Positions 1 to 64,000 of a DNA stretch of 64,000 nucleotides are shown piece by piece. The stretch is from positions 248,001 through 312,000 of the forward strand of contig NZ_NIZW01000001.1 in the NCBI RefSeq assembly GCF_002727185.1. Reading direction: 5' to 3'. Origin of the DNA: Rhodopirellula bahusiensis. Its GTDB lineage: Bacteria; Planctomycetota; Planctomycetia; Pirellulales; Pirellulaceae. The notes under the pieces were generated by a model. That model did not search any database and was not told the origin of the DNA. It saw only the letters and a list, made by a program, of their open reading frames with translations. Numbering within the stretch: the stretch's first letter is position 1; the number at the start of each line of letters is the position of its first letter. The position numbers and the translations under genes were made by a program.

Positions 1-726
1 GCGATGCATTCATCGCGCGAAATCAAAGGTTATGGTCTGACCCCCGAAGACCGACCGTTCAACGAAGACGAAATTCGGCACTATCGTCACGGCTACTACG
101 CTGCGATCAGTTTCCTTGATGCTCAAGTTGGCGAAGTGCTCGACGCGCTGGATCAAAGCGGTCACGCCGACGACACCATCGTGGTGTTCACGTCCGACCA
201 CGGTTTTCATATCGGCGAAAAGACACTGTGGGGCAAAACGTCCAACTTTGAGCTCGACGCCCGTGTCCCACTGATCATCGCCTCGCCCCGTCATTCGCAA
301 ACGCATGGGCAATCGACGAAGGCGCTTACCGAACTGATCGATCTGTACCCGACGCTTGGCGAATTGGCAGGCATCCGGGACGATCTTCCCGGTCGCCTTG
401 AAGGCGTCAGTCAAGTGACCGTGTTGAGTGCACCGGCGTCATCGGTGAAAGCTTTCGCGCTGACTCAGCACGAACAGCCGTTCTATGGATCGGTCAAGAA
501 TCGTAAGGCCATCGGCTATTCGCTACGGACCGACCGCTGGCGTTACACCGAGTGGCGATCTTTGAAGGACAGTTCCGTGATCGATCGCGAGTTGTACGAT
601 CACGCAAATGATCCACTTGAAACCGCCAACATCGCCGGAGAACAGTCCGATACTGTTGCTGTTCTTACCAATCAGATTGCAGAAGTAATTGGCATTGCCC
701 GGCAGAAGTCTGGCGACAAGAAGTGA
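1..726 (+). CDS. Sulfatase, iduronate-2-sulfatase-like, C-terminal part
   Basis: The reading frame is open from the first base, so the 5' part lies outside the window; the ATG at 4 is internal. The visible 241 residues are the back half of a type I (formylglycine) sulfatase. The stretch DDTIVVFTSDHGFHIGE near residues 57-71 carries the Asp-His metal-ligand motif of the family, and the following GKTSNFELDARVPLII is typical of iduronate-2-sulfatases and related planctomycete enzymes. The CxPxR maturation site is not visible. The tail (SLRTDRWRYTEW, then ELYDHANDPLETANIA) is the usual C-terminal subdomain. The protein is presumably exported and hydrolyses sulfate esters on sulfated glycans; its substrate cannot be told. 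It converges on the DUF1549 gene across about 95 bases. Confidence 0.85.
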   Translation, partial: AMHSSREIKGYGLTPEDRPFNEDEIRHYRHGYYAAISFLDAQVGEVLDALDQSGHADDTIVVFTSDHGFHIGEKTLWGKTSNFELDARVPLIIASPRHSQTHGQSTKALTELIDLYPTLGELAGIRDDLPGRLEGVSQVTVLSAPASSVKAFALTQHEQPFYGSVKNRKAIGYSLRTDRWRYTEWRSLKDSSVIDRELYDHANDPLETANIAGEQSDTVAVLTNQIAEVIGIARQKSGDKK

Positions 727-820
727 GTTTGAAAGTACGCTGACACAGAGGTTCTTTCTGAGCCTAATCGACGGTTACAAATTCGTTGCAGTTGATCAGC
801 GATAGGCAAAGATGATCGAG

Positions 821-2679
821 TTATTCGCTGTTGTCGGTGCCAGAGGCCGCGAAAAATTCTTGCACGTCCTTCAATTCGGCCTGCGATGGTGGACGACCAA
901 GCGCCCTTAGAAATGCGGCTGCGTCGACTCCTGCGATTCAGCGATCGATTCGGCCATCGCCTTCGACATGCTTAACGTAAAGGCTGAATTCAACAGGTGC
1001 AGCGACTGGGGAGCCGTGGTCGAACTGCCGCGTGCCGAGCAACTTGTGTTGGCGCTTGGGCGATCAAAAACTTCAAAGATCGGATATCGCAGGTTTCGGC
1101 GAGCGAACACGTAAATGCTTCGGCGCGTGTGTTCGGATTTGTCTTTGGTCACGTTCCACTGATTTTTTAACAGCGTGGACACGAGTTCCTTCGGAAGGGG
1201 AGGTAGCACGCCGGGGCCACCTGATTTGAGATTGATTTTTCCCGACACCCGTAGGATCGCATCGCGGATCGCTTCGCCTTCCAGACGCCATCGCGGGAAT
1301 CGTGAAAGCGACGTGGCATCGGGGTCATCTTTGATTGCTTTTTCCCAGTTCGTTCGTTCCGTCGGCGTTGCGTGTTCCAGCAGCCGGCTGCGCTGGCGGT
1401 ACGTTGACGACATCACGATCAGACGATGCAGCGGTTTCAGTTTCCAATGGTTCTCGACAAAAGTCGCGGCAAGCCAATCGAGAAGTTCCGGGTGACTGGG
1501 CTCGTCACTCATCACGCCGAAGTCGCTGGGAGTTCCGACGAGTCCGCTGCCAAAGTGATGTTGCCAAACACGATTGACCATGACTCGGGCGGTCAGCGGG
1601 TTGTCGCGCGAAGTCAGCCAGTTGGCCAGAGCCGTTCGCAGGCCCGCTGACTTCTTCGACGGATTGGGTGCGTACGAATTCAGCTTGGTCGCAACCACAC
1701 GAATTACTCCGGGGGTGACTTCCGGTCCCGGACTGCGAAAGTCGCCGCGCAACATTAGGTGACTGGGCTGCTTGAATGGAAACGATTCTTCAAGCGTTGA
1801 AAGTGACCGGTTTTTCTCAAGCGGAACCGCGGGCTCGAAGATCGCTCGCATGCGATAGAAATCAGCCTGACTGATCGCGTCATACTTATGATCGTGGCAT
1901 TGGGCACAACCGACTTGCAAACCCAACAACACTTCGCCGACCGTCGACGTCAGTTCGTTCAGCACGGAGTGGCGACGCTCTTCGATCAGGTTAATGTCGG
2001 GCATGTCGGGGCCGCACAAACAAAACCGCGTTGCCGTCCGGGCCGAATCGTCGTCGGGGTACAGTTCATCACCAGCGATCTGTTGACAAATAAAGTCATC
2101 GTACGGCATGTCGTCATTAAGTGACTGGATGACCCAGTCGCGATACTTCCACGCTTCCTTGCGAAGCTTGTCATGCTCGAAGCCGTCAGTTTCGGCAAAC
2201 CGCGCCAAATCCAGCCAATGCTGCGCCCAGCGTTCACCGTATCGAGGCGAATCCAGCAAACGGTCAACCAGTTTTTCGTAGGCGTTCGGGCGAGTGTCAG
2301 AAAGGAACGCGTCGACCTCCGTCGGCGTGGGCGGAAGTCCGATCAAATCGAAACTCAATCGCCGAATCAACGTGCGTCGTGATGCGGATGACTGTGGCAT
2401 CAGCCCGTGAGCACTCAATTCATGCTCGACGAAATGATCGATGTCGTTCTGGCACCACTTGGTCGACGCCTTGGGCACTTCCGGTTTTCTAATTGGAAAA
2501 AACGACCAATGATCGCGATCGTATTCGTCGATCGGCGTTTCGATGTAACCCTTGGCGTGGTCGTCGGCGATCAACGCAGGGGCGAATGCGAACCAACCAA
2601 CGACACACAGCGAAACAGCAAGTGCCATACGACAGTCGTACCATTTCAACGTTTGCAAGCGAATGAATGTGGCGTTCAT
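821..2679 (-). CDS. DUF1549/DUF1553 secreted protein, frameshifted near the C-terminus
   Basis: A planctomycete-type secreted protein of unknown function. After an N-terminal hydrophobic segment (about residues 18-38) comes DUF1549 (LIRRLSFDLIGLPPTPTEV, then YGERWAQHWLDLARFAETDG), a heme-type CAQCH motif, and DUF1553 (NPLTARVMVNRVWQHHFG, then RRSIYVFARRN). The first open frame stops at 907, but the expected family tail (AFLRALGRPPSQAELKDVQEFF) continues in the -1 frame to a TAA at 821-823. One base is therefore missing near 925-950. The start at 2679 overlaps the stop of the DUF1501 gene by one base (TGATG), implying translational coupling. DUF1549/1553 and DUF1501 proteins are commonly paired in Planctomycetes. 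There is no N-terminal cytochrome domain, so this is the short form. Confidence 0.85.
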
Positions 2680-4084
2680 CAGGCAATGATTCCTTCGACG
2701 ACTTCCGCTTCATCGGGCCCGGTCAGACGTTTATCCAGCCCGTTGTGAAAGTAGGTCAGATCGTAGTGATCGATTCCCATTAAATGCAAAAGCGTTGCGT
2801 GGAAGTCCGTAACGGAAACCTTGTCGTCGACGGCGCGCAGGCCAATTTCGTCGGTTGCACCATAGGCTCGACCGCCGCGAATCCCGGCCCCGGCCAGCCA
2901 CATGGGTTATGGTCGCGTCCTTTACCCTGTTCGCTCATCGGCATGCGTCCGAACTCGCCACCCCAAATCACCAGAGTGTCTTCCATCAACCCGCGCTGTT
3001 TCAAATCCTGCAGTAGCCCCGCGACCGGCTTGTCGGTACGGCGACAGTATTCTGTGTGGTTTTTGTCGACGTTGGAATGAGCGTCCCAGCCGTTTGTATC
3101 GCCCGAATACAGTTGGACAAATCGCACACCGTTTTCGATCATTCGCCGTGCCAGCAAACATCGTTCGCCAAAGTCACGGGTTTCTTTTTGGTCGATGCCA
3201 TACATCCGTCGCGTCGCCTCGGTCTCCTGCTGGATATCCACAAGCGCCGGAGCCTCCGACTGCATCCGAAACGCAAGCTCGTAGGCTTTCACTCGTGCCG
3301 TCAATCGATCATCAAAATCACGTGATTCCAAATGGCGACGGTTGAGTGTATCGATCAGCCCAAGATCACGGCGTTGTTGCGCAGACGTGACGCCGGGTTG
3401 CGGCTGAAGATCCAGAATTGGCGATGCCCCGGGTCGCATCGTCACACCTTGATACGATGCGGGAAGATAACCGTTGCCCCAAGCAGGCGGCCCACCCTTC
3501 AAGCCGCCGCCGGGATCGGGCAGAACGACAAAGGCTGGCATGTTTTGGTTCTCGGTCCCCATTCCATAAGCAACCCAACTGCCCACACTCGGGTTGCCCA
3601 TCAGAATGCTACCGGTGTTCATCTGATACACCGACTGCGGATGATTCACGCTGTCGCCGTGCATCGAGCGAACGACGCAAATGTCGTCGGCATGCTCGGC
3701 AATGTGTGGCAGAAAATCGCTGACCGGAAGTCCCGATTGACCTCGAGGTCGAAACTTTCGCACTGGCGCTAGCAACGGATTTTTCTTGACGTTACGACGC
3801 GTCATCACGTTGCCAAAACTCTCCGGCAACGGCTGGCCACTAAATTTTGTCAACGCTGGCTTCGGATCGAAAAGATCAACGTGACTCGGACCACCATGCA
3901 TGAACAGCCAAATCACACGTTTGGCTCGAGGAACCGTGTGCGTTGGTGGTTGGGCAACCACCGCTTCACCATGCTCCAACGACGCATATGCGAGCATGCC
4001 CATCCCACCACCGGCACGGGCAAGAAACTTTCGGCGAGATTGCTGGTTCGACAAATTCATAAACGTTGTTTCGCGCTGATTCAT
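2679..4084 (-). CDS. DUF1501 secreted protein with a single-base frameshift
   Basis: A DUF1501 (sulfatase/alkaline-phosphatase-like fold) protein. The N-terminus carries a twin-arginine-like signal ([20 protein letters not shown]), followed by [49 protein letters not shown] and [23 protein letters not shown]. After GRDHNP the expected [19 protein letters not shown] lies in the -1 frame, so a base is missing near 2905 within a short C run. Unshifted, translation reaches only 2780 with a nonsense tail; shifted, it ends at 2679 exactly against the next gene. That fit shows the shifted frame is the ancestral one. The start overlaps the GntR stop by four bases (ATGA). Function is unknown; the Tat-type signal suggests folding before export. 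Confidence 0.85.
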
Positions 4085-4779
4085 TCAGCATTCTCCGCTT
4101 CGATTTTTCGAGTCATGCTGTATCGCAGGTGCGATTCCATTTCAACGCGGGCGCGATCAGCATCACGGTCACGAATTGCGTCGACGATCGATTCGTGAGC
4201 AAGAACTGCACGCTCGCCTCGCACTGCGTCATTGCGACAACTTTCTTTTTGTGCGAACGACACGAAACCCGCCAGCGCTTCCAGCAAAGTAGGAAACAAC
4301 GGATTCGCCGACGCGCGAGCGATCTCTAAATGGAATTCCAAATCCACAACTTGAGCCGCCTTGTCACCCCCATTACTCATCGCCTTGCGAAACTGTGCCA
4401 GAAGTTCGTCGAGACGTGAAAGCTGCTCGGGGGTACGTCGCCGCGCAGCCAGCGTTGCAGTTTGGGACTCGAGCGCAAGCCGCACTTCAAACACCTGATC
4501 AAATGTCTGCTGGCCACCGATTAACATCAGCGGCAACAGATCGCTCAATGTTCCCGCATCGACCGATTTCACTCGAGTCCGCCGACCGTGACTGATCTCG
4601 ACGACGCCGAGACCTCGAAGCATGGAAAGCGCCTCACGAATCGCAATCCGGCTGACACCGAATTCCTCGATCAGCGAACGCTCGCTGGGGATCTGAGCGC
4701 CCGTTTCCCAGACGCCCGACTGAACATTGCCGAGCATCCGCTGAAAAACGAACTGAGTGGATGTGGGGGCGTCGACCAT
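4081..4779 (-). CDS. GntR-family regulator, FadR/FCD subfamily
   Basis: 232 residues. The N-terminal winged helix-turn-helix is clear (GAQIPSERSLIEEFGVSRIAIREALSML, about residues 27-54, then LGVVEISHGRRTRV). The C-terminal FCD ligand domain follows (FDQVFEVRLALESQTATLAARR, with DLEFHLEIARASANP and AHESIVDAI carrying the metal/ligand-binding Asp and His positions). Such proteins usually repress sugar-acid or sialic/uronic acid catabolism and release DNA when they bind a pathway acid. The gene leads a left-running operon with DUF1501 and DUF1549 and is divergent from the SDR-symporter operon. The single good consensus operator in the divergent gap (4916-4926) suggests it controls the right-hand genes and possibly itself. 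The effector is unknown. Confidence 0.93.
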   Translation of the reverse strand: MVDAPTSTQFVFQRMLGNVQSGVWETGAQIPSERSLIEEFGVSRIAIREALSMLRGLGVVEISHGRRTRVKSVDAGTLSDLLPLMLIGGQQTFDQVFEVRLALESQTATLAARRRTPEQLSRLDELLAQFRKAMSNGGDKAAQVVDLEFHLEIARASANPLFPTLLEALAGFVSFAQKESCRNDAVRGERAVLAHESIVDAIRDRDADRARVEMESHLRYSMTRKIEAENAE

Positions 4780-4915
4780 TAATCAGAACAACGTGAGTAG
4801 TAATGGAAACAAGGCTGCACTTCCACAACTCATCATACCAGAGGACCACCAGAAGGCAAGCATTCTGCAGAAACACGCGATTTTGTGTTGTTCGCGCAAC
4901 CGGCGATGGCTACGC

Positions 4916-4926
4916 TGGTATGACCA
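4916..4926. promoter_or_regulatory. Putative FadR-type GntR operator
   Basis: TGGTATGACCA is a perfect dyad, TGGT-ATG-ACCA. It matches the TNGTNNNACNA consensus known for FadR-subfamily GntR regulators. It lies 26 bases upstream of the SDR start codon, where bound repressor would block a promoter, and in the gap opposite the GntR gene. Seen: the dyad and its position. Inferred: that the adjacent GntR protein binds it. Confidence 0.6.
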
Positions 4927-4952
4927 TTTAACTGTCAAACCGGAGAGAGCAG

Positions 4953-5678
4953 TTGAGTCAAAGCCCCCTAAACGGTCACGTTGCCATCATCACGGGTGCC
5001 TCGAGTGGTATCGGAGTTGGAGTCGCACGAGAACTGCATTCCGCGGGGATGAGGCTCGTTCTGACAGCTCGCCGAGTGGAGAAGCTGGAGTCGCTCGCAA
5101 GCGAACTTGGGGATTGCGAAGTCGTTGCCATCGACATCGCCGATGAAGCGGCACCACAGCGACTTGTGGCTTGTGCGATGGAAAGATTCGGGCGGCTTGA
5201 TGTCGTCTTTAACAGCGCCGGCATCATGCATGCGGGAAAAATCGAGGACGTTGATATTGATCAGATGTGCCGGATGGTGAAAGTCAACGTCGAAGCCGCC
5301 ACACGGATGGCGTACACGGCCGTCAAGCATTTTAAACAAGCTGGCTCGGGACACCTGATCAACGTCTCAAGCATACTGGGTACCAAGGTGCGTCCCGGCA
5401 CCGGCGTGTACGCGGGAACCAAGTACGCCATCGAAGCGCTCTCTGAAGCATTGCGAATGGAGGTTGCCAAGACGGGCGTTAAAGTAAGCGTGATCGAACC
5501 GGGAGTAGTTGAAACCGAATTGCAGAACCACTTTCCCGTGCATCCGAAAGAAGTGCTTGGCATCGCCAACCCATTGCTGCCGGCAGATATCGCGCGCTGT
5601 GTCCGCTTCGTGCTGGAGCAACCGGCACACGTTCGCATTCCCGTGATGATGGTGATTCCCGGTGAGCAGGCAATGTAG
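4953..5678 (+). CDS. Short-chain dehydrogenase/reductase (SDR)
   Basis: 241 residues, the normal length for a classical SDR. TGASSGIG (residues 14-21) is the dinucleotide-binding motif, NSAG (87-90) the structural motif, and NVSS (137-140) with YAGTK (Y153, K157) form the catalytic Ser-Tyr-Lys set. VIEPGVVETEL follows as in NADP-preferring oxidoreductases. The start is TTG at 4953, chosen because GGAGAG lies six bases upstream and no ATG fits. It is the first gene of the right-running operon, 19 bases ahead of the symporter, and sits under the GntR-type operator. It probably oxidises or reduces an imported sugar or sugar acid; the substrate is not deducible. Confidence 0.92.
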   Translation: MSQSPLNGHVAIITGASSGIGVGVARELHSAGMRLVLTARRVEKLESLASELGDCEVVAIDIADEAAPQRLVACAMERFGRLDVVFNSAGIMHAGKIEDVDIDQMCRMVKVNVEAATRMAYTAVKHFKQAGSGHLINVSSILGTKVRPGTGVYAGTKYAIEALSEALRMEVAKTGVKVSVIEPGVVETELQNHFPVHPKEVLGIANPLLPADIARCVRFVLEQPAHVRIPVMMVIPGEQAM

Positions 5679-5697
5679 TGTGTGAACAAGGCGAGCA

Positions 5698-7446
5698 ATG
5701 AGTTTCCTCGGAATCCACTTTAACGATTTGCTTGTGCTGGCTGGCTACTTCAGTCTGATCCTGTACCTCGGCGTGTTTCTTGGCGCAAAGAAGACGAAGA
5801 ATCTTGGTGACTTCTTTGTTGCCGGTGGGCAATGGGGACCGCTCGTTTCATTTGTCTTCGTATTTGCTTCGGCGATCGCAGGAAACGAAGCGGTTGTTGT
5901 CAGTGGCCAGTCTTACACAAGCGGTTTATCAGGCGTTTGGTACTGGTGGAGCTTCCTGTTTGCAACGCCGGTCTACTATTTGTTCTCGATTTACTATCGC
6001 CGCGCTCGCGTCTACAACTTGGCTGAGTTCCTTGAGATGAGATACAGTCGAGGCGTGGCAGCGTTGTACGCCATCATTGCAACCGTTGTCTGCGTCCTGT
6101 TCATAGGAATGTTTGTTCTGGCGATTGCAAAGATTCTTGCCGGCTTCACCGAACTACCATTGTCGGTTTGTGTGTGGTCAATCTCGGGCGTCGTTGCGGC
6201 GTACGTCTTCTCCGGTGGCATGATGTCGGCACTGTTGACGGACTTGCTGCAGGGCGTGATGTGCCTGCTGATTCTTGGGTTCGTCATGTTGCCCTTTGTT
6301 TGGAACGCGAGCGGCGGTTACGAAACACTCCGGGCATTGCCCGCTTCGACTTGGGACTTCACCGGCGAAGGCATGACGATGTCGACGGTGATCGCCCTGA
6401 ACGTGTCGGCATTGGCCGGAGGCATTGCCGCGCCGTGGATTTACAACTGGATTGCGGTTTCCAAAGACGAACGAACGGCCACACAGTGCGCTTGGGGCCA
6501 TCTTTGGAAACGCATTGTCACACTGCTTTTTGCGATCTACGGCATCCTGTTCGCAACGCTCGTGCCCGAGATGTCCGACCCGGAACTTGCATGGGGGATC
6601 GTTATGAAGCAGGTGTTACCAATCGGCGTGGGCGTCGTTGGGATGATGATTGCCAGCTTCTTTGCTGCTGCCATGTCTTCGGCCGATACCTACGCGACGA
6701 CGTCATCTGCGCTCTCCATTGACTACCTGTATCGCAAAGTCGTCTCACCGGGGAAGACTCCAGAGCACTATTTGATGGCTGCTCGTTGCTGGGCCGTGGC
6801 TTCCATATTCGTCGCCGCAATGTCGACGTTTTGGTTCGACAACATCAAAGACTACGTCAAGCTGTGCATGGCATTACTGTCGTTTCTTGGAATTCCGATC
6901 TACTTCGGTGTGGTGTGGCGGAGAGCAAATACGACCGGCATGTGGTTATCACTGATCCTCGGCATCGCATCACATCAGATCATTTACCGCCTGATGACTG
7001 GCAACGGACGCTACTTTGCTGACGCTGACGCCGCGTTTGCGACCAGCGTTTTTGTGCCGACAATTCTATCGCTGGCGGGCATGTACTTCGGCTGCCTGCT
7101 GGGAGCGACACAGCCAAAGCAGCAACTGGATCGGTTTTACGCGACAATGAACACACCCATTGGCGACGAACAGCGGCTTGTCGACGCAGGAATCAGGTTG
7201 CCGGCGTTTGTGGATGCCGGACTCGCCGACGACTTGCATGAACGAATTGACGAGACAGAATTAAATCGGATCACGGAAGTCTGTTCGCAGGATAAGTGGT
7301 TTGGCGCCGATAGTAACATCGAACTCTCTCGCTCGTCGTTCCCCGGTTGGTACCGTCGAGGATTTGTAATGGTAGCGGCTAGTTGTGTTGGCCTTGTAGT
7401 CGGAACATGGCTGCTGACGCGAATCCTGTTCGTCTGGAATACGTAA
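5698..7446 (+). CDS. Sodium:solute symporter (SSS family)
   Basis: 582 residues with about 13-14 hydrophobic segments, starting FNDLLVLAGYFSLILYLGVFLGAKK. The segment RRARVYNLAEFLEMRYSRG and the later FFAAAMSSADTYATTSSALSIDYLYRK are hallmark SSS sequences, the second holding the serines of the Na2 sodium site region. The protein imports a small organic solute, often a sugar or sialic acid, with sodium across the inner membrane. The C-terminal part after residue 460 is longer than the core fold, with a cytosolic stretch and a final membrane helix. It follows the SDR gene by 19 bases and precedes a large secreted enzyme. In this context it most likely takes up the monosaccharide released by the downstream BNR enzymes. 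Confidence 0.93.
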   Translation: MSFLGIHFNDLLVLAGYFSLILYLGVFLGAKKTKNLGDFFVAGGQWGPLVSFVFVFASAIAGNEAVVVSGQSYTSGLSGVWYWWSFLFATPVYYLFSIYYRRARVYNLAEFLEMRYSRGVAALYAIIATVVCVLFIGMFVLAIAKILAGFTELPLSVCVWSISGVVAAYVFSGGMMSALLTDLLQGVMCLLILGFVMLPFVWNASGGYETLRALPASTWDFTGEGMTMSTVIALNVSALAGGIAAPWIYNWIAVSKDERTATQCAWGHLWKRIVTLLFAIYGILFATLVPEMSDPELAWGIVMKQVLPIGVGVVGMMIASFFAAAMSSADTYATTSSALSIDYLYRKVVSPGKTPEHYLMAARCWAVASIFVAAMSTFWFDNIKDYVKLCMALLSFLGIPIYFGVVWRRANTTGMWLSLILGIASHQIIYRLMTGNGRYFADADAAFATSVFVPTILSLAGMYFGCLLGATQPKQQLDRFYATMNTPIGDEQRLVDAGIRLPAFVDAGLADDLHERIDETELNRITEVCSQDKWFGADSNIELSRSSFPGWYRRGFVMVAASCVGLVVGTWLLTRILFVWNT

Positions 7447-7517
7447 ATCAAGTCGCTGACCGTTTTTTGTGTTAACTCACACTTCAACAACCTGTCTATT
7501 TCACCCAATCGACATCA

Positions 7518-10500
7518 ATGTCCTCCCGAGATCTTTCCATGTTGCAACGAATACTCCTCATCGCCTTCCTGCTATCAAATTCGTCGTTGTTTGCCGACGA
7601 GCTTGCCGTTCACTCCTTTAAACGGCAGCAACTCTCCGATGTCTATTTCTCCGAAGGCGCGAACGCCGCTGATGTGAATGGCGATGGTGCCTCGGACGTG
7701 GTTTACGGACCGTATTGGTTTGAAGGCCCGGAATTCACCACGAAGCGTGAGATCTACAAGCCGGTCCCGCAGAATCGGGAAGGATATGCAGACAACTTCT
7801 TCTGTTGGTTGTACGACTTCAACGGAGATGGTCGCAATGATGTCTTCGTAGTTGGCTTTCCGGGAACGCCCGCGTGTGTCTATGAGAATCCGGGCAAAGA
7901 TGGTTTCGACAAACATTGGCCCAAACATCAGGTGTTCGATTGGGTTTCTAACGAATCACCGCAGTTGATCAATATCGTTGGTGATGAAAAGCCGGAACTG
8001 GTTTGCACGCGCGACGGTTTCTTTGGGTTCGCTACGATCGACTGGGAGCATCCGTTTGAGTCGTGGGAATTTCATCCAATCTCGGAACAGATCACGGCGA
8101 AGAAGTTTGGGCACGGGCTGGGTGTCGGTGATGTCAACGGTGATGGTCGGATCGACCTGATTCACTCGAATGGCTGGTTTGAGCAACCGCTGACGCATCA
8201 ATTGACGTCGCGCTGGATGCCGCACGAAGTTTCGTTCACTGAAGGTTACGGTGGTGCCGAAATGTACGCTTACGACGTCGACGGAGACGGCGACAGCGAC
8301 ATCATCACCAGCCATCGCGCCCATGAGTTTGGGCTTGGCTGGTACGAACAGGTCGATGGAGGCGATAACAACGAGCCAATATTCAAGCATCATTTGATCA
8401 TGGGCGAGCATCCGTCGGAGAACATGTACGGCGTGGTGTTCAGCGAGTTACACTCGCTCGCGCTGGCCGACATGGATGGCGACGGACTGAAGGACATCGT
8501 CACCGGCAAGACGTACTGGTCGCATCACCGCCAGAGTCCTCAGTGGGATGCCGGCGCGGTCGTGTATTGGTTCAAACTGGTTCGCGGAGAAGACGGCGTG
8601 GACTGGATTCCTTACAAGGCCGACGGCGAAGCAGGCATCGGCCGGCAAGTGTCGATCGTTGACATTAACAATGATCAGCAGCCGGACATCGTGGTCGGCG
8701 GCATGCTGGGAACGCATGTGTTGACGCATCAGGTGAAATCCGTCAGCGAAAAAGAGTACATGGACGCTCAACCGAAGCTCTACACGGGGCCCAAGCTGCC
8801 AAAGATCGAAGGGGCCCAAGCATTGCGTGGACCGAAATCGATGATCGACGCAAAAACGGGGCACGTTGCCGGATCGATCGAAGGCGAAACGCTGGCTGGT
8901 AAAGCAACCGGAGGCAGCGCAAAAGCTCAGGACATGTCCAAGTTTGGCGGCGATCGGTGGAGCAACAAGTCGCAGCTTTGGTGGACTGGTGCGAAGCCAG
9001 CCGACACACTCGCGCTGCCGTTGCCGGATTTCACCGGCACAGTCGACGTGGAAGCTGTGCTCACGTGCGCCCGCGACTATGGCATTGTGCAGTTGTCGCT
9101 GGACGACAAACCGCTTGGCCCACCGATCGATCTTTATCACACCGACGTCGTCACCACCGGAGTCCTTTCGTTTCCGGGGATCGCTGTCGAGGGAAAAAAG
9201 CACACGTTGAATGTGCAGATAATTGGCGCGAATCCGAAAGCCGCAAAGGCCTATATGTTCGCGATCGATTACCTTCGGATCAAAAAGGCAGACTCTAGTT
9301 TTGTCGCTGGAAAAGCCGTCAAGGCAAAGCCGGTTGCCGCCATCGTTAATTTCAAACCCAAATCGACGGATGGTCGCGAGCTGAATCTGGATTTTGAAAC
9401 CGGAACGTTGGCTGATTGGATTGCCGATGGGAACGCGTGGGAAGGTCAACCGGTCAAAGGTGACACCGTTTTTGCTCGACGCCAAGACATGCGCAGCAAC
9501 CACGAAGGCGACTATTGGATCGGAGGTTATGAAAAACTGGGTGACAAGGGCACCGGAACGCTGACGTCCGCCCCGTTTGTCGTCAATCACCGCTACGCGA
9601 CCTTCCTGACCAACGGCGGCGACGGCGAAAAAACTCGGGTCGAACTGGTCCGCAAAGATTCCGGCAAAGCGATCTACACAATGACCGGCACCAAGAGCGA
9701 AACGATGCGGCGGGTCACAGTCGACTTGCGACCGCACATGGGACAGGAAATCATGGTGCGACTGGTCGACTCTCATTCCGGCGGCTGGGGGCACCTGAAC
9801 TTTGACCATTTCCGGTTCTATGATAAACGCCCATCGGAAATCACGCCGCTGAAGGTTGCTTTGAAGGTGGACGAGTACCCGCACGCGGGGCTTTCGGCAC
9901 AGGATGCTGCGGCCGCGATGAAACTGCCCGATGGTTTTTCGGTCACCGTTGGCGCGGCGGAACCGCAGGTGCAGCAACCGATCGCGATGGCGATCGACGA
10001 TCGAGGCCGCGTTTGGATCGCAGAAGCGTACGAGTATCCGATTCGCAAAAAAGGCGACACGGGACGCGATCGCATTTTGATCTTTGAAGACACCGACGGG
10101 GACGGTTCACTTGACAATCGCAAGGTGTTCGCCGAAGGATTGAATCTGGTCAGCGGACTGGAAGTTGGCTTTGGTGGCGTGTGGGTCGGAGCGGCACCGT
10201 ACTTGATGTTCATTCCCGACCGCGACGGTGATGACAAGCCTGATTCAGCGCCAGAAATTTTGCTGGACGGTTGGGGTTATGAAGACACGCACGAAACTTT
10301 GAACGCATTCATCTGGGGACCAGACGGCTGGTTGTACGGTTGCCACGGCGTGTTCACTCATTCCAAAGTCGGCAAGCCGGGGACGCCGGATGCCGAGCGG
10401 GTTCCATTGAACTGTGCGGTTTGGCGATACCATCCGCTCCGGCACGAGTTCGACGTGTTTGCTCACGGCACAAGCAATCCGTGGGGCGTCGACTTTAATG

Positions 10501-13334
10501 ATCACGGCCAAGCTTTCATCACAGCCTGTGTCATTCCGCACCTGTATCACATGATCGACGGAGCCCGTTATCAGCGTCAGGGAGGTCGGCATTTTAATCC
10601 GTACACTTATCGCGACATCCCGACGATCGCCGATCACTTGCACTACCTTGGCGCAACGCCACACGGGGGTAACAGCAAGTCCGATGCGGCCGGTGGCGGT
10701 CACGCTCATGCCGGTGCAATGATCTACTTGGGAGGAAAATGGCCCGAGAAGTATCGCAATCAGTTGTTCATGAACAACATTCACGGCCAGCGTTTGAACA
10801 TGGACGTCTTGAAGCCAAACGGCTCCGGCTACGTCGGCAGCCACGGTCCGGATTTTTTGATGACGGGCGATCAGGCGTCGCAGATTCTGAACATTCGCTA
10901 TGGCCCGGACGGAAACGCATGGATGATCGATTGGTACGACATGCAGGCGTGCCATCGTCGGGAAGCAGAAATCCATGACCGAACGAACGGGCGAATTTAC
11001 AAGGTCAGCTACGGCAAGTCGGATAGCTCCGCACCAGCGACGTCGCTTGCTTCGATGAGCGATCTGGAGTTGGCCAAACTGGTCCTTCAAAAAAACGACT
11101 GGTATGTTCGCCACTCGCGCCGAAACCTGCAGGAACGATCCGCCGCGCGGTCGATTGATGCCGCTGCGACCGCTTACTTGCACGATGTTCTGGGCAACAG
11201 CGACGACGACACCCGTCGACTGCGGGCCGCTTGGTCGCTGCATGTCATCGGTGAATTGTCTAGCAAAAACATTGAATCGATGCTCGGTGATGCGAGTCTC
11301 TATGTTCGTGGCTGGGCCATTCAGTTGGCGATGGAGCAACAGGGCGACGCGGCGCCGTTTCTTAAGCGTTTTGTCGAACTTGCACGAGACGACGACTCGC
11401 AAGTCGTTCGACTTTACCTAGCATCTGCCGCACAAAACCTTCCGCTCAACGACCGATGGGAACTGCTCAGTGCACTCACCAGTCACGCCGCTGACGCCAG
11501 CGACCATAACCTGCCGCTGTTGTACTGGTATGCCGCCGAACCACTGGCCGACGAAGATACGGGCAAAGCGCTCGCGCTGGCAATGTCGGCGGGCGAGAAC
11601 ATTCCCCTCATAAGAGAATTCATGCTGCGTCGGATCGGCAGCGGTGGTGCTGATGCGGCGATGGCCGCTTTGGTGGACGGACTCGGCAGCGCGAAGACGC
11701 CGAATCTGCAGCTCACTTTTCTCGGCGCGATACGATCGGCACTGGCCGGACAACGACAGGTCAAAGCGCCGAATCAATGGTCTGCGGTTTCCGCTGGACT
11801 GTTGAAAAGCAACCATGCCGACGTACGGCTACAGGCAACCGCGCTGGGCGTGACGTTTGGTGACAAAGCAGCTTTCGCGGCGATGCGTTCGCAAATCGAA
11901 GACGGCTCCGGCGACACCAAAACGCGACTCGTTGCCCTGAATTCACTGCTGGATGCCGGCGACCCCGGACTCGTCCCAACGCTGCGTACTTTGTTGACCG
12001 CGGACGGACCACTGCGAGAAGCCGCGATCGGTGGACTCGCTCAGTACGATGATCCGACAGTCGCATCGGCGCTGCTGAAGTCGTATGCGGATTTCACCCC
12101 CGACCAGCGACGTATGACACTTGGCACCTTGTGTGCTCGCGCATCATCCGGCGTCACTTTGTTGAAAGCGATCGAATCGAAGCAGATTGCCGGCAGCGAT
12201 TTGACGGCGGACCTCGTGCGTCAGTTGCAGTTTTTGAAAAACAAAAACATTGACACGTTGCTGCAAGATGTTTGGGGCACCGCTCGCGAGTCGGCAGCCG
12301 ACAAACTGAAAATGATCGCGAAGATGAAAACACTCGTCACGTCCGATAAGCATCCACCGGCAGATACCGAACTCGGCCGCGCGATCTTTGCTAAGACCTG
12401 CATGAAGTGTCACGTCCTGTACGGAGCCGGTTTCAAGATCGGGCCAGACCTGACGGGATCGAATCGTTCCAACATCGACTACCTTTTAAGCAATATCGTC
12501 GACCCCAGCGCGGTGATGGCCAAGGAGTACCTGCCGACGACACTGCTGACCGCCGACGGACGCGTTGTCAGTGGACTGATTAAGGCAGAGGACGATACCA
12601 GTATCACGCTCCAGACGTCGGACCGAAAAGTCATCGTTCCGAAGGACGAAATCGATGAGCGGGTAGAAGGCACCAAATCCATGATGCCCGATGACCAGCT
12701 CAAGCAGTTCAGTCCCCACGAAGTTCGTTCGCTGATCGCGTACCTGCAAGGAAAACAGCAAACGCCGATGCTCGCGAATGCGGAAAATGCGGCCGCGATC
12801 TTCAACGGCCGTGACCTGACGGGTTGGAGCGGCACTGAAGGATTATGGTCGGTCGAAAATGGAGAACTTGTCGGCCGCACCGGTGGGTTGAAACGCAATG
12901 AGTGGATCGTCAGCGACCTGTCCGCGGAAAATTTCCATCTAACGCTGGAAGTCAAACTTGTCGACAACGCTGGCAATAGCGGCATCCAATTTCGTAGCAA
13001 GGCACACGATGGCGAAGTCAGTGGCTACCAAGCGGATGTGGGCAAGGGCTGGTGGGGTAAGCTCTATGAAGAACACGGACGCGCGTTGCTGTGGGACAAG
13101 TCCGGCGAACAGCACGTGCAGCTTGGCGACTGGAACAAGTACGAAGTCATTGCCACCGGTCATCACATCACCACAAAGATCAACGGCAAGATCTGTGTCG
13201 ACTTGGAGGACGCCGAGGGCGCCCACCGAGGCATCATCGCTTTTCAACTTCACAGCGGCGGAAAAACCGAAGTCCGATTCCGCAACATTCAACTGGAAGT
13301 GCTCCCTATGGAACAACACGAGGAAAACGAATGA
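7518..13334 (+). CDS. 1938-residue mosaic: VCBS repeats, PVC-type heme-binding domain, HEAT repeats, cytochrome c, DUF1080
   Basis: A very large exported protein. The likely start is 7518 or the ATG at 7539, which begins a clean signal peptide (MLQRILLIAFLLSNSSLFADE). Order: FG-GAP/VCBS calcium-binding propeller repeats with DVNGDG-type loops (about 30-410); a linker with a PA14-like stretch; a beta-sandwich (about 621-769); the PVC-type membrane-bound dehydrogenase-like domain from LPDGFSVTVGAAEPQ (about 804-1160); HEAT-like repeats (about 1180-1590); a cytochrome c domain with C1628-MK-C1631-H1632; and a C-terminal DUF1080 domain (about 1757-1938, IFNGRDLTGW). DUF1080 proteins include 3-keto-glycoside hydrolases, so oxidation followed by cleavage of a glycoside is a reasonable guess. 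It overlaps the next gene by four bases. Confidence 0.9.
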   Translation: MSSRDLSMLQRILLIAFLLSNSSLFADELAVHSFKRQQLSDVYFSEGANAADVNGDGASDVVYGPYWFEGPEFTTKREIYKPVPQNREGYADNFFCWLYDFNGDGRNDVFVVGFPGTPACVYENPGKDGFDKHWPKHQVFDWVSNESPQLINIVGDEKPELVCTRDGFFGFATIDWEHPFESWEFHPISEQITAKKFGHGLGVGDVNGDGRIDLIHSNGWFEQPLTHQLTSRWMPHEVSFTEGYGGAEMYAYDVDGDGDSDIITSHRAHEFGLGWYEQVDGGDNNEPIFKHHLIMGEHPSENMYGVVFSELHSLALADMDGDGLKDIVTGKTYWSHHRQSPQWDAGAVVYWFKLVRGEDGVDWIPYKADGEAGIGRQVSIVDINNDQQPDIVVGGMLGTHVLTHQVKSVSEKEYMDAQPKLYTGPKLPKIEGAQALRGPKSMIDAKTGHVAGSIEGETLAGKATGGSAKAQDMSKFGGDRWSNKSQLWWTGAKPADTLALPLPDFTGTVDVEAVLTCARDYGIVQLSLDDKPLGPPIDLYHTDVVTTGVLSFPGIAVEGKKHTLNVQIIGANPKAAKAYMFAIDYLRIKKADSSFVAGKAVKAKPVAAIVNFKPKSTDGRELNLDFETGTLADWIADGNAWEGQPVKGDTVFARRQDMRSNHEGDYWIGGYEKLGDKGTGTLTSAPFVVNHRYATFLTNGGDGEKTRVELVRKDSGKAIYTMTGTKSETMRRVTVDLRPHMGQEIMVRLVDSHSGGWGHLNFDHFRFYDKRPSEITPLKVALKVDEYPHAGLSAQDAAAAMKLPDGFSVTVGAAEPQVQQPIAMAIDDRGRVWIAEAYEYPIRKKGDTGRDRILIFEDTDGDGSLDNRKVFAEGLNLVSGLEVGFGGVWVGAAPYLMFIPDRDGDDKPDSAPEILLDGWGYEDTHETLNAFIWGPDGWLYGCHGVFTHSKVGKPGTPDAERVPLNCAVWRYHPLRHEFDVFAHGTSNPWGVDFNDHGQAFITACVIPHLYHMIDGARYQRQGGRHFNPYTYRDIPTIADHLHYLGATPHGGNSKSDAAGGGHAHAGAMIYLGGKWPEKYRNQLFMNNIHGQRLNMDVLKPNGSGYVGSHGPDFLMTGDQASQILNIRYGPDGNAWMIDWYDMQACHRREAEIHDRTNGRIYKVSYGKSDSSAPATSLASMSDLELAKLVLQKNDWYVRHSRRNLQERSAARSIDAAATAYLHDVLGNSDDDTRRLRAAWSLHVIGELSSKNIESMLGDASLYVRGWAIQLAMEQQGDAAPFLKRFVELARDDDSQVVRLYLASAAQNLPLNDRWELLSALTSHAADASDHNLPLLYWYAAEPLADEDTGKALALAMSAGENIPLIREFMLRRIGSGGADAAMAALVDGLGSAKTPNLQLTFLGAIRSALAGQRQVKAPNQWSAVSAGLLKSNHADVRLQATALGVTFGDKAAFAAMRSQIEDGSGDTKTRLVALNSLLDAGDPGLVPTLRTLLTADGPLREAAIGGLAQYDDPTVASALLKSYADFTPDQRRMTLGTLCARASSGVTLLKAIESKQIAGSDLTADLVRQLQFLKNKNIDTLLQDVWGTARESAADKLKMIAKMKTLVTSDKHPPADTELGRAIFAKTCMKCHVLYGAGFKIGPDLTGSNRSNIDYLLSNIVDPSAVMAKEYLPTTLLTADGRVVSGLIKAEDDTSITLQTSDRKVIVPKDEIDERVEGTKSMMPDDQLKQFSPHEVRSLIAYLQGKQQTPMLANAENAAAIFNGRDLTGWSGTEGLWSVENGELVGRTGGLKRNEWIVSDLSAENFHLTLEVKLVDNAGNSGIQFRSKAHDGEVSGYQADVGKGWWGKLYEEHGRALLWDKSGEQHVQLGDWNKYEVIATGHHITTKINGKICVDLEDAEGAHRGIIAFQLHSGGKTEVRFRNIQLEVLPMEQHEENE

Positions 13335-14476
13335 GGGTCATTTCTATTGTTATTGCAGCCTGCGCACTGTGCCAGCCATCGCTTCGCGGTGCGGAACCAT
13401 TTCTGGATAAGACCGACCTCTTCACAGCGAAGCAGGCTGGATACGAAACATTTCGTATTCCCGGTGTCGTCGTAACAAAATCAGGAACGGTCCTTGCCTA
13501 CTGCGAAGCACGACGCGGGAGCCGGTCCGACTGGGCTGACATCGAGATCCTGCTCACGCGGAGCACCAACGGTGGTCGCACTTGGTCGCCACCGCAGCGG
13601 GTCGCAGACTCCGGAAAAGACACGGTGAATAACGCCGTGGCGATCGTTGACCGCGAATCGGGCCGAATCCATTTCTTGTACTGTATCAACTATCACACCG
13701 TCTATTACATGTTTAGCGACGACGACGCGGTGACGTTTAGCAAGCCACGCGAAATCACGTCGGACCTTGAAACGCTGCGGAAGCATTACAATTGGAAGGT
13801 GATTGCAACGGGACCGGGGCACGGACTTCAACTGCGCAACGGACGATTGCTTGTGCCCATTTGGATGTCGACGGAGCTGAAGCATCATCGCCCGTCAGCG
13901 GTCTCCGTCATTTACAGCGACGACCACGGCAAGACATGGATGACCGGAGACATCGTCTGCGAGCATCCCGATCCGCTCATCAATCCCAGCGAAACCATTG
14001 CGGCGCAGCTTTCCGATGATCGCGTCTTGCTGAACATCCGCAGTGAGCACCGAAACTACCGCCGCGCTCTATCAATCAGCGACGATGGCGTGACCAATTG
14101 GTCCGTCATTAAATTCGATGAAGGGCTCTTTGAACCGATCTGCATGGCGGCGATCGCCCAGCTACCAAAACCATTCGCGACTAACGACGGAACGTTCATC
14201 TTCAGCAATCCGGACAGTTCGTCGAACCCCGCTTTTCACGGAAAGAATCGATTTCGTCACCGCGAAAATGTCACCATTCGGCTCAGCACAGACGATTGCC
14301 AAACGTGGCCGGTCTCACGTGTGCTACAGCCGGGAATTAGCGGATATTCTGATCTGGCTGTGGCCACGGACGGAACGATCTACTGCCTATACGAACGCGG
14401 CGGAGATGATGGTTTTGCCCACAAACATTTGACCATGGCGCGCTTCAATCGCGAATGGATAGAAGCAAAGCAATAG
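13331..14476 (+). CDS. Exported sialidase-like (BNR) exo-glycosidase
   Basis: 381 residues from the ATG at 13331, which overlaps the upstream stop as ATGA; the frame is open farther upstream, but this start begins a signal peptide (MRVISIVIAACALCQPSLRGAE). FRIPGVV (about 42-48) matches the FRIP motif of GH33 sialidases, whose arginine binds the substrate carboxylate. Asp-boxes follow: STNGGRTW, SDDHGKTW and the weaker STDDCQTW. YCLYERGG near the end is the usual sialidase nucleophile-region sequence. The protein most likely removes terminal sialic acid or a related acidic sugar outside the cytoplasm. Coupling to the mosaic protein and the symporter supports a glycan-utilisation operon. Confidence 0.88.
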   Translation: MRVISIVIAACALCQPSLRGAEPFLDKTDLFTAKQAGYETFRIPGVVVTKSGTVLAYCEARRGSRSDWADIEILLTRSTNGGRTWSPPQRVADSGKDTVNNAVAIVDRESGRIHFLYCINYHTVYYMFSDDDAVTFSKPREITSDLETLRKHYNWKVIATGPGHGLQLRNGRLLVPIWMSTELKHHRPSAVSVIYSDDHGKTWMTGDIVCEHPDPLINPSETIAAQLSDDRVLLNIRSEHRNYRRALSISDDGVTNWSVIKFDEGLFEPICMAAIAQLPKPFATNDGTFIFSNPDSSSNPAFHGKNRFRHRENVTIRLSTDDCQTWPVSRVLQPGISGYSDLAVATDGTIYCLYERGGDDGFAHKHLTMARFNREWIEAKQ

Positions 14477-14508
14477 CGTTACGCCGACATACCACCACAG
14501 GACCAACC

Positions 14509-15720
14509 ATGCAGCGGTTTTCGCCAACGACCTCCTCGATCGCATTGCTAACAATCTTCGTTTGCTTCAGCGTAGTCTGGTCCAGTGTTGACACCTTTGC
14601 GGAGGAACTGGCCATTCGCCGTTCCGTGATTGTCGAAGGTGACGCTGACTGGGACTGGACGCAAGCGCGGACCGCCACGATATCGCAACCCAGTGGATTG
14701 TCATTCCTGACCACAATGTCGCGCACCGCAAAGGTCGGAACGCACAGCTATCACGATGTGTTCGTCATCTTTGCCGATCCACCGGCGGACACGTGGACTG
14801 ATCCAGTATCCATTCCGTCACTGCGTCGAATACGCAACGATGATGGATACGAAGTCGTTGCTGGTGACCTGTGTCCGATCTGGCACGCACAGTCCGGGAA
14901 AGTATTGATCACCGGAAAAACGTTTAATTTCGCCGATGGCTCGAAAGAAGACATTCTTCGCGAGAAGGTGTCGTATTGCGTTTTTGATCCGGAGTCGCGG
15001 GAGTTCGGCCCTCTGCAAGTCATGAACATGCCCAAGCAAGATCGCGGGGGGCATCCGATCTTCGCACCCAACGCAGGCTGCCATCAACAGGCTGTTCTGG
15101 ATGACGGAATTGTGCTGTTGCCCGTTCGGTATCAGCGAAGCCAAAGCAAACGTAACTACACTTCGGTTGTGGCGAGGTGCAGTTTCGACGGCACGACGCT
15201 TCGATACATCGATCATGGTTCGGAACACTCGGTGCCAACTCGTCGTGGTTTGTACGAACCGTCGGTGGTTGAATTTGACGACGCGTATTATCTAACCATG
15301 CGGGCTGATGACGGCGCATGGGTTGCTCGCAGTTCGGATGGAATCAACTTCACCGATCACGTTCCGTGGAAATTCGACAGCGGCAGCGAACTGGGCAGCT
15401 ACAACACCCAACAGCACTGGGCCACGATTGGCGGACGACTGTATCTCGTTTACACGCGCCGCGGAGCCGGAAACGACCACATCATGCGCCATCGAGCACC
15501 CTTGTTCATCGCCCAAATTGATCCAGAGCGGCTGGTTGCGTTAAAGGACACCGAACAGATCGTCGTGCCAGAGAATCACGCAACTCTTGGCAACTCCGGA
15601 ATCTGCCAGATCAACGACAACGAAATATGGATCACCGTCGCAGAAGGACGCGTCGCCCATGGGCAGCGAAAAGGCGAGAACAACCAAGTGATTCTTGCCA
15701 AATTACGACCAGCCAAATAA
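14509..15720 (+). CDS. Exported BNR-fold (sialidase superfamily) protein
   Basis: 403 residues from the ATG at 14509, chosen over an earlier ATG at 14455 because AGGA stands eight bases upstream and the product then starts with a signal peptide (SSIALLTIFVCFSVVW, cleavage near TFAEE). It is a beta-propeller of the sialidase superfamily: RGGHPIFAPNAGCHQQAVLDDG, RRGLYEPSVVEFDDAYYLTMRADDGAWVARSSDG and RLYLVYTRRGAGNDHIMRHRAPLF are exo-sialidase or glycosidase-like blades. Classical FRIP and strong Asp-boxes are missing, so it may have another exo-activity. It is the last gene of the right-running operon, 32 bases after the first BNR enzyme. A fragment of a close relative survives at 44.3 kb. Confidence 0.75.
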   Translation: MQRFSPTTSSIALLTIFVCFSVVWSSVDTFAEELAIRRSVIVEGDADWDWTQARTATISQPSGLSFLTTMSRTAKVGTHSYHDVFVIFADPPADTWTDPVSIPSLRRIRNDDGYEVVAGDLCPIWHAQSGKVLITGKTFNFADGSKEDILREKVSYCVFDPESREFGPLQVMNMPKQDRGGHPIFAPNAGCHQQAVLDDGIVLLPVRYQRSQSKRNYTSVVARCSFDGTTLRYIDHGSEHSVPTRRGLYEPSVVEFDDAYYLTMRADDGAWVARSSDGINFTDHVPWKFDSGSELGSYNTQQHWATIGGRLYLVYTRRGAGNDHIMRHRAPLFIAQIDPERLVALKDTEQIVVPENHATLGNSGICQINDNEIWITVAEGRVAHGQRKGENNQVILAKLRPAK

Positions 15721-15819
15721 TCTCGTCTGCGCGAGCCCGGATGAGCCACCGGGCCCCAAAGACAGCTTTGCCTTCGAGGCGTTCAGGTTCGATCAGATCA
15801 TCGACGCTAGACCGTCTTC

Positions 15820-16731
15820 CTAATTCTGGTGAAATGACTCTGAGACAAAGCTCAGCACGGTCGGAAGCGCGGAACGCCAGTAGCTCCAACGGTGACCGCC
15901 ATCGCGAACTCGATATTCGTGGGGGATTTCGCGTTTCCGCATCGCGATGTGAACCAACGAATTGCCTTCGTACAAAAAGTCGTCGTCACCGCAGTCGATG
16001 TACCAGCGAACGCTCTTGATGTCGTCGGCGGGCAAATTCTCAACGAGTTTCAGTGCGCTGTGCTGCTGCAAATACTCATCGATCTTCTCGTCCGCGACAG
16101 GCTCAACCTTCACATCTGGCTCGTTGCGTCGAGGTCGATTATAGCGCCGCTTGGCGTCATCTAGATTCAGAGGGCCCGTGCTGGCACTGAGCGGGCAGGC
16201 GGACGAAAACACTTCGGGGTGATGCAGAGCGTACATGAACGACCCGCCTCCGCCCATCGATAGGCCCGCCACTGCGCGATAGCGTTTGTCGGATTTGACG
16301 CGATAGTTTTTTTCGATGTACGGAATGAATTCCTTGAAGAAAAAGTCCTCGTAGTTCCAGCCACCACGAATGTCATTGAAGTAACCTCGGCGACCCGTGT
16401 TCGCGTCCGGCATAACGATGACCATCGGCGTCGCTGTCCCATTAGCGATTGCTTTGTCCGCGATATGCTGAACTTCGCCGAATTGCACCCAGCCGGTTTG
16501 ATCATCCCCGCCACCGTGCAACAAATACAGCACGGGATAACTTCGCTGCGACGTCTGATAGCTGGGCGGCAAATAGATCGCATAGTTTCGTTCACCGCCA
16601 AGGATTTCGCTGGGGAGCGTCTTGGTATCGTGAACAACGCTGTGATGCGACGCCTGAGCATAAGCGAGGCTCGGCGTAAGCCACGCGGTGGCAATGAATA
16701 GAGTAAAGAGTGCTTTCATCATGCTTGCCAT
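15820..16731 (-). CDS. Exported esterase, CE1/esterase-D-like alpha/beta hydrolase
   Basis: 303 residues with a signal peptide (LFTLFIATAWLTPSLAYA). YPVLYLLHGGGDD (about 65-77) is the oxyanion strand-loop, VAGLSMGGGGS holds the nucleophile S158, CGDDDFLYEGN (247-257) the acid D250 or D251, and GGHRWSYW the base H280. This pattern is that of feruloyl and acetyl-xylan esterases (CE1) and esterase D-like enzymes, which remove acyl groups from polysaccharides. The start lies immediately after the stop of the DUF1593 gene (TGAATG), so both are co-transcribed and probably coupled. It runs against the operon at 4953-15720 and converges on it over about 100 bases. Confidence 0.87.
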   Translation of the reverse strand: MASMMKALFTLFIATAWLTPSLAYAQASHHSVVHDTKTLPSEILGGERNYAIYLPPSYQTSQRSYPVLYLLHGGGDDQTGWVQFGEVQHIADKAIANGTATPMVIVMPDANTGRRGYFNDIRGGWNYEDFFFKEFIPYIEKNYRVKSDKRYRAVAGLSMGGGGSFMYALHHPEVFSSACPLSASTGPLNLDDAKRRYNRPRRNEPDVKVEPVADEKIDEYLQQHSALKLVENLPADDIKSVRWYIDCGDDDFLYEGNSLVHIAMRKREIPHEYRVRDGGHRWSYWRSALPTVLSFVSESFHQN

Positions 16732-17754
16732 TCACTTGTTCCTGCTCCACGACATGCGCAGTGCAAAGTCTTTTTGAAACTCGGACCGCCAGCGGCTGAC
16801 AGTCTCACGGTGGTCCATTTTAGTCTGATCGTCACGATACGAACCATCCGCCGCCCGACCAAATTGTCCTCCCCAGCCGGCCTTTGACGGATCGGTCGGG
16901 TCGTTGTGGCCTCGAGGGAGAAAGAAGAACCACGACGGTGTATCGCCTTCTTTCATGCAGCCATGCGGATTGGGGCTGGTCCACGTTCTAGTTGGGTACA
17001 GTACTCCAAGTGGTCCGGTCGAGCGCACGTTCGCCTCGATCCACTCGCGTGACGTCAGCGCTTCGTCGCCGGTCAGGTACATACCGCGAAACGAAGCGTT
17101 TCTCTTGTCCGTTCCCGTCTTCGCCTTGCTGAGGATGTAGTACATCCCCGGAAACTCGGACAGCATCCAGTCGGCAATGCCGTCTTGATCAGCGATGTCG
17201 TACACTCGAAAACGCTTGACGAATTCAGCCAAGCCATCCGCGCCGCGGTCCTGTCGCACTCGCCAAAGCGCCTGCGCAAAATCGGTTTGACCGCCCCAGA
17301 TCGTGATATTCAACGGTTGGTCGATTGACCCCGCGTCGATGCGCTCGATCAGAAATGTTGACCCCTCAGTGTCGTGTCCTTTTCCGATATATTCCAATCC
17401 ACGTTGCGGATTGCCGGACCGGATAACATCGAGAAGCGACTTGGTTTCGGGCCAGCCTTTGGCATGCCGAGCAAGATTTTCGCGAACGTTTCCGTAGGCC
17501 GACACGATTTCGCGAATCAACTCGGGCTTTGTGGTCGCAACCTTTAACTCCCCGGGAGTCCCCGACGCGGAAGCGACGAGCCCTTCGACCTGAAACTCGT
17601 TGCAGTAAACCATCAACCGTATGAGCGACTGTTGGTCATCCGGGTCACCGCCGATATCCGTCAGCACGAACAAACGCGGGCGATCGTTTGCGCCAACCGA
17701 AACGGATTCAAAACAGATCACCAACATGAAAATCGAAGCAAATTGAAATCTCAA
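16732..17754 (-). CDS. DUF1593 exported protein (nucleoside-hydrolase-like fold)
   Basis: 340 residues with a signal peptide (FQFASIFMLVICFESVSVGA). RLFVLTDIGGDPDDQQSLIRLM is the DUF1593 signature and resembles the calcium-binding DxDxxxDD loop of nucleoside hydrolases. IWGGQTDFAQALW and the proline- and glycine-rich end (GCMKEGDTPSWFFFLPRG, PSKAGWGGQFGR) are also typical. Family members are secreted and found next to polysaccharide enzymes; the reaction is not established. It is directly upstream of, and translationally adjacent to, the esterase, which suggests joint work on the same glycan. Confidence 0.85.
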   Translation of the reverse strand: MRFQFASIFMLVICFESVSVGANDRPRLFVLTDIGGDPDDQQSLIRLMVYCNEFQVEGLVASASGTPGELKVATTKPELIREIVSAYGNVRENLARHAKGWPETKSLLDVIRSGNPQRGLEYIGKGHDTEGSTFLIERIDAGSIDQPLNITIWGGQTDFAQALWRVRQDRGADGLAEFVKRFRVYDIADQDGIADWMLSEFPGMYYILSKAKTGTDKRNASFRGMYLTGDEALTSREWIEANVRSTGPLGVLYPTRTWTSPNPHGCMKEGDTPSWFFFLPRGHNDPTDPSKAGWGGQFGRAADGSYRDDQTKMDHRETVSRWRSEFQKDFALRMSWSRNK

Positions 17755-18033
17755 AACATTTACTCCGGAGCGAAGCTCTCACCGGCTTCAAAGTACTCGC
17801 CATATCGACAGGATTCGCCGGCGGCCGAACGTAGCTGACATCACAAACAGAATACTGATCATTGTTCAGAATTGGAAACCGCCTGCGATGATCCTTGGGG
17901 GGGTGGGGGTGCTTCAGTGCATCACGTGCGGTTTCGGATGCTGATTTGGCGAGTCGCTTGACGCTTTGGAGTGCGGTATCCCATGACTGGTGGACTCCGA
18001 AATGATTCCTCAGAATTCATTCCGGAGAGCTAA

Positions 18034-18339
18034 ATGTCCAAGAAATCGAAACGATCGCGTCGTGTGTTTACGGTGGAGTTCAAGCAGAGTGCCGTGGATC
18101 TTGTTGTGAAGCAGGGCTATTCGTTCAAGGCGGCCGCTGAAGCTGTGAATGTGTCGCCACGAAGCCTTCGTGAGTGGCATGAGAAGCTGGCTCCTGAGCC
18201 CGAACCGTGCGGTGAGGAGGCATCTGTCTCGGAACTGCAGGCCGAAATTAAGCGGCTTCGCAAGCAGCTGCAAACGGCTGAGCTGGAACGCGAAATCCTA
18301 AAAAAAACGACGGCGTATTTTGCGAAAGAGTCGCAGTGA
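18034..18339 (+). CDS. IS3-family transposase OrfA
   Basis: 101 residues: a helix-turn-helix (FTVEFKQSAVDLVVKQGYSFKAAAEAVNVSPRSLREW, about 11-47) that recognises the element ends, then a leucine-zipper-like helix (VSELQAEIKRLRKQLQTAELEREILKKTTAYF) used for multimerisation. A frame change at the run of As at 18300-18307 would yield the OrfAB transposase; unshifted translation gives this regulator-like short protein. Its stop overlaps the GTG of orfB. Confidence 0.95.
   Translation: MSKKSKRSRRVFTVEFKQSAVDLVVKQGYSFKAAAEAVNVSPRSLREWHEKLAPEPEPCGEEASVSELQAEIKRLRKQLQTAELEREILKKTTAYFAKESQ
18300..18306 (+). promoter_or_regulatory. Programmed -1 frameshift site (A AAA AAA)
   Basis: In the orfA frame the codons read CTA AAA AAA ACG, so the heptamer A_AAA_AAA is in the correct phase for -1 slippage. 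Reading on in the -1 frame meets no stop and runs straight into orfB. This is the standard IS3-family arrangement for making the OrfAB fusion transposase. Confidence 0.75.
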
Positions 18340-19220
18340 AGTACGCCTGGATCACAAAGCATCGCGACATGTTTCCCATCATAGCCATGTCCAAAAGTTT
18401 CAACGTCAGCACCAGCGGCTACTACAAATCGCTGCTGCAACGCGTGAGCAAACGCGCTCAACGCACCCAGACGATTCGACAGCAGGTGAAGAAACTTCAC
18501 GACGAATCGAACCACATCTACGGCAGCTACAAGATCGCAAATCTAATGAATGAAGACGACGCCAGTGAATCCGCCTGCCGCAACACAGTTGCCAAAGCCA
18601 TGAAGGAAATGGGCCTGAAAAGCAGAGTTTCGAAGAGCTTCACACCGACCACGACACGATCCGATGAATCAAAGAAACCTGCCGACAACATTCTTGACCA
18701 GGACTTCTATGCCGATGCTCCCAACAGAAAATGGGTCACCGACATCACGTACCTTGCAGTGGACGGTGGCTGGGTTTATCTGGCCGTCGTGCTGGATCTG
18801 TTCAGTCGAAAAGTGGTCGGCTGGGCGATCTCCGAAAGCCTCGCCACACCGCTGTTCAGCGAGGCTCTGCGGAAAGCCATTGAAGCTCGACAGCCAGAGA
18901 CTGACAAGCTGCTTCATCACAGCGATCGTGGCTGCCAGTACACCAGCGACGAATACCAACACGTGCTGAAAACCATGAGCATCACGTGTTCCATGAGCCG
19001 TACGGGATGCTGTTACGACAACGCCGTGATGGAACGATTCTTCTGGTCCCTGAAGCACGAGTGGACAAACTTCGAAGACTTCGCCGATATTGAAGAAGCA
19101 CGCCTGGGCGTCTTCGAATACATCGAAGGATTCTACAACTCAAAGAGAATCCACCAGACACTCAGATACAAATCACCAAACGAATTCGAAGAAAACTACT
19201 TCAACAAACTTATCGCCTAA
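18336..19220 (+). CDS. IS3-family transposase OrfB (DDE integrase core)
   Basis: 294 residues beginning at a GTG that overlaps the orfA stop. The rve/DDE core is intact: WVTDITYL gives the first Asp, HHSDRGCQYTS the second, and NAVMERFFWSLKHEW the Glu. An HTH_21-like region (NHIYGSYKIANLMN) precedes it, and RIHQTLRYKSPNEF is the usual end. It catalyses copy-out/paste-in transposition as the OrfAB fusion; the free OrfB is a by-product in this family. Confidence 0.95.
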   Translation: MKYAWITKHRDMFPIIAMSKSFNVSTSGYYKSLLQRVSKRAQRTQTIRQQVKKLHDESNHIYGSYKIANLMNEDDASESACRNTVAKAMKEMGLKSRVSKSFTPTTTRSDESKKPADNILDQDFYADAPNRKWVTDITYLAVDGGWVYLAVVLDLFSRKVVGWAISESLATPLFSEALRKAIEARQPETDKLLHHSDRGCQYTSDEYQHVLKTMSITCSMSRTGCCYDNAVMERFFWSLKHEWTNFEDFADIEEARLGVFEYIEGFYNSKRIHQTLRYKSPNEFEENYFNKLIA

Positions 19221-19277
19221 TTCATCATTCTGGAGTCCACCAATCATGGGCTACCGCAGAGCGACTATACTTAAGCT

Positions 19278-20804
19278 GTAACTATTCAGCCTGTTGGAAT
19301 TGATCTTGGTTGAAATCGTAGTTTGCGTTCTGTTGTGTTGCCATGGATGGAACCGACCCCACCGCCGTTGTTGAGCCGCCGGTCAACGCCTCGCTGATCG
19401 ACAAGCTGTTGAGTAATCAGCTTAGCGAAGCCGAAGCTCGTGACTTTGCTGGCCGTGACCCTGAATGTACCGCGTTTACGTTGCTCGCCTTGCAGCAGCG
19501 AATCGCTCAATCGAGTCAGGCGGGCGGGCCCAACACGCCATCGTCGACGATACCGCCGTACGAAAAGCCGGTTTCCAAACCGAAGACACCCAAAGGCAAG
19601 AAGCGAAAACGTGGTGGTCAGCCTGGCCATGCCGGACGCACCCGGCCTCCCTTGCCTGAGCCCGATCGCACTCGCGATCAACAGTGCGAGAGTTGCCCGG
19701 ACTGTGGCGGCAAGCTCACGCGAACCGGTCAGACGCGAACACGCCGCAGCGAAGACATCCCAGAAGATCTCAAGCCGGTCATCACAGAAGATACGATCCA
19801 CCGCGACTACTGCCCTGCGTGCGACAAGCGTGTCGAGCCAAAGCTGCCCGATGTCTTGCCGCGTTGCACGCTGGGCAATCGCACGCTGGTTCTCTCGGCG
19901 ATGCTGCACTTTCTTCAAGGCTTGACGATCAGCCAGATCGCCGACACCTTCAACTTTCACCTGCGAATGAAGGTCACGCCCGGCGGTTTGGTCCAGATGT
20001 GGCATCGCCTGGCGGACCTGATGTTCGCTTGGTACGAGCAAATTCATCGCGAGAGCTTGGAAAGCAGTAAGTTGCACGCCGATGAGACGGGTTGGCGTGT
20101 GAGCGGCAAGACCCATTGGTTGTGGTGCTTCGCGGGGGACGAGAACGTCTTTTACATGATCGATCGAAGTCGTGGTTCGCCGGCATTGCAGAAGTTTTTC
20201 ACCGAAGCGTTCGAAGGTACGCTGATCACCAATTTCTGGTCGCCGTACGATGCGGTCGTATGCGCCGACAAACAGAAATGCTGGCCGCATCTGCTGCGCG
20301 ATGCCGCTGCGGTCAGCGAAAAGCATGGTGATCATCCGCAGTGGAAATCGTTCTCGCGTCGCTTGATTGGTGTGTACCGTGATGCCAAGAAGTTGCAGGC
20401 TCAAAAGTCATCGATGGTCGAGTCGGACTACGATCTGAGAGTTGGCCGGTTGGAGCAGCGTTTAGCAAAACTCGGCAGTGAACCATGGGATCACACTGAT
20501 GCGAATCGACTGTCCAAGCGGATGGAAAAGTATGGCAGCGAGCTGCTGACGTTTTTGTGGTACGACGACATTCCATCGGACAACAACGCGGGAGAACGCG
20601 CGATCCGTCCGGCGGTGATGATTCGCAAGAATAGTTACTGCAATCACAGCGATCGTGGTGCGTTGACCCAGTCGGTCTTGATGAGTGTCCTTCGGACGCT
20701 CCGAATCCGCGGCCACCAACCGCTCGATACAATCTTGGAAGCCCTCGCCAGCTACGCAAAAACCGGCGTCATGCCACCGCTACCGCCGAAGGGTGAATAG
20801 TTAC
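19278..20804 (+). mobile_element. Complete IS66-family element, tnpC-only (1527 bp)
   Basis: Both ends carry the inverted repeat GTAACTATTCA (19278 onward; the complement ends at 20804), the IS66 family end sequence. A perfect 8-bp direct repeat CTTAAGCT flanks it (19270-19277 and 20805-20812), the usual IS66 duplication. It holds only the transposase gene without tnpA/tnpB, like the ISBst12 subgroup. It sits eight bases beyond the GAG duplication that flanks the IS3 element on its right. Confidence 0.93.
19343..20800 (+). CDS. tnpC: IS66-family transposase (TnpC type)
   Basis: 485 residues, usual length. A charged linker (PKTPKGKKRKRGGQPGHAG) leads to a zinc-binding part (CESCPDCGGKL, then YCPACDKRVEPK). 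The DDE catalytic domain follows: LHADETGWRVSGKTHWLWCF gives the first Asp, NFWSPYDAVVCADKQKCWPHLLRD the second, and SDNNAGERAIRPAVMIRKNSY the Glu region. The gene is uninterrupted and its stop lies in the right terminal repeat. Long open frames on the opposite strand are shadows of its codon bias. Confidence 0.95.
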   Translation: MDGTDPTAVVEPPVNASLIDKLLSNQLSEAEARDFAGRDPECTAFTLLALQQRIAQSSQAGGPNTPSSTIPPYEKPVSKPKTPKGKKRKRGGQPGHAGRTRPPLPEPDRTRDQQCESCPDCGGKLTRTGQTRTRRSEDIPEDLKPVITEDTIHRDYCPACDKRVEPKLPDVLPRCTLGNRTLVLSAMLHFLQGLTISQIADTFNFHLRMKVTPGGLVQMWHRLADLMFAWYEQIHRESLESSKLHADETGWRVSGKTHWLWCFAGDENVFYMIDRSRGSPALQKFFTEAFEGTLITNFWSPYDAVVCADKQKCWPHLLRDAAAVSEKHGDHPQWKSFSRRLIGVYRDAKKLQAQKSSMVESDYDLRVGRLEQRLAKLGSEPWDHTDANRLSKRMEKYGSELLTFLWYDDIPSDNNAGERAIRPAVMIRKNSYCNHSDRGALTQSVLMSVLRTLRIRGHQPLDTILEALASYAKTGVMPPLPPKGE

Positions 20805-20954
20805 CTTAAGCTCATAGCATTAATACTCACCGCAGTCGCTACGGCCAACCGAACACAACAACGGTGGCGAAACGAACTCGTACGTTTTCCGTCCAAGTAG
20901 TCATCAAATATTCAGAGCGCTCTGTCAGCTCTATTTACAAGGCACATCCAGACC

Positions 20955-22657
20955 ATGATTGTTCAACAGCTTAAAGCATGCATTGTCATTTTATTGATGG
21001 CGACTGTGGTGCCAGTGGCACAAGGAGCTAACAATGAGGTGAACAACTTCTCGCGAGATGGCAAATTCGCTAAGAAGCATGGCGTTTTCGAGATAGCTCT
21101 CAGGTCAGATTCCAAGCTGCCAAACCCCTTTGATGTTCCAGTCAAAGTAACCTTTACACCTCCGTCAGGTGCTGCCGCTGCAAAGACGGTTGATGGATTT
21201 TTTGTTGGGGAGGGAACTTGGCGCGCTCGCGTGTATGTGAATGAGGTTGGCAACTGGAGATGGTCTACCAAAAGTGAACATGATTCACAGCTTAATGCTC
21301 AGTCGGGCGAGTTTGACGTAGCTGATTCTGATCTCAGAGGGCGCCTGCTTGTTCATCCTCGGAACCAGCGACATTGGATGACAGAAGACGGACGGTGGTT
21401 TCTCAATCTCAATGACACGGCCTACTTTCTTTTGCTTGGCAAGGACCATGGAGGAAATGAGGTGCCGACGGATGATTTCCGAGACTATGTCCGTGACTTG
21501 TCAACAGTTGGCATCACTTCTGTGCGAACCAATTTATTGACACATCCGAATGGCCCCTGGGATAACCTTTTTGGCGAGAACATCGACGGGAAACACAATC
21601 GTTTGAATCTCAAGAATATGCGTCGCGCCGATGAGCGTCTGGAGTGGATGCTAAACGAACATCCCGAGATCTACGTGCAACTGATTCTGTTTCCGCTTGC
21701 GCAAACATGGGGACAGAAGAAGACTTCTGGCATCGACTGTCGGGCCAGGAAAAGCAACGAATCCTCCGCTATCTCGTCGCCCGTTACGCTGCCTACCCTC
21801 AAGTTTTTTGGTTGGTCGTCAACGATTGTCACTATGGAGAAAGGTTTCCTCGCAACACGGCCTTTGTACGCGAAGCAGGGAGCTACCTCTGGAAGCATGA
21901 CCCATGGCAGCATCCGCGCTCGACGGGGCCGAACCGAAATGCAGGGTTTCTGTTTTCCGAAGAGGAATGGGCTACCTATATCCATTTGGAAGACGAACAT
22001 GACTTGAGTGCGACAGAGTTCAAGAAATTCGAAAAGTTTGGAAAGCCAGTCTTCCTTGGTGAGGACCGCTACGAACAGGACCATGGTCGGGACCGCGACC
22101 CGAGCGACATGCGTTATTGGCAGCGCCGACTTTTCTGGTCCTGGCTCTTATCAGGAGGCTCGGCCAACTACGGAGGAAGGTGGCTCAGCGTACATCCATA
22201 TCGACAGACCGGAAAACGGGAGTTTTTTGTCGATATACGAAAACTCCGATTCGGTCAGCAGCTTACGGGGCTTGACTCTGTGATTCACATTTCGAGATTC
22301 CTTGGTTCCAACAACATCGAATTGTGCAGTTTTCAGGCGGATGACTCACTTGTGCAGGATTCGAAAATTAAGCACGGCATCGACGCACCAAAGCTGGCTC
22401 GCCGGCAGTTCAAAGAATTTCTCGTCTATCATCCGAACGCCAAAGGAACCGGGCAGCATGCAACGAGAAATCGTGACTATACCGCTGCGGTAACAATCGA
22501 CCTACGAAAGGCGTCCGGCGATTTGAGAGTGCAGTGGTTGCGGTGCCATGATGGAGCAATCCGCGAAGCCCCAGCGATATCGGGCAGAGGTGTTCGTGAA
22601 TTCACCGCTCCATGGTCTGGCGAGGATGTTGTGTTACGGCTTATTGAGTCTCAATGA
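20955..22657 (+). CDS. DUF5060/DUF4038 glycoside hydrolase, frameshifted
   Basis: A secreted glycosidase of the DUF4038 (apiosidase-like) type with an N-terminal DUF5060 sandwich. The signal peptide is ACIVILLMATVVPVAQG. DUF5060 covers about residues 30-120 (FEIALRSDSKLPNPFDVPVKVTF, GTWRARVYVNEVGNWRW), then the TIM barrel starts (GRLLVHPRNQRHWMTEDGRWFLNLNDTAYFLL). The first frame goes astray after FPLAQTWG; the correct continuation (TEEDFWHRLSGQEKQRILRYLVARYAAYPQVFWLVVNDCH) is in the -1 frame from about 21712 to the stop at 22657. One base is missing in the run TGGGG near 21712. The whole protein would be about 567 residues. Either a young pseudogene or a base-calling loss. IS66 lies 150 bases upstream. 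Confidence 0.8.
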
Positions 22658-22882
22658 CCTGCCGCGACCGTCCGGCAGTTTCATCGAAACTGCAACACAG
22701 TGTTTGGGCAACCAAGTGAACAAGCGCAAGCGAGAATCGTCGGGCTGCAATTGCGCCGGCGCCCACGCTTTCATCTTGATTGCTTCGCCGCCTACCAACA
22801 CGCTCCGCATGGCATCGAGTGCTGTGTAGATTTGTTGATTCCGAGCTCAACATACTTCCCACATCGTTCGCTGAGATTCAAC

Positions 22883-23892
22883 TCAGGATTCCACGTGTAT
22901 GCGCAGTGCTTCGTATGAGACTGGGCAGATCTTCGGGCCTGCTTCTTTGCCCATGATCTCGAAGACTTCGTCCAGCGAAAGCTGCCTCTTCCGGTAGGGA
23001 CGTTTTCGTCAACGAACATCCTCTGCTCTTCGGGTTCGCATTGAGCAAGGGCATCGCGAACGTCACGTTGATCCAACGTAGCCCAAAAGCTCTGGTCGTC
23101 TCGAAATGACAACAGGGCACTGACGGGGTCTGGGTCGAACCATTTGCCTGATCGCTCACGGGCGACATCAAGTGCAGCCGCTAAGCCGTAGCTATTAAAG
23201 TAGACTTCGACGGTTTGTGCGAGACAGGCAATGCGGCCAAGCAATGGGATCTCTTCACCCTTGAGTCCATAGGGTTCGCCGCGTCCGTCCCAATGTTCGT
23301 CCAGCGCACGGACTGCGGCAGCGGCCTGTTCACTGAACCCAAGTTTCCTTGCAATGTCGGCCCCGCGCGAACAACGTGTCTTGATCAACTCAGTTCCTGC
23401 AGAAGGCTGACCAATCAATGAGACGAGCTTCGCTGCTCGCGCAAGAGGAGTGCGATCAGGCGCGACATTTCGCACCATGTAGCTGAGCGCAGCACTCTTG
23501 TTCCGCAGATCATTGATCTTGAACGACTGCTTGATTTCGCGGTCGTCTGCTCCAAAGAGCGAACACACCTTGGCCGCATTGCTGCTACAGCCTGAGTCCT
23601 TCAAGAGCGCTCCGTAGAACAATGCTGAACGGTCTGTAGAGGGAAGATCGATAATTTCCGCGATCTTCATCGCTATCAAACAGCTCTTGGTCCAGTGGCC
23701 TTCCGGCTGGCCTTCGGTGATGTCCAGAGCGTAGGACAAGGCCGCGATCACATCAGCCAATGCCACAGACGGCGCCGAATCCACGACGGCTGCGGCATCA
23801 ATTCCAAAGGATGAACGAGTCTGAATGGTCACGTTGAACGAATTATGACGACAAAACTGATGAAGTCCTGCATTGACTGCAGCGCTGCTCAA
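22883..23892 (-). pseudogene. HD-GYP/HD-domain phosphohydrolase with internal deletion
   Basis: The N-terminal 320 residues are a recognisable HD-type regulator (SYALDITEGQPEGHWTKSCLIAMKIAE, GALLKDSGCSSNAAKVC, then LDEHWDGRGEPYGLKGEEIPLLGRIACLAQTVEVY). It then breaks off after EEQRMFVDENV. Family members continue with a second HD domain. Here the next bases, in another frame, encode only that domain's last part: PYRKRQLSLDEVFEIMGKEAG, then PKICPVSYEALR, to a stop at 22883-22885. Several hundred bases have therefore been lost with the joint at about 22990-23003. As it stands the open frame runs out of phase to 22792. HD-GYP proteins hydrolyse cyclic di-GMP or sense stress, but this copy lacks the C-terminal metal site and is unlikely to work. 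Confidence 0.7.
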
Positions 23893-23930
23893 CCTTAGGA
23901 CATAATTTGACGCGCCGTTGCCCTTTTACA

Positions 23931-25037
23931 TCACTTGGGCTTCATGTATTTCAAAAGGAATTCTCGTTGCATCTCGGCGATTTCCCGCTTGGCAAATTCT
24001 GGACCACCGTGCCCGGCACCTTTGATCATGTGCAGCGTCGATTCCACTTTGACTGATTTCAATGCCTTGTCCATCGCTTCGCTTTGATTTGGCGGCACGG
24101 TTCGGTCATCGGTTCCGTGAATGATCAGGAAGGGAGGGTCCGCTTTGTCGACATAAGTGATCGGGTTGACTCGCTTGATGCCGGCTTCGTTTTGAAGCAC
24201 CACGCCACCGCCGAGCAATTTCGATTCGGGCGAGTTCGCTTTGTTGTGATGTTCATATCCGGCTGTCGTCACGAAGGCTTTGAAGTCTGTCGGCCCATAA
24301 AAATCAACGACAGCCTGAACATCGCTGGACTGATCCGCCCAACCTCCGTCGCCCTCAAACTCTTTCACGCCCCCCGATGTTCCCATCAGCGCGACGAGGT
24401 GCCCTCCTGCCGAACTGCCGCCAACTGCAATTCGTTTGGGATCGAGATCGTACTTTTTCGCGTGCGCTCGCAGGTAACGAATTGCGCACTTGCAGTCCTC
24501 GATTTGAGCCGGGAATGGAGCTTCCCCGGTAAGCCGATACTCAATCGTCGCTCCAACGAAACCTTCTCGAACCATCGGCACGACCTTCCCGACACCGCCA
24601 TCCTTCGTACCGCCCTGCCAGCCACCACCGTGAATCCAAACATAAACAGGCATCGGCGAATCCGACTGTTCCTTGGGCAGCACAATGTGCATCGTCAGGT
24701 CTCGACCGCCGCCTTTGCCGAATACGACATCGCGTAGCACGGTGACATCAGCAGGAGCGTTTTGACCAGCGCCCTGTTGACCACGCCCCGCAGGTGCACC
24801 GGCGAAATCTTCCTTGGTAAGTAGGTCATCGCTATTGCGATCAAATCGCTTGAACAGTCGCTCGGGGCCCTTGAATTCCTCTTTCGTCACTTTTTCGTCC
24901 TTGTTCCCGTCTTCACGCCGGAGAACTTCGTTGAACGAAATTCGTGGACGCCGCTGCTGCTGTAAGTCCTGAGCCGTCGCGAAACCGAAAGACAATGCGA
25001 CGATCGACATGGCAAAAAACACTTTGATGATTTTCAT
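23931..25037 (-). CDS. Exported EF-hand esterase/lipase (BD-FAE-like alpha/beta hydrolase)
   Basis: 368 residues: signal peptide (FFAMSIVALSFGFATAQ), two EF-hand loops (DGNKDEKVTKEE at 43-54, DRNSDDLLTKED at 66-77), a Gly/Gln-rich linker, then a hormone-sensitive-lipase-type hydrolase. HGGGW (136-140) is the oxyanion hole, GGSSAGG gives nucleophile S209, HGTDDRTVP the acid near D310, and GAGHGG the base H343. The fold and context fit a secreted carbohydrate esterase stabilised by calcium. It stands alone; the roughly 600 bases upstream hold only gene fragments and a repeat, so its promoter must lie in or near that repeat. Confidence 0.9.
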   Translation of the reverse strand: MKIIKVFFAMSIVALSFGFATAQDLQQQRRPRISFNEVLRREDGNKDEKVTKEEFKGPERLFKRFDRNSDDLLTKEDFAGAPAGRGQQGAGQNAPADVTVLRDVVFGKGGGRDLTMHIVLPKEQSDSPMPVYVWIHGGGWQGGTKDGGVGKVVPMVREGFVGATIEYRLTGEAPFPAQIEDCKCAIRYLRAHAKKYDLDPKRIAVGGSSAGGHLVALMGTSGGVKEFEGDGGWADQSSDVQAVVDFYGPTDFKAFVTTAGYEHHNKANSPESKLLGGGVVLQNEAGIKRVNPITYVDKADPPFLIIHGTDDRTVPPNQSEAMDKALKSVKVESTLHMIKGAGHGGPEFAKREIAEMQREFLLKYMKPK

Positions 25038-25194
25038 TGAAAACTCCCTGGATGTAAAATTGAAACGTCACTCGTATCAGCCAGCTAATTGTTCGCCATT
25101 GTTCTCAGGCCCGACAATTTCGACAATCAACGCAACCGACTACTGCACGGAAAGCGTTCATGTTGTCACCGATAGAGAACAAGTCCCTTCAACG

Positions 25195-25268
25195 GATTTT
25201 CGATTGGTCCCTCGTTAATGCCGCCTCCATCTCTGAGCGCAACTCGCTGGACGTCGTGCGAGTCGATC
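25195..25268 (-). pseudogene. Fragment of an FAD-dependent oxidoreductase gene
   Basis: Reverse-strand translation gives DSHDVQRVALRDGGGINEG, nearly identical to DSHDVQRVALKDGGVINEG in the intact oxidoreductase at 39359-41428 (bases 40130-40190). Nothing else of the gene surrounds it. It is a scrap left by rearrangement, joined directly to the repeat that starts at 25288. Confidence 0.65.
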
Positions 25269-25287
25269 CTCACGGTGCCGTCCCTAG

Positions 25288-25580
25288 CGTTGGTGCTCAA
25301 GGAACTTTGCTCAAGGAAGGTCCATGCCATCGGGAACGCGGGAATTTCCGAATCGCGTTTAGTTCGCCCCTCGCAGGCAGACGGTTTGTATGCTGCAGCG
25401 AGTTTCAACCGGTGACACTAACCATCCGGCGCTTGCGAAAGCTGTACAGAACGCGATTACTCTCCGTGATTCATTGATTCTGGCTGATTAACAGTACCTA
25501 CCGTTCTTACATGACTTGCATCAAGACTTGATGCAAATTTGCCCGCACGATCTAAGATACGAGAACCCGTTCATGACCAC
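25288..25580 (+). repeat. Intergenic repeat, copy 1
   Basis: Bases 25288-25511 match 41638-41861 at roughly 95 percent without gaps, and 25510-25580 match 41970-42040 with a handful of mismatches. Copy 2 has an extra 108 bases between the two blocks. In copy 2 the right edge runs into the start codon of a sulfatase; in copy 1 the same edge (ATGACCAC at 25573) is followed by unrelated sequence. So copy 1 seems to be the upstream region of a lost sulfatase gene. No coding sense is evident. Confidence 0.8.
25516..25536. promoter_or_regulatory. Perfect palindrome, putative operator
   Basis: Ten-base arms TTGCATCAAG and CTTGATGCAA around a central A, a perfect dyad. The same site with two outer mismatches stands at 41976-41996, 36 bases before a sulfatase start codon. 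The shape suits a dimeric repressor (LacI or GntR type); the binding protein is unknown. No gene is now directly downstream of this copy. Confidence 0.5.
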
Positions 25581-25643
25581 ACGCAACCGGACGGCTCGTA
25601 CCGCTTTTCGCACCAGATGCGTACGAGAAAAAATGAAAGCGGA

Positions 25644-27158
25644 TCAATGGCTTCGACCGGTGCGACGGATCTGTTCCAATAGCGCTGTTAACTGCGCCAC
25701 TCGATCTGGATGCAGCTTTGAGAGATTGTCTTTCTCGGCAATGTCTCGACCGAGATGATAGAGTTGCACAGCTGGTTGTTCTGCGTCCAAGTGAGGCAAC
25801 TCACCGGCGCCTCCACCGTCTTGCCCCAAAATCAATTTCCATGGTCCTTGCCGAATCGAGAACAGCGACGAAAAGGAATCGTTCACAAGAACGTTGCGCC
25901 TCGGACGACTCGAAGGAACATCAAGCAATGCAGTCAATACACTGAAACTGTCTTCACCGGCGTCGTCCGGCAATTCAAACTCGAAATAGTCACTGAACGT
26001 GGCCAACATATCGGTGAGCGCAATCATCTCATCGCTGGTTGATCCGGCTTTGATCATCTTTGGCCAGCGGGCGATAAACGGTATGCGATGACCGCCTTCA
26101 TAGACCGTCGTTTTCTGACCGCGCAAGGGGCCGTTTATTAGGTGGCCATGGTCCGCCGCATACTCAATTGGTTGGTACCTGACGACTCCGCCATTGTCGC
26201 TGGTCAAGAGTAACAGCGTGTTCTCCAACACTTGTTTACGTTGCAACGCATCAACGACCTGACCAACCGACCAATCCATTTCAGCAATGAAATCCCCACG
26301 CGGACCGATCTCACTGGTTTCACGAAATCGTTTGGCAGGGATAATTGGAGCGTGGATGTTGCGGTGAGCGACATAGAGAAAGAAGGGTTGGTCTGACTCG
26401 TACTCTTCAATCCAACGAACGGCCCGATCAGTCAGCATGTCGGACAGATCTTTGTGCTTGTAGAACATTTCGTCGGGACCAGACTGCCCCAAAGCAGCCG
26501 CCAGTCCGGATCGCGGACGGCGCAGGTAATCTTTCTCAAACCCCGCTCGTTTATCTGGCGTGATCTTCAGAGGATGATTCGGATCGAGATTCAGGACTCG
26601 GTCATTCTCAATGATGATGTGTGGGAATTGTCCGACGTGTGGGAAACCCCAAAAGTATTCAAAACCAACATCATTCGGCCCGGGCTTGAGCGGCAGGTTG
26701 TAATCGGGGCCAAGGATGTCATCCCATCCCGGCTGGTTGCGATCACCAAAACCCAAATGCCATTTCCCGATGCATGCCGTTGAGTAACCTTGAGTCTGAA
26801 AAAGGTCGGCGATCGTGAAGCGGTCCGGATCGATCAAAAGCGGGTCATTTGCCCACAGAGTTGAAGAACCGTTCCACGTTCTCCACGCATATCGTCCTGT
26901 CAACAAGTTGTAACGCGATGGCGTACAAACAGACGCAGGCGAGTGTGCATCGGTGAAGCGTCTGCCTGCCGCGGCAAGCTGATCGACATTGGGCGTCTTA
27001 ACCTTCGTTGCGCCATAACAACTTAAGTCGCCATAACCGAGATCATCCATCAACAGCACGACCACGTTCGGTCGATCTTTCGCGCAGACCGATCCAATGA
27101 CCAACAGTGACGCTGCGAGCGAAATCATGATTCGACTGGGATACTTCATTGTGCTCAC
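25644..27158 (-). CDS. Exported arylsulfatase (type I, formylglycine)
   Basis: 504 residues with a signal peptide (IMISLAASLLVIGSVCA). RPNVVVLLMDDLGYGDLSCYGA (29-50) supplies the Asp-Asp metal ligands; C78-T-P-S-R82 followed by YNLLTGRY is the maturation motif in which Cys becomes formylglycine; GKWHLG and NTLLLLTSDNGGVVRYQP are the further active-site segments; the C-terminal subdomain ends in a standard manner (QLYHLGRDIAEKDNL). The start overlaps the stop of the upstream DUF4185 gene by four bases (ATGA), so the two proteins are made together. The pairing is echoed by a fusion of the same two domains at 34306-37227. Likely action: desulfation of an extracellular glycan. Confidence 0.93.
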   Translation of the reverse strand: MSTMKYPSRIMISLAASLLVIGSVCAKDRPNVVVLLMDDLGYGDLSCYGATKVKTPNVDQLAAAGRRFTDAHSPASVCTPSRYNLLTGRYAWRTWNGSSTLWANDPLLIDPDRFTIADLFQTQGYSTACIGKWHLGFGDRNQPGWDDILGPDYNLPLKPGPNDVGFEYFWGFPHVGQFPHIIIENDRVLNLDPNHPLKITPDKRAGFEKDYLRRPRSGLAAALGQSGPDEMFYKHKDLSDMLTDRAVRWIEEYESDQPFFLYVAHRNIHAPIIPAKRFRETSEIGPRGDFIAEMDWSVGQVVDALQRKQVLENTLLLLTSDNGGVVRYQPIEYAADHGHLINGPLRGQKTTVYEGGHRIPFIARWPKMIKAGSTSDEMIALTDMLATFSDYFEFELPDDAGEDSFSVLTALLDVPSSRPRRNVLVNDSFSSLFSIRQGPWKLILGQDGGGAGELPHLDAEQPAVQLYHLGRDIAEKDNLSKLHPDRVAQLTALLEQIRRTGRSH

Positions 27159-28279
27159 TGTAAATCCGGGGCTGGAAGTATGAATCTGCCGTCAATCGTG
27201 TTCCACGAATCATTCGAGTTCTTGCCACTGAAGATCATCGTGAACTTGGCTCCATCCGCACTTATCCATTTCTGTGTAAAGTTCCAAAAGAAGGCAGAAG
27301 TCTCGATCTGTCCTTCACCCCATGAGTTTTCATAGGCGACAGTTGTCCACGGCCCCCAAGGCTCAGACGCATCGAACATGCCAAGCTGTCCCGCATGCGA
27401 TTGCGAGTGTTCTGTACAGAGGATGTAGCGTCTCAGACCAGCATTGTAGGAGACGCTCACATTCCAGCCAACGCCGTTGGAGTCCTCGAAAACCGGTTGT
27501 TTGGCTTCGATGTTGCTCGACCATGTCGCCGATCCGTCTGTCGCGAAGCCAGCAAAGAACTGATGACGATCGCGTTGGAAGACCAATTCCTTCGGAACGC
27601 GCGTAAGATGAATGCGTCCTGGTTTGTGAACGTCGAAGCCATGCTCCGTCTGAGGTAACGTGCCTGGTCCCCATGTCGGTTCGATCAGATAGCTGTAGAC
27701 ATACTCGTCTCGAGCACCCGAGTTGTCCTGACCGAAATTCAAGAACGTCGGCACAGATAATTCGTCTTCAAACGTGTATTTCCAGTCTGCGAGCTTCCAG
27801 TGCATTCCATGGTCAGTGGACTGGGCGATCGCGCTCGACTCCATGTGTCTGGCCGGTTGTGCAGCAACCCACATGTAGAGCACACCGTCCACACTTATGA
27901 TACCGTAGCTCTTACCGTCAAACTGAGGAGGTTTCTGCGGCTTGAATCCTCCCCAGATGTTGATGCCAGAGTAGCCTTCTACATTCCCGTCAATCCGAGC
28001 GACACCAAGCTTGACTCGTCCTTCACTATTCGTCCCGCCGAATCCGCCACCATCACCCCATGCTGTGTATAGATGTCCATCGTCCGCCCAAGTCACTGGC
28101 CAGTTGTCGCTGCCGGGCGCAAGTCTGCGGTGCGTCGCGAAGTCAAACTCGACACGTTTGATCACCGAACTTTGCGGATACGGTGGCTGCTGTCTCAGTG
28201 CCGCATGCGCGGTAAGCAATTCAAAGGCCAACAGTGTGATGACGGTGACGATTAAGCATCCGCTTCGATTCATTTTCAT
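27155..28279 (-). CDS. DUF4185-type exported protein, coupled to sulfatase
   Basis: About 374 residues from the ATG at 28279; an upstream TTG at 28291 is also possible. Signal peptide: CLIVTVITLLAFELLTAHA. The core is a beta-propeller-like DUF4185 domain (SDNWPVTWADDGHLYTAWGDGGGFGG, then DELSVPTFLNFGQDNSGARDEYVYSYLIEP, then CTEHSQSHAGQLGMFDASEPWGPW). Family function is not established; it is related to glycosidase-type five-bladed propellers. It overlaps the sulfatase by four bases. A homologous domain forms the C-terminal third of the sulfatase at 34306-37227, which argues that this protein and the adjacent sulfatase work on one substrate or form one complex. Confidence 0.8.
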   Translation of the reverse strand: MKMNRSGCLIVTVITLLAFELLTAHAALRQQPPYPQSSVIKRVEFDFATHRRLAPGSDNWPVTWADDGHLYTAWGDGGGFGGTNSEGRVKLGVARIDGNVEGYSGINIWGGFKPQKPPQFDGKSYGIISVDGVLYMWVAAQPARHMESSAIAQSTDHGMHWKLADWKYTFEDELSVPTFLNFGQDNSGARDEYVYSYLIEPTWGPGTLPQTEHGFDVHKPGRIHLTRVPKELVFQRDRHQFFAGFATDGSATWSSNIEAKQPVFEDSNGVGWNVSVSYNAGLRRYILCTEHSQSHAGQLGMFDASEPWGPWTTVAYENSWGEGQIETSAFFWNFTQKWISADGAKFTMIFSGKNSNDSWNTIDGRFILPAPDLQ

Positions 28280-28492
28280 AGTCCGCAGCAATAGTTCGCG
28301 TACAAGCCGTTCGGTCTCAACCGCGATTCATCCTACCATCATTTAGTTCCTAGACGCGAGATGGTATTGGTCATTCCGCAAATCACGATCATTCGGACCT
28401 CGTCAACTGGTCACCATGGAAAATTGTGCGTGAAGCGAGAAAGGGAGGAAGCGGTGCCGCAGCAATTAAGTGAAGGGGCGGCGGCAGCGCGT

Positions 28493-28934
28493 CGCAGCCT
28501 TTTCCTGATGCTCTTTTTCCGAAATGCTACTCGCCAACGGGTGAATGTGCCGCATCATAGGCGGCGCGAATCCACTGACCGCGAGTCGTTTGGCGGTCGG
28601 CTGATGGTAGTTGTTCGAGCGGTAGGTGCTGGCCTCTTGCAATGTTTCGCCAGTGATCGGCGACTTCCGAACCCAAGACCTTTTCCAACTGAACGGCGTG
28701 TCCGGGAAAGGCTTCAAAATACTGGCTGACAATATGAGCTCCACGTTCGCCGGGATTCTTTGGTGCGGGCTCGATTCCGTGCAGACCGCGAACGCTCCCC
28801 CACCATTGCACGGCGACGAAGTCTTTGTGTTGCGGGGAAACATCGCTCACGTGGATTGTGGCTGCCCCCGTATCCCAGAGCTTTCGCTGCAAGGATAGGA
28901 CATCAAGTTGCTGCACCGAGATGCGGCGTGCAAT
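28493..28934 (-). repeat. Duplicated segment (copy 1) with oxidoreductase tail
   Basis: This 440-base block, covering the C-terminal part of the FAD-dependent oxidoreductase remnant and a few flanking bases, recurs at 44386-44822 with only scattered single-base differences, far fewer than expected for ordinary paralogs. The match stops abruptly after GCGGCGTG, where the second copy passes into group II intron sequence. The duplication is therefore recent. Confidence 0.88.
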
Positions 28935-29935
28935 CGCCTGATTTGTGGCCAGACCGGCAGCTTCACCAAGCGACATCCAAATCGGTTCCAGTCGCAATGC
29001 GCAGAAACCAACATGACTTGAACTGCAGGCGCAGGGCACCAACAGATTGTTCATTGTTCGCGGAATCAAAACACCGTACGGAATTTGATAGGGCGCGACA
29101 CCCTTGTAGAACTCGCCCATGTGTCGTCCTCCGATCATCGGACCTTCGTGATCCGTGCCGTGACAATTATGGCTGTATTCTCCCACCGCGATCGCATCGT
29201 CGTGACGCTTCGCGCGAGCATCATTTGCCGCGTATTCGGTGTCGTTCTCTGTGTAGACGTATTTGCCAACCATACGGCGAGCTTCTCGAACGTAAATTTG
29301 CTCAGGGATGTTTCCCGACTCAGTAAACTCATCGCGACACAATCCCCAAGTCGCGGCCTCGGCTCGAAATGCGTCCGGTAGCGAGCCATCCGTTTGAGCG
29401 AAATGGATCAGTCCCAGTTGCCAATCAAGGTGTTCCCGTTCGATGCGTCGGCGCGTCGCGAGATCACCATTGGGATAATCCAGATGCTTTCCGGGCCTTG
29501 AAAGTCGAACGGCACCTTTGGAAACATCGTTGATGTCATGTTTGCCGTTAGGCATCACCGGCAGATGGGCCTTCAACAGAAACGGCTGTCCGGGATAGCC
29601 GAAAGCTGACTTGATGACACCTGATTCGACCAGCGGAATTACCCCAACATAGTCATTGCGGTTATAGTTTTGGGGAACGGGAATGGGAACTCGGTTGTCT
29701 TCCTTTTGCGTCATGCACAATCGAAAGTTGTAGCCTTGCAATTGACCATCGGCCGATTCGGAAGCCAATGATTCGTGGTATTCCGATCGTGCCTCGCGAC
29801 CGGTGCGGAATGGAATTCCTGCCGCTGCCATCATGTCGCCTTCGTATGTCGCGTCAATCACGATTTGCGGAGTCACTGTGAGCGTATCGCCGTTAGGATC
29901 TTCGCCGCGCCCGCGCCGAGACAGGCATACTGGTT
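28527..29935 (-). pseudogene. FAD-dependent oxidoreductase lacking the FAD-binding N-terminus
   Basis: From IVIDATYEGDMMAAAGIPFRTGREARSEYHESLA to the end, the protein aligns along its length with the middle and back of the intact oxidoreductase at 39359-41428 (FVDGSYEGDLMAAAGVDWTIGREG). The Rossmann GxGxxG motif and about 150 N-terminal residues are absent. Upstream of roughly 29935 the open frame goes on through unrelated sequence to 30113, overlapping the sulfatase, so no real start exists. The tail differs from the intact copy: instead of a golvesin-like domain it ends in about 110 residues rich in Trp and His (FVAVQWWGSVRGLHG). Without FAD binding it should be inactive. It lies 3' to the 799-residue sulfatase, a pairing common in planctomycete glycan loci. 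Confidence 0.7.
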
Positions 29936-30046
29936 CTCGCCCAGACGCTGATGCAGATCGACCGCCTTCAACAAAATTCCCTAAACGCAGACAAAACAAG
30001 CACTTAAAAGCCGCACGATCTCCTCGACCGTGAGGCTTCACGTCAA

Positions 30047-32446
30047 TCATTTGGATTCTGCACTTGGCTTCTGATTCGATCGGTAGATTTGGTCGACAAC
30101 GATGTGGCCCCACTCACCTGAATGCTGGTCGACGATCTGGATGCGAGCCGACATGCCTTCAAGTTCAGACACGTCCCAAATGACCCATCGCAGGATCTTC
30201 TGATTGGCTGCATTTTTGGTCGCGCTGCCGATCGCCGTTCGTACGGGCTTACCGTCAACCAGCAGATTCACGCACGTCTTGTCTGGTGTCTTTCCGCCGC
30301 CGATCAGAATGTTGATTTGCTTGCGATCGATTGTGAATTCCGGGGACGTCAGTGTGCCGGTTGGCCTGTCGCTGCCATTGGCAATGAATGTGTCCAGAAC
30401 GCCGTGTCCCTGAAAGCCGACAATACGGCTCTTGGCCTCAGTCGGTCCAGACGTGAATGCGTCACCCGTTGCTTCCCAGTCGCCAAAGTCCTTTCCCTCG
30501 AAATCAGCCATAAGGATGTCGTCTTTGGCGAGCGTCACTGGTCTCGCCGGACTTGGATTCGGGAATGGTGATGCGGCGTGAGCAGTGTCTTTTGGTTTTC
30601 GAACTGACTCCGGAGTCAGTTCGACTTTTACCGAATCAGGCAGCCGGGTCAGCTTGACGTACATCGCGCTGCAAAGCGTCTGATCGCTCGCATCGAGCAA
30701 ACGCGTACTCAATCGCTGTTGGCCGACCTTCAGGTTGACGCGAAAAGTTACGTGGGTCTCTTCGGCAATGCAGTCGAGGGTGTAGTTCGCGCCGCCAATC
30801 TGCAGATTGGCGGCCACAACGGGACGCTGCCCTTTTTGGCCCTGTTTGAAGTCCAGACCGTATCCGACATTCAGCGGCAATTTAGATTCCGCAGGCCAGC
30901 GACGAAATTCCAGTTCGTATATGCCAGCTTTGGCAGCATCGACATTCCAATATCCGACCGCTGTACCTTTCGTAAGTCCACTGCGGCTGTCGCAGTAATC
31001 GCCCACCCAGTCCTGCGCGTACAGCATCATTGGATTTTGCTGCTGAGTGCCAACTTTGATCCATCGAGGTATGTCGTGCAACAGCTTCGCTTCGGCGTGC
31101 CACCGGTCATAATGTTCCTCCATGGCTTTAGCGATTTCAGGATGCCGATCAGCAACGTTGTGGTCCTGATGTGGATCGGTGGCGATGTTGTAGAGCATTC
31201 CGGGGCCGACAAGTCTCCACTTGTCCCAGAGTGCAACGGCGGAGCCCCATTTTGCGCCAGAGACGCCGTATTGAATGACAATCTTGCGGTCAGGCAGTTC
31301 GTTCGACGTTCCTTTTAGCAAACCGGCAAGGCTGGATCCGTCAAAGTGGCATAAGCCTCGAGCTTGCGATTCCACACTGTCGTCAAACGGGAAGTTTACC
31401 TCCTGTAAACCACAAAGTTCGATCAGCGTCGGCAACAGGTCTTGCACCTGAGTCAGCTCATTCACGTCGCCACCTTGAATCAGCTTTCCGTTCGGCCAAC
31501 GAACGAAGCAAGGCACGCGATGACCGCCTTCAAACACGCTCCTCTTCTTGTCCCTCATGCCAGCGTTGAATAATTCCTTCGCTTCGTTGCTCTGCGTACC
31601 GTTGTCCGACATGTAGATCAGCAGCGTGTCATCTCGCAGTCCGCGACCTTTTAGAAACTCTTCCAGCCGACCAAGGTTTTCGTCGAGGTTCGCAATCATC
31701 CCAAAGAACTTGCTGGGAATGTTCTTACCGTCGTGCTCGCCGACGTAGGGACCGGAATATTTGTCATCGCACACGTCTGGCACGTGCGGCGCATTCGTCG
31801 GTAGGTAGACAAAGAACGGCTTGTCGTCGTTAACTTTCGATTTGCGATCGATCCACTCCATTGCGTAATCGAAGAAGATGTCAGTGCAATAGCCTTCGAT
31901 CTTCTTATCAACACCGTTGTGATTCAAAACCGGATCGAAGTAGCTGTTGCTCCAGTAATCAGCGAGTGACGTGATTCCCCACGCACGATGATGAAGCGTT
32001 TCCTGAAACCCTCGATCCTGCGGTCGATGCGGATTACTGTCGCCCATGTGCCACTTGCCGAAGTGCCCCGTGTCGTATCCCGATCCCGCAAAGAAGTCGG
32101 CCATGGTCGGAATATCGGCGCGCATCATTGATCGCCCCTGACACACGGCCGTGCATCCATTCTTCATCGCGTCGCGTCCGGTCATCAGTTGCCCACGAGT
32201 TGGCGAGCACATCGGCGCGACGTGAAAGTCAGTCAGTCGCACGCTCTTTATAAAGAGTCTGTCCATGTTAGGAGTTTTCAATATGGGATTGCCATGACAC
32301 GACATGTCGCCATACCCCTGGTCATCCGCCACGATCAGAATCACGTTAGGCTTGTCCGCAGCGTTTGCAAGCGAACATGAAACAACAAGAAGGCTTGCCA
32401 ATCCAGTTGCCGTCAGGACAAGTCGGGTAATGTCAATGAGATACAT
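30047..32446 (-). CDS. Exported sulfatase with C-terminal beta-sandwich extension (799 aa)
   Basis: Signal peptide LTATGLASLLVVSCSLANAA. KPNVILIVADDQGYGDMSCHGN carries the metal-binding aspartates; C80-S-P-T-R84 with GQLMTGRDA is the formylglycine motif (Thr in place of the common Ala/Ser at position four); GHFGKWHMGD and DTLLIYMSDNGTQSNEAKE complete the site. The catalytic part ends near residue 470; families of this kind are usually about 480-550 long. Two modules follow: an arylsulfatase-associated sandwich (about 480-620) and a second sandwich (about 645-790, ILMADFEGKDFGDWEATGDAF to SGEWGHIVVDQI) that resembles residues 621-769 of the mosaic protein at 7518 and the C-terminal domain of GH32 enzymes. 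These may bind glycan. The downstream gene is a degraded oxidoreductase. Confidence 0.92.
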   Translation of the reverse strand: MYLIDITRLVLTATGLASLLVVSCSLANAADKPNVILIVADDQGYGDMSCHGNPILKTPNMDRLFIKSVRLTDFHVAPMCSPTRGQLMTGRDAMKNGCTAVCQGRSMMRADIPTMADFFAGSGYDTGHFGKWHMGDSNPHRPQDRGFQETLHHRAWGITSLADYWSNSYFDPVLNHNGVDKKIEGYCTDIFFDYAMEWIDRKSKVNDDKPFFVYLPTNAPHVPDVCDDKYSGPYVGEHDGKNIPSKFFGMIANLDENLGRLEEFLKGRGLRDDTLLIYMSDNGTQSNEAKELFNAGMRDKKRSVFEGGHRVPCFVRWPNGKLIQGGDVNELTQVQDLLPTLIELCGLQEVNFPFDDSVESQARGLCHFDGSSLAGLLKGTSNELPDRKIVIQYGVSGAKWGSAVALWDKWRLVGPGMLYNIATDPHQDHNVADRHPEIAKAMEEHYDRWHAEAKLLHDIPRWIKVGTQQQNPMMLYAQDWVGDYCDSRSGLTKGTAVGYWNVDAAKAGIYELEFRRWPAESKLPLNVGYGLDFKQGQKGQRPVVAANLQIGGANYTLDCIAEETHVTFRVNLKVGQQRLSTRLLDASDQTLCSAMYVKLTRLPDSVKVELTPESVRKPKDTAHAASPFPNPSPARPVTLAKDDILMADFEGKDFGDWEATGDAFTSGPTEAKSRIVGFQGHGVLDTFIANGSDRPTGTLTSPEFTIDRKQINILIGGGKTPDKTCVNLLVDGKPVRTAIGSATKNAANQKILRWVIWDVSELEGMSARIQIVDQHSGEWGHIVVDQIYRSNQKPSAESK

Positions 32447-32632
32447 AAGTATCGATATTCACTTGAAGGGGCCGGAGCAAAAACGCATTTCACAGATTGT
32501 GGTTATTGAGCTGACACTCTGAAGGCAAAAGTCCATGTAGGGTCTTTGGCAATAATTTACTCGAGAGGTTGGGTTTCCATTCCCTCTTAGCCTCCAGTCA
32601 ACCTTTCCATCGCAGCCGAGCACGTTATTTAC

Positions 32633-33968
32633 GGCTCATCCGACTAGAGCGTACTTTGTCTGATGGAGCGAGTAGAGGAGCAGTTCGAAGTATTCGCGAT
32701 CACGAATGCCATAGGATTGCCTTTGGACTGTCTTGATTTTGTTGTTGGTTCCCTCCATCGGCCCGGAAGAAATTCGGTGATCGAAATAGCTCAACAGTCC
32801 GTGCTCCAGTCGCGTCAGTGTTTTGGCCATCGTCTTCAGTGGCGACAGTCCTGTCGCGATCGCTCGCTGGCACCAAGACCGCAGGAACAACTGCGCGGGC
32901 CAACGAAATGTTTCCGCCCAAAACAAACGCAACTCCTCTTTGAGATAGTATCCCATGGCTAGCGGTTCGTTGAGTTCGAGCGCGGCGGCCAGGTGAGCCT
33001 TCTCGTCCCGATCCTCGCTCAGATTCTCGGGGTTCTTCAGCAGTAACCAACGGCTCCCCTTGAGCACGGATTTCTCGTCGACCGTTGCCTCGCGGTACAG
33101 TTGCCGACGCAATGTGGTCAACTTTTCGTTCATCAGCTTCACCACATGAAAGCGATCGAAGACGATGTCGGCTTTTGGAAGATTTCCTCTTACCGCAGAG
33201 ATGTAGGCTGAGGACATGTCCATCGCCACCGCTTCGATTCGATGCCGCCGACGCCCCAGTCGTTTCCAAAAGGGGACCAACGATTCAGCCGATTTCCCGT
33301 CTCCCACGTAGATGATCGCACCGCTGTCCAGATTCATCACCAGTGTCACGTAGCGATGCCCTTTGCCGATGCAGATCTCGTCGATGGCGATCCGCTGAAC
33401 GTCTTTCAAGGAAGGATTGGCGAAGCGCCGCCTGAGATCGTTCTTCTTGATTTCCTTGATCACGTCCCAGGTGACGCGCAGAAGATCAGCAACGTCCTTG
33501 ATCGTCATGCTGCGAGTTAGTTGCAATGCGTACTTGGCCCAGTCTTTGGTGTAGCTTCGACGCGCATCGGCAAAGCGGACCTGGATCTGCCGAACGACCC
33601 CGCAATCGCGGCACTGCACCCGAGGCAAGGTGGCAACGACGACGGTCTGTTTCAAGCCGATCGGCGAGGCCCTGAATTCGCGTTGTTTGACGCCTCGTCG
33701 GATCACGTTGTTGCTCCCGCACGAAGGACAGCAGATCGACTTTTCATCAGGGGCGACATGGAACCGCGTGACGCCAGCGTTGAACTCGATTCGAATCTGC
33801 TGGTAGCCACGAATGCCGAAGGACTGATACAACAGGGTGGTGGACATGTGCGTTCTTTCAAAGTCGACGTGAGAAATCTCTTTGAAGGATGGCATGTCCA
33901 CGCTTTTTCATCCATGCATCGCACTTTCGACGACATCAAGCTCCGCGCACACTTCCGTCGGATGAGCC
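32633..33968 (-). mobile_element. Complete ISL3-family insertion sequence (1336 bp)
   Basis: Terminal inverted repeats GGCTCATCCGAC (32633 onward, complement ending at 33968) are flanked by a perfect 8-bp direct repeat TTATTTAC (32625-32632 and 33969-33976), the standard ISL3 duplication. The single transposase gene is intact on the minus strand. The insertion fell between the sulfatase at 32446 and the next locus, without breaking a recognisable gene. Confidence 0.93.
32636..33901 (-). CDS. ISL3-family transposase
   Basis: Up to 421 residues; the likely start is the second Met (33847, MSTTLLYQSFGIRGY), as the first 18 codons have no family match. A zinc-binding module (CCPSCGSNNVIRRG, then RVQCRDCG) precedes the HTH (TRSMTIKDVADLLRVTWDVIKEI). 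The DDE domain follows: IDEICIGKGHRYVTLVMNLDSGAI with the first Asp, AVAMDMSSAYISAV with the second, and GPMEGTNNKIKTVQRQSYG with the Glu. The stop codon sits within the terminal repeat. The gene is whole and looks functional. Confidence 0.95.
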   Translation of the reverse strand: MDMPSFKEISHVDFERTHMSTTLLYQSFGIRGYQQIRIEFNAGVTRFHVAPDEKSICCPSCGSNNVIRRGVKQREFRASPIGLKQTVVVATLPRVQCRDCGVVRQIQVRFADARRSYTKDWAKYALQLTRSMTIKDVADLLRVTWDVIKEIKKNDLRRRFANPSLKDVQRIAIDEICIGKGHRYVTLVMNLDSGAIIYVGDGKSAESLVPFWKRLGRRRHRIEAVAMDMSSAYISAVRGNLPKADIVFDRFHVVKLMNEKLTTLRRQLYREATVDEKSVLKGSRWLLLKNPENLSEDRDEKAHLAAALELNEPLAMGYYLKEELRLFWAETFRWPAQLFLRSWCQRAIATGLSPLKTMAKTLTRLEHGLLSYFDHRISSGPMEGTNNKIKTVQRQSYGIRDREYFELLLYSLHQTKYALVG

Positions 33969-33976
33969 TTATTTAC

Positions 33977-34305
33977 TCGATCGCCACACTGCTGGCCGGG
34001 CCGTCTGGGTCGCGGTCGACAGAATCAAATCAGTCGAGCAGAAATCCTCGTGACACCAAGCATCAAAATTAGAAACCAACACTGCCTAGCCAGTTGAGCA
34101 GGTTGCTATCGCAGACCGGGCCAGCGAAGTGCCCAAGCTTCTCAGGCCGCAAGCGGCTTGTCAAGTTGGGCATCTGGCCTGTAAAGTGCATTGCGAATTC
34201 TTCGCAAACTTCAACGTCTGTTTGATTATTCTATCGATCTGCCAAAGTTTTAAGAATCCGAGTGAAATCGGTTGTGGCTTTTCATTTCTTTTCGGGATCC
34301 CTGAT
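33977..34305. other. Gap between ISL3 and sulfatase
   Basis: 329 bases with no gene that I can support. The frame of the following sulfatase is open back to 34129, but the part before 34306 has no family match and no signal-peptide character. The sequence just before 34306 is AT-rich (TTTTCATTTCTTTTCGGGATCC) and is the natural place for the sulfatase promoter and leader. Confidence 0.5.
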
Positions 34306-37227
34306 ATGAGACTAGTGCTCGGCGTAATTGTTTCTCTCCTGTTTGCCGACCTCGCAGTCGCCGCAGACCGCCCGAACATTCTGTGGGTCGTCAGCGAGGA
34401 TAATTCACCTGAATATCTAGGCGCTTATGGCAACACGCTCGCGCGCACTCCTAACATCGACCGACTTGCAAAAAAGGGCATCGTGTTCGATCACGTCTAC
34501 ACCGCGCCAATCTGCGCTCCTTCTCGCAGCACGATCATCACTGGCGTTTACGCCAGCAGCCTCGGCACGCAGCACATGCGTAGCGAACGCCCCTTGCCGC
34601 CAGATGTAAGATTCTTCCCCGCAGCACTCCGCGAGGCAGGCTACTACTGCACCAACAACGACAAAACCGATTACAACACATCCACGTCATGGAAAGATGT
34701 ATGGGACGAGAGTAGTAAAACCGCACATTGGCGGAACCGCTCGTCCGACCAGCCGTTTTTCTCAGTGTTCAATATTTTTGAATCACACGAGTCTCGGATT
34801 TTTCAACATCTTCCACTTCAGACCGAACCTGAATTCGTTCGCGTACCGGCTTATCTCCCGGATACCGCCGTCGTCCGTGATGACATCGCCCGTTACCAGG
34901 ACTGCGTCAACCGCGCCGATGCAGCCATCGGTAAGGTCCTCGCTGAACTCGAAGCAGACGGGCTCGCCGACGACACAATCATCTTCTACTACTCGGATCA
35001 CGGTGGTGCCGTCGTCGGCAGCAAACGCTTCCTCAACGACGCTGGAACTCACGCTGCCATGGTCGCGTATTTCCCTCCGAAATATAGCCATCTCGCGCCT
35101 TCCGGTCCCGGCACGCACAACCCAGAGCTGATCCACTTCGCTGACCTCGCCCCCACAGTGTTCAGCCTCGTCGGAGTTGCACCGTTGCCACAATTCCAAG
35201 GCCGCGCCTTCGCTGGGCCCGCGCGTGCCCCCGCGCCAGAGTTCACGTACATGTTCGCCGATCGCATGGACGAACGTTACAACCTTGTTCGTGCCGTCAC
35301 CGACGGGCGCTACCGATACGTCCGCAACTACCATCCCGATCGCCATTGGGGCCAGTGGTCCGACTTTCTCTGGCGCATGGCAAGCGCCCAAGAATGGGAT
35401 CTCTACCACCGGCGCCACCTCACCACTGCCGAGCAATCACGGTTCTTTTCCCCGGCTTCCGCCGAAGCGATCTACGACTGCGAAGCCGATCCGGACAATG
35501 TCCACAATCTTGCCAACGATCCGAGCATGCACGAACAGGTTGCTCGCATGCGTGGCGCCCTGCGTGGCCACTTGTTGAGCATTCGGGACACTGGTTTCTT
35601 GCCGGAGCCCATGATGATCGCGCAAGCCAACGGCCACTCACCGCGCGCCGCCACAGCTGCAGACGAATTCTACCCACTTTCCACCATCATCGATTGGCTC
35701 GACGCGGTCCAGTTGGGCACCAACGCTCCCCGCCCGATCGATCCGGTCAGCGCGCCCGCTGTGATGCGTTACTGGCTCGCCGCTGCCTCTCCCACCGCTT
35801 CACCAACTGATCAGCTCCTCAGCTTGCTACACGACGAAGCATCCAGTGTCCGCATCGCAGCCGCCGAAGCCCTTTTGCGTCGTGGCGAATCAGCCGACGC
35901 CCTGGCCGCAATTGAAGCCAGCCTAGCACCTGAGGTCCAGCCCGAGGTCCAGGTCTTTGCCCTCGACGCCCTCGCCCGGATCCAGCCCGCGTTGACGGAT
36001 TCCCTTGGCCAGCGTCTCGGCGATTTTGCGGCATCTCCCGCCTGGGGTGGCAGCGACTACTTTCTCGCGCGGCTATCCCGTCACCTGTTGGCCGACCACC
36101 GCAAGCCAGCCTTCATTCTCAACGTCGAAAGCTCCCCGTCCTCCTTCGACCTTCCCTACCCGAACAGTCAAACCATTGCTGGACTCACCTTCGATTGGAC
36201 CACTCACAAACGGCACGCGCTCGGCAGCGACAACTTTCAGCTCACCTGGGCTGCAGACGACAATCTGTATGGAGCCTGGGGCGACGGGGGCGGTTTCGGC
36301 GGCACTAACAATCGCGGTCGAGCCAATCTCGGCTTTGCGCGTATCGAAGGTCCGGCCGCCGACTATCAAGGCTTTAATGTCTGGGGTGGGTTCGAATCCG
36401 AGCATCCCGCCACGTTCAGAGGCAAGAGCTGGGGCACGATCGCGCTCGATGACACTTTGTTCATGTGGACGGTGCCAGACGTGCCGCCGAACTTGCCGTA
36501 TCGCAACCACTTCGAACATGCCGAACTCGCCCGCTCACTTGATCACGGCGCAACCTGGACAAAGGCCGAATGGAAATTCAACGAAGTAGAGAACCTGTCC
36601 GTCCCCACATTCCTCAACTTCGGGCGAGGAAATACTGGCGTTCCGCAACGGATGGACGGATACATCTACTCGTATTTCATTCGCCCCGAGAAGCCCGACC
36701 TAGAGCAAATGGGGCCCATGGGTCGCGGGCTTCGCACTCAGGTACCAGGAGACATCTACCTCGCACGTGCCGCCCCCGACAAACTGTTCGAGTCTCGCGA
36801 GTCCCAGGAGTTTTTCACCGGTGTCGACGACGGCGGGAAACCGACCTGGGGCGGGGTCGCTGACAAGCAACCGGTCTTCAGCGATGCAAACGGTGTCGGC
36901 TGGTGCGTCAGTGCCGCATATCACCCAGGACTCGATCGCATCCTGCTGACCACCGAACACGGCATCAGCCACCACGGCCAACTGGGCATCTTCGAAGCGC
37001 CCAACCCCTGGGGGCCCTGGGCCACCGTCAGCTATTTCCAGCCCACCGCCCCCTTTGGATCAGAACGTCTCGGTAGTAACCTTCCTTGGCGCAACAACGT
37101 GTTCTTCGCCTCTTTCCCAACGAAGTGGTTCGACGGCGACACGTTCACGCTGTCCTTCACTGGATCAGGCAGCGGTTCTGACAACGACTCCTTCAACACA
37201 GTGCGGGGAACCTTCCGACGACGATAG
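34306..37227 (+). CDS. Sulfatase fused to DUF4185 domain (973 aa)
   Basis: The ATG at 34306 starts a clear signal peptide (MRLVLGVIVSLLFADLAVAA). The sulfatase (about 22-480) has RPNILWVVSEDNSPEYLGAYG, C70-A-P-S-R74 and DDTIIFYYSDHGGAVVGSKRF, closest in style to heparan N-sulfatase-like (sulfamidase) enzymes. A HEAT-like helical linker follows (about 530-605, LHDEASSVRIAAAEALLRRGESADALAAI). The C-terminal third (about 610-973, SDNFQLTWAADDNLYGAWGDGGGFGG onward) is a DUF4185 domain homologous over its full length to the separate protein at 27155-28279. Codon use favours C-ending codons (CTC, GCC, CGC) more than the neighbours do, hinting at transfer. It lies between an ISL3 element and IS wreckage. 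Confidence 0.92.
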   Translation: MRLVLGVIVSLLFADLAVAADRPNILWVVSEDNSPEYLGAYGNTLARTPNIDRLAKKGIVFDHVYTAPICAPSRSTIITGVYASSLGTQHMRSERPLPPDVRFFPAALREAGYYCTNNDKTDYNTSTSWKDVWDESSKTAHWRNRSSDQPFFSVFNIFESHESRIFQHLPLQTEPEFVRVPAYLPDTAVVRDDIARYQDCVNRADAAIGKVLAELEADGLADDTIIFYYSDHGGAVVGSKRFLNDAGTHAAMVAYFPPKYSHLAPSGPGTHNPELIHFADLAPTVFSLVGVAPLPQFQGRAFAGPARAPAPEFTYMFADRMDERYNLVRAVTDGRYRYVRNYHPDRHWGQWSDFLWRMASAQEWDLYHRRHLTTAEQSRFFSPASAEAIYDCEADPDNVHNLANDPSMHEQVARMRGALRGHLLSIRDTGFLPEPMMIAQANGHSPRAATAADEFYPLSTIIDWLDAVQLGTNAPRPIDPVSAPAVMRYWLAAASPTASPTDQLLSLLHDEASSVRIAAAEALLRRGESADALAAIEASLAPEVQPEVQVFALDALARIQPALTDSLGQRLGDFAASPAWGGSDYFLARLSRHLLADHRKPAFILNVESSPSSFDLPYPNSQTIAGLTFDWTTHKRHALGSDNFQLTWAADDNLYGAWGDGGGFGGTNNRGRANLGFARIEGPAADYQGFNVWGGFESEHPATFRGKSWGTIALDDTLFMWTVPDVPPNLPYRNHFEHAELARSLDHGATWTKAEWKFNEVENLSVPTFLNFGRGNTGVPQRMDGYIYSYFIRPEKPDLEQMGPMGRGLRTQVPGDIYLARAAPDKLFESRESQEFFTGVDDGGKPTWGGVADKQPVFSDANGVGWCVSAAYHPGLDRILLTTEHGISHHGQLGIFEAPNPWGPWATVSYFQPTAPFGSERLGSNLPWRNNVFFASFPTKWFDGDTFTLSFTGSGSGSDNDSFNTVRGTFRRR

Positions 37228-37249
37228 CTCTTATGTCAGGAATAATCTG

Positions 37250-37714
37250 CTATCGACCGCGAACTTCGGAAGACATCGGAACTGGGTCACCGGTCGATCT
37301 GACGATCGGCATAGGTGAATTGTGTGCACGCAAGAATCCTGTCAGCTCATCTGCAAGGTGATCTGCGATCTTCGGTTGGTCATCCACCAAATTTTCGGTC
37401 TCGCCGAGATCAGTCGCCAAGTTAAAGAGTTCGAATCGCTGATCGCTGTGATAGAAAATCAGCTTCCAATCGCCATGGCGAATCGTGCTGCCCGGTCCAA
37501 GTCCTGGACCGGGAACGGGTTCCGTTCGAGAGAGTGGTCCCCAGAAATTAGGGAAGTGCCATATGAGAGCGCGATCGGGAAATGAATCGGTTTGGCCTCG
37601 TAACAGAGGCGTCAGATTCAAGCTGTCGCTTGTTTTCGGCACTTCCACTTTGGCAATTTTCAGTAATGTCGAACGGGGGCAAACAGGGACACCCATTCTT
37701 ATCAGCAATTGCAT
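37250..37714 (-). pseudogene. C-terminal fragment of a sulfatase
   Basis: About 115 residues in frame match the tail of an arylsulfatase: SLNLTPLLRGQTDSFPDRALIWHFPNFWGP, STIRHGDWKLIFYHSDQRFELFNLATDLGETENL, then KIADHLADELTGFLRAHN. The catalytic front, including the formylglycine site, is absent; upstream (higher coordinates) the sequence passes into an ISNCY-type transposase fragment on the other strand. The insertion has probably cut the gene off. The remnant converges on the fused sulfatase over 22 bases. Confidence 0.8.
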
Positions 37715-38430
37715 CTGACTTTGAGATTGACTTCAGGCACTTGTGGGTATCGCAGCCGTACCTAGGCTGTCCGGCTGTCACGCAAGTGTCGCTCAATGAT
37801 AACTGCCGCAGTCGGATGATTCCCATTCTTCGGGGCTTGCAACACCTTTACTCACAGCCCAAACTCCGACAACAAGCACTCGACTTGATCACGCAAGATG
37901 TCGTCGGCGATGCCGATCCCAAACGCGGTCGACCGGGCATGACATTGTGGCAGATTCTCGTCCTCGCGTCAGTACGCCAGGGCTGCAATTGCACCTACGA
38001 TCACTTGCAATATCTGGCTGAGAATCACAACAACTTACGAAACATCATGCAAGTCTTTCAGAACTGGAACGACGAACCTTTCGACTGGCGACGCATTCGC
38101 GACAACATCTGTCTCGTCCAACCCGAAACGATTGAGAAGATCAATCACTTGATCGTTACCGAGGGACATCGCTTGGTGCCCAATGCCGCCGAAACCATCC
38201 GAGGCGACTCGTTCGTCGCCGAGACCAACGTGCATTACCCCACCGAGTCGAGTTTGATGCTCGATGGCTTGCAAAAGATTCTCACGCTGGCTCCCGAGTT
38301 AGCCAGTCTGTTCGGCAAGCTCGGTTGGCGGCAAGCCAAATCGCTCCGCAAGAAAGCTAAGCGGGCGGCTCGCGAGATCGGGCGCGTCAAGAAGGGACGC
38401 AACTATCAAGCTCGCTTGCAAGCCGGCTAG
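37582..38430 (+). pseudogene. ISNCY-family transposase, 3'-truncated
   Basis: The convincing part starts near 37735 (QPYLGCPAVTQVSLNDNCRSRMIPILRGLQHLYSQPKLRQQALDLI) and includes KRGRPGMTLWQILVLASVRQGCNCTYDHLQYLAENH, typical of the N-terminal half of ISNCY transposases of about 430-450 residues. It ends in a stop at 38430 after GRNYQARLQAG, well short of the catalytic C-terminus. The next bases belong to an ISAzo13-type remnant on the other strand, so the element was cut by that insertion or by a deletion. The first 50 or so codons of the open frame overlap the sulfatase fragment and have no match. Confidence 0.75.
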
Positions 38431-38449
38431 GCGTTCGGCGGATGAGACA

Positions 38450-39240
38450 TTACCTGCCGCGTGGCTTGAGTGGTTTGATAATGATGTGGTACTTGGCGAG
38501 CGTTTCGGATCTTTGCAGTCGAGCGTTGATCTGTTTCATTTCTGCGTTCGTGACGGGTTCTTCGTGGTCATAGGGGTTTTCGATGTGTTGGACGCTGGGG
38601 TGCTTTCCGTTCCAGGTCATTCGTAAGGCACAGACTCGGACTACATTCCAGCACTTCAGCAGAACGCCGTTCCATTTCCGTTGAAGCGACGACCGGCAGC
38701 GCTCGACCGGATTGTATTTGCTGTGATAAGGCGGATAGTACACCAGCCACACTTCGAGGCCCGACCAGTCCGCGAACTGCACCATACGGCGAAGAAACTT
38801 ACGCGTGACTCCCGAGTTCCTCGGCCCGTTATCAAGGTACACCACCAAACGTCGAACGCCGCGACTGCGAACGCCTTCCCACCACAACGTCATGCAGTCA
38901 CCCCAAAAGTCGCTGCACTCACGCGTGCCAAAGATGAGTGTCAGCAGTCCCGTGGTGAGTTCCAGAACGCCGAACGGAACCAGCTTGTCGGAACCGGGAG
39001 GATCATGATCCCACGCTTGGACGATGTTGCCCGCGCTGTCGGTTCTCGCTTTTTCCCCCCAAGGAGTATTCGCCCAACTTCACTTTCGCCTTGGTGTCGA
39101 CGGAGATTTCCAGCGTTTGCGGATCGTCGGCGATCGAAGATCGACGGATTGTCGACTGACGCGGGTTTGTACTTCAGCGAGACATTTTCCGCGTTGCGAG
39201 AGGAATTACTCAAAAGCGACGCTACCAAAGTCGTAGTGAG
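38450..39240 (-). pseudogene. ISAzo13-family transposase remnant with frameshifts
   Basis: The C-terminal part is in one frame (LVVYLDNGPRNSGVTRKFLRRMVQFADWSGLEVWLVYYPPYHSKYNPVERC, then WNGKHPSVQHIENPY), matching the ISAzo13 DDE end. Going upstream, the same frame gives AGNIVQAWDHDPPGSDKLVPFGVLEL. The block before it (DDPQTLEISVDTKAKVKLGEYSLGGK) is in another frame, shifted at a run of six Gs and five As (39049-39061 on the plus strand). Earlier sequence (NVSLKYKPASVDNPS) is in yet another phase. The gene has at least two frame breaks and no N-terminus; it is dead. Confidence 0.75.
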
Positions 39241-39358
39241 AATAGGTGTGGGGCAAACAGCTGTTTGACACATTTTCCTGTGGGCAGAGTAAGGTTGCCG
39301 AGCCAAAAGGTGTCGCGTTGCGAGGAGTCAAACCGTGTCGCCGTTTCCTTTTTGTTAA

Positions 39359-41428
39359 TCAATTCGGTTCGATGAGCATCAGTTGCAGAGCGTCCAGGAT
39401 CACGAATCCGGCAGTGTCTGAATTCGCGATCTGAATTTCAGTTTCGACATCCGCGTTGAGATCCACCGTGCCGATCGAGCGAAAATGTCTGCCGTCGGGA
39501 AGTGGCAGGGTCTGATTCACCACGATTGTTTTGCTGTGAATCCCCGACGAAACGGTCACCGGAATATTCTTTGCTCGGGTTTCATGAGGCGAGTAAGCCA
39601 TATTCACCTGATATCGACCGGACTTTGGCACCTTAAATCGGAAGGTCGCGGTGGAGTTCCCGTCGCCATTGCGTTCGTCGTGGATATAGCCGCGCCCCAC
39701 AAAGGGTTTACCGTTAGTGGACGGTACCCAATTGCCGGTCACCGTTGCGGCCCCGTCGTCGAGTACGATGCCGGGCAACGTCTTTGGGTCGATGGAGGAA
39801 CGAGGCGCATTTGCGGACGGCTCGTCAGACTCCTCGGGCAAGTCGAGAACCTGTTTCTGAGCCAGCAACCGCTCGCGCAGGTTTGCGTACCTAAGCTTCT
39901 GCACGGGTACGCTTTCTTTCGCAGCCAACGCCGCCGCGACGCCAGCGCCCTGGCCGATGACCATCCACGCGCCTTCGATCCTCAGTGAGGAGATGCCCAC
40001 GTGAGTACACGACAGAGCGACCGGCACAAGCAAGTTGTCGCACTGCTCAGGTTTGGGCAGGATCGAGCGGTACGGCACATGGTATGGGTAGCCCCGTTTT
40101 GGATTCTCTCTGCGTACTGGAAAAATAGTCCCCTCGTTAATGACGCCTCCATCTTTGAGTGCAACTCGCTGGACGTCGTGGGAGTCGATCGGAAAGGACG
40201 AGATGGCGATGGGGTCATCTTTGATGGGCTCATCGAGGATGTCCCTCTGACTGATTACGTACATGCCCTTCATGCGACGCGACTCGCGAACATAAAGCGC
40301 AGGTGAAAAGTGGCCATAGCTAGCGAACTCGTCCTTACACAGGCCGAGCTTCGCATATCTGTTACGGATTTCAGCGGGAACGACCGGGTCGGTTTTCAGG
40401 AAGTGATAAAACTCAAGCGTGTACTGTTTATGTGCTTCCCAAATTTCTTTTCGCCCCGCTTCGTCCGCCGAGTGCCATTCGTTGGGGCCGCCTACCAGGC
40501 CTATGGAAAACTGTCCGCCGATGGAGTTGTTGCCGTCGAGTTTAGCGCCAGGCAATGGGTAAAGGTCGAAGCCAACCCGTACGCCTGTCTTCATCGCTCT
40601 GCGAACAACATCAAACCGAGCCGGATCGTAGCTGTCCGGTTTGGGTATAGGCACTCTGTTTTTCGGGTCCTCGGTCAGACACAGCCGGAAGCTGTAAGTC
40701 ATGATTTTCTTGTCCCCTGCCTCATCAGGCCCGGCATCATCAGTGGTAACCAGTGGCAGTAGTTTTCCGTCATCATCGAAACCGCTTACTTTCATCAACT
40801 TCTTCGGGTACTGCTTACCCGCCAGCGACTCACCGTAGTCAGCCCGCCCTTCGCGCCCGATCGTCCAATCGACTCCTGCGGCTGCCATCAAGTCGCCTTC
40901 GTAGCTGCCGTCGACGAAGACCTTGGCAGTGAACGTGCCGTGCTTTGTGACAAGGGAATTGAGCCGCGGCCCTTCTGTTGAGACCGATTGAAGATAACGC
41001 TCGGTCAGCACCGTGACTCCAGCCTCGTCGAGCATCTTCATGGCCACGCGCATCGCAACATGCGGCTCGAAAGTCCACTTTGATTGATCCTTTCTTGCCG
41101 GGTCGTATGGCTCTTTGAGGCCACGATCGGTGTAGTCCTTCACCACGCGCATATGCCACTCGTCAAACAAACCCATTAGCGTGCTGCGGACCATCTGATT
41201 GGAGTCGCAATGGCTCAGCCCGCCCGTGTTCATCGCGCCGACATGGTCCGTCGGCTCGAGAAGAATGACCGATGCGCCTTCGCGAGCGGCAGCGATGGCG
41301 GCGCAGAAGCCACCCGGTGTGGAGCCATACACAATGACATCCGCATTGCGAGGTTCGTCTGCTGGCGACTCTACTCCGCCGCAGCAGATCAGCAAGGCAA
41401 AACTAAGGAGACGTGTTGTCGAATTCAT
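39359..41428 (-). CDS. FAD-dependent oxidoreductase with golvesin-like C-terminal domain
   Basis: 689 residues with a signal peptide (LLSFALLICCGGVESPA). ADVIVYGSTPGGFCAAIAAAREGASVILLEP (29-59) is the FAD-binding Rossmann motif, with G35, G39 and G40 as the glycines and E58 as the ribose-binding acid. KVFVDGSYEGDLMAAAGVDWTIGREG and RIEGAWMVIGQGAGVAAALAAKE are the further FAD family motifs. Residues about 555-689 form a golvesin/xanthan-lyase-type sandwich (NSTATFRFKVPKSGRYQVNMAYSPHETRAKN). These 'xanthan lyase'-annotated enzymes travel with sulfatases in planctomycete loci; the chemistry is uncertain. Pieces of relatives survive at 25195, 28527 and 44386. Confidence 0.9.
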   Translation of the reverse strand: MNSTTRLLSFALLICCGGVESPADEPRNADVIVYGSTPGGFCAAIAAAREGASVILLEPTDHVGAMNTGGLSHCDSNQMVRSTLMGLFDEWHMRVVKDYTDRGLKEPYDPARKDQSKWTFEPHVAMRVAMKMLDEAGVTVLTERYLQSVSTEGPRLNSLVTKHGTFTAKVFVDGSYEGDLMAAAGVDWTIGREGRADYGESLAGKQYPKKLMKVSGFDDDGKLLPLVTTDDAGPDEAGDKKIMTYSFRLCLTEDPKNRVPIPKPDSYDPARFDVVRRAMKTGVRVGFDLYPLPGAKLDGNNSIGGQFSIGLVGGPNEWHSADEAGRKEIWEAHKQYTLEFYHFLKTDPVVPAEIRNRYAKLGLCKDEFASYGHFSPALYVRESRRMKGMYVISQRDILDEPIKDDPIAISSFPIDSHDVQRVALKDGGVINEGTIFPVRRENPKRGYPYHVPYRSILPKPEQCDNLLVPVALSCTHVGISSLRIEGAWMVIGQGAGVAAALAAKESVPVQKLRYANLRERLLAQKQVLDLPEESDEPSANAPRSSIDPKTLPGIVLDDGAATVTGNWVPSTNGKPFVGRGYIHDERNGDGNSTATFRFKVPKSGRYQVNMAYSPHETRAKNIPVTVSSGIHSKTIVVNQTLPLPDGRHFRSIGTVDLNADVETEIQIANSDTAGFVILDALQLMLIEPN

Positions 41429-41637
41429 TTGCGTGGTTTGCCAATTGTTGAAAAATCAATCGAGTGTGTGCTGACAACAGTATAACGAACAGTGTGACAG
41501 GAACGAATCGCACAGCGGTCGTTGGGCGAGATCGGTTGCGCATCCGTTATTTTTGCGGTGTTGAGGGTCGCATTTTGTCAAATTGAAATGGTATCGCAAT
41601 TCCACATGGTCCGCTCTACCTATAAGATTCGCTCTAA

Positions 41638-42040
41638 CGTTGGTGCTCAAGGAACTTTGGTCAAGGAAGGCCCATGCCATCGGGAACGCGGGAATTTCCG
41701 AATCGCGTTTAGTTCGCCCCTCGCAGGCAGACGGTTCGTATGCTGCAGCGAGTTTCAACCGGCTGACTCTAACAGCCGGCGCTTGCGAACGCTGTACAGA
41801 ACGCGATTACTCTCCGTGATTCATTGATTCTGGCTGATTGACAATACCTACTGTTCTTATGATCTACAGTCGAAATGTTTTGCAGGAGTGCATCGTCTAG
41901 GGCGAGAATGATCTACAATTCCGAAACTACGCTGGCGCGCCATTGAGGGAGATGAGTTGGTGCCCCCCACATGATTTGCATCAAGACTTGATGTGAATTT
42001 GCCCGCACGATCTAAGATACGAGAACCCGCTCATGACCAC
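41638..42040 (+). repeat. Intergenic repeat, copy 2, leading into a sulfatase
   Basis: 41638-41861 and 41970-42040 match 25288-25511 and 25510-25580. The intervening 108 bases (41862-41969) are unique to this copy; they begin and later repeat ATGATCTACA. The right end covers the presumed promoter, the leader and the first codons of the sulfatase at 42033. I see no gene in the rest of 41429-42032. Confidence 0.8.
41976..41996. promoter_or_regulatory. Near-perfect palindrome before the sulfatase, putative operator
   Basis: TTGCATCAAG-A-CTTGATGTGA: the same dyad as 25516-25536 with two outer mismatches. It ends 36 bases before the start codon at 42033, a position where a dimeric repressor or activator could act. 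The regulator is not identified. Confidence 0.5.
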
Positions 42041-44171
42041 GGACAAGATCCCCTCATCGAAGCAGTCATCGCCTCCGCATTTCGGCGGCGTGTTGTTATC
42101 CGTGCTTGTCGCGACAGGGCTCAGTGGTCCCGCTTGCTCCAACGAATACATGAATTCGGTCGTCGGAACAGACTTCGACCTTATTACAGCGGACGATCCG
42201 TCGACATTCAAGAGCCTTGTGTTTCTGAAGTCCGCACGCGTCGAGATGCCGGACAAGCGGTCAAAGGATGCTCCACTCTTCCAACGGGCGTTCATCTTCG
42301 AGGCAGCGTTCACCGATGAGACTAAGGTGAGTCTCTACATCGACGATAGGTTTAAGAATGAAGAGGCCGCCGAAGCCGAGGCTCGCCGTTATGTCGGTCC
42401 GTTGGGGAAACTCCCTGCGAGTTTGCGCCAGGGAGTCGCTCGCTTAGTGGTTCACGAAGGTGGCAAGGATACGACGGCGTTCAGTGATGCCGGTCTGATT
42501 GTCGTCTATTCCGCGAACGCGACTCAACGCATTAGCAAACACGACCTAGAGGAAACCATTTTTCTCGAGGCTGTCCATGCCGCATGGGACGCAAAACACG
42601 CGCGGTCCGAAGGATGGCAACGAGCTCAATTGATCGATGGTGACTTCGCGGTGCTTCATGCGAAGAGGAGGCCTCCGCGTGAAGACCTAGCGGAATCGGC
42701 ACTGTTCGCGTACACGATCCAGCGTCACCCGGAACGCATTCCTGATGCGGACCGTACTAAACTGGGAAACATCATTCAGCACCGCATCGCATATGTCAGC
42801 GAACTATTGGAACCAATCGGTCACGATGATGTTGAGTCCACGGTTCAAAAACCACAATCAAGTGCCAAGTCGACCGTTGCCAAGCCCCCCAATGTCATTT
42901 TAATATTGGCGGACGACCTCGCAACGGGTGACCTGGGTGGCGGCGACAGCCATCCGACAAGAACGCCGAATCTGGATAGGCTGGCCAATGAGTCTGTGCG
43001 GTTTTCGCAGGCTTACAGTGGCTCTTGTGTGTGCGCACCAGCCCGAGCCGCCTTGCTGACCGGACGCTATCCGCATCGTACCGGCGTAGTGACGCTGAAT
43101 ATGAATAAGTATCCGAAGTTGACGCGAATTCGACGTGACGAAACAACCATCGCGGACGTCTTGAAAGACGCCGGTTACGCGACGGGGCTGATCGGCAAGT
43201 GGCATACTGGACGGGGCGACGGGTTTCATCCAATGGATCGTGGCTTCGACGAATTCCAAGGCTTTGATGGTTCCGATGATGTGGGATACTTTCAATATTC
43301 GTTCTCGGAGCAGCGAGAAGTCAGTAGAGTCAAGGATAAATATCTAACCGATGACTTGACTCATCGAGCGATTGGGTTTGTCCGCAGCCATCAAGATCAT
43401 CCGTTCTTTCTGCACTTGGCACACTACGCGCCGCATCGACCCTTGGAGGCGCCTGCTGAAATCATTTCGAGCTATCGCAATCAAGGGTTCGGCGAATCTG
43501 TCGCGACGATCTATGCCATGATTGAAGTGATGGATCGCGGCATTGGGGAGTTACTCTCGGAACTTGAAAAGCTGCAATTGGCGGACAACACAATTGTCAT
43601 TTTCGCCAGCGACAACGGTCCCGACCCAGTGACGGGCGAGCGTTTCAATAATGAGCTGCGCGGAACCAAGTACCAAGTCAATGAAGGCGGCATCCGTGTG
43701 CCACTGTTCGTTCGCTGGCCGCATCGGTTCACGCCGGGCCAGCGAGATCATGTGGTCTCGTTTGTTGATCTGTTGCCGACGATTCTCGATCTATGTAATG
43801 TCAAATTGCCGACGAACAATCGTCTCGACGGTCAGAGCTTTACCCCCGTGCTAAGCGACTCATCGGCCAGATTTTCACTGACGCGTTTCTGGCAATGGAA
43901 TCGTGCTTGGCCGAACTACACACACAACGCCGCAATTCGCAAGGGACAGTTCAAGCTCGTTCGACCGTACGTTACTCGGAGCACCAAGCCGAAGGATTCG
44001 ACACGGCCCACGATTCTCTACGATCTGAAAAACGATCCCACCGAATCACACGATGTGACTGACAAGCATCCCAGCGTTGCTCGGCAAATGAGTCGGGAAC
44101 TAGAGCAGTGGTGTGAAAGCATTGAACAGGATCGAATCCGTCCTGAAACCATGCCAACGCATACTCATTAA
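42033..44171 (+). CDS. Sulfatase with an N-terminal zincin-like domain (712 aa)
   Basis: The first 270 residues are unusual. After a hydrophobic segment (GGVLLSVLVATGL) comes a domain with DLEETIFLEAVHAAWDAKHARSEGWQRAQLIDGDFAV and EDLAESALFAYTIQRHPERIP. The helix FLEAVH (L178-H182) looks like a metalloprotease HExxH helix in which the first His is Leu, so zinc hydrolysis is doubtful. From residue 284 a complete sulfatase follows: PPNVILILADDLATGDLGGGD, C334-A-P-A-R338 with AALLTGRYPHRTG, GLIGKWHTGRGDGFHP and NTIVIFASDNGPDP. The upstream repeat and palindrome (41976) probably hold its promoter. A free-standing N-terminal domain plus sulfatase in one chain is not an arrangement I know. Confidence 0.88.
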   Translation: MTTDKIPSSKQSSPPHFGGVLLSVLVATGLSGPACSNEYMNSVVGTDFDLITADDPSTFKSLVFLKSARVEMPDKRSKDAPLFQRAFIFEAAFTDETKVSLYIDDRFKNEEAAEAEARRYVGPLGKLPASLRQGVARLVVHEGGKDTTAFSDAGLIVVYSANATQRISKHDLEETIFLEAVHAAWDAKHARSEGWQRAQLIDGDFAVLHAKRRPPREDLAESALFAYTIQRHPERIPDADRTKLGNIIQHRIAYVSELLEPIGHDDVESTVQKPQSSAKSTVAKPPNVILILADDLATGDLGGGDSHPTRTPNLDRLANESVRFSQAYSGSCVCAPARAALLTGRYPHRTGVVTLNMNKYPKLTRIRRDETTIADVLKDAGYATGLIGKWHTGRGDGFHPMDRGFDEFQGFDGSDDVGYFQYSFSEQREVSRVKDKYLTDDLTHRAIGFVRSHQDHPFFLHLAHYAPHRPLEAPAEIISSYRNQGFGESVATIYAMIEVMDRGIGELLSELEKLQLADNTIVIFASDNGPDPVTGERFNNELRGTKYQVNEGGIRVPLFVRWPHRFTPGQRDHVVSFVDLLPTILDLCNVKLPTNNRLDGQSFTPVLSDSSARFSLTRFWQWNRAWPNYTHNAAIRKGQFKLVRPYVTRSTKPKDSTRPTILYDLKNDPTESHDVTDKHPSVARQMSRELEQWCESIEQDRIRPETMPTHTH

Positions 44172-44229
44172 CCGAGCCGCAATTCCAGACAGCACCTAAG
44201 TCATGTTCCGATCCAGTTTGGGATTCAGT

Positions 44230-44385
44230 GGTGCCTGCTGAACACTGTTCGTCTTGTCCGTCGACGTGACTTCGAGAAAGAACGGTTGTGGCCTTTCCGG
44301 TCTCCGTAACTGACACGCCCTTCGGCTACCGTAATCCAATTTTCGTTGTCGCTGACCTGACATACCCCGAATTTCCAAACTCGGC
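44230..44385 (-). pseudogene. C-terminal scrap of a BNR/sialidase-like gene
   Basis: Reverse translation in one phase gives CQVSDNENWITVAEGRVSYGD, matching CQINDNEIWITVAEGRVAHGQ at the end of the BNR gene at 14509-15720. Only about 35 residues remain. The fragment ends where the duplicated oxidoreductase segment begins at 44386, so it marks one side of a rearrangement joint. Confidence 0.6.
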
Positions 44386-44822
44386 GCAGCCTTTTCCTGA
44401 TGCTCTTTTTCCGAAATGCTACTCGCCAACAGGTGAATGTGCCGCATCATAGGCGGCGCGAATCCACTGACCGCGAGTCGTGTGGCGGTCGGCTGATGGT
44501 AGTTGTTCGAGCGGTAGGTGCTGGCCTCTTGCAATGTTTCGCCAGTGATCGGCGACTTCCGAACCCAAGACCTTTTCCAACTGAACGGCGTGTCCGGGAA
44601 AGGCTTCAAAATACTGGCTGACAATATGAGCTCCACGTTCGCCGGGATTCTTTGGTGCGGGCTCGATTCCGTGCAGACCGCCAACGCTCCCCCACCATTG
44701 CACGGCGACGAAGTCTTTGTGTTGCGGGGAAACATCGCTCACGTGGATTGTGGCTGCCCCCGTGTCCCAGAGCTTTCGCTGCAAGGATAGGACATTAAGT
44801 TGCTGCACCGAGATGCGGCGTG
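44386..44822 (-). pseudogene. Duplicated oxidoreductase tail (copy 2)
   Basis: A near-identical copy of 28493-28934, coding for the last 129 residues of the oxidoreductase remnant (stop at 44419; VLSLQRKLWDTGAATIHVSDVSPQHKDF onward). The upstream part of the gene is missing. At 44820 it changes to a group II intron reverse-transcriptase gene, with the bases GGCGTG shared by both sequences at the joint. Confidence 0.85.
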
Positions 44823-45404
44823 ATCAGTCCGTTGCTTGCCAACATCGTGCTCAATAAGCTCGATTGGCGATTGGAGCAGGCGGGGTATCGCTTCGTGCGG
44901 TACGCCGACGACTTCGTCGTCGTGTGCAAGACGAAGACACAGGCACAAGCAGCCTTGGAATTAGTCGCAGAAGTAATGACCGAACTCGGACTTTCATTGA
45001 GTCCCGAGAAGACGAAGATTGCGAGCTATGGGAAGGGTTATGACTTCCTTGGCTTTCGGCTTTCGAGCAAGTCACGAACAATGCGTGCGAAGTCCTTGGA
45101 GAAATTCAAGACGAAGATCCGGGAGATAACTCGCCGGTGTAACAACCTGGACGCACGGGTGATCGAGAAACTGAACCAAGTGATTCGAGGAACGGCGAAC
45201 TATTTCGCTCCGGAGTTCTCAACGTGCATCAAGCTTTTCCAAAAGCTGGACAAGTGGATTCGGATGCGAGTCCGCTGCATGAAATTCAAACGGAAGTTGA
45301 CGTACGATAACTACCGACTGAAGATGAGACACTTCGACAAGAAACTTGGACTGCTGAAGCTTCTTGATTTCACAGGAACGTCCATGAGCAAGACGCAGGC
45401 GTGA
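44820..45404 (+). pseudogene. Group II intron reverse transcriptase/maturase, 5'-truncated
   Basis: The frame opens at the joint with VISPLLANIVLNKLDWRLEQAGYRFVRYADDFVVVCKT. YADD (about residues 28-31) is the RT catalytic motif and VISPLLANI is RT motif 4. The thumb/maturase X domain follows (YDFLGFRLSSKS, then KLDKWIRMRVRCMKFKRKLTYDNYRLK). About 230 N-terminal residues, including RT motifs 0-3, are absent, so the protein cannot work. No HNH endonuclease domain follows; the frame ends soon after the X domain, as in class C-type introns. Confidence 0.88.
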
Positions 45405-45464
45405 CTCCTCATTGGCGAGGCCGGTCCTTGGCGGACCAGCGTTGCCCGAGGCAATGAACCGGGG

Positions 45465-45523
45465 GTAGCCCGGTGCGGGAAAGCCGCACGCCGGTAAATA
45501 CAGGGAATTGACCCTGTCGCTAC
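45465..45523 (+). ncRNA. Group II intron domains V and VI (3' end)
   Basis: AGC at 45467-45469 begins a domain V-like hairpin: CCGG-TGCGG-GAAA-GCCGCA-CG-CCGG, with the AGC triad, GAAA tetraloop and two-base CG bulge expected of the catalytic domain. A second hairpin, ACAGGG with CCCTGT (45500-45517), fits domain VI. The 3' end is probably the AC at 45522-45523. Domains I-IV are lost with the truncation at 44822, so it cannot splice. Confidence 0.65.
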
Positions 45524-45535
45524 AACGGGGAGGTG

Positions 45536-45557
45536 GTGGCTAGGATAACCTAGCCAC
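45536..45557. other. Perfect nine-base hairpin next to the intron end
   Basis: GTGGCTAGG-ATAA-CCTAGCCAC. It lies 12 bases beyond the likely intron 3' end and against the broken end of the DUF1990 gene. There is no proper T-run on either side, so it is at best a weak terminator. Class C group II introns insert beside terminator hairpins, which could explain the company. Confidence 0.4.
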
Positions 45558-45574
45558 TGCTTTACCCACTCAAT

Positions 45575-45915
45575 CTCCCAATGACCCTGCAAAGTTCGAT
45601 AGGCGTAACCAAAACGTTTTCGATAGCCGCCCACGTCCTCCACCCTGCGTTCATCAAGAACTTGCGAAACGCGAACGCCAAATACGAAGCTCATCCAAAG
45701 AAACTTGGCCTGCAGCAACATTGTTTGACCATTCAATTCCGAGCTGGCGTCGAAGTATCCGACAACACGGCCTGGATCGGGAAACTTGTAAGCAACCAAA
45801 ATCTCTTTCGCTCGTGCAAATGAGCCGTCCGGCAGCGGCGGACCTGGATCTTCGGCCGGGAGAGAGTATTCGTAGTAGTCAACATTCCATCCCGGTTGTC
45901 CCTTGACATACCCGG
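45575..45915 (-). pseudogene. DUF1990 gene, C-terminus cut off at the intron
   Basis: Reverse translation reads WNVDYYEYSLPAEDPGPPLPDGSFARAKEILVAYKFPDPGRVVGYFDASSELNGQTMLLQAKFLWMSFVFGVRVSQVLDE, then FGYAYRTLQGHWEIEWV. GFVRV, the DE after the strand and YRTLQGH are typical DUF1990 features. After GHWEIEWV the frame passes into the hairpin and intron sequence. The upstream N-terminal part is not recognisable beyond about 45915. Function of DUF1990 is unknown. Confidence 0.7.
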
Positions 45916-45925
45916 CAGTTGAGTC

Positions 45926-46330
45926 TTGGCGATTGAGAAGACGTCGGCCTTCATCGAGCTGTTGAGGACAATTGTTGCCCCGCGGTTGACGGTCGTCGAA
46001 AGCGACGTCGTTTGCCTGGAACGAATTCTAATGATCAACGAATGTGAATCACCCAGCATCATCGCCTCACGAATTCCGTTTTCTTCAGTGGATCGAGACA
46101 CGGCCAAAGTAATCGTTAAGGCAAGTCATCGAACGCTGGCCGACAACGGTACCTTCATCGTTTATCAACTAACAAGAGATGTCACGGATTTTGCGAATCC
46201 ATACTTCGGTGCGCCAACCGTCGAGTACATTCCAGTGGATCTCCCGCCACAAAGGGTGCTCAGCCGGCGAAAAGCGTTTCGTAGACGGTCGCGAAGGATC
46301 GCCGTTTCTCACGAGGGGGACAACAATCTC
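45926..46330 (+). pseudogene. SAM-dependent methyltransferase remnant (PmtA-like)
   Basis: SIIASRIPFSSVDRDTAKVIVKASHRTLADNGTFIVYQLTRDV, then PYFGAPTVEYIPVDLPPQRVLSRRKA matches the C-terminal half of phospholipid N-methyltransferase-like (PmtA) enzymes. The SAM-binding GxGxG loop is absent; the preceding sequence (SAFIELLRTIVAPRLTVVES) seems to be a deletion joint. It starts within a few bases of the DUF1990 remnant on the other strand. The residual open frame to 46414 has no match at its end. Confidence 0.5.
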
Positions 46331-46447
46331 CGCATATTTTTCCACTTGTCGATTTCTCTTACAAAAATCCCGTCTATTCGAGCTTGCATGACTATCGACG
46401 CTAACCGTCGATAACTCAATCCGCGATCCTGCAACTGGCCCCGGCCT

Positions 46448-47461
46448 TCAGATTGAAATTCGCTCGACAAGGTTCCGAGTAACTCGTCGCTGCCGCCGAT
46501 CGTAGAGCCGGGTCGTTCTCGGGTCGGCATGGCCAGCCAGGTTCTGAACGTCCTCAAGTGGAACGCCTTGGCTAAGAAGGTCCGTGATCGTGGTCACGCG
46601 AAACGAATGCGGGGAGAGGCGGGGCGGCAGACCAGCGTCTTTCATGCGCCGCTTTACCATCCGAGCCATGTCGCCTGCGGACATTGGATTCTGCGTGAGC
46701 TTCTTGGTTTTTCGGATTGTCGTGCGAAACAGGGGCTTGGACTTGTCCGCGTATTCTGTTCCACCAGCTACGAGATAATCTCCGATGAAATGCTGTAAGT
46801 CATGACGAACTGGAATCTCACGTGACTTTCCGCCTTTCTCGCTGAACCTCAAGCAGTGCTGATCGCCAAGGTCGTAGAAGCTGTCGCGACGAAGTGAGGC
46901 AACCGCTCCGACACGGGCTGCCGTGTAGATCATGATGGCGATGATAGCACGATCCCGAAGCCCCACAACGTGGCTGGTGTCGAGTGATTGCATCAGCTTT
47001 CGAGCCTGTGCAACTGTAATTTCGGGTGTTTTGCCTTCGACAACCTGCAAGCGTACGCCACGAACCGAGTGTGCGGGGTTCAATAAGATGACGTGCCTTG
47101 TCACCAGCGTATCGAAGAAGTGACGGATGGCAGACAGATGCAGCTTCTTCGTCGCCGGTGCGTAGTCCTGTTCATCCAAGTAGCAGCCCACATCACGTGG
47201 CGACACGGTGGGAAGCTCTTTATTCAACGCCTCGCAGTGCGACAAGAACTTCCGTATCGCGTGCTCGTAGGCAGCTCGTGTGTGACGATTGCGAATCTTA
47301 CCGTAGATGAACTCTTCCCAAGCAAACCGGGCTGATGACCCGGCTTTCGCGATAAGAATCGGAAGAGAGCGGTCACTTGCCGCAACGACCATCGGCGTCT
47401 GACGGGCCTGCGGCATTCGTTCGGCTTTGAGAGCAATCGCTTTGCCAAGTAGTTTCTTCAC
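46448..47461 (-). CDS. Tyrosine recombinase/integrase
   Basis: 337 residues. The N-terminal core-binding SAM-like domain spans about 45-130 (FIYGKIRNRHTRAAYEHAIRKFL); the catalytic domain has R183 (TAARVGAVASLRR), K209 (SEKGGKSREIPV), H285-x-x-R288 (LSPHSFRVT), H311 (LAGHADPRTT) and the nucleophile Y320 (RLYDRR). All catalytic residues are present. There is no IntI-specific insert, so it is not an integron integrase; it resembles the XerC/D-like phage or island recombinases that are numerous in Pirellulaceae. It may be the enzyme that inserted the surrounding island; the tRNA-Asp scar at 60540 is 13 kb away, so the link is inference. Confidence 0.93.
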   Translation of the reverse strand: MKKLLGKAIALKAERMPQARQTPMVVAASDRSLPILIAKAGSSARFAWEEFIYGKIRNRHTRAAYEHAIRKFLSHCEALNKELPTVSPRDVGCYLDEQDYAPATKKLHLSAIRHFFDTLVTRHVILLNPAHSVRGVRLQVVEGKTPEITVAQARKLMQSLDTSHVVGLRDRAIIAIMIYTAARVGAVASLRRDSFYDLGDQHCLRFSEKGGKSREIPVRHDLQHFIGDYLVAGGTEYADKSKPLFRTTIRKTKKLTQNPMSAGDMARMVKRRMKDAGLPPRLSPHSFRVTTITDLLSQGVPLEDVQNLAGHADPRTTRLYDRRQRRVTRNLVERISI

Positions 47462-47623
47462 TGTTCCTCCATGCTGACGCTGGCTATGCCCAGCGACTCA
47501 TTCATGCACACCGCTCATCAGCAATGCAGCCTCAGATGTGTTTTTGCCTCGTCAGACATTAACGCACAATAACGTCCTTTGTCATGCACTAAATGTTTTT
47601 AGTATGTCAGCGAAGGAAATGGG

Positions 47624-48838
47624 CTAGGCAACACATTGAAAGGCTCGCTCCATCACATTCGCCGCATGATTGGACACGAGAGATTTCGGTGTCGATATTC
47701 GGATGACTCCTTGGGGGTAGCTACTGAACGCAACGCCTCGCTCCCGGAACCGGTCTCCGAGTGCTAGGCAATCCGCTTCTCGATGCAGCGGGTCTTGCGA
47801 TTGGAGCAACATAATCCCGCTGCGAAGTGACTCATCAATGTCCAGCAAGTTCCAAGGCGTGCCGTCGACGCATTGCTCAACGGTATCGAGGTTCCGTTGC
47901 TGACGCTCGAGTTGTTCTCGCAGATGCTTGCGTTTCGTTCGTTCTTCGCGGATTGCCGCATTCACTGTGAAGAGTGGGGTGACATTTACGGTCTCCAAAT
48001 ACCGACTAACGGAGTTTCCGCCGATCTGCTGGCTGAATCTCAGCAAGGGATCTTCGAGTTCAGGACAATGTCCTGATTGAAGGATTTGGCGAAACTGCTC
48101 AGCGACGATAGGACGTCCGCAGATCGCTACGCCAAGTGGATTCCCGCCTCCGAGCCACTTATGACATCCTGTAATCGTCATATCAACGTGTTTCGTGGGT
48201 GATGGTTCAGGTAGCTGGCAAAAACTTTGAGCCGCATCAACGAGAACGAAACGGAGTCGACCGCTCGGTTTTAATCGTGAAAGGAGGTCGGAAATTGGCA
48301 GGCGAATTCCTAGATTGGTCACTGCCGGGAGGAAAATGCCATCGCAGTCTCGATCAAGAAATGCGGCGGCAAGCGTTTCTACGAGTGATTTAGCCGAGAG
48401 TCCTTTATCGAAAACCGCCGAATGGATTTCCGCGACCGACACTGCCTGACCACTTCGGGCAGCTTCATCGGCGACGACATGTTGCCAGTGTGGCCAATTC
48501 ATGTCGCAGGTCAGCACGTTACGGCACGCTCGAAACATGGTGCGAGAAGCTAGCCTCACAAGTTGAACTGATCGGCTCGCAAGAAAGACGTTCTCCGGAT
48601 CGGAAACCGAAAAGTGTTTGGCGAATTCACGTTGAAGCGACTGGAGCCCATGCCAATGCTGAAACGAAGGATATTGAGCAAGGCGTTCCTCTGGCCAGGC
48701 ATCAGCGCCATTTCTGAAGAGATTCTCGCAGTACAGCGACGGATCGTCGACCAGAAGCCGATTGACGTCGAGCTGAGCCTGAGATGCGGCCGCACACGTC
48801 CTGCCCAGCCTCGCGGTGTCTAAGTAAAGAACTGACAC
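47624..48838 (-). CDS. PLP-dependent aminotransferase class V-like enzyme
   Basis: 404 residues with the class V fold (kynureninase, cysteine desulfurase, isopenicillin-N-epimerase group). VLVDAAQSF gives the pyridine-N-binding D201; TGCHKWLGGGNPLG supplies the Schiff-base K227. The C-terminal domain is standard (GVAFSSYPQGVIRISTPKSLVSNHAANVMERAF). It lacks a signal peptide, so it is cytosolic. It stands between the recombinase and a membrane protein, with no clear operon partner. Which amino acid or sulfur compound it acts on cannot be told. Confidence 0.85.
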   Translation of the reverse strand: MSVLYLDTARLGRTCAAASQAQLDVNRLLVDDPSLYCENLFRNGADAWPEERLAQYPSFQHWHGLQSLQREFAKHFSVSDPENVFLASRSVQLVRLASRTMFRACRNVLTCDMNWPHWQHVVADEAARSGQAVSVAEIHSAVFDKGLSAKSLVETLAAAFLDRDCDGIFLPAVTNLGIRLPISDLLSRLKPSGRLRFVLVDAAQSFCQLPEPSPTKHVDMTITGCHKWLGGGNPLGVAICGRPIVAEQFRQILQSGHCPELEDPLLRFSQQIGGNSVSRYLETVNVTPLFTVNAAIREERTKRKHLREQLERQQRNLDTVEQCVDGTPWNLLDIDESLRSGIMLLQSQDPLHREADCLALGDRFRERGVAFSSYPQGVIRISTPKSLVSNHAANVMERAFQCVA

Positions 48839-48870
48839 AGAGAGTACCCTTGCGTTGCGTTCTTAAGATC

Positions 48871-49767
48871 CTACTCGCCCAGGCTGAAACGATCCAGTAT
48901 TTCCGCGTAAGGGGTCGCGTAGACGTTCAATTTGTTCCAGTTCGCCTCCGCAGCGCGAACAGAATCGAAATCGAAGTCCAGCGTGAACTTGCTCGTTCGA
49001 CGATCGGAATCGTCGAATTCCTGGGTTCCAGTGGCCGTGAAACCATAGATGCCGATGTCGCGTAGTAACTCCGGCTCGTCTAGCAAATCAGACTTCCGCA
49101 CCAGTCGAATATAGACTCCGTTGACCGATTGCTCGTGAATCCATTGCCTGAGCGTTTCCGTTGGCAGATCATCATCAGGTGGCCAAAGCTCATTCGTCAC
49201 GATGACGGTTCGCTCGATCGTGACGACGGAGCCGGCAATGAGGTCGAAGTTCAGTTGCATGCTCTGCAATCCAGCTCCGTCTTGCCAGTACGACGTGTTC
49301 TTTACCAGAGCAACCGACCGATAGACGAGCACGCTCGGATCACGCAGCAATTGTTCGTAAACAAGTCGCCAAGCCTCAGTGCCCTGGAAAACGATTTTGC
49401 CGTCGCCTATCTCGGTGAGTTTTTCCACAGCGACATCCAATTCACGCAGCGCCGACTTTCGGTAGTTGGGCTCAACCCGTCCGCTGACACGAAGCATCTG
49501 GCGCAATATCGCACGATAACGTTTGAACACTTCTGCGTCATGCGCGAGGAAAAACGGAGTCTCAAGCAGCGTGGGATCGCGAGATCTGTCTTCTCGTGAC
49601 CGTATAAGCAGCAGGCCCAAACAGAGGCTTGCAATTGTTCCAAAAAATGTCAGCGTTAGCACCCGTGAGTCCAACCACGCAATGCCCACCGACACCAGGC
49701 AGCCTGCAATGGCCACACCGGTGGGCAACCACCATTGAGAAGGTTTGATTTGAGCGGGTTTTTCCAT
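48871..49767 (-). CDS. Unknown membrane-anchored protein
   Basis: 298 residues from the ATG at 49767; the frame is open to 49872, but the earlier part lies close to the repeat at 49821 and lacks coding character. Two hydrophobic helices near the N-terminus (WWLPTGVAIAGCLVSVGIAWL and VLTLTFFGTIASLCLGLLLI) anchor it, followed by a large soluble domain (FKRYRAILRQMLRVSGR, RLVYEQLLRDPSVLVYRSVALVKNTSYWQDGAGLQSM, VNGVYIRLVRKSDLL). I recognise no family. The soluble part would face the cytoplasm if both helices span. It shares strand, but no overlap, with the PLP gene. Confidence 0.65.
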   Translation of the reverse strand: MEKPAQIKPSQWWLPTGVAIAGCLVSVGIAWLDSRVLTLTFFGTIASLCLGLLLIRSREDRSRDPTLLETPFFLAHDAEVFKRYRAILRQMLRVSGRVEPNYRKSALRELDVAVEKLTEIGDGKIVFQGTEAWRLVYEQLLRDPSVLVYRSVALVKNTSYWQDGAGLQSMQLNFDLIAGSVVTIERTVIVTNELWPPDDDLPTETLRQWIHEQSVNGVYIRLVRKSDLLDEPELLRDIGIYGFTATGTQEFDDSDRRTSKFTLDFDFDSVRAAEANWNKLNVYATPYAEILDRFSLGE

Positions 49768-49820
49768 GTGGCCAACCGTACGACAGTTTGCCACCGATGA
49801 CAAGCGTCGAAAGTAGCTGT

Positions 49821-49950
49821 GACCGGAAGCGCTCCGGAAACATGTGTCGTGGCTAGCGATGCCGGGTGGCATGGTGATTTCGACCGGACAGCCAGTCTGA
49901 ACCCACTCGTTAGATTCCAGTCGGTGAACCGGCTCAGATGATCAGGAATG
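49821..49950. repeat. 130-bp imperfect direct repeat, copy B
   Basis: Starts GACCGGAAGCG and ends AGGAATG; aligns along its length with 50364-50494 at about 65-70 percent. Best-kept parts: GACCGGAAGCG, GTGGCT, GATGCCGG, then CGTTAGATT(C/T)CAGT and CGGCTCA. With copy A it brackets a small minus-strand ORF. Confidence 0.65.
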
Positions 49951-50066
49951 CCTTCACGCCCACGGGTCACGATAGTCTGTCTCGACCGCCGCAGGCTTGT
50001 ATCAAGGATCATTCCTGCTCTTGAAGGCTGGTTTGATGTTCGCCGATATCAGGTACCGACCTCGAA

Positions 50067-50320
50067 TCATCGTTGCTTGAACCATTCCAAAACCAACTGA
50101 TTGCATTTCTTAACGTGAATTTGATCTTGTTCACGATCAGGTTGTCGTTGCTCCCATTCGCCTGGTGTTTTGGTACTACGCATCCAGCAGAAGTAGCTCG
50201 TTCTGGTCCAGCGAAAGCCGATTTCGGGACCGTGCACGGTTGCTCGGACCGGGCCGCTTTTGCACTGAAAAAGTAGAATTGGTTTTCCTGAGCTTGTATT
50301 TGCCACGAGATCCTTCACCG
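50067..50320 (-). CDS. Small hypothetical protein between two repeats
   Basis: The frame is open from 50438 to 50067, but the part inside repeat copy A (50364-50438) is unlikely to be coding. The credible portion reads SSGKPILLFQCKSGPVRATVHG, then TRTSYFCWMRSTKTPGEWEQRQPD, ending NQLVLEWFKQR. Its pattern (G-x-VRA-x-V, a Thr-rich strand, W, Asp, then a Cys-containing helix) resembles that of the 98-residue protein at 50822-51118, suggesting a distant paralog. The start is unclear; no ATG with a ribosome site stands out. Function unknown. Confidence 0.4.
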
Positions 50321-50363
50321 GCGATTGGTTTGCAAGTTGATGAGCATTCCACGGTTGCACGTA

Positions 50364-50494
50364 GACCGGAAGCGATGCGGTATGACAAACCTGTGGCTGA
50401 TGATGCCGGAGTGCAGGATGATCGCTTCCGGCCAACACATTTCAACCCGTTCGTTAGATTTCAGTGGGTGAATCGGCTCACAATGTCAAGAATG
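50364..50494. repeat. 131-bp imperfect direct repeat, copy A
   Basis: Partner of 49821-49950, same orientation, 414 bases apart. It includes an inverted pair CCGGAAGCGAT (50367-50377) and ATCGCTTCCGG (about 50421-50431), so a stem-loop is possible. The following 50495-50821 holds no gene that I can support. Confidence 0.65.
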
Positions 50495-50821
50495 TCAGTA
50501 GGCCCACTATTCCCCGTTGGCCTTCCGGGCCGTCTCGTCCAGCAGTCGTCAATTGCGACGCGGGACAGTCAGGTTCGCGAGGCGAATAGGAGTCGAAAAC
50601 AAAAGAAAACCTTTCGGCATCGCATCGCTTCCGTGTGACAAGAAATGTCAAACTGAAACGAGCGAGGTACGTGTGCGAAATAATATGCGAAAGAACAACG
50701 TGAAACTTGTGGTGGCCAGCGGTCTTGAAAACCTGAGTTTGAACCGTAGTCACCATCCGTTCTTTCAGCTTACGCTTTTGGAACGCGGTTTACCTTCTGG
50801 CTTCGTGCAATGCGAAGTCAA

Positions 50822-51118
50822 CTAGAAGGGCGTGTTGCCGTCACCTTCTTCGTTGGACTCACCGCTGCTCTGGGTAAAAATCCAAGTGTGGCAACGGTCA
50901 ACGATTTTCGCGACCAATGGCAAGTCGTCTCGTCCGAACGAACTGGAGTCCTTCCAAGTGTCATCGTCCTTGTACAGCCGACTGACGGTCACGTTGTAGA
51001 GTGTTCCGTTCGTCGTTTCGTTTTCCCAAATCGCCGCCCGAATTCGTCCCAGACGAAATTCTTGAACGGGGCGAGTGGGGGACTTCTTCGATTGCTTACG
51101 CTGTGTGGCAGTAGCCAT
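50822..51118 (-). CDS. Small hypothetical protein (98 aa) of the DUF932 cluster
   Basis: A basic N-terminus (MATATQRKQSKKSPTRP) precedes a compact domain: VQEFRLGRIRAAIWENETTNGTLYNVTVSRLYKDDDTWKDSSSFGRDDLPLVAKIVDRCHTWI. Proteins of this build (beta strands, then an aspartate-led helix) occur beside DUF932 genes in planctomycete mobile regions, as far as I recall; I cannot name a family. It lies about 57 bases 3' of the zinc-ribbon gene. The reading frame has clear third-position bias, and AGGAG stands about eight bases before the ATG on the reverse strand. Confidence 0.7.
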   Translation of the reverse strand: MATATQRKQSKKSPTRPVQEFRLGRIRAAIWENETTNGTLYNVTVSRLYKDDDTWKDSSSFGRDDLPLVAKIVDRCHTWIFTQSSGESNEEGDGNTPF

Positions 51119-51174
51119 GACAGACTTCTCCTAAAGGGAACCAAGTGATTCGCTGACGAACGTCGTCAGACAGG

Positions 51175-51582
51175 TCAAATTTCCAAATCTGTCTTGCGAC
51201 AAATTGGGCAGTAACCAAGAAAGTTTTCAGACATTCCCGCAGGAACGTAATAAAAGTGCGACCAACCTGCGTTGATTGCCTGACCGACCGTTGACGGACC
51301 TTCGTTGTTGCAGGTTGCGCACGAAAGGGTGAAGGGAACCGTGCTAGGAATCCCGGCAGGATTGTCGAGCACTTCGTTGGACCGCTGCAAAGCAAATGTT
51401 GCCATTGCAGTAGCCAGGGTTCTATTCCAGTCAGCTCCAAGTCGGAGCGTGCCCATCGTCTCGGGTGCAAAGCCATCTTTTTTGAGCCAACCAAGAAGAG
51501 CTTCGGCTAGGTCAATTACTTCCAGCCAATTTCCGGCTGTCCATTCGGATAGCAGAGAATCCCAAGTTGCTTGCGAATCCAT
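51175..51582 (-). CDS. Hypothetical protein with zinc ribbon (135 aa)
   Basis: An N-terminal helical part (TWDSLLSEWTAGNWLEVIDLAEALLGWLKKDG) is followed by LSCATCNNEG and, 30 residues on, LGYCPICRKTDLEI. The two CxxC knuckles make a zinc ribbon at the C-terminal end. No signal peptide or membrane helix. The start codon lies two bases after the stop of the DUF932 gene, so it is probably co-transcribed with it. Function unknown; a role as a DNA- or RNA-binding accessory is possible. Confidence 0.7.
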   Translation of the reverse strand: MDSQATWDSLLSEWTAGNWLEVIDLAEALLGWLKKDGFAPETMGTLRLGADWNRTLATAMATFALQRSNEVLDNPAGIPSTVPFTLSCATCNNEGPSTVGQAINAGWSHFYYVPAGMSENFLGYCPICRKTDLEI

Positions 51583-51584
51583 GA

Positions 51585-52604
51585 CTAGGCCGCCAATGCG
51601 AGCAACTGACCAACTCTGGCATCCAACTCCGTACGGTCGCCCGCGTAGTTGACCTTCTGGCTCAGTTTTGTCAGAGCATCAACCATTGCGAAGATCGTGA
51701 ATCCGCCTCGCTGCCGGGCAATCTCCATCGCGTCTTTGATCAGACCACGAGGTATCTTTTCGGCAGACAGCACCTTCGTCACTTCTTCGTCATCACTGCC
51801 AAGTCGTTCGTTCATCGCCTTTTTCATTACCGTGGCGAACGAGTCGCGGCGTTCATCGCGGCTTGCGACCAGCCGTTCAAGGATACAGCGAATTTCATCA
51901 AGTCCGTCGCGGACGTTGGCTGTGTGCTTGCGGCTGAAGTCAACAACTTCGGTCGCATCCCAGACAATGTGGTTCTGGCAGACCTTCTGAAACCAGAAAG
52001 TCTGAATACCGAGCGAGCGTTTACCGACTTCGCTGTTCCAGACGAAAAAGCCTGGAGCGAATGCCTGGCCGTCGATTTCAGCCCAACCGGTCGGGTCGAT
52101 CATAAACGCGAACAAATCCTGTTCGCCACAGTAGAGCCCGGTACTTGTTCCATCCATCGCGGTTTGCGGCGGAGCGAAATCAGAAGCGAACTCGTTAACA
52201 ACATCCAGCAGATCCGCATTCCACAGTCGCGTGTAAGCGACGCCGTGCATGCTGCGAACGTCGCTACCCGTTGTCAGAACCTGCAACGGCTTTTCAGCAC
52301 GCGGCAGAGTTTCTTCAAACACCTTGCTGGCGGTTCGATGGGAAAGCTGATTGACGGTTTCCTTGCTAACACCGGCCATGCGGCACATCTGCGAGAATGA
52401 CCAGTCATTTAAGTGCAGTTCGTTTCCATCGCCGGTACACACCGTCATATCGTGTGTCAGCGTCAGATTCTGCGGACGTTCCCACAGATCCTCCGATTGC
52501 AACCGCTGTTTCGAGCAGTGTTCGTACAATTTGTCAAACGAATCGTAGGATTCATCTGGGGATCGTCGGAACAGTTCGTTGTGAGCCTTTGTCAGTGTGG
52601 CCAT
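51585..52604 (-). CDS. DUF932 (phage/plasmid-like) protein
   Basis: 339 residues from the ATG at 52604, chosen because GAGAGGAG lies just upstream; the frame is open to 52655. DUF932 signatures: LHLNDWSFSQMCRMAGVSKETVNQLSHRTA, then MHGVAYTRLWNADLLDVV, then GFFVWNSEVGKRSLGIQTFWFQKVCQNHIVWDA. DUF932 proteins are found on plasmids, phages and integrative elements and are thought to deal with single-stranded DNA or replication; their action is not proven. It heads a small left-running operon with the zinc-ribbon and 98-residue proteins, and marks this part of the window as mobile. Confidence 0.9.
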   Translation of the reverse strand: MATLTKAHNELFRRSPDESYDSFDKLYEHCSKQRLQSEDLWERPQNLTLTHDMTVCTGDGNELHLNDWSFSQMCRMAGVSKETVNQLSHRTASKVFEETLPRAEKPLQVLTTGSDVRSMHGVAYTRLWNADLLDVVNEFASDFAPPQTAMDGTSTGLYCGEQDLFAFMIDPTGWAEIDGQAFAPGFFVWNSEVGKRSLGIQTFWFQKVCQNHIVWDATEVVDFSRKHTANVRDGLDEIRCILERLVASRDERRDSFATVMKKAMNERLGSDDEEVTKVLSAEKIPRGLIKDAMEIARQRGGFTIFAMVDALTKLSQKVNYAGDRTELDARVGQLLALAA

Positions 52605-52840
52605 CTTGCAACTCCTCTCAGTATTGAAACGTGAATGCTCAACCAACGCAGCCAAGCGATCGTGTGCCTCAGTAAGACAAACGAACGCCTGGCTGGCTGT
52701 TCATGAAACGAGTCGCAGTAAAATTGTCAAAAACCTGTAAGACCACCGACCTCTCTCGACAACGCAAAAACGCTTTTGTCGCCATCGAGCGAGAGGTGGT
52801 ATCGGATTACCCATTTTGCAAATTGAAGGAACGTTTGAAA

Positions 52841-53158
52841 CTAGTAGTTCCATTCCCTATCACGGTTGTCGGGAATTGTCACATCAACCGGAAGTTGCGG
52901 TGGAACAGTGGAATCATCCAGAGACATTCGACCGACATCGGTTGCCAGATAATCCACCCATCGAAGCGCCGAAGTGGCGTTGCCTGAGCGTCGCAAACGC
53001 TCAATGAAAATCACGTGTTGAGGTTCGAGAACTGCCCAGAAACACTCAACATCTTCCCGAGATGCCCGGCGGATCAAGAACGGCAGGGCATGACTGGTTT
53101 CCAGGACTAGTTGCCTGAGTCCTTTTCTGTCAACGATGGCAATCCATGAATCATTCAT
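52841..53158 (-). CDS. Hypothetical protein (105 aa)
   Basis: Reads IAIVDRKGLRQLVLETSHALPFLIRRASREDVECFWAVLEPQHVIFIERLRRSGNATSALRWVDYLATDVGRM. No signal peptide, no membrane helix, no family that I recognise. The amphipathic alternation and third-base bias suggest a real coding gene. It lies 236 bases upstream of the DUF932 start on the same strand; that gap shows no gene. Confidence 0.55.
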   Translation of the reverse strand: MNDSWIAIVDRKGLRQLVLETSHALPFLIRRASREDVECFWAVLEPQHVIFIERLRRSGNATSALRWVDYLATDVGRMSLDDSTVPPQLPVDVTIPDNRDREWNY

Positions 53159-53351
53159 CGTCCATAGGTACCACGTTTCCGATCATCGAAGCAAACCGTT
53201 CGAGCCGAAAATTTCGACCGTCTGCCGGCGAGAGTCGAGCCGCGTAACGCAGTGCTTACCTTCGACTCACGGCCCCAAGCCTCTGTTGCGTTCACAACCG
53301 AAATTGTTTCTCGGAAACAGAACATTCGATATTGAGGCCGCTTTCCTCGGA

Positions 53352-53398
53352 GCCGGTCATCGTTGGGTTCACGCGGCCCCGCCCCAACGATGACCGGC
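53352..53398. repeat. 16-bp perfect inverted repeat
   Basis: Arms GCCGGTCATCGTTGGG (53352-53367) and CCCAACGATGACCGGC (53383-53398) with a GC-rich 15-base loop. It lies between the end of the 954-residue gene and the 105-residue gene, both on the minus strand. There is no T-run, so it is not a standard terminator. The rest of 53159-53494 shows no gene. Confidence 0.75.
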
Positions 53399-53494
53399 GC
53401 AGAGGCAAGCGGCTATCGCGACAACAACGTTCCGAGATCAGCTTTCAACCGTTTTCCTTGGAGAGTGTCAGAAGTTTGGGTTCGTCGACGATGG

Positions 53495-56359
53495 CTATCG
53501 ACTGGCTGCTGCCACAGCCAAACCGCAGAAAACTGCCGCTCGGTCGACCTGCGACCCCATTGAATCAGTCCATTCAAGGAGTTCCTGCACGGACTCGGAA
53601 CTGCCTTTCCGGCGGGCTTCAGCGATGGCAGCCCACGCCTTAGTGCGATAAAAGGATTGTGATGACGAAATTCTCTGAGCGTGACCGATGGCCTTTTCCA
53701 ATTGCCCGTTAGCAGCCAGCGAGACGGCAAGTTGGCTGCGAGGACGGCTGGCATCGCCGAACCAAAGAAGCGTTCCGCGAACAAGATTAGATTCCGCGAG
53801 TGCGAACTCGCCTGCCAAAGCATCGGAAGTCGCTAATGCAAGTTTCATTTCCGGGCCAGCACTTCCTCGGGCGATCAGACTTTGTGCTGACCTTCTGGCA
53901 TCGCGGTACGACTCGATATTGCCGCGTTCGGCGTGGAGAATGGCGAGTTCCGAAAACGCCCGAGCGGGATACATTCGATCCGAAGACGAATTGCCTCGCT
54001 TTTGCGACTTTTCAGTCAGCTCAGCAATTAGCTGTTCAAGATTGGGGATATCCTTTGACCACGCGGCAACCATTGCGCGGCTGTATCGGTAGAAATGATG
54101 GTTCGCCAACGGGAGTGACTCCGATCCCACACCTGTGGCACCTTGAAGCCTGTTGAGCAAGGCTTTCATTCGCAGAAAGTTATCGTCGTTGAATGTTGCG
54201 GTTGAAGATCGAAAGCCTGCCGCGTTAGCCCAATTGAGTAGTGTCTCCATTGCACCACGCGAGTCGCCAAAATCTGTTTGCATCTCCGCTAGATGACGAT
54301 AGCAGTCAATGATTCCTGCAATCATGCGTTCTTCCTGTTTGCGATGTCGGTCGCTGGTGTCAATGTAACCACCATTGTACGACCTCTTTACCGGCGGACG
54401 CTGGCTCCAAACCTCAGTCCAAGCATCAAATAGATTGTCGTTCAAATTGCTGACTGCTTGCTCGTAGCGACCTGTCTTATCGAGCAATTGCGATGTGCGG
54501 GCGATCACCAGCCAAGCAGACGCAGCATCTAAGGATTGTTGTACTCGATATGCCGATTGCTCGGCTTCGTCCAACAGAGAATTGACATCTTCGACGTCAA
54601 TGGTTGAGGAAAGCGGCAGGCGATTGCCGAAGTCATTAGCGACAATCTTCGTGCCCGCTGTGCGTGCAATCCCGGCAAACGCGGCGGCTCGCATCGAGGC
54701 AGATGGAAGCAAGGTTGACCACTCAGCGATAGATAAAAGGCTCTCACCTGTACGAACTCGGTGTTCTGCGTAGGAAGCACACGCGGGGGACGCCCACCGC
54801 TGTTCGGAAAATTGTTCAAACAGCTTCTGAAGATTTTCTAACGGGACATCCTGTGGAGCGTGCCTCATGACGCGAAACAGGTACGACGCTCGGAGATACG
54901 GATCGGGGACGTTGTTGGCAACAACTATCGCCGCCCTCCATCGCCGTTGGAGGATATTGGCTTCGGCGAGGCGAGTCGTATACAAGTATTCCGGGAAATC
55001 ATAAATTCGCCGTGGTGCGAAAGTGTTCTCGGTCAGCAACATTGCCTTAAAGAATTGGGGCTGATCGTTACGCCTTGCTGCCGCAATCGCCGCATGACCA
55101 TAGGCGTTCGCAGTGATGAGAGGTTTCGGATAGCGCAGTTTTTCCATCTTCGCACAAATGGCAAAGACTGCCTCTGGCGGTTCAGTCCACGAGGCAGTCC
55201 GGGCTTCCTGTGTTAGCGTTTCTTTCTGCCAGACGCTGCCCATCTCAGTTCTGTCGACCGATGCAACCGAACGACGAAAAAGGCTTGCTGCTTCAGTATC
55301 CAGACCAAATGTTTTTGACAGTCCCGAGAGGTTGGCGAGGTAGTTGCTGCTCACTCGTTTGTTTGACACCTGCTCACACATTTCAGCCGCATCAGCGATT
55401 AACTCTCGCGATAGTGAACGATCAAACGACGGGTGTTGGCAGATTTCAAAAATTGATTCAACGACTCGTTCCGGCTTGGTCATGCGAGGAAGAGCTTCGA
55501 TGGCCTGTCGCATAGCCTCGCGAGCTTCGGGGCCGTTGCCGACTAGTTGCCAAGCCGATGCGATCGGCAACCACCCCTCAGAGAATCCAGAATCATCTGG
55601 AGCTGCCGCCTTTAATTCACCTGACGCCATCGACAGCCAATTGTCGTGAGTCAATCTTTTTAGAGACCGTTCCAAATCGCTGAGCCGTGGATGTTCCGGA
55701 TGAGAAACAGAAAAGTCGACGAGGGCGGACAGGATTTCACTCGCATCCTTGCCTCGAATTTCTTCACGGAAATTCGCATAGGTGAAGTCGGATTCGATGG
55801 TGACAAGCAGGTCAATCGCTTGCTGTGCATCCTTTGAGGCAATGCTTGGATTGTTCGTTTTAAACGCTGATGCAGCGAGCGTTTGAATTCGTTTCCAGGT
55901 TTGATCTCCTTCCTTCGCGAGGCTGGCTCTGTTGTCTTTGAGCTTCTCTATTAGTGCTCTGAGGATTGATCGCTTTCGTTCCAGGGCACGAAGAACCGCC
56001 GGGTTGTACTGCTTAGCCTTGGGGGTGACCATGGAAAACACATTGGGAGCCGGCTCATTTGGTTTTTCTTGCTCTTCCAAATCTGTCGTTGCCGTATTTT
56101 GATCGTTGTCCGAATTCTCTGTATGAGGCGGCATTGCAAAGACAGACGTTTTGTCTAAAAGTGTTTGTGTGCCGACCACGGGTTCCTTCGGCTCATCAGC
56201 AAAAGCGGCGTTACCGACTAAACCAGCTCCGTTGAAAAGGAAGGTTCGAGGAGAGCCGTATGCGACCAGTAAAATCATGACGATGACGTAGACTCGCCAT
56301 CGGCTCCAAAGGCGTTGTCGTTCATTCGATTTCACAGCACCGTTGCTTCTATTTGTCAT
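53495..56359 (-). CDS. 954-aa unknown membrane-anchored helical-repeat protein
   Basis: One N-terminal membrane helix (WRVYVIVMILLVAYGSPRTFLF, about 22-43) acts as anchor or signal, followed by an acidic, Pro-rich stretch and a long alpha-solenoid of TPR-like pairs (WLPIASAWQLVGNGPEAREAMRQAIEALP, then AYGHAAIAAARRNDQPQFFKAMLLTEN, ELAILHAERGNIESYRDARRSAQSL, LAVSLAANGQLEKAIGHAQRI). No catalytic motif is visible, so it is probably a scaffold outside the membrane. It is the last gene of a four-gene operon and starts 18 bases after the preceding stop. Confidence 0.75.
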   Translation of the reverse strand: MTNRSNGAVKSNERQRLWSRWRVYVIVMILLVAYGSPRTFLFNGAGLVGNAAFADEPKEPVVGTQTLLDKTSVFAMPPHTENSDNDQNTATTDLEEQEKPNEPAPNVFSMVTPKAKQYNPAVLRALERKRSILRALIEKLKDNRASLAKEGDQTWKRIQTLAASAFKTNNPSIASKDAQQAIDLLVTIESDFTYANFREEIRGKDASEILSALVDFSVSHPEHPRLSDLERSLKRLTHDNWLSMASGELKAAAPDDSGFSEGWLPIASAWQLVGNGPEAREAMRQAIEALPRMTKPERVVESIFEICQHPSFDRSLSRELIADAAEMCEQVSNKRVSSNYLANLSGLSKTFGLDTEAASLFRRSVASVDRTEMGSVWQKETLTQEARTASWTEPPEAVFAICAKMEKLRYPKPLITANAYGHAAIAAARRNDQPQFFKAMLLTENTFAPRRIYDFPEYLYTTRLAEANILQRRWRAAIVVANNVPDPYLRASYLFRVMRHAPQDVPLENLQKLFEQFSEQRWASPACASYAEHRVRTGESLLSIAEWSTLLPSASMRAAAFAGIARTAGTKIVANDFGNRLPLSSTIDVEDVNSLLDEAEQSAYRVQQSLDAASAWLVIARTSQLLDKTGRYEQAVSNLNDNLFDAWTEVWSQRPPVKRSYNGGYIDTSDRHRKQEERMIAGIIDCYRHLAEMQTDFGDSRGAMETLLNWANAAGFRSSTATFNDDNFLRMKALLNRLQGATGVGSESLPLANHHFYRYSRAMVAAWSKDIPNLEQLIAELTEKSQKRGNSSSDRMYPARAFSELAILHAERGNIESYRDARRSAQSLIARGSAGPEMKLALATSDALAGEFALAESNLVRGTLLWFGDASRPRSQLAVSLAANGQLEKAIGHAQRISSSQSFYRTKAWAAIAEARRKGSSESVQELLEWTDSMGSQVDRAAVFCGLAVAAASR

Positions 56360-56377
56360 GTTGCATTTCGAATTGAT

Positions 56378-57427
56378 CTAAGGAGATAGCAATTGTTGTT
56401 CGACCATCGCTTGACCATGATCGCGAAGGAGCTGCTGGGCGCGTTCAAGAGGCTGTCTTACCTCAGGACGATTCAGTCTTTGGGACGCGTATTCGGGAAA
56501 CGAACCAAGTGGTCTTGTATTGTTAGTTCCGCGAGCCTTAATGCCGCCGAATATGTAAAGGTTTTCAAGCCCTTTCAAATTGTAATCCAATGCTCCCAAG
56601 CGTTTCAAACGAGATAGCGAAACCGGTTTGGCTTCAGCGGTACGCGTGTTGTCCCACGGATTGCTGTCGCTATTGGGCTGCCGATAACCGGGCGAGGTGA
56701 ATGGAACCAAATATTTCTGCACGTCAGGCATCTCGCGACGCAGTGCTTCCGCCCTCGCTGTTTTTGCTTTGAACTTTTCTTGTTCCCGTTGCGTTTGTTC
56801 TATTTCAACCCTCAGACGCTTGGCGTGGTCTTGCTGGTCTCGCAATCCGAGTCGAACTGGGCGGATTGCCTTGTCTTTCTCCCGCCGCACGTTTTGTTCA
56901 GTTTGTGTGCGTGTCCGTCGAATCGCTTCAATCTCAGCCATTCGACGCGATTGGGCTTTGGAATTCATGGCTTCGCCGACTCCATCAACATTGATGGTAG
57001 GCGGCTTCGACAAACGACTCAGAATCGCCGCTTTCCCAGCAAGTTCATTGAGCAGCATTTGAATCTCGGCTTCAGCGTCGGGAGACAATTCCTCGCCGTC
57101 GAGCGTTTGAACAACGGAGTTCAAACGCTGGCGTATTCTCGCGACTTCACGTGACTCAGCTTGCGGAAGTGACTCTGTGACCGCATCGACACTCGGCCCC
57201 CAGTCTTTTGGACCATCATCAGTTCGCTGCTTTGAGTTATCGACAACGGTTGTCTCGTCTCGCTTAACTGGATCAATCGGTTTCGGCTGGAACGGAAATA
57301 TGTCTGGATTCGCAATCCATGCTGTACCAACGAAGGCTGACGCAGCGACGACTAAAAACACTGCCGTGGAAAGCAAGTGTCGACCAAGTTCGGCGTCTGA
57401 TCTTTGGTACGGTGATAGGTTTGCCAT
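56378..57427 (-). CDS. 349-aa membrane/coiled-coil protein, paralog of its neighbour
   Basis: N-terminal transmembrane helix (LLSTAVFLVVAASAFVGTAWI, about 17-37), a charged linker, then a long coiled coil (about 155-235, RRTRTQTEQNVRREKDKAIR to EKFKAKTARAEALRREMPDVQ). The C-terminal 110 residues (VPFTSPGYRQP, then KPVSLSRLKRLGALDYNLKGLENLYIFGG, then TRPLGSFP, ending QQLLSP) align with those of the 432-residue protein upstream. I know no name for this domain. It lies six bases after that gene. Confidence 0.75.
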   Translation of the reverse strand: MANLSPYQRSDAELGRHLLSTAVFLVVAASAFVGTAWIANPDIFPFQPKPIDPVKRDETTVVDNSKQRTDDGPKDWGPSVDAVTESLPQAESREVARIRQRLNSVVQTLDGEELSPDAEAEIQMLLNELAGKAAILSRLSKPPTINVDGVGEAMNSKAQSRRMAEIEAIRRTRTQTEQNVRREKDKAIRPVRLGLRDQQDHAKRLRVEIEQTQREQEKFKAKTARAEALRREMPDVQKYLVPFTSPGYRQPNSDSNPWDNTRTAEAKPVSLSRLKRLGALDYNLKGLENLYIFGGIKARGTNNTRPLGSFPEYASQRLNRPEVRQPLERAQQLLRDHGQAMVEQQLLSP

Positions 57428-57433
57428 AAGAAA

Positions 57434-58732
57434 TTAGGGGGCGAGCAAGCCATCTTCGATTAGAAATGAACCGTACTTGCAAAGCAGCTCTTGTGCTTCC
57501 TCAACGCGAGCGGCAATATTTGGGTTGCCAAGTTCGGAGATTGAGTTCATCCGCGGAAATGTTCCAAGTGGACGGTCATTTTGCTGAGTCGCTGACTTTG
57601 AACCGCCGACACGGAATAATATCGGAAGCCCTTTTTTAGCCTCCAGTGCGCCGATACGTTCAAGTGCTGAGTACGAAACTGGCTGTTTGGTGTCGTGAAA
57701 GACAAGTTTGTCAGCCGTCTCTGGTTGGACGTATCCGGGAGTCGTAAAGGCGGTGAGAACAGCGCGAATGCGATCAAACTCATCACGGTACTCCTGCCGC
57801 GTTGCCAGCGGGATCGCTGGTTCGTCGCTATCCGTTGTAGCCAAAGCTTCGCCACTCTGAACACTTTTTAGTTGTGCAGTTAGCTGTTCAACCAAATCAA
57901 CCGCTTTCTCGTGCTGCGTTTCGAGTCGCTCGAGTTCTTCATTGAGCATGGTTTCAGTATCACGTTTCACCTTCTCGGCAATCGCTTCCAGCTTGCTGCT
58001 GACCGTGGCAGGACGTCTTGAGATTGCCATAGACAGTTTGTATGGACTTGGAACCAGTGATTGTGCAGAGTCACGAAGTATTTTCAGTTGATCGGTACGG
58101 GCCTGCCGCAAGTTAAAGAGCAACACGGCGCGTTCGCTCGCTTTCTCAAAGGCTTCCGCTACGGACCTCAGCGAATCCGCATCCTCCATATTCACATTTT
58201 TTGCGAGGTCATCGACCGCGAAAGCGAGATCCGAGGCAGTCATCTTTGACTCAATTGGCAACGGCATCTCGCGCAGTGCAATGAAACGCAACAGCAGTTC
58301 ATCACTACCAGCAATCTGTCTTCCCGCTGAATCGTGGAGGGTTGCGTCAAGAAGCGTCGACCACTCTTGCTCCGCAGACTCAAGGTGACGCAAACTCTGT
58401 TTTGCTTGAGCGAGACCGATGTCGAAGGACGCCTTCTGCAATTGAAGTCTGATACCCACAACGTTCGCATCGACTTCCCCTGCAATCAGTTCAGTCTCAT
58501 CTGGAGGTGGAACCGGATCGGGCGGAGGCATTTGCCGCCCGTGCAAGAGAAGAGCAACGGCACCGATACCGACAGGAATCACTAGCAACAGAATTGGAAC
58601 GAGTGCAGTCGAAAGCCACCAGTGATGCTTTTCCCGCTGGCGTCGCTGCTCAACCGAAAGCGTAGGGGTTGAGGATTCATTCGTGGCACTGACATCAGCC
58701 GACACTTGACTCGTCCAACTCCGTAGCTGCAC
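57434..58732 (-). CDS. 432-aa membrane/coiled-coil protein with the shared C-terminal domain
   Basis: Membrane helix at about 38-62 (LSTALVPILLLVIPVGIGAVALLL) after a polar, cytosolic N-terminus; then a helical region and coiled coil (about 250-300, LEAIAEKVKRDTETMLNEELERLETQHEKAVDLVEQL). The end (TAFTTPGYVQPETADKLVFHD, then QPVSYSALERIGALEAKKGLPILFRVGG, then DRPLGTFP, ending DGLLAP) matches the neighbour at 56378. Its start overlaps the upstream membrane gene by 38 bases, strong evidence of joint translation. The topology puts the conserved domain outside the cytoplasm. Function unknown. Confidence 0.75.
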   Translation of the reverse strand: MQLRSWTSQVSADVSATNESSTPTLSVEQRRQREKHHWWLSTALVPILLLVIPVGIGAVALLLHGRQMPPPDPVPPPDETELIAGEVDANVVGIRLQLQKASFDIGLAQAKQSLRHLESAEQEWSTLLDATLHDSAGRQIAGSDELLLRFIALREMPLPIESKMTASDLAFAVDDLAKNVNMEDADSLRSVAEAFEKASERAVLLFNLRQARTDQLKILRDSAQSLVPSPYKLSMAISRRPATVSSKLEAIAEKVKRDTETMLNEELERLETQHEKAVDLVEQLTAQLKSVQSGEALATTDSDEPAIPLATRQEYRDEFDRIRAVLTAFTTPGYVQPETADKLVFHDTKQPVSYSALERIGALEAKKGLPILFRVGGSKSATQQNDRPLGTFPRMNSISELGNPNIAARVEEAQELLCKYGSFLIEDGLLAP

Positions 58733-60143
58733 GGTGAGCTTTCAATGCCGTTGCTGCGACGATAGCGGCGATTGCACCGATGACGAATGCAGGAAGAGAC
58801 CAATACAAGATACTGAAGACAAATCCTTGGATGGCAAACACCGAGGCACCAATCAAAGCGGAATGAAGCAAGACCGATTTTGCCGAAACCACGCTATTTG
58901 CGATCGACGCCAAGTGGGCGGCGTTTCCGGCGAAACCCATCGCAGCCAAACCAAGCAGAATTCCAAGCGAGGTTAGCGTTGCGATTGCAGGGGCAGAAAC
59001 TGCAACGACTGCAACTGCTAGCGTGGCCAAGCCGTAAGAAAGAATGTGATTGATTAATGCGGCACTTGCAGCTTTCTTCCGAGCTGCTGCAATCCGTGTG
59101 TCCAGTTGCCGATTCTCTTCAGCCTTGATGGTGTCTTCGCCCCAACCCGCAAGGACGTAGGGGCCAATTAAAACCGCTGGGTCACGACGGACGCGTTCGA
59201 TGACCTTTTCAGCACTCCGTGTTTCGGTGAGCAAATCCCATTCGATGCATTCGTGGCGGAACAGTTCGCCTTCAAGAACACGTAGTTGCCCATGAAGCCA
59301 GTCAGGGCAGGATTCGATTAACTCGTTGTATTTCGTCGGAAGTGGATGAACGGTAGCACTCGGCTCATTCAAAGTTGGTTGGCGAACGTGATGCACGTGC
59401 TGGGCTTGTCGGTGCTGAATTTCGTAGTCAGAAACTTGGAGCGTCTCAACGAGGTAACTATCTTGGAACATTCGCCGGCCCGACTCATCTACGACCCGTT
59501 CACGGGTTCTCGTTTCTGCCAGCTCGACAACGGCAACGCGACGAAAGTAGGTGAAGCGGCAAGTTGTCGATGCCTCTTGAATCTGACCAATTAAATGCTC
59601 TTGCTGAAGAGAGTCGAAGAGTGCCAACACATCGTTCGCAAACCTCAAGCAGGCTTCTTCGAGACGAAGTCGCCCCTCAGCCCACGCTTCGGCGGGCGAT
59701 AAATCTGCGTACTTGAAGTCAACGAACGAGCGACTGGGAGTTGGGTAGCGAACCTGCTCAACCATCTGCCTTTCGATTTCAGCAGCTAACTCGCCATGCA
59801 ATTCAGCCGTCAACTCATCGCCACGAAACTCGATCGCCGCTTTTGCAATTGCCGGGACGAAGTCGTTTAGCTCGCGATACCATTCCTGAATCTGCGAGGT
59901 GCTCGTCGTGACGATCCGAATCGTGTGTTCGATACCACGGTCACCCGAAGCTGCACCGGCTCGGGAGAATGGGAGTCGAGACCACAATTCACTGGCCAAA
60001 TCAATCGCCTGACGTGGCTTCGACAATTCGTCGAACGTGAGGGTCGCACGGTCAAAACGCGAAACGTCAGTTTTCGCGTGATCCAATTCCGAAGCAACAC
60101 GATTGACTGTCGGCGACGACTGCTCGCCAGCAAGTTTGACCAT
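58695..60143 (-). CDS. 482-aa polytopic membrane protein of the unknown operon
   Basis: The first 340 residues are soluble and largely helical (TIRIVTTSTSQIQEWYRELNDFVPAIAKAAIEFRGDELTAELHGELAAEIERQMVEQVRYP); RTRERVVDESGRRMFQDSYLVETLQVSDYEIQHRQAQHVHH looks like beta structure. Then come about four hydrophobic helices (GLATLAVAVVAVSAPAIATLTSLGILLGLAAMGFAG, then FSILYWSLPAFVIGAIAAIVAATAL). There are no known motifs, no Walker A. It is the first gene of the operon; the promoter should be in 60144-60539, which shows no gene of its own. Confidence 0.75.
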   Translation of the reverse strand: MVKLAGEQSSPTVNRVASELDHAKTDVSRFDRATLTFDELSKPRQAIDLASELWSRLPFSRAGAASGDRGIEHTIRIVTTSTSQIQEWYRELNDFVPAIAKAAIEFRGDELTAELHGELAAEIERQMVEQVRYPTPSRSFVDFKYADLSPAEAWAEGRLRLEEACLRFANDVLALFDSLQQEHLIGQIQEASTTCRFTYFRRVAVVELAETRTRERVVDESGRRMFQDSYLVETLQVSDYEIQHRQAQHVHHVRQPTLNEPSATVHPLPTKYNELIESCPDWLHGQLRVLEGELFRHECIEWDLLTETRSAEKVIERVRRDPAVLIGPYVLAGWGEDTIKAEENRQLDTRIAAARKKAASAALINHILSYGLATLAVAVVAVSAPAIATLTSLGILLGLAAMGFAGNAAHLASIANSVVSAKSVLLHSALIGASVFAIQGFVFSILYWSLPAFVIGAIAAIVAATALKAHRAATELDESSVG

Positions 60144-60539
60144 GTTTGAGCCTCAGCGCGTATGGGATTTTCGGGGGTGTTACCGCCACAGCTTACCAAT
60201 TCGGCACCTGCTTTGACAGCAAACCAGCAGTACACCGAAAGGTTTCGACCCTCATCGCTGGCCATACTATTCGGCACTACGCATCGGTGGCGACGAACTG
60301 CTTTCAGCTTTCCCCTCGCCGGTCGAGCCGCCGAAGGTCGGGCGAGCCTGGACTCCCAAGTACTCGCACTCGGAAAACAGGCACGTCCGAGAACTGTCCG
60401 AGAACTACTGATACTCGTCCGAAAACATTGTAAAATCTGGACTGTCGGCGACGGAAGACTTCGTTTTCCCATCATCCACAAGTCTATTTGTAGAAATAAG
60501 TTACGGCGTATTCTTTGGCCAATCGGTCCGGTTGCACTA

Positions 60540-60586
60540 CCGGACTGTCGATCCGGAGGTTGCGGGTTCGAGTCCCGTCCGCGTCG
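60540..60586 (+). tRNA. 3' half of tRNA-Asp(GTC), probable attachment-site scar
   Basis: The bases fold as tRNA positions 27-73: anticodon stem CCGGA/TCCGG with loop CTGTCGA (anticodon GTC, 60547-60549), variable loop AGGTT, T arm GCGGG-TTCGAGT-CCCGT, acceptor strand CCGCGTC and discriminator G. The 5' half should begin GACGCGG and carry a D arm; neither is found upstream. A good terminator follows at 60595. This is what remains when an element integrates at the anticodon stem-loop of a tRNA gene. It cannot make a tRNA. Confidence 0.65.
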
Positions 60587-60594
60587 CTTTTAAG

Positions 60595-60623
60595 AGCCCA
60601 GCTGTTTCAGCTGGGCTTTTTTT
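60595..60623 (+). terminator. Rho-independent terminator after the tRNA fragment
   Basis: Stem AGCCCAGCT and AGCTGGGCT around GTTTC, followed by seven Ts in total. Nine base bases downstream of the tRNA end; it would end transcription from an intact tRNA-Asp gene on the plus strand. Confidence 0.9.
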
Positions 60624-60817
60624 GTGCGCCGACCACTATCCGGCCGGGAATTTTTTGAGCGCGCGCCGCCACCGCTTCCAGTCTGCGATGTTGGAAACAC
60701 GACCGGCCCGCGTAGCCGGATTCGCCAAGAATTCGGATTGTGAACAACCGGCTCTGAACCGATTGGATGGGGACGCTTCCTACAAAATCGGGGTGGCCAC
60801 GCTGGCATGCGGTCGCT

Positions 60818-63010
60818 TCAACGATCCACTGTTGCGACCGGATTGGAAAGGAATTCCTCGGGGACGGACTCGGGCCAATCGCCCTTCATCACGACGTTTT
60901 GAACCGTCGCTGGTGAACTGCGACGGGATCGGTACAGTCCGAACTGAGTTCCGGCGTTGGATTCGAGATCTCGTTCGTAGACGAGTTCCTCATTGAGGTG
61001 CACAAGAACCTTTCCATCGGCCAGTCCAACACGGACGTCGTTCAACTCATTGCGTTTCAATGGGATAGATCGCGGGCCTCGGCGACTGAGTGGTTCCAGT
61101 GCAGTATTGTCCATTGGCAACGTCGTCCAGTCATTGCTTCCGGTGGTCAGCCAGCGAACTCGCATGCCGGTTGGCTCCAGCAAAAATGCCATGCGTCCAA
61201 TTGCGGGATGCACGATCGAGTCGTCTTCGCCAAGCTGAAATTGATACGAGATTGACTCCCCGTCTAACAATGGTCGTTGATACTGCAACAGGCCGGGATG
61301 TTCGGCCTCGGTTGGATCCGACTTTGCACTGCCGATGAGCGTGCCTGACTGGACCTTCCAGTCGATCTCGGCCGATTCAGGTTCGATGTCCGCGGCCCCA
61401 AATGCAACCGCCCCGTCGGGTAGAGTTTTGCGGAACGGCGGCTGGGACTCATCGTAAAAACTGGATTGCCACCCGCGAAGCTCATTCCCGGCAATCAAGT
61501 CGACCTGTTTGGGAATGATGGGCTCACCAGTGAGTGTTAGGTTGCGGAACACGGGCCGCTTGGTGCCGGAACTGCGAAGACCAATCCATGGACTCATTCG
61601 CGCCGCTTCGCGGTCAAACCAGATCGGATGCAAATTGGATTCGAATTGGCTGGAGTCCTTCGTCGAGCGAATGGAAACGCGATTAAAAACCGGTTGGGCG
61701 GCAGTTCGCGCGAACGGTGACATTTGATCGGATCGATGCTGCGCGTCGGCGTCCCAGACCGAAAGCGTGGTGTTGCGGCCTGTGGCTTGGAATTGAATCC
61801 CGCCGTAAACCAGCCCGCCATCGGTGCCGATTGAACCACCAGATTGAGTCTCGCAAACAAAATCAAACTGACCAACCAACGGGAATCGACACAACAAAAC
61901 GTCCGCGGTCCCTCCTGCCATGTGCAACACATGTCGCTCGTGCGTCAGCCACATGCCTCGCGAGTGCCCGCGCTGAATGTCCTTCGATGTTCGAACCGTT
62001 GCCGGGACCCAGAACTTCATTTGATTCTGAAACAAAACGTCGGGCGGCGACTCCCCGCGATGACACTGAACGGCAATTGCGTGTGCAATTCGAAGAAATG
62101 GACGCATTCCAATCGACCGATCGTCCACCGCTCGATCAACCAAGGTCGCCAAGTAGGCTTCCGCCGCCGCTTGAGTGGAATCGTGCTGCATCGCAGCGGC
62201 AGCGATCGCGGCGACGGTGATATCACGAGACGTCAGTGGCGTGGCTTCGGTTGGCAGGTCAGCTTGGGCGTTCAAGAACGACGTTGCCATCTCCAGGTTT
62301 CCGCGGGCTCCCAACAATTGTGACAGCACCAACAACTCCTCCGCACCGGAAACGTTTTGCTCCCGAAGCTCTTCCAACGCGATTCGCAATCTTGGCAAGC
62401 GTCCGAGGTCATTCGCAGCTTGCAACAGCATCCATCCACTGCAAAAGAAGCCTTTGACGGGACCGACCGAAGCAACCGCAAATGTATTGTCTCGCGGCCG
62501 TTCGCCAATCGATCGAGCAAAGACTTTAGGCGGAGCGTCCGTTGGTAACGGCGTCGATAGAACTCGCACTCGTTTGCGTTGCTCCGTCGGGAGTGTCCAC
62601 TCCTCCAGCAGTTCGTACTGCTGATCACTACTCAACTGGCCCATCGAACGATTCAAAGCGGCCGCGGCCGATGGCAAGTCGCTGTAGATCAGATCGGAGA
62701 TCGCCAAACCACCCACTGCGTCCAGCTCTCGTAGTGCCGTCTCCGGATCGCGGTCTCGCAGCGCGGGCAACACGAGTGCAGTGTAAGACGGCTTTGCCTT
62801 CGCAACCGTCGTCGCCCCAAAGGCATCCGACAAACGTGTCAGGCTGTCTTGCGCCGCACAGTTGGATGCGTTTTGAGTCAACCAAAGCGTCGCCAAGCTA
62901 ACGAGCGTGATTGCAATCGATCGACATGGAATCTTGCTTTGCAGAAGAAGCTTTTTCGAATTCATTTTGAGATCGTGATGCGAGTCATGAATCATGGCGT
63001 GAAGTTTCAA
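60818..63010 (-). CDS. DUF1583-type secreted planctomycete protein (730 aa)
   Basis: A TTG at 63010 overlaps the upstream stop, but the ATG at 62965 gives a better signal peptide (SIAITLVSLATLWLTQNASNCAAQ). The N-terminal half is helical (SWMLLQAANDLGRLPRLRIALEELREQ) and the middle part lectin-like (FDFVCETQSGGSIGTDGGLVYGGIQF). The end is the DUF1583 domain: LLQYQRPLLDGESISYQFQLG, HPAIGRMAFLLEPTGMRVRWLTTG, LEPLSRRGPRSIPLKRNELNDVRVGL and GDWPESVPEEFL. These proteins are secreted and confined to Planctomycetes; function unknown. It lies outside the island, beside the tRNA terminator. Confidence 0.85.
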   Translation of the reverse strand: MKLHAMIHDSHHDLKMNSKKLLLQSKIPCRSIAITLVSLATLWLTQNASNCAAQDSLTRLSDAFGATTVAKAKPSYTALVLPALRDRDPETALRELDAVGGLAISDLIYSDLPSAAAALNRSMGQLSSDQQYELLEEWTLPTEQRKRVRVLSTPLPTDAPPKVFARSIGERPRDNTFAVASVGPVKGFFCSGWMLLQAANDLGRLPRLRIALEELREQNVSGAEELLVLSQLLGARGNLEMATSFLNAQADLPTEATPLTSRDITVAAIAAAAMQHDSTQAAAEAYLATLVDRAVDDRSIGMRPFLRIAHAIAVQCHRGESPPDVLFQNQMKFWVPATVRTSKDIQRGHSRGMWLTHERHVLHMAGGTADVLLCRFPLVGQFDFVCETQSGGSIGTDGGLVYGGIQFQATGRNTTLSVWDADAQHRSDQMSPFARTAAQPVFNRVSIRSTKDSSQFESNLHPIWFDREAARMSPWIGLRSSGTKRPVFRNLTLTGEPIIPKQVDLIAGNELRGWQSSFYDESQPPFRKTLPDGAVAFGAADIEPESAEIDWKVQSGTLIGSAKSDPTEAEHPGLLQYQRPLLDGESISYQFQLGEDDSIVHPAIGRMAFLLEPTGMRVRWLTTGSNDWTTLPMDNTALEPLSRRGPRSIPLKRNELNDVRVGLADGKVLVHLNEELVYERDLESNAGTQFGLYRSRRSSPATVQNVVMKGDWPESVPEEFLSNPVATVDR

Positions 63011-64000
63011 CGGAAGAGATTGCGAAAAGATTCAAAGATGCTGGTGGGCTGCGGTTTTGGTTTGGCAGGTGTCGGGACAACGATCACCCGGTCATTGCGA
63101 TTGGTCGCTGGGAGAGGAACATCGAGTGTCGCCGCATCCGCTCTCACGTGAATCGACTTCAGCAACACTTCTGACGTTCGGCCTTCCCCTCCAGTGTGCA
63201 ATACAACGCGGACTCTCCTTGGGTCGATCGGTTCATCAGAAACCGGAATGGCGCCCAGCATCAAAGGTTGGCCGCCCGCTTGTCGACCCGTGATGCAAAA
63301 GCACATGTTGCCACGCCGCGTGATTCGGAAGTAATCGGGATTGTCATAGGGGTGATTCCCTATGATCTTGTAAGTCGATTTCCCGTTCTCCAGGGTCCGC
63401 GTCATTGCTCGACTGACGATTGCCCCCGAGTCGGACTTGCTCAGCATCGCATCCACCTGCGTGCTTTCGTCGTTGCTCCATTCGATCTGCAAATACAGCT
63501 GGGTCTGAAGGTTTTGTGTTGGAGTCGGCAATTGCAACGGATCAAAGAAAAATGCGATGTCAAAATCGCCTTCGATGCGATGCCGTAGGGAGATACCCGC
63601 GCTTGACCATTCATCCGTTCCCGGGGCGGTGACTTTCAGCCCCGAGGCTGTCTGCTGCACATTTCCCCATCGGTAGATTTCCGCTGGACTGACGGGCGAC
63701 CGCGTGAAATCACGGACCATCGAGACGGGCAGCAATTCGCGATACTTGTTCAACGACGCGAATGTCTCGCTGGCATCAACTTCGTTCGCACCTTCGAGAC
63801 GTTCAGCTCGGACCTGCAACTCAGTGAACCGCGTGCTCACCCGACCATTGGGGCCTTGGATCTGGACTCCGAATTGAATTCCCAGCGGCTGCAAATCGTC
63901 TGTGACGAATTGTTCTTCACCAAGCAAATAGAAGTAGTCCGAATCTCCATCTGCCGCCAAATAAAACACTTTGTCGCCGCGACGTGAAAGCCTCAGTCGC
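63007..64000 (-). CDS. DUF1583-related protein, 5' part outside the window
   Basis: The frame is open through the right edge of the window; the GTG at 63969 is internal. The visible 331 residues show paired lectin-like sandwiches: RLSRRGDKVFYLAADGDSDYFYLLGEEQF, then GISLRHRIEGDFDIAFFFDPLQL, then RRVRVVLHTGGEGRTSEVLLKSIHVRAD, similar in style to the DUF1581-1583 family. The C-terminal end is polar and Pro-rich (PTPAKPKPQPTSIFESFRNLF). The stop at 63007 overlaps the start region of the 730-residue protein, so both form an operon. The whole protein is probably much longer. Confidence 0.75.
   Translation of the reverse strand, partial: RLRLSRRGDKVFYLAADGDSDYFYLLGEEQFVTDDLQPLGIQFGVQIQGPNGRVSTRFTELQVRAERLEGANEVDASETFASLNKYRELLPVSMVRDFTRSPVSPAEIYRWGNVQQTASGLKVTAPGTDEWSSAGISLRHRIEGDFDIAFFFDPLQLPTPTQNLQTQLYLQIEWSNDESTQVDAMLSKSDSGAIVSRAMTRTLENGKSTYKIIGNHPYDNPDYFRITRRGNMCFCITGRQAGGQPLMLGAIPVSDEPIDPRRVRVVLHTGGEGRTSEVLLKSIHVRADAATLDVPLPATNRNDRVIVVPTPAKPKPQPTSIFESFRNLFR

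Follow-up and report, generated by a model that had tools for sequence, protein, structure and literature searches.

What is the function of four adjoining genes at the border of a genomic island of Rhodopirellula bahusiensis, here called A to D, which encode membrane proteins with no match above the cut-off of a curated family? The genes lie in a window of 64,000 nucleotides, which is the whole stretch of DNA analysed (contig NZ_NIZW01000001.1, positions 248,001 to 312,000). The genome carrying the window is designated G000, while K23_9, G002, G006 and G046 are comparison genomes. On balance, and with slightly more confidence than doubt, we read the operon as the part of a Planctomycetota integrative transfer element that works in the cell envelope, its envelope module.

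The A-B-C-D operon and its proteins

The operon is composed of the following genes and domains:
58695..60143, minus strand: gene A, 482 aa, a helical and beta-rich N-terminal part followed by four C-terminal hydrophobic helices
57434..58732, minus strand: gene B, 432 aa, a short N-terminus, one transmembrane segment (TM), a long helical stalk and a C-terminal domain
57434..57808, minus strand: C-terminal domain of B, residues 309-432
56378..57427, minus strand: gene C, 349 aa, a shorter duplicate of B
56378..56719, minus strand: C-terminal domain of C, residues 237-349
53495..56359, minus strand: gene D, 954 aa, one TM at the N-terminus followed by what is, judged from the sequence, probably a solenoid of helical repeats

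The arrangement is as given in the initial annotation: four minus-strand genes with a 38-base overlap of A and B and gaps of 6 bases (B-C) and 18 bases (C-D). In the comparison of G000 with K23_9 the third codon position is the most variable one in all four genes, which is the pattern of real genes. The description of A as polytopic and of the others as single-pass proteins also holds, with four hydrophobic segments in A and one each in B, C and D; in the latter three the single TM is N-terminal and the bulk of the protein follows it. For D, the single segment was confirmed, and the proposed helical repeat is weakly backed by a TPR_2 match of 21.4 bits, under the cut-off of 27.

B and C are duplicates of common origin, as had been proposed from their shared C-terminal domain, which is 39% identical over 122 aligned residues (E 1e-20) and is the best conserved portion of B in comparison with G006 and G046. 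In a tree of this domain the B and C proteins, four of each, group together with support 87/94, as an open fork. One clade holds all the B (100/99) and another holds three C (96/95), while the C of G046 is unplaced. All 27 B/C proteins have one hydrophobic segment near the N-terminus, the net charge is more positive before than after this segment in 17 of them (five ties, five reversed), and one homologue carries a J-domain N-terminal of it; B is therefore likely to be oriented N-in, C-out. The conserved domain was inferred to face outward, which agrees with this orientation for B; the C of the window is one of the five proteins with the reversed charge difference.

Family and structure searches

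None of A to D matched a family above its curated cut-off, and matches to HrmK, SPAM and SesA were weak. Scanned row by row, 11 A proteins gave no Pfam match and 27 B/C proteins gave single-member matches only, of which the J-domain was the one strong match. B had no match in plasmid and phage collections, nor did the B-domain profile in PDB sequences. Structure prediction, suggested at the outset, was carried out for A and B: with Foldseek neither model matched a PDB structure, transfer proteins included, at E up to 0.001 (best E 0.16 for A and 0.28 for B; an absent match is not proof of a different fold), and the B model matched nothing in BFVD at the same threshold. PADLOC gave no match for A-D at E up to 1; a known anti-phage defence system was consequently dropped, in line with the earlier failure to tie the genes to one. 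The name 'Cas4', given to a family of about 335-506 aa on a CPRAG-like motif, was likewise dropped, as it finds no support in Pfam or PDB.

The integrative element

The operon forms the right end of an element of approximately 100.5 kb inserted in tRNA-Asp and flanked on both sides by a 48-bp repeat. Its further features in the window are:
60540..60587, plus strand: right att site, 48-bp copy of the tRNA-Asp 3' end
51585..52655, minus strand: DUF932 gene (PF06067, 24.9 bits, cut-off 23), the next conserved gene of the element
51175..51582, minus strand: conserved ORF, 135 aa
48871..49872, minus strand: conserved protein lacking a Pfam match, two hydrophobic segments
47624..48838, minus strand: class-V aminotransferase-like protein (PF00266, 24.9 bits, cut-off 21.5)
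46448..47461, minus strand: tyrosine recombinase (PF00589, E 1.1e-24)

The tRNA scar noticed beside the operon is real, since positions 60540-60587 are a copy of the 48 bases at the 3' end of a tRNA-Asp that lies intact outside the window (G000:C1:208007-208054); the island proposed there exists too, its extent being far larger than the four genes. The congener G002 has the empty integration site. Together with the 48-bp repeat and two tyrosine recombinases this gives the site-specific integration characteristic of an ICE. The element also encodes ParA, ParB, ArdC-N and MT-A70, and elements of this type carry kinase-family genes and one further unnamed protein family. In both G000 and K23_9 a coupling ATPase of the TraG/VirD4/DotL type (T4CP) is encoded at the att end opposite to A-B-C-D, so that excision would join the two on one strand; unless the element circularises, the B of the window is far from the T4CP.

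Distribution and association with the coupling ATPase

The order A-B-C-D, which the initial annotation had proposed to look for elsewhere, is kept in four genomes. Among the loci read, C occurs only in these four; a clear match to D was found in two of 396 Pirellulales genomes (G000 and K23_9; a third is weak and partial) and also in G006 and G046. Because D is clear only in these genomes, C and D were dropped as members of the core system. Some loci have A and B but neither C nor D, and B is also found where A is missing, so that the unlinking named beforehand as contrary evidence is seen in part, next to four loci that keep all genes together.

The B domain was found in 25 genomes, at 28 loci in all. 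A T4CP lies within 5.6 kb at 20 of these loci; it is the adjoining gene at ten, with B directly downstream on the same strand, gaps of -160 to +68 bases (longest ORFs) and an overlap at five. No clear T4CP was seen within the stretch read at four of the 28. Among 19 genomes a strong T4CP match was found in six of the eight with B, versus one of the 11 without a B match, and G006 keeps A-B-C-D with no T4CP match (genome 99% complete). As expected of the coupling protein of an ICE, all three T4CP members scanned have PF12696, the TraM-recognition domain, above cut-off, and the T4CP profile matches DotL/IcmO. The P-loop is GDSGSGKT in the window's element, with variants in others; a scan for the strict Walker A pattern proved a weak test, being positive in nine and missing seven of 16 T4CP rows, and was replaced by the profile search. 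By a simple scan of the whole protein these T4CPs have 4-9 hydrophobic segments.

Divergence between related elements

Gene-by-gene divergence was determined for one element pair, G000 and K23_9, over 24 genes. Protein identity is 92-99.6% for fifteen of them and 97% for the T4CP, compared with 53-60% for B, C and D (57% for B); a recombinase (69%), a middle gene (76%), A (78%) and a 135-aa ORF (81%) are divergent as well. At the nucleotide level the comparison with K23_9 delimits one block:
52600..58600, no strand: divergent block, most of B, C and D

Identity in B/C/D is 53-79% per 300-base step, against 82-97% between 48.1 and 52.6 kb, and it changes abruptly close to where the DUF932 gene starts; one intergenic step inside the block (53201-53500) has 82% identity over 207 aligned bases. 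A variable B-C-D block among near-identical genes is expected of a part that meets a variable extracellular partner, and the figures of 97% for the T4CP and 57% for B argue against a tight co-evolution of these two. The divergence of B is not universal, since G000 and G002 have a common 16-kb stretch, 97.6% identical, which includes B. The initial annotation is supported in part; the T4CP link, the element as a whole and the cassette-like divergence lay outside it.

Comparison with known systems

VirD4 has two N-terminal TMs. The ATPase of the element resembles VirD4/TraG/DotL in PF12696, the P-loop and the DotL match, and differs in its larger number of hydrophobic segments and in showing the strict Walker A pattern in nine of 16 rows. 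ICEs are in general inserted in tRNA genes and carry a recombinase, a T4CP, partition and anti-restriction genes and cargo. The present element shares with them the insertion at a tRNA 3' end, the flanking repeats and these gene classes, and is unlike them in the membrane proteins A-D, in that no canonical-family relaxase was seen among the island proteins scanned (Replic_Relax was matched, at E up to 0.01, by five of the 21 neighbours that resemble winged-helix proteins), and with respect to VirB4. A 2025 review regards the VirB4 ATPase as a signature subunit of every T4SS so far described (PMC12857230). In the tests made no VirB4 was recognised: PF03135, a model not covering every VirB4 type, was found in none of the 19 genomes and one of 14 control genomes, and the T4CP profile, searched against the island at E up to 10, matched the T4CP alone. 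The element may consequently be an undescribed DNA-transfer apparatus or depend on a helper. PAPI-1 of Pseudomonas aeruginosa is likewise an island in which T4SS homologues are few, VirD4 being one of them (PMC12857230); PAPI-1 has VirB4, none being seen here, and needs a type IV pilus.

Alternative explanations

If the element is only mobilizable, it would bring its own T4CP, borrow the mating channel of a helper and use A-D to adapt the one to the other. The VirB4 searches agree with this, and a precedent appears in a table where one IME is listed as having a coupling protein, TcpA, of its own (PMC5704250). No PF03135-bearing helper was found in the same hosts either, although helpers may have been missed because this model is blind to some VirB4 types, and we hold this explanation to be improbable. 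Nearly the same low probability, marginally higher, is given to an exclusion or specificity module, in which A-B-C-D of the holder cell's envelope would block or sort related incoming elements and alleles would diverge by exclusion group. Eex is much smaller than the products of A-D, B accompanies the majority of such T4CPs, as a core gene would, and the divergence in its favour, with the abrupt change near DUF932, comes from a single element pair and is not seen between G000 and G002. The trees of traG and eex from SXT/R391 ICEs are each divided into two groups, which match the exclusion groups (PMC2791158), so that diverged groups of envelope genes within a conserved ICE core have a parallel there; A-D differ in being four larger genes with no sequence or fold match seen.

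A role of A-D as cargo or defence genes, protecting element or host and taking no part in transfer, seems least probable. A fast-changing block would fit an arms race, C and D were found at four loci only, besides one weak partial D match, and the kinase-family genes and the further unnamed family would be in keeping; against this stand the PADLOC result and the position of B directly behind the T4CP.

We thus return to the envelope module, in which B, with A and here also C and D, would be a T4CP-linked, envelope-facing and exchangeable part of a transfer element. B may be anchored close to the T4CP in the inner membrane, its helical stalk spanning the periplasm and its C-terminal domain acting as the working head; A would be an inner-membrane partner, and C and D would have joined the periplasmic assembly later. 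Driven by the T4CP as motor, A-D would help to export DNA from the donor, the transfer itself being inferred. More tentatively, and with clearly less confidence, the Planctomycetota machine for DNA transfer could consist of one coupling ATPase and a B-family stalk (with A, sometimes with C and D), without VirB4 or a known mating-pair complex, the outward part being a swappable specificity cassette.

Significance

Judged by title and start of abstract, no Planctomycetota conjugation system was among the matches listed for planctomycetes with conjugation, secretion, coupling protein, VirB4 or genomic islands, and the available part of the 2025 T4SS review does not mention planctomycetes (PMC12857230). 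If true, an element that has a T4CP and lacks VirB4 would either represent a simpler kind of transfer machine or indicate that a helper is missing, and protein families so far without a role would gain one.

Gene order and borders of the element

The four minus-strand membrane-protein genes of the operon (A, 482 aa; B, 432 aa; C, 349 aa; D, 954 aa) were recovered by an ORF check on the window sequence, with the A/B overlap and both gaps exactly as first claimed, and the C-terminal domain said to be common to B and C (the B domain) was borne out at 39% identity over 122 residues. Compared with K23_9 (genome G636, CP036526; which we take to be Stieleria marina, Pirellulaceae), all four genes show their highest divergence at third codon positions. 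In Pfam and NCBIfam, A-D all stayed below the curated cut-offs; PADLOC (E up to 1) matched none of them, and PHROGs gave a single weak match, for C.

The initial annotation proposed looking for the same four-gene order in other Pirellulaceae. Four genomes have A-B-C-D with DUF932 next: the window's genome G000, K23_9, G006 and G046. In the first three, the series continues with a 135-aa-type ORF, then genes for a two-TM and an aminotransferase-like protein and for a recombinase, with an extra 686-aa ORF within this series in G006; on the 16-kb contig of G046, the aminotransferase and two-TM homologues are on the opposite side of A.

Protein identity to the window's genes, with dS for the G000/K23_9 pair
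Gene; K23_9 (dS); G006; G046
A; 78% (0.64); 43%; 30%
B; 56-57% (1.37); 34%; 48% (C-terminal third only)
C; 51-53% (not computable); 35%; 31%
D; 58-60% (1.46); 43%; 33%
DUF932; 93% (0.46); 75%; 73%

The tRNA scar proposed beside the operon is confirmed by a 48-base repeat. The window corresponds to G000:C1:248001-312000, and the main features of the element in G000 are:

G000:C1:208007-208054, 3' end of the intact tRNA-Asp, left att site
G000:C1:213816-216500, minus strand, coupling ATPase (T4CP), 5.8 kb in from the left att site
window 28527-32446 and 39359-44171, presumably genes resembling sulfatases and FAD-dependent oxidoreductases, separated by transposase-like ORFs
gene A (to 308143), minus strand, 0.4 kb inside the right att site
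window 60540-60587, 48-base copy of the tRNA-Asp 3' end, right att site
window 60818-63010, DUF1583_N/DUF1581 protein, outside the element, shortly beyond the right att site

Of two tyrosine recombinase genes, one begins 0.2 kb in from the left att site and the other is 13 kb in from the right att site. A 30-base pattern from the repeat occurs at two places only in the G000 genome (up to one mismatch) and at one in the congener G002, where sequences matching the left flank (83-84% identity) and the right flank (75%) adjoin and so form the empty site. The repeat bounds a 119-kb stretch at both ends in K23_9, and a different tRNA 3' end is found at both ends of 172 kb in G006. The operon is almost certainly part of a mobile element. 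The layout of T4CP and A-B-C-D in K23_9 is the mirror image of that in G000; circularisation would bring T4CP and A-B-C-D onto the same strand, to either side of the joined att sites.

Cargo differs: G006 and K23_9 carry, on the recombinase side (L116, L117), what we take to be Cus-type metal efflux genes, and G000 the presumed sulfatase-like genes instead. In G004, G007, G003 and G010 a single contig carries the tRNA-Asp 3' end two or three times, at spacings of 21-36 kb, which suggests an integration hotspot at tRNA-Asp in the genus. Within G000:C8:62000-223454 there is a second att-bounded region, 146 kb long, with another T4CP block just outside; G000 has three T4CPs in total.

The B domain and the coupling ATPase

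Counting G000 each time, protein C as query matched in 10 of 98 relatives, and the B-domain profile in 19 of 396 Pirellulales genomes and 4 of 392 across the phylum. The union comprises 25 genomes and 28 loci, and the surrounding stretch was read at all 28. T4CP lies within 5.6 kb of B at 20 loci. At ten of them B directly follows T4CP on the same strand (the longest ORFs being -160 to +68 bases apart), at two it is 1.2 and 2.7 kb downstream, and at six it precedes T4CP by about 5 kb, likewise on the same strand; at the near-identical loci of G000 (contig C8) and G002, T4CP is 5.1 kb away on the opposite strand. Four further loci are those with A-B-C-D, and no clear T4CP was found within the stretch read at L075, L076, L108 and L110 (a 6-kb contig). 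At L108 (genome G507), within 9566-17219, the B-domain gene lies near two P-loop proteins, one of 941 aa and one of 909 aa; the latter matches the T4CP profile marginally (E 0.027). In L106 the T4CP seems to be split over two ORFs, the second match being marginal.

PF12696 was above cut-off in all three T4CP members scanned, and a 16-row T4CP profile matched DotL/IcmO in the PDB (E 2.7e-7). Among 19 genomes searched, a strong T4CP match was present in six of the eight with B, the exceptions being G006 and G046 (a 72% complete genome), and in one of the 11 without a B match, where for ten the absence was read from a search with protein C alone and, for some, also with the domain profile. The one is G510, which has A and also a T4CP split over two ORFs; the matches in G003 and G012 were weak and partial.

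VirB4, searched by PF03135 alone, matched in none of the 19 genomes, and the same model matched in one of 14 control genomes. Within the att-bounded island, 76 ORFs reach 110 aa or more, and of these the T4CP alone matched the T4CP profile (E up to 10); a strict Walker A scan of the island is a weak test. Ten large proteins picked from other loci were helicases, an ORC-CDC6-like ATPase, a protease, metabolic-type proteins or proteins without match.

Other neighbours of B are pairs of winged-helix-like proteins (Replic_Relax matched by 5 of 21 scanned), kinase-family proteins (Pkinase in 3 of 3 scanned), ArdC-N, ParA, ParB and MT-A70 proteins, and a family whose members are about 335-506 aa long; its CPRAG-like motif resembles Cas4, an assignment that Pfam and PDB do not support. 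At L022, L026, L069-L073 and L113, kinase-family genes flank or surround the gene of this last family, which there encodes about 345-501 aa. The compact element L069 carries ParA, ParB, two-TM, aminotransferase, ArdC, A and B, then kinase genes, a 335-506-aa-family gene, a small gene, a winged-helix pair and T4CP. G000 lacks the two-TM gene, the aminotransferase gene and A-B at these places and has them at the far end. G006 retains MT-A70, one winged-helix gene and a 417-aa ORF where the integrase sits elsewhere, with ArdC directly next; T4CP was not found in this genome.

Structure and topology

The model of B (mean pLDDT 86.8, pTM 0.47) has a TM helix and a long helical stalk, then a compact C-terminal domain built from helices and two strands; that of A (pLDDT 76.9, pTM 0.60) has a helical part, a beta-rich part and four C-terminal helices. 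At E up to 0.001, neither had a fold match in the PDB, nor B among viral structures. All 27 B/C proteins have a single hydrophobic segment. One homologue only, L106 7983-9485, carries an N-terminal J-domain ahead of the TM segment (PF00226, 1e-23); as this should be cytosolic, the C-terminal domain would be periplasmic.

Divergence between G000 and K23_9

Of 24 genes compared (the aminotransferase pair, compared separately, is 94% identical), fifteen have 92-99.6% protein identity, with dS of 0.05-0.24 save for MT-A70 (0.41) and DUF932. Two winged-helix copies are at 91.5 and 88%, the 135-aa ORF at 81% (dS 0.65), the mid-element 335-506-aa-family gene at 76% (dS 0.69) and the recombinase at 69% (dS not computable). 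At about window position 52,600 nucleotide identity drops from 92% to 56%, with a short intergenic stretch at 82%, and it climbs gradually across A. The high dS suggests that the divergent genes were replaced by a diverged allele rather than altered by fast amino-acid change alone. In B, the C-terminal domain is best conserved against G006 and G046 (0.55 and 0.52) and the stalk poorly (0.23 and 0.17), and against K23_9 the first 42 residues are best (0.86). The G000/G002 pair is 97.6% identical across 16 kb, B included, which counts against divergence of B as a general rule.

Possible role

B probably works with T4CP in transfer, and the operon may be a self-sufficient machine, a helper-dependent machine or an exclusion module.
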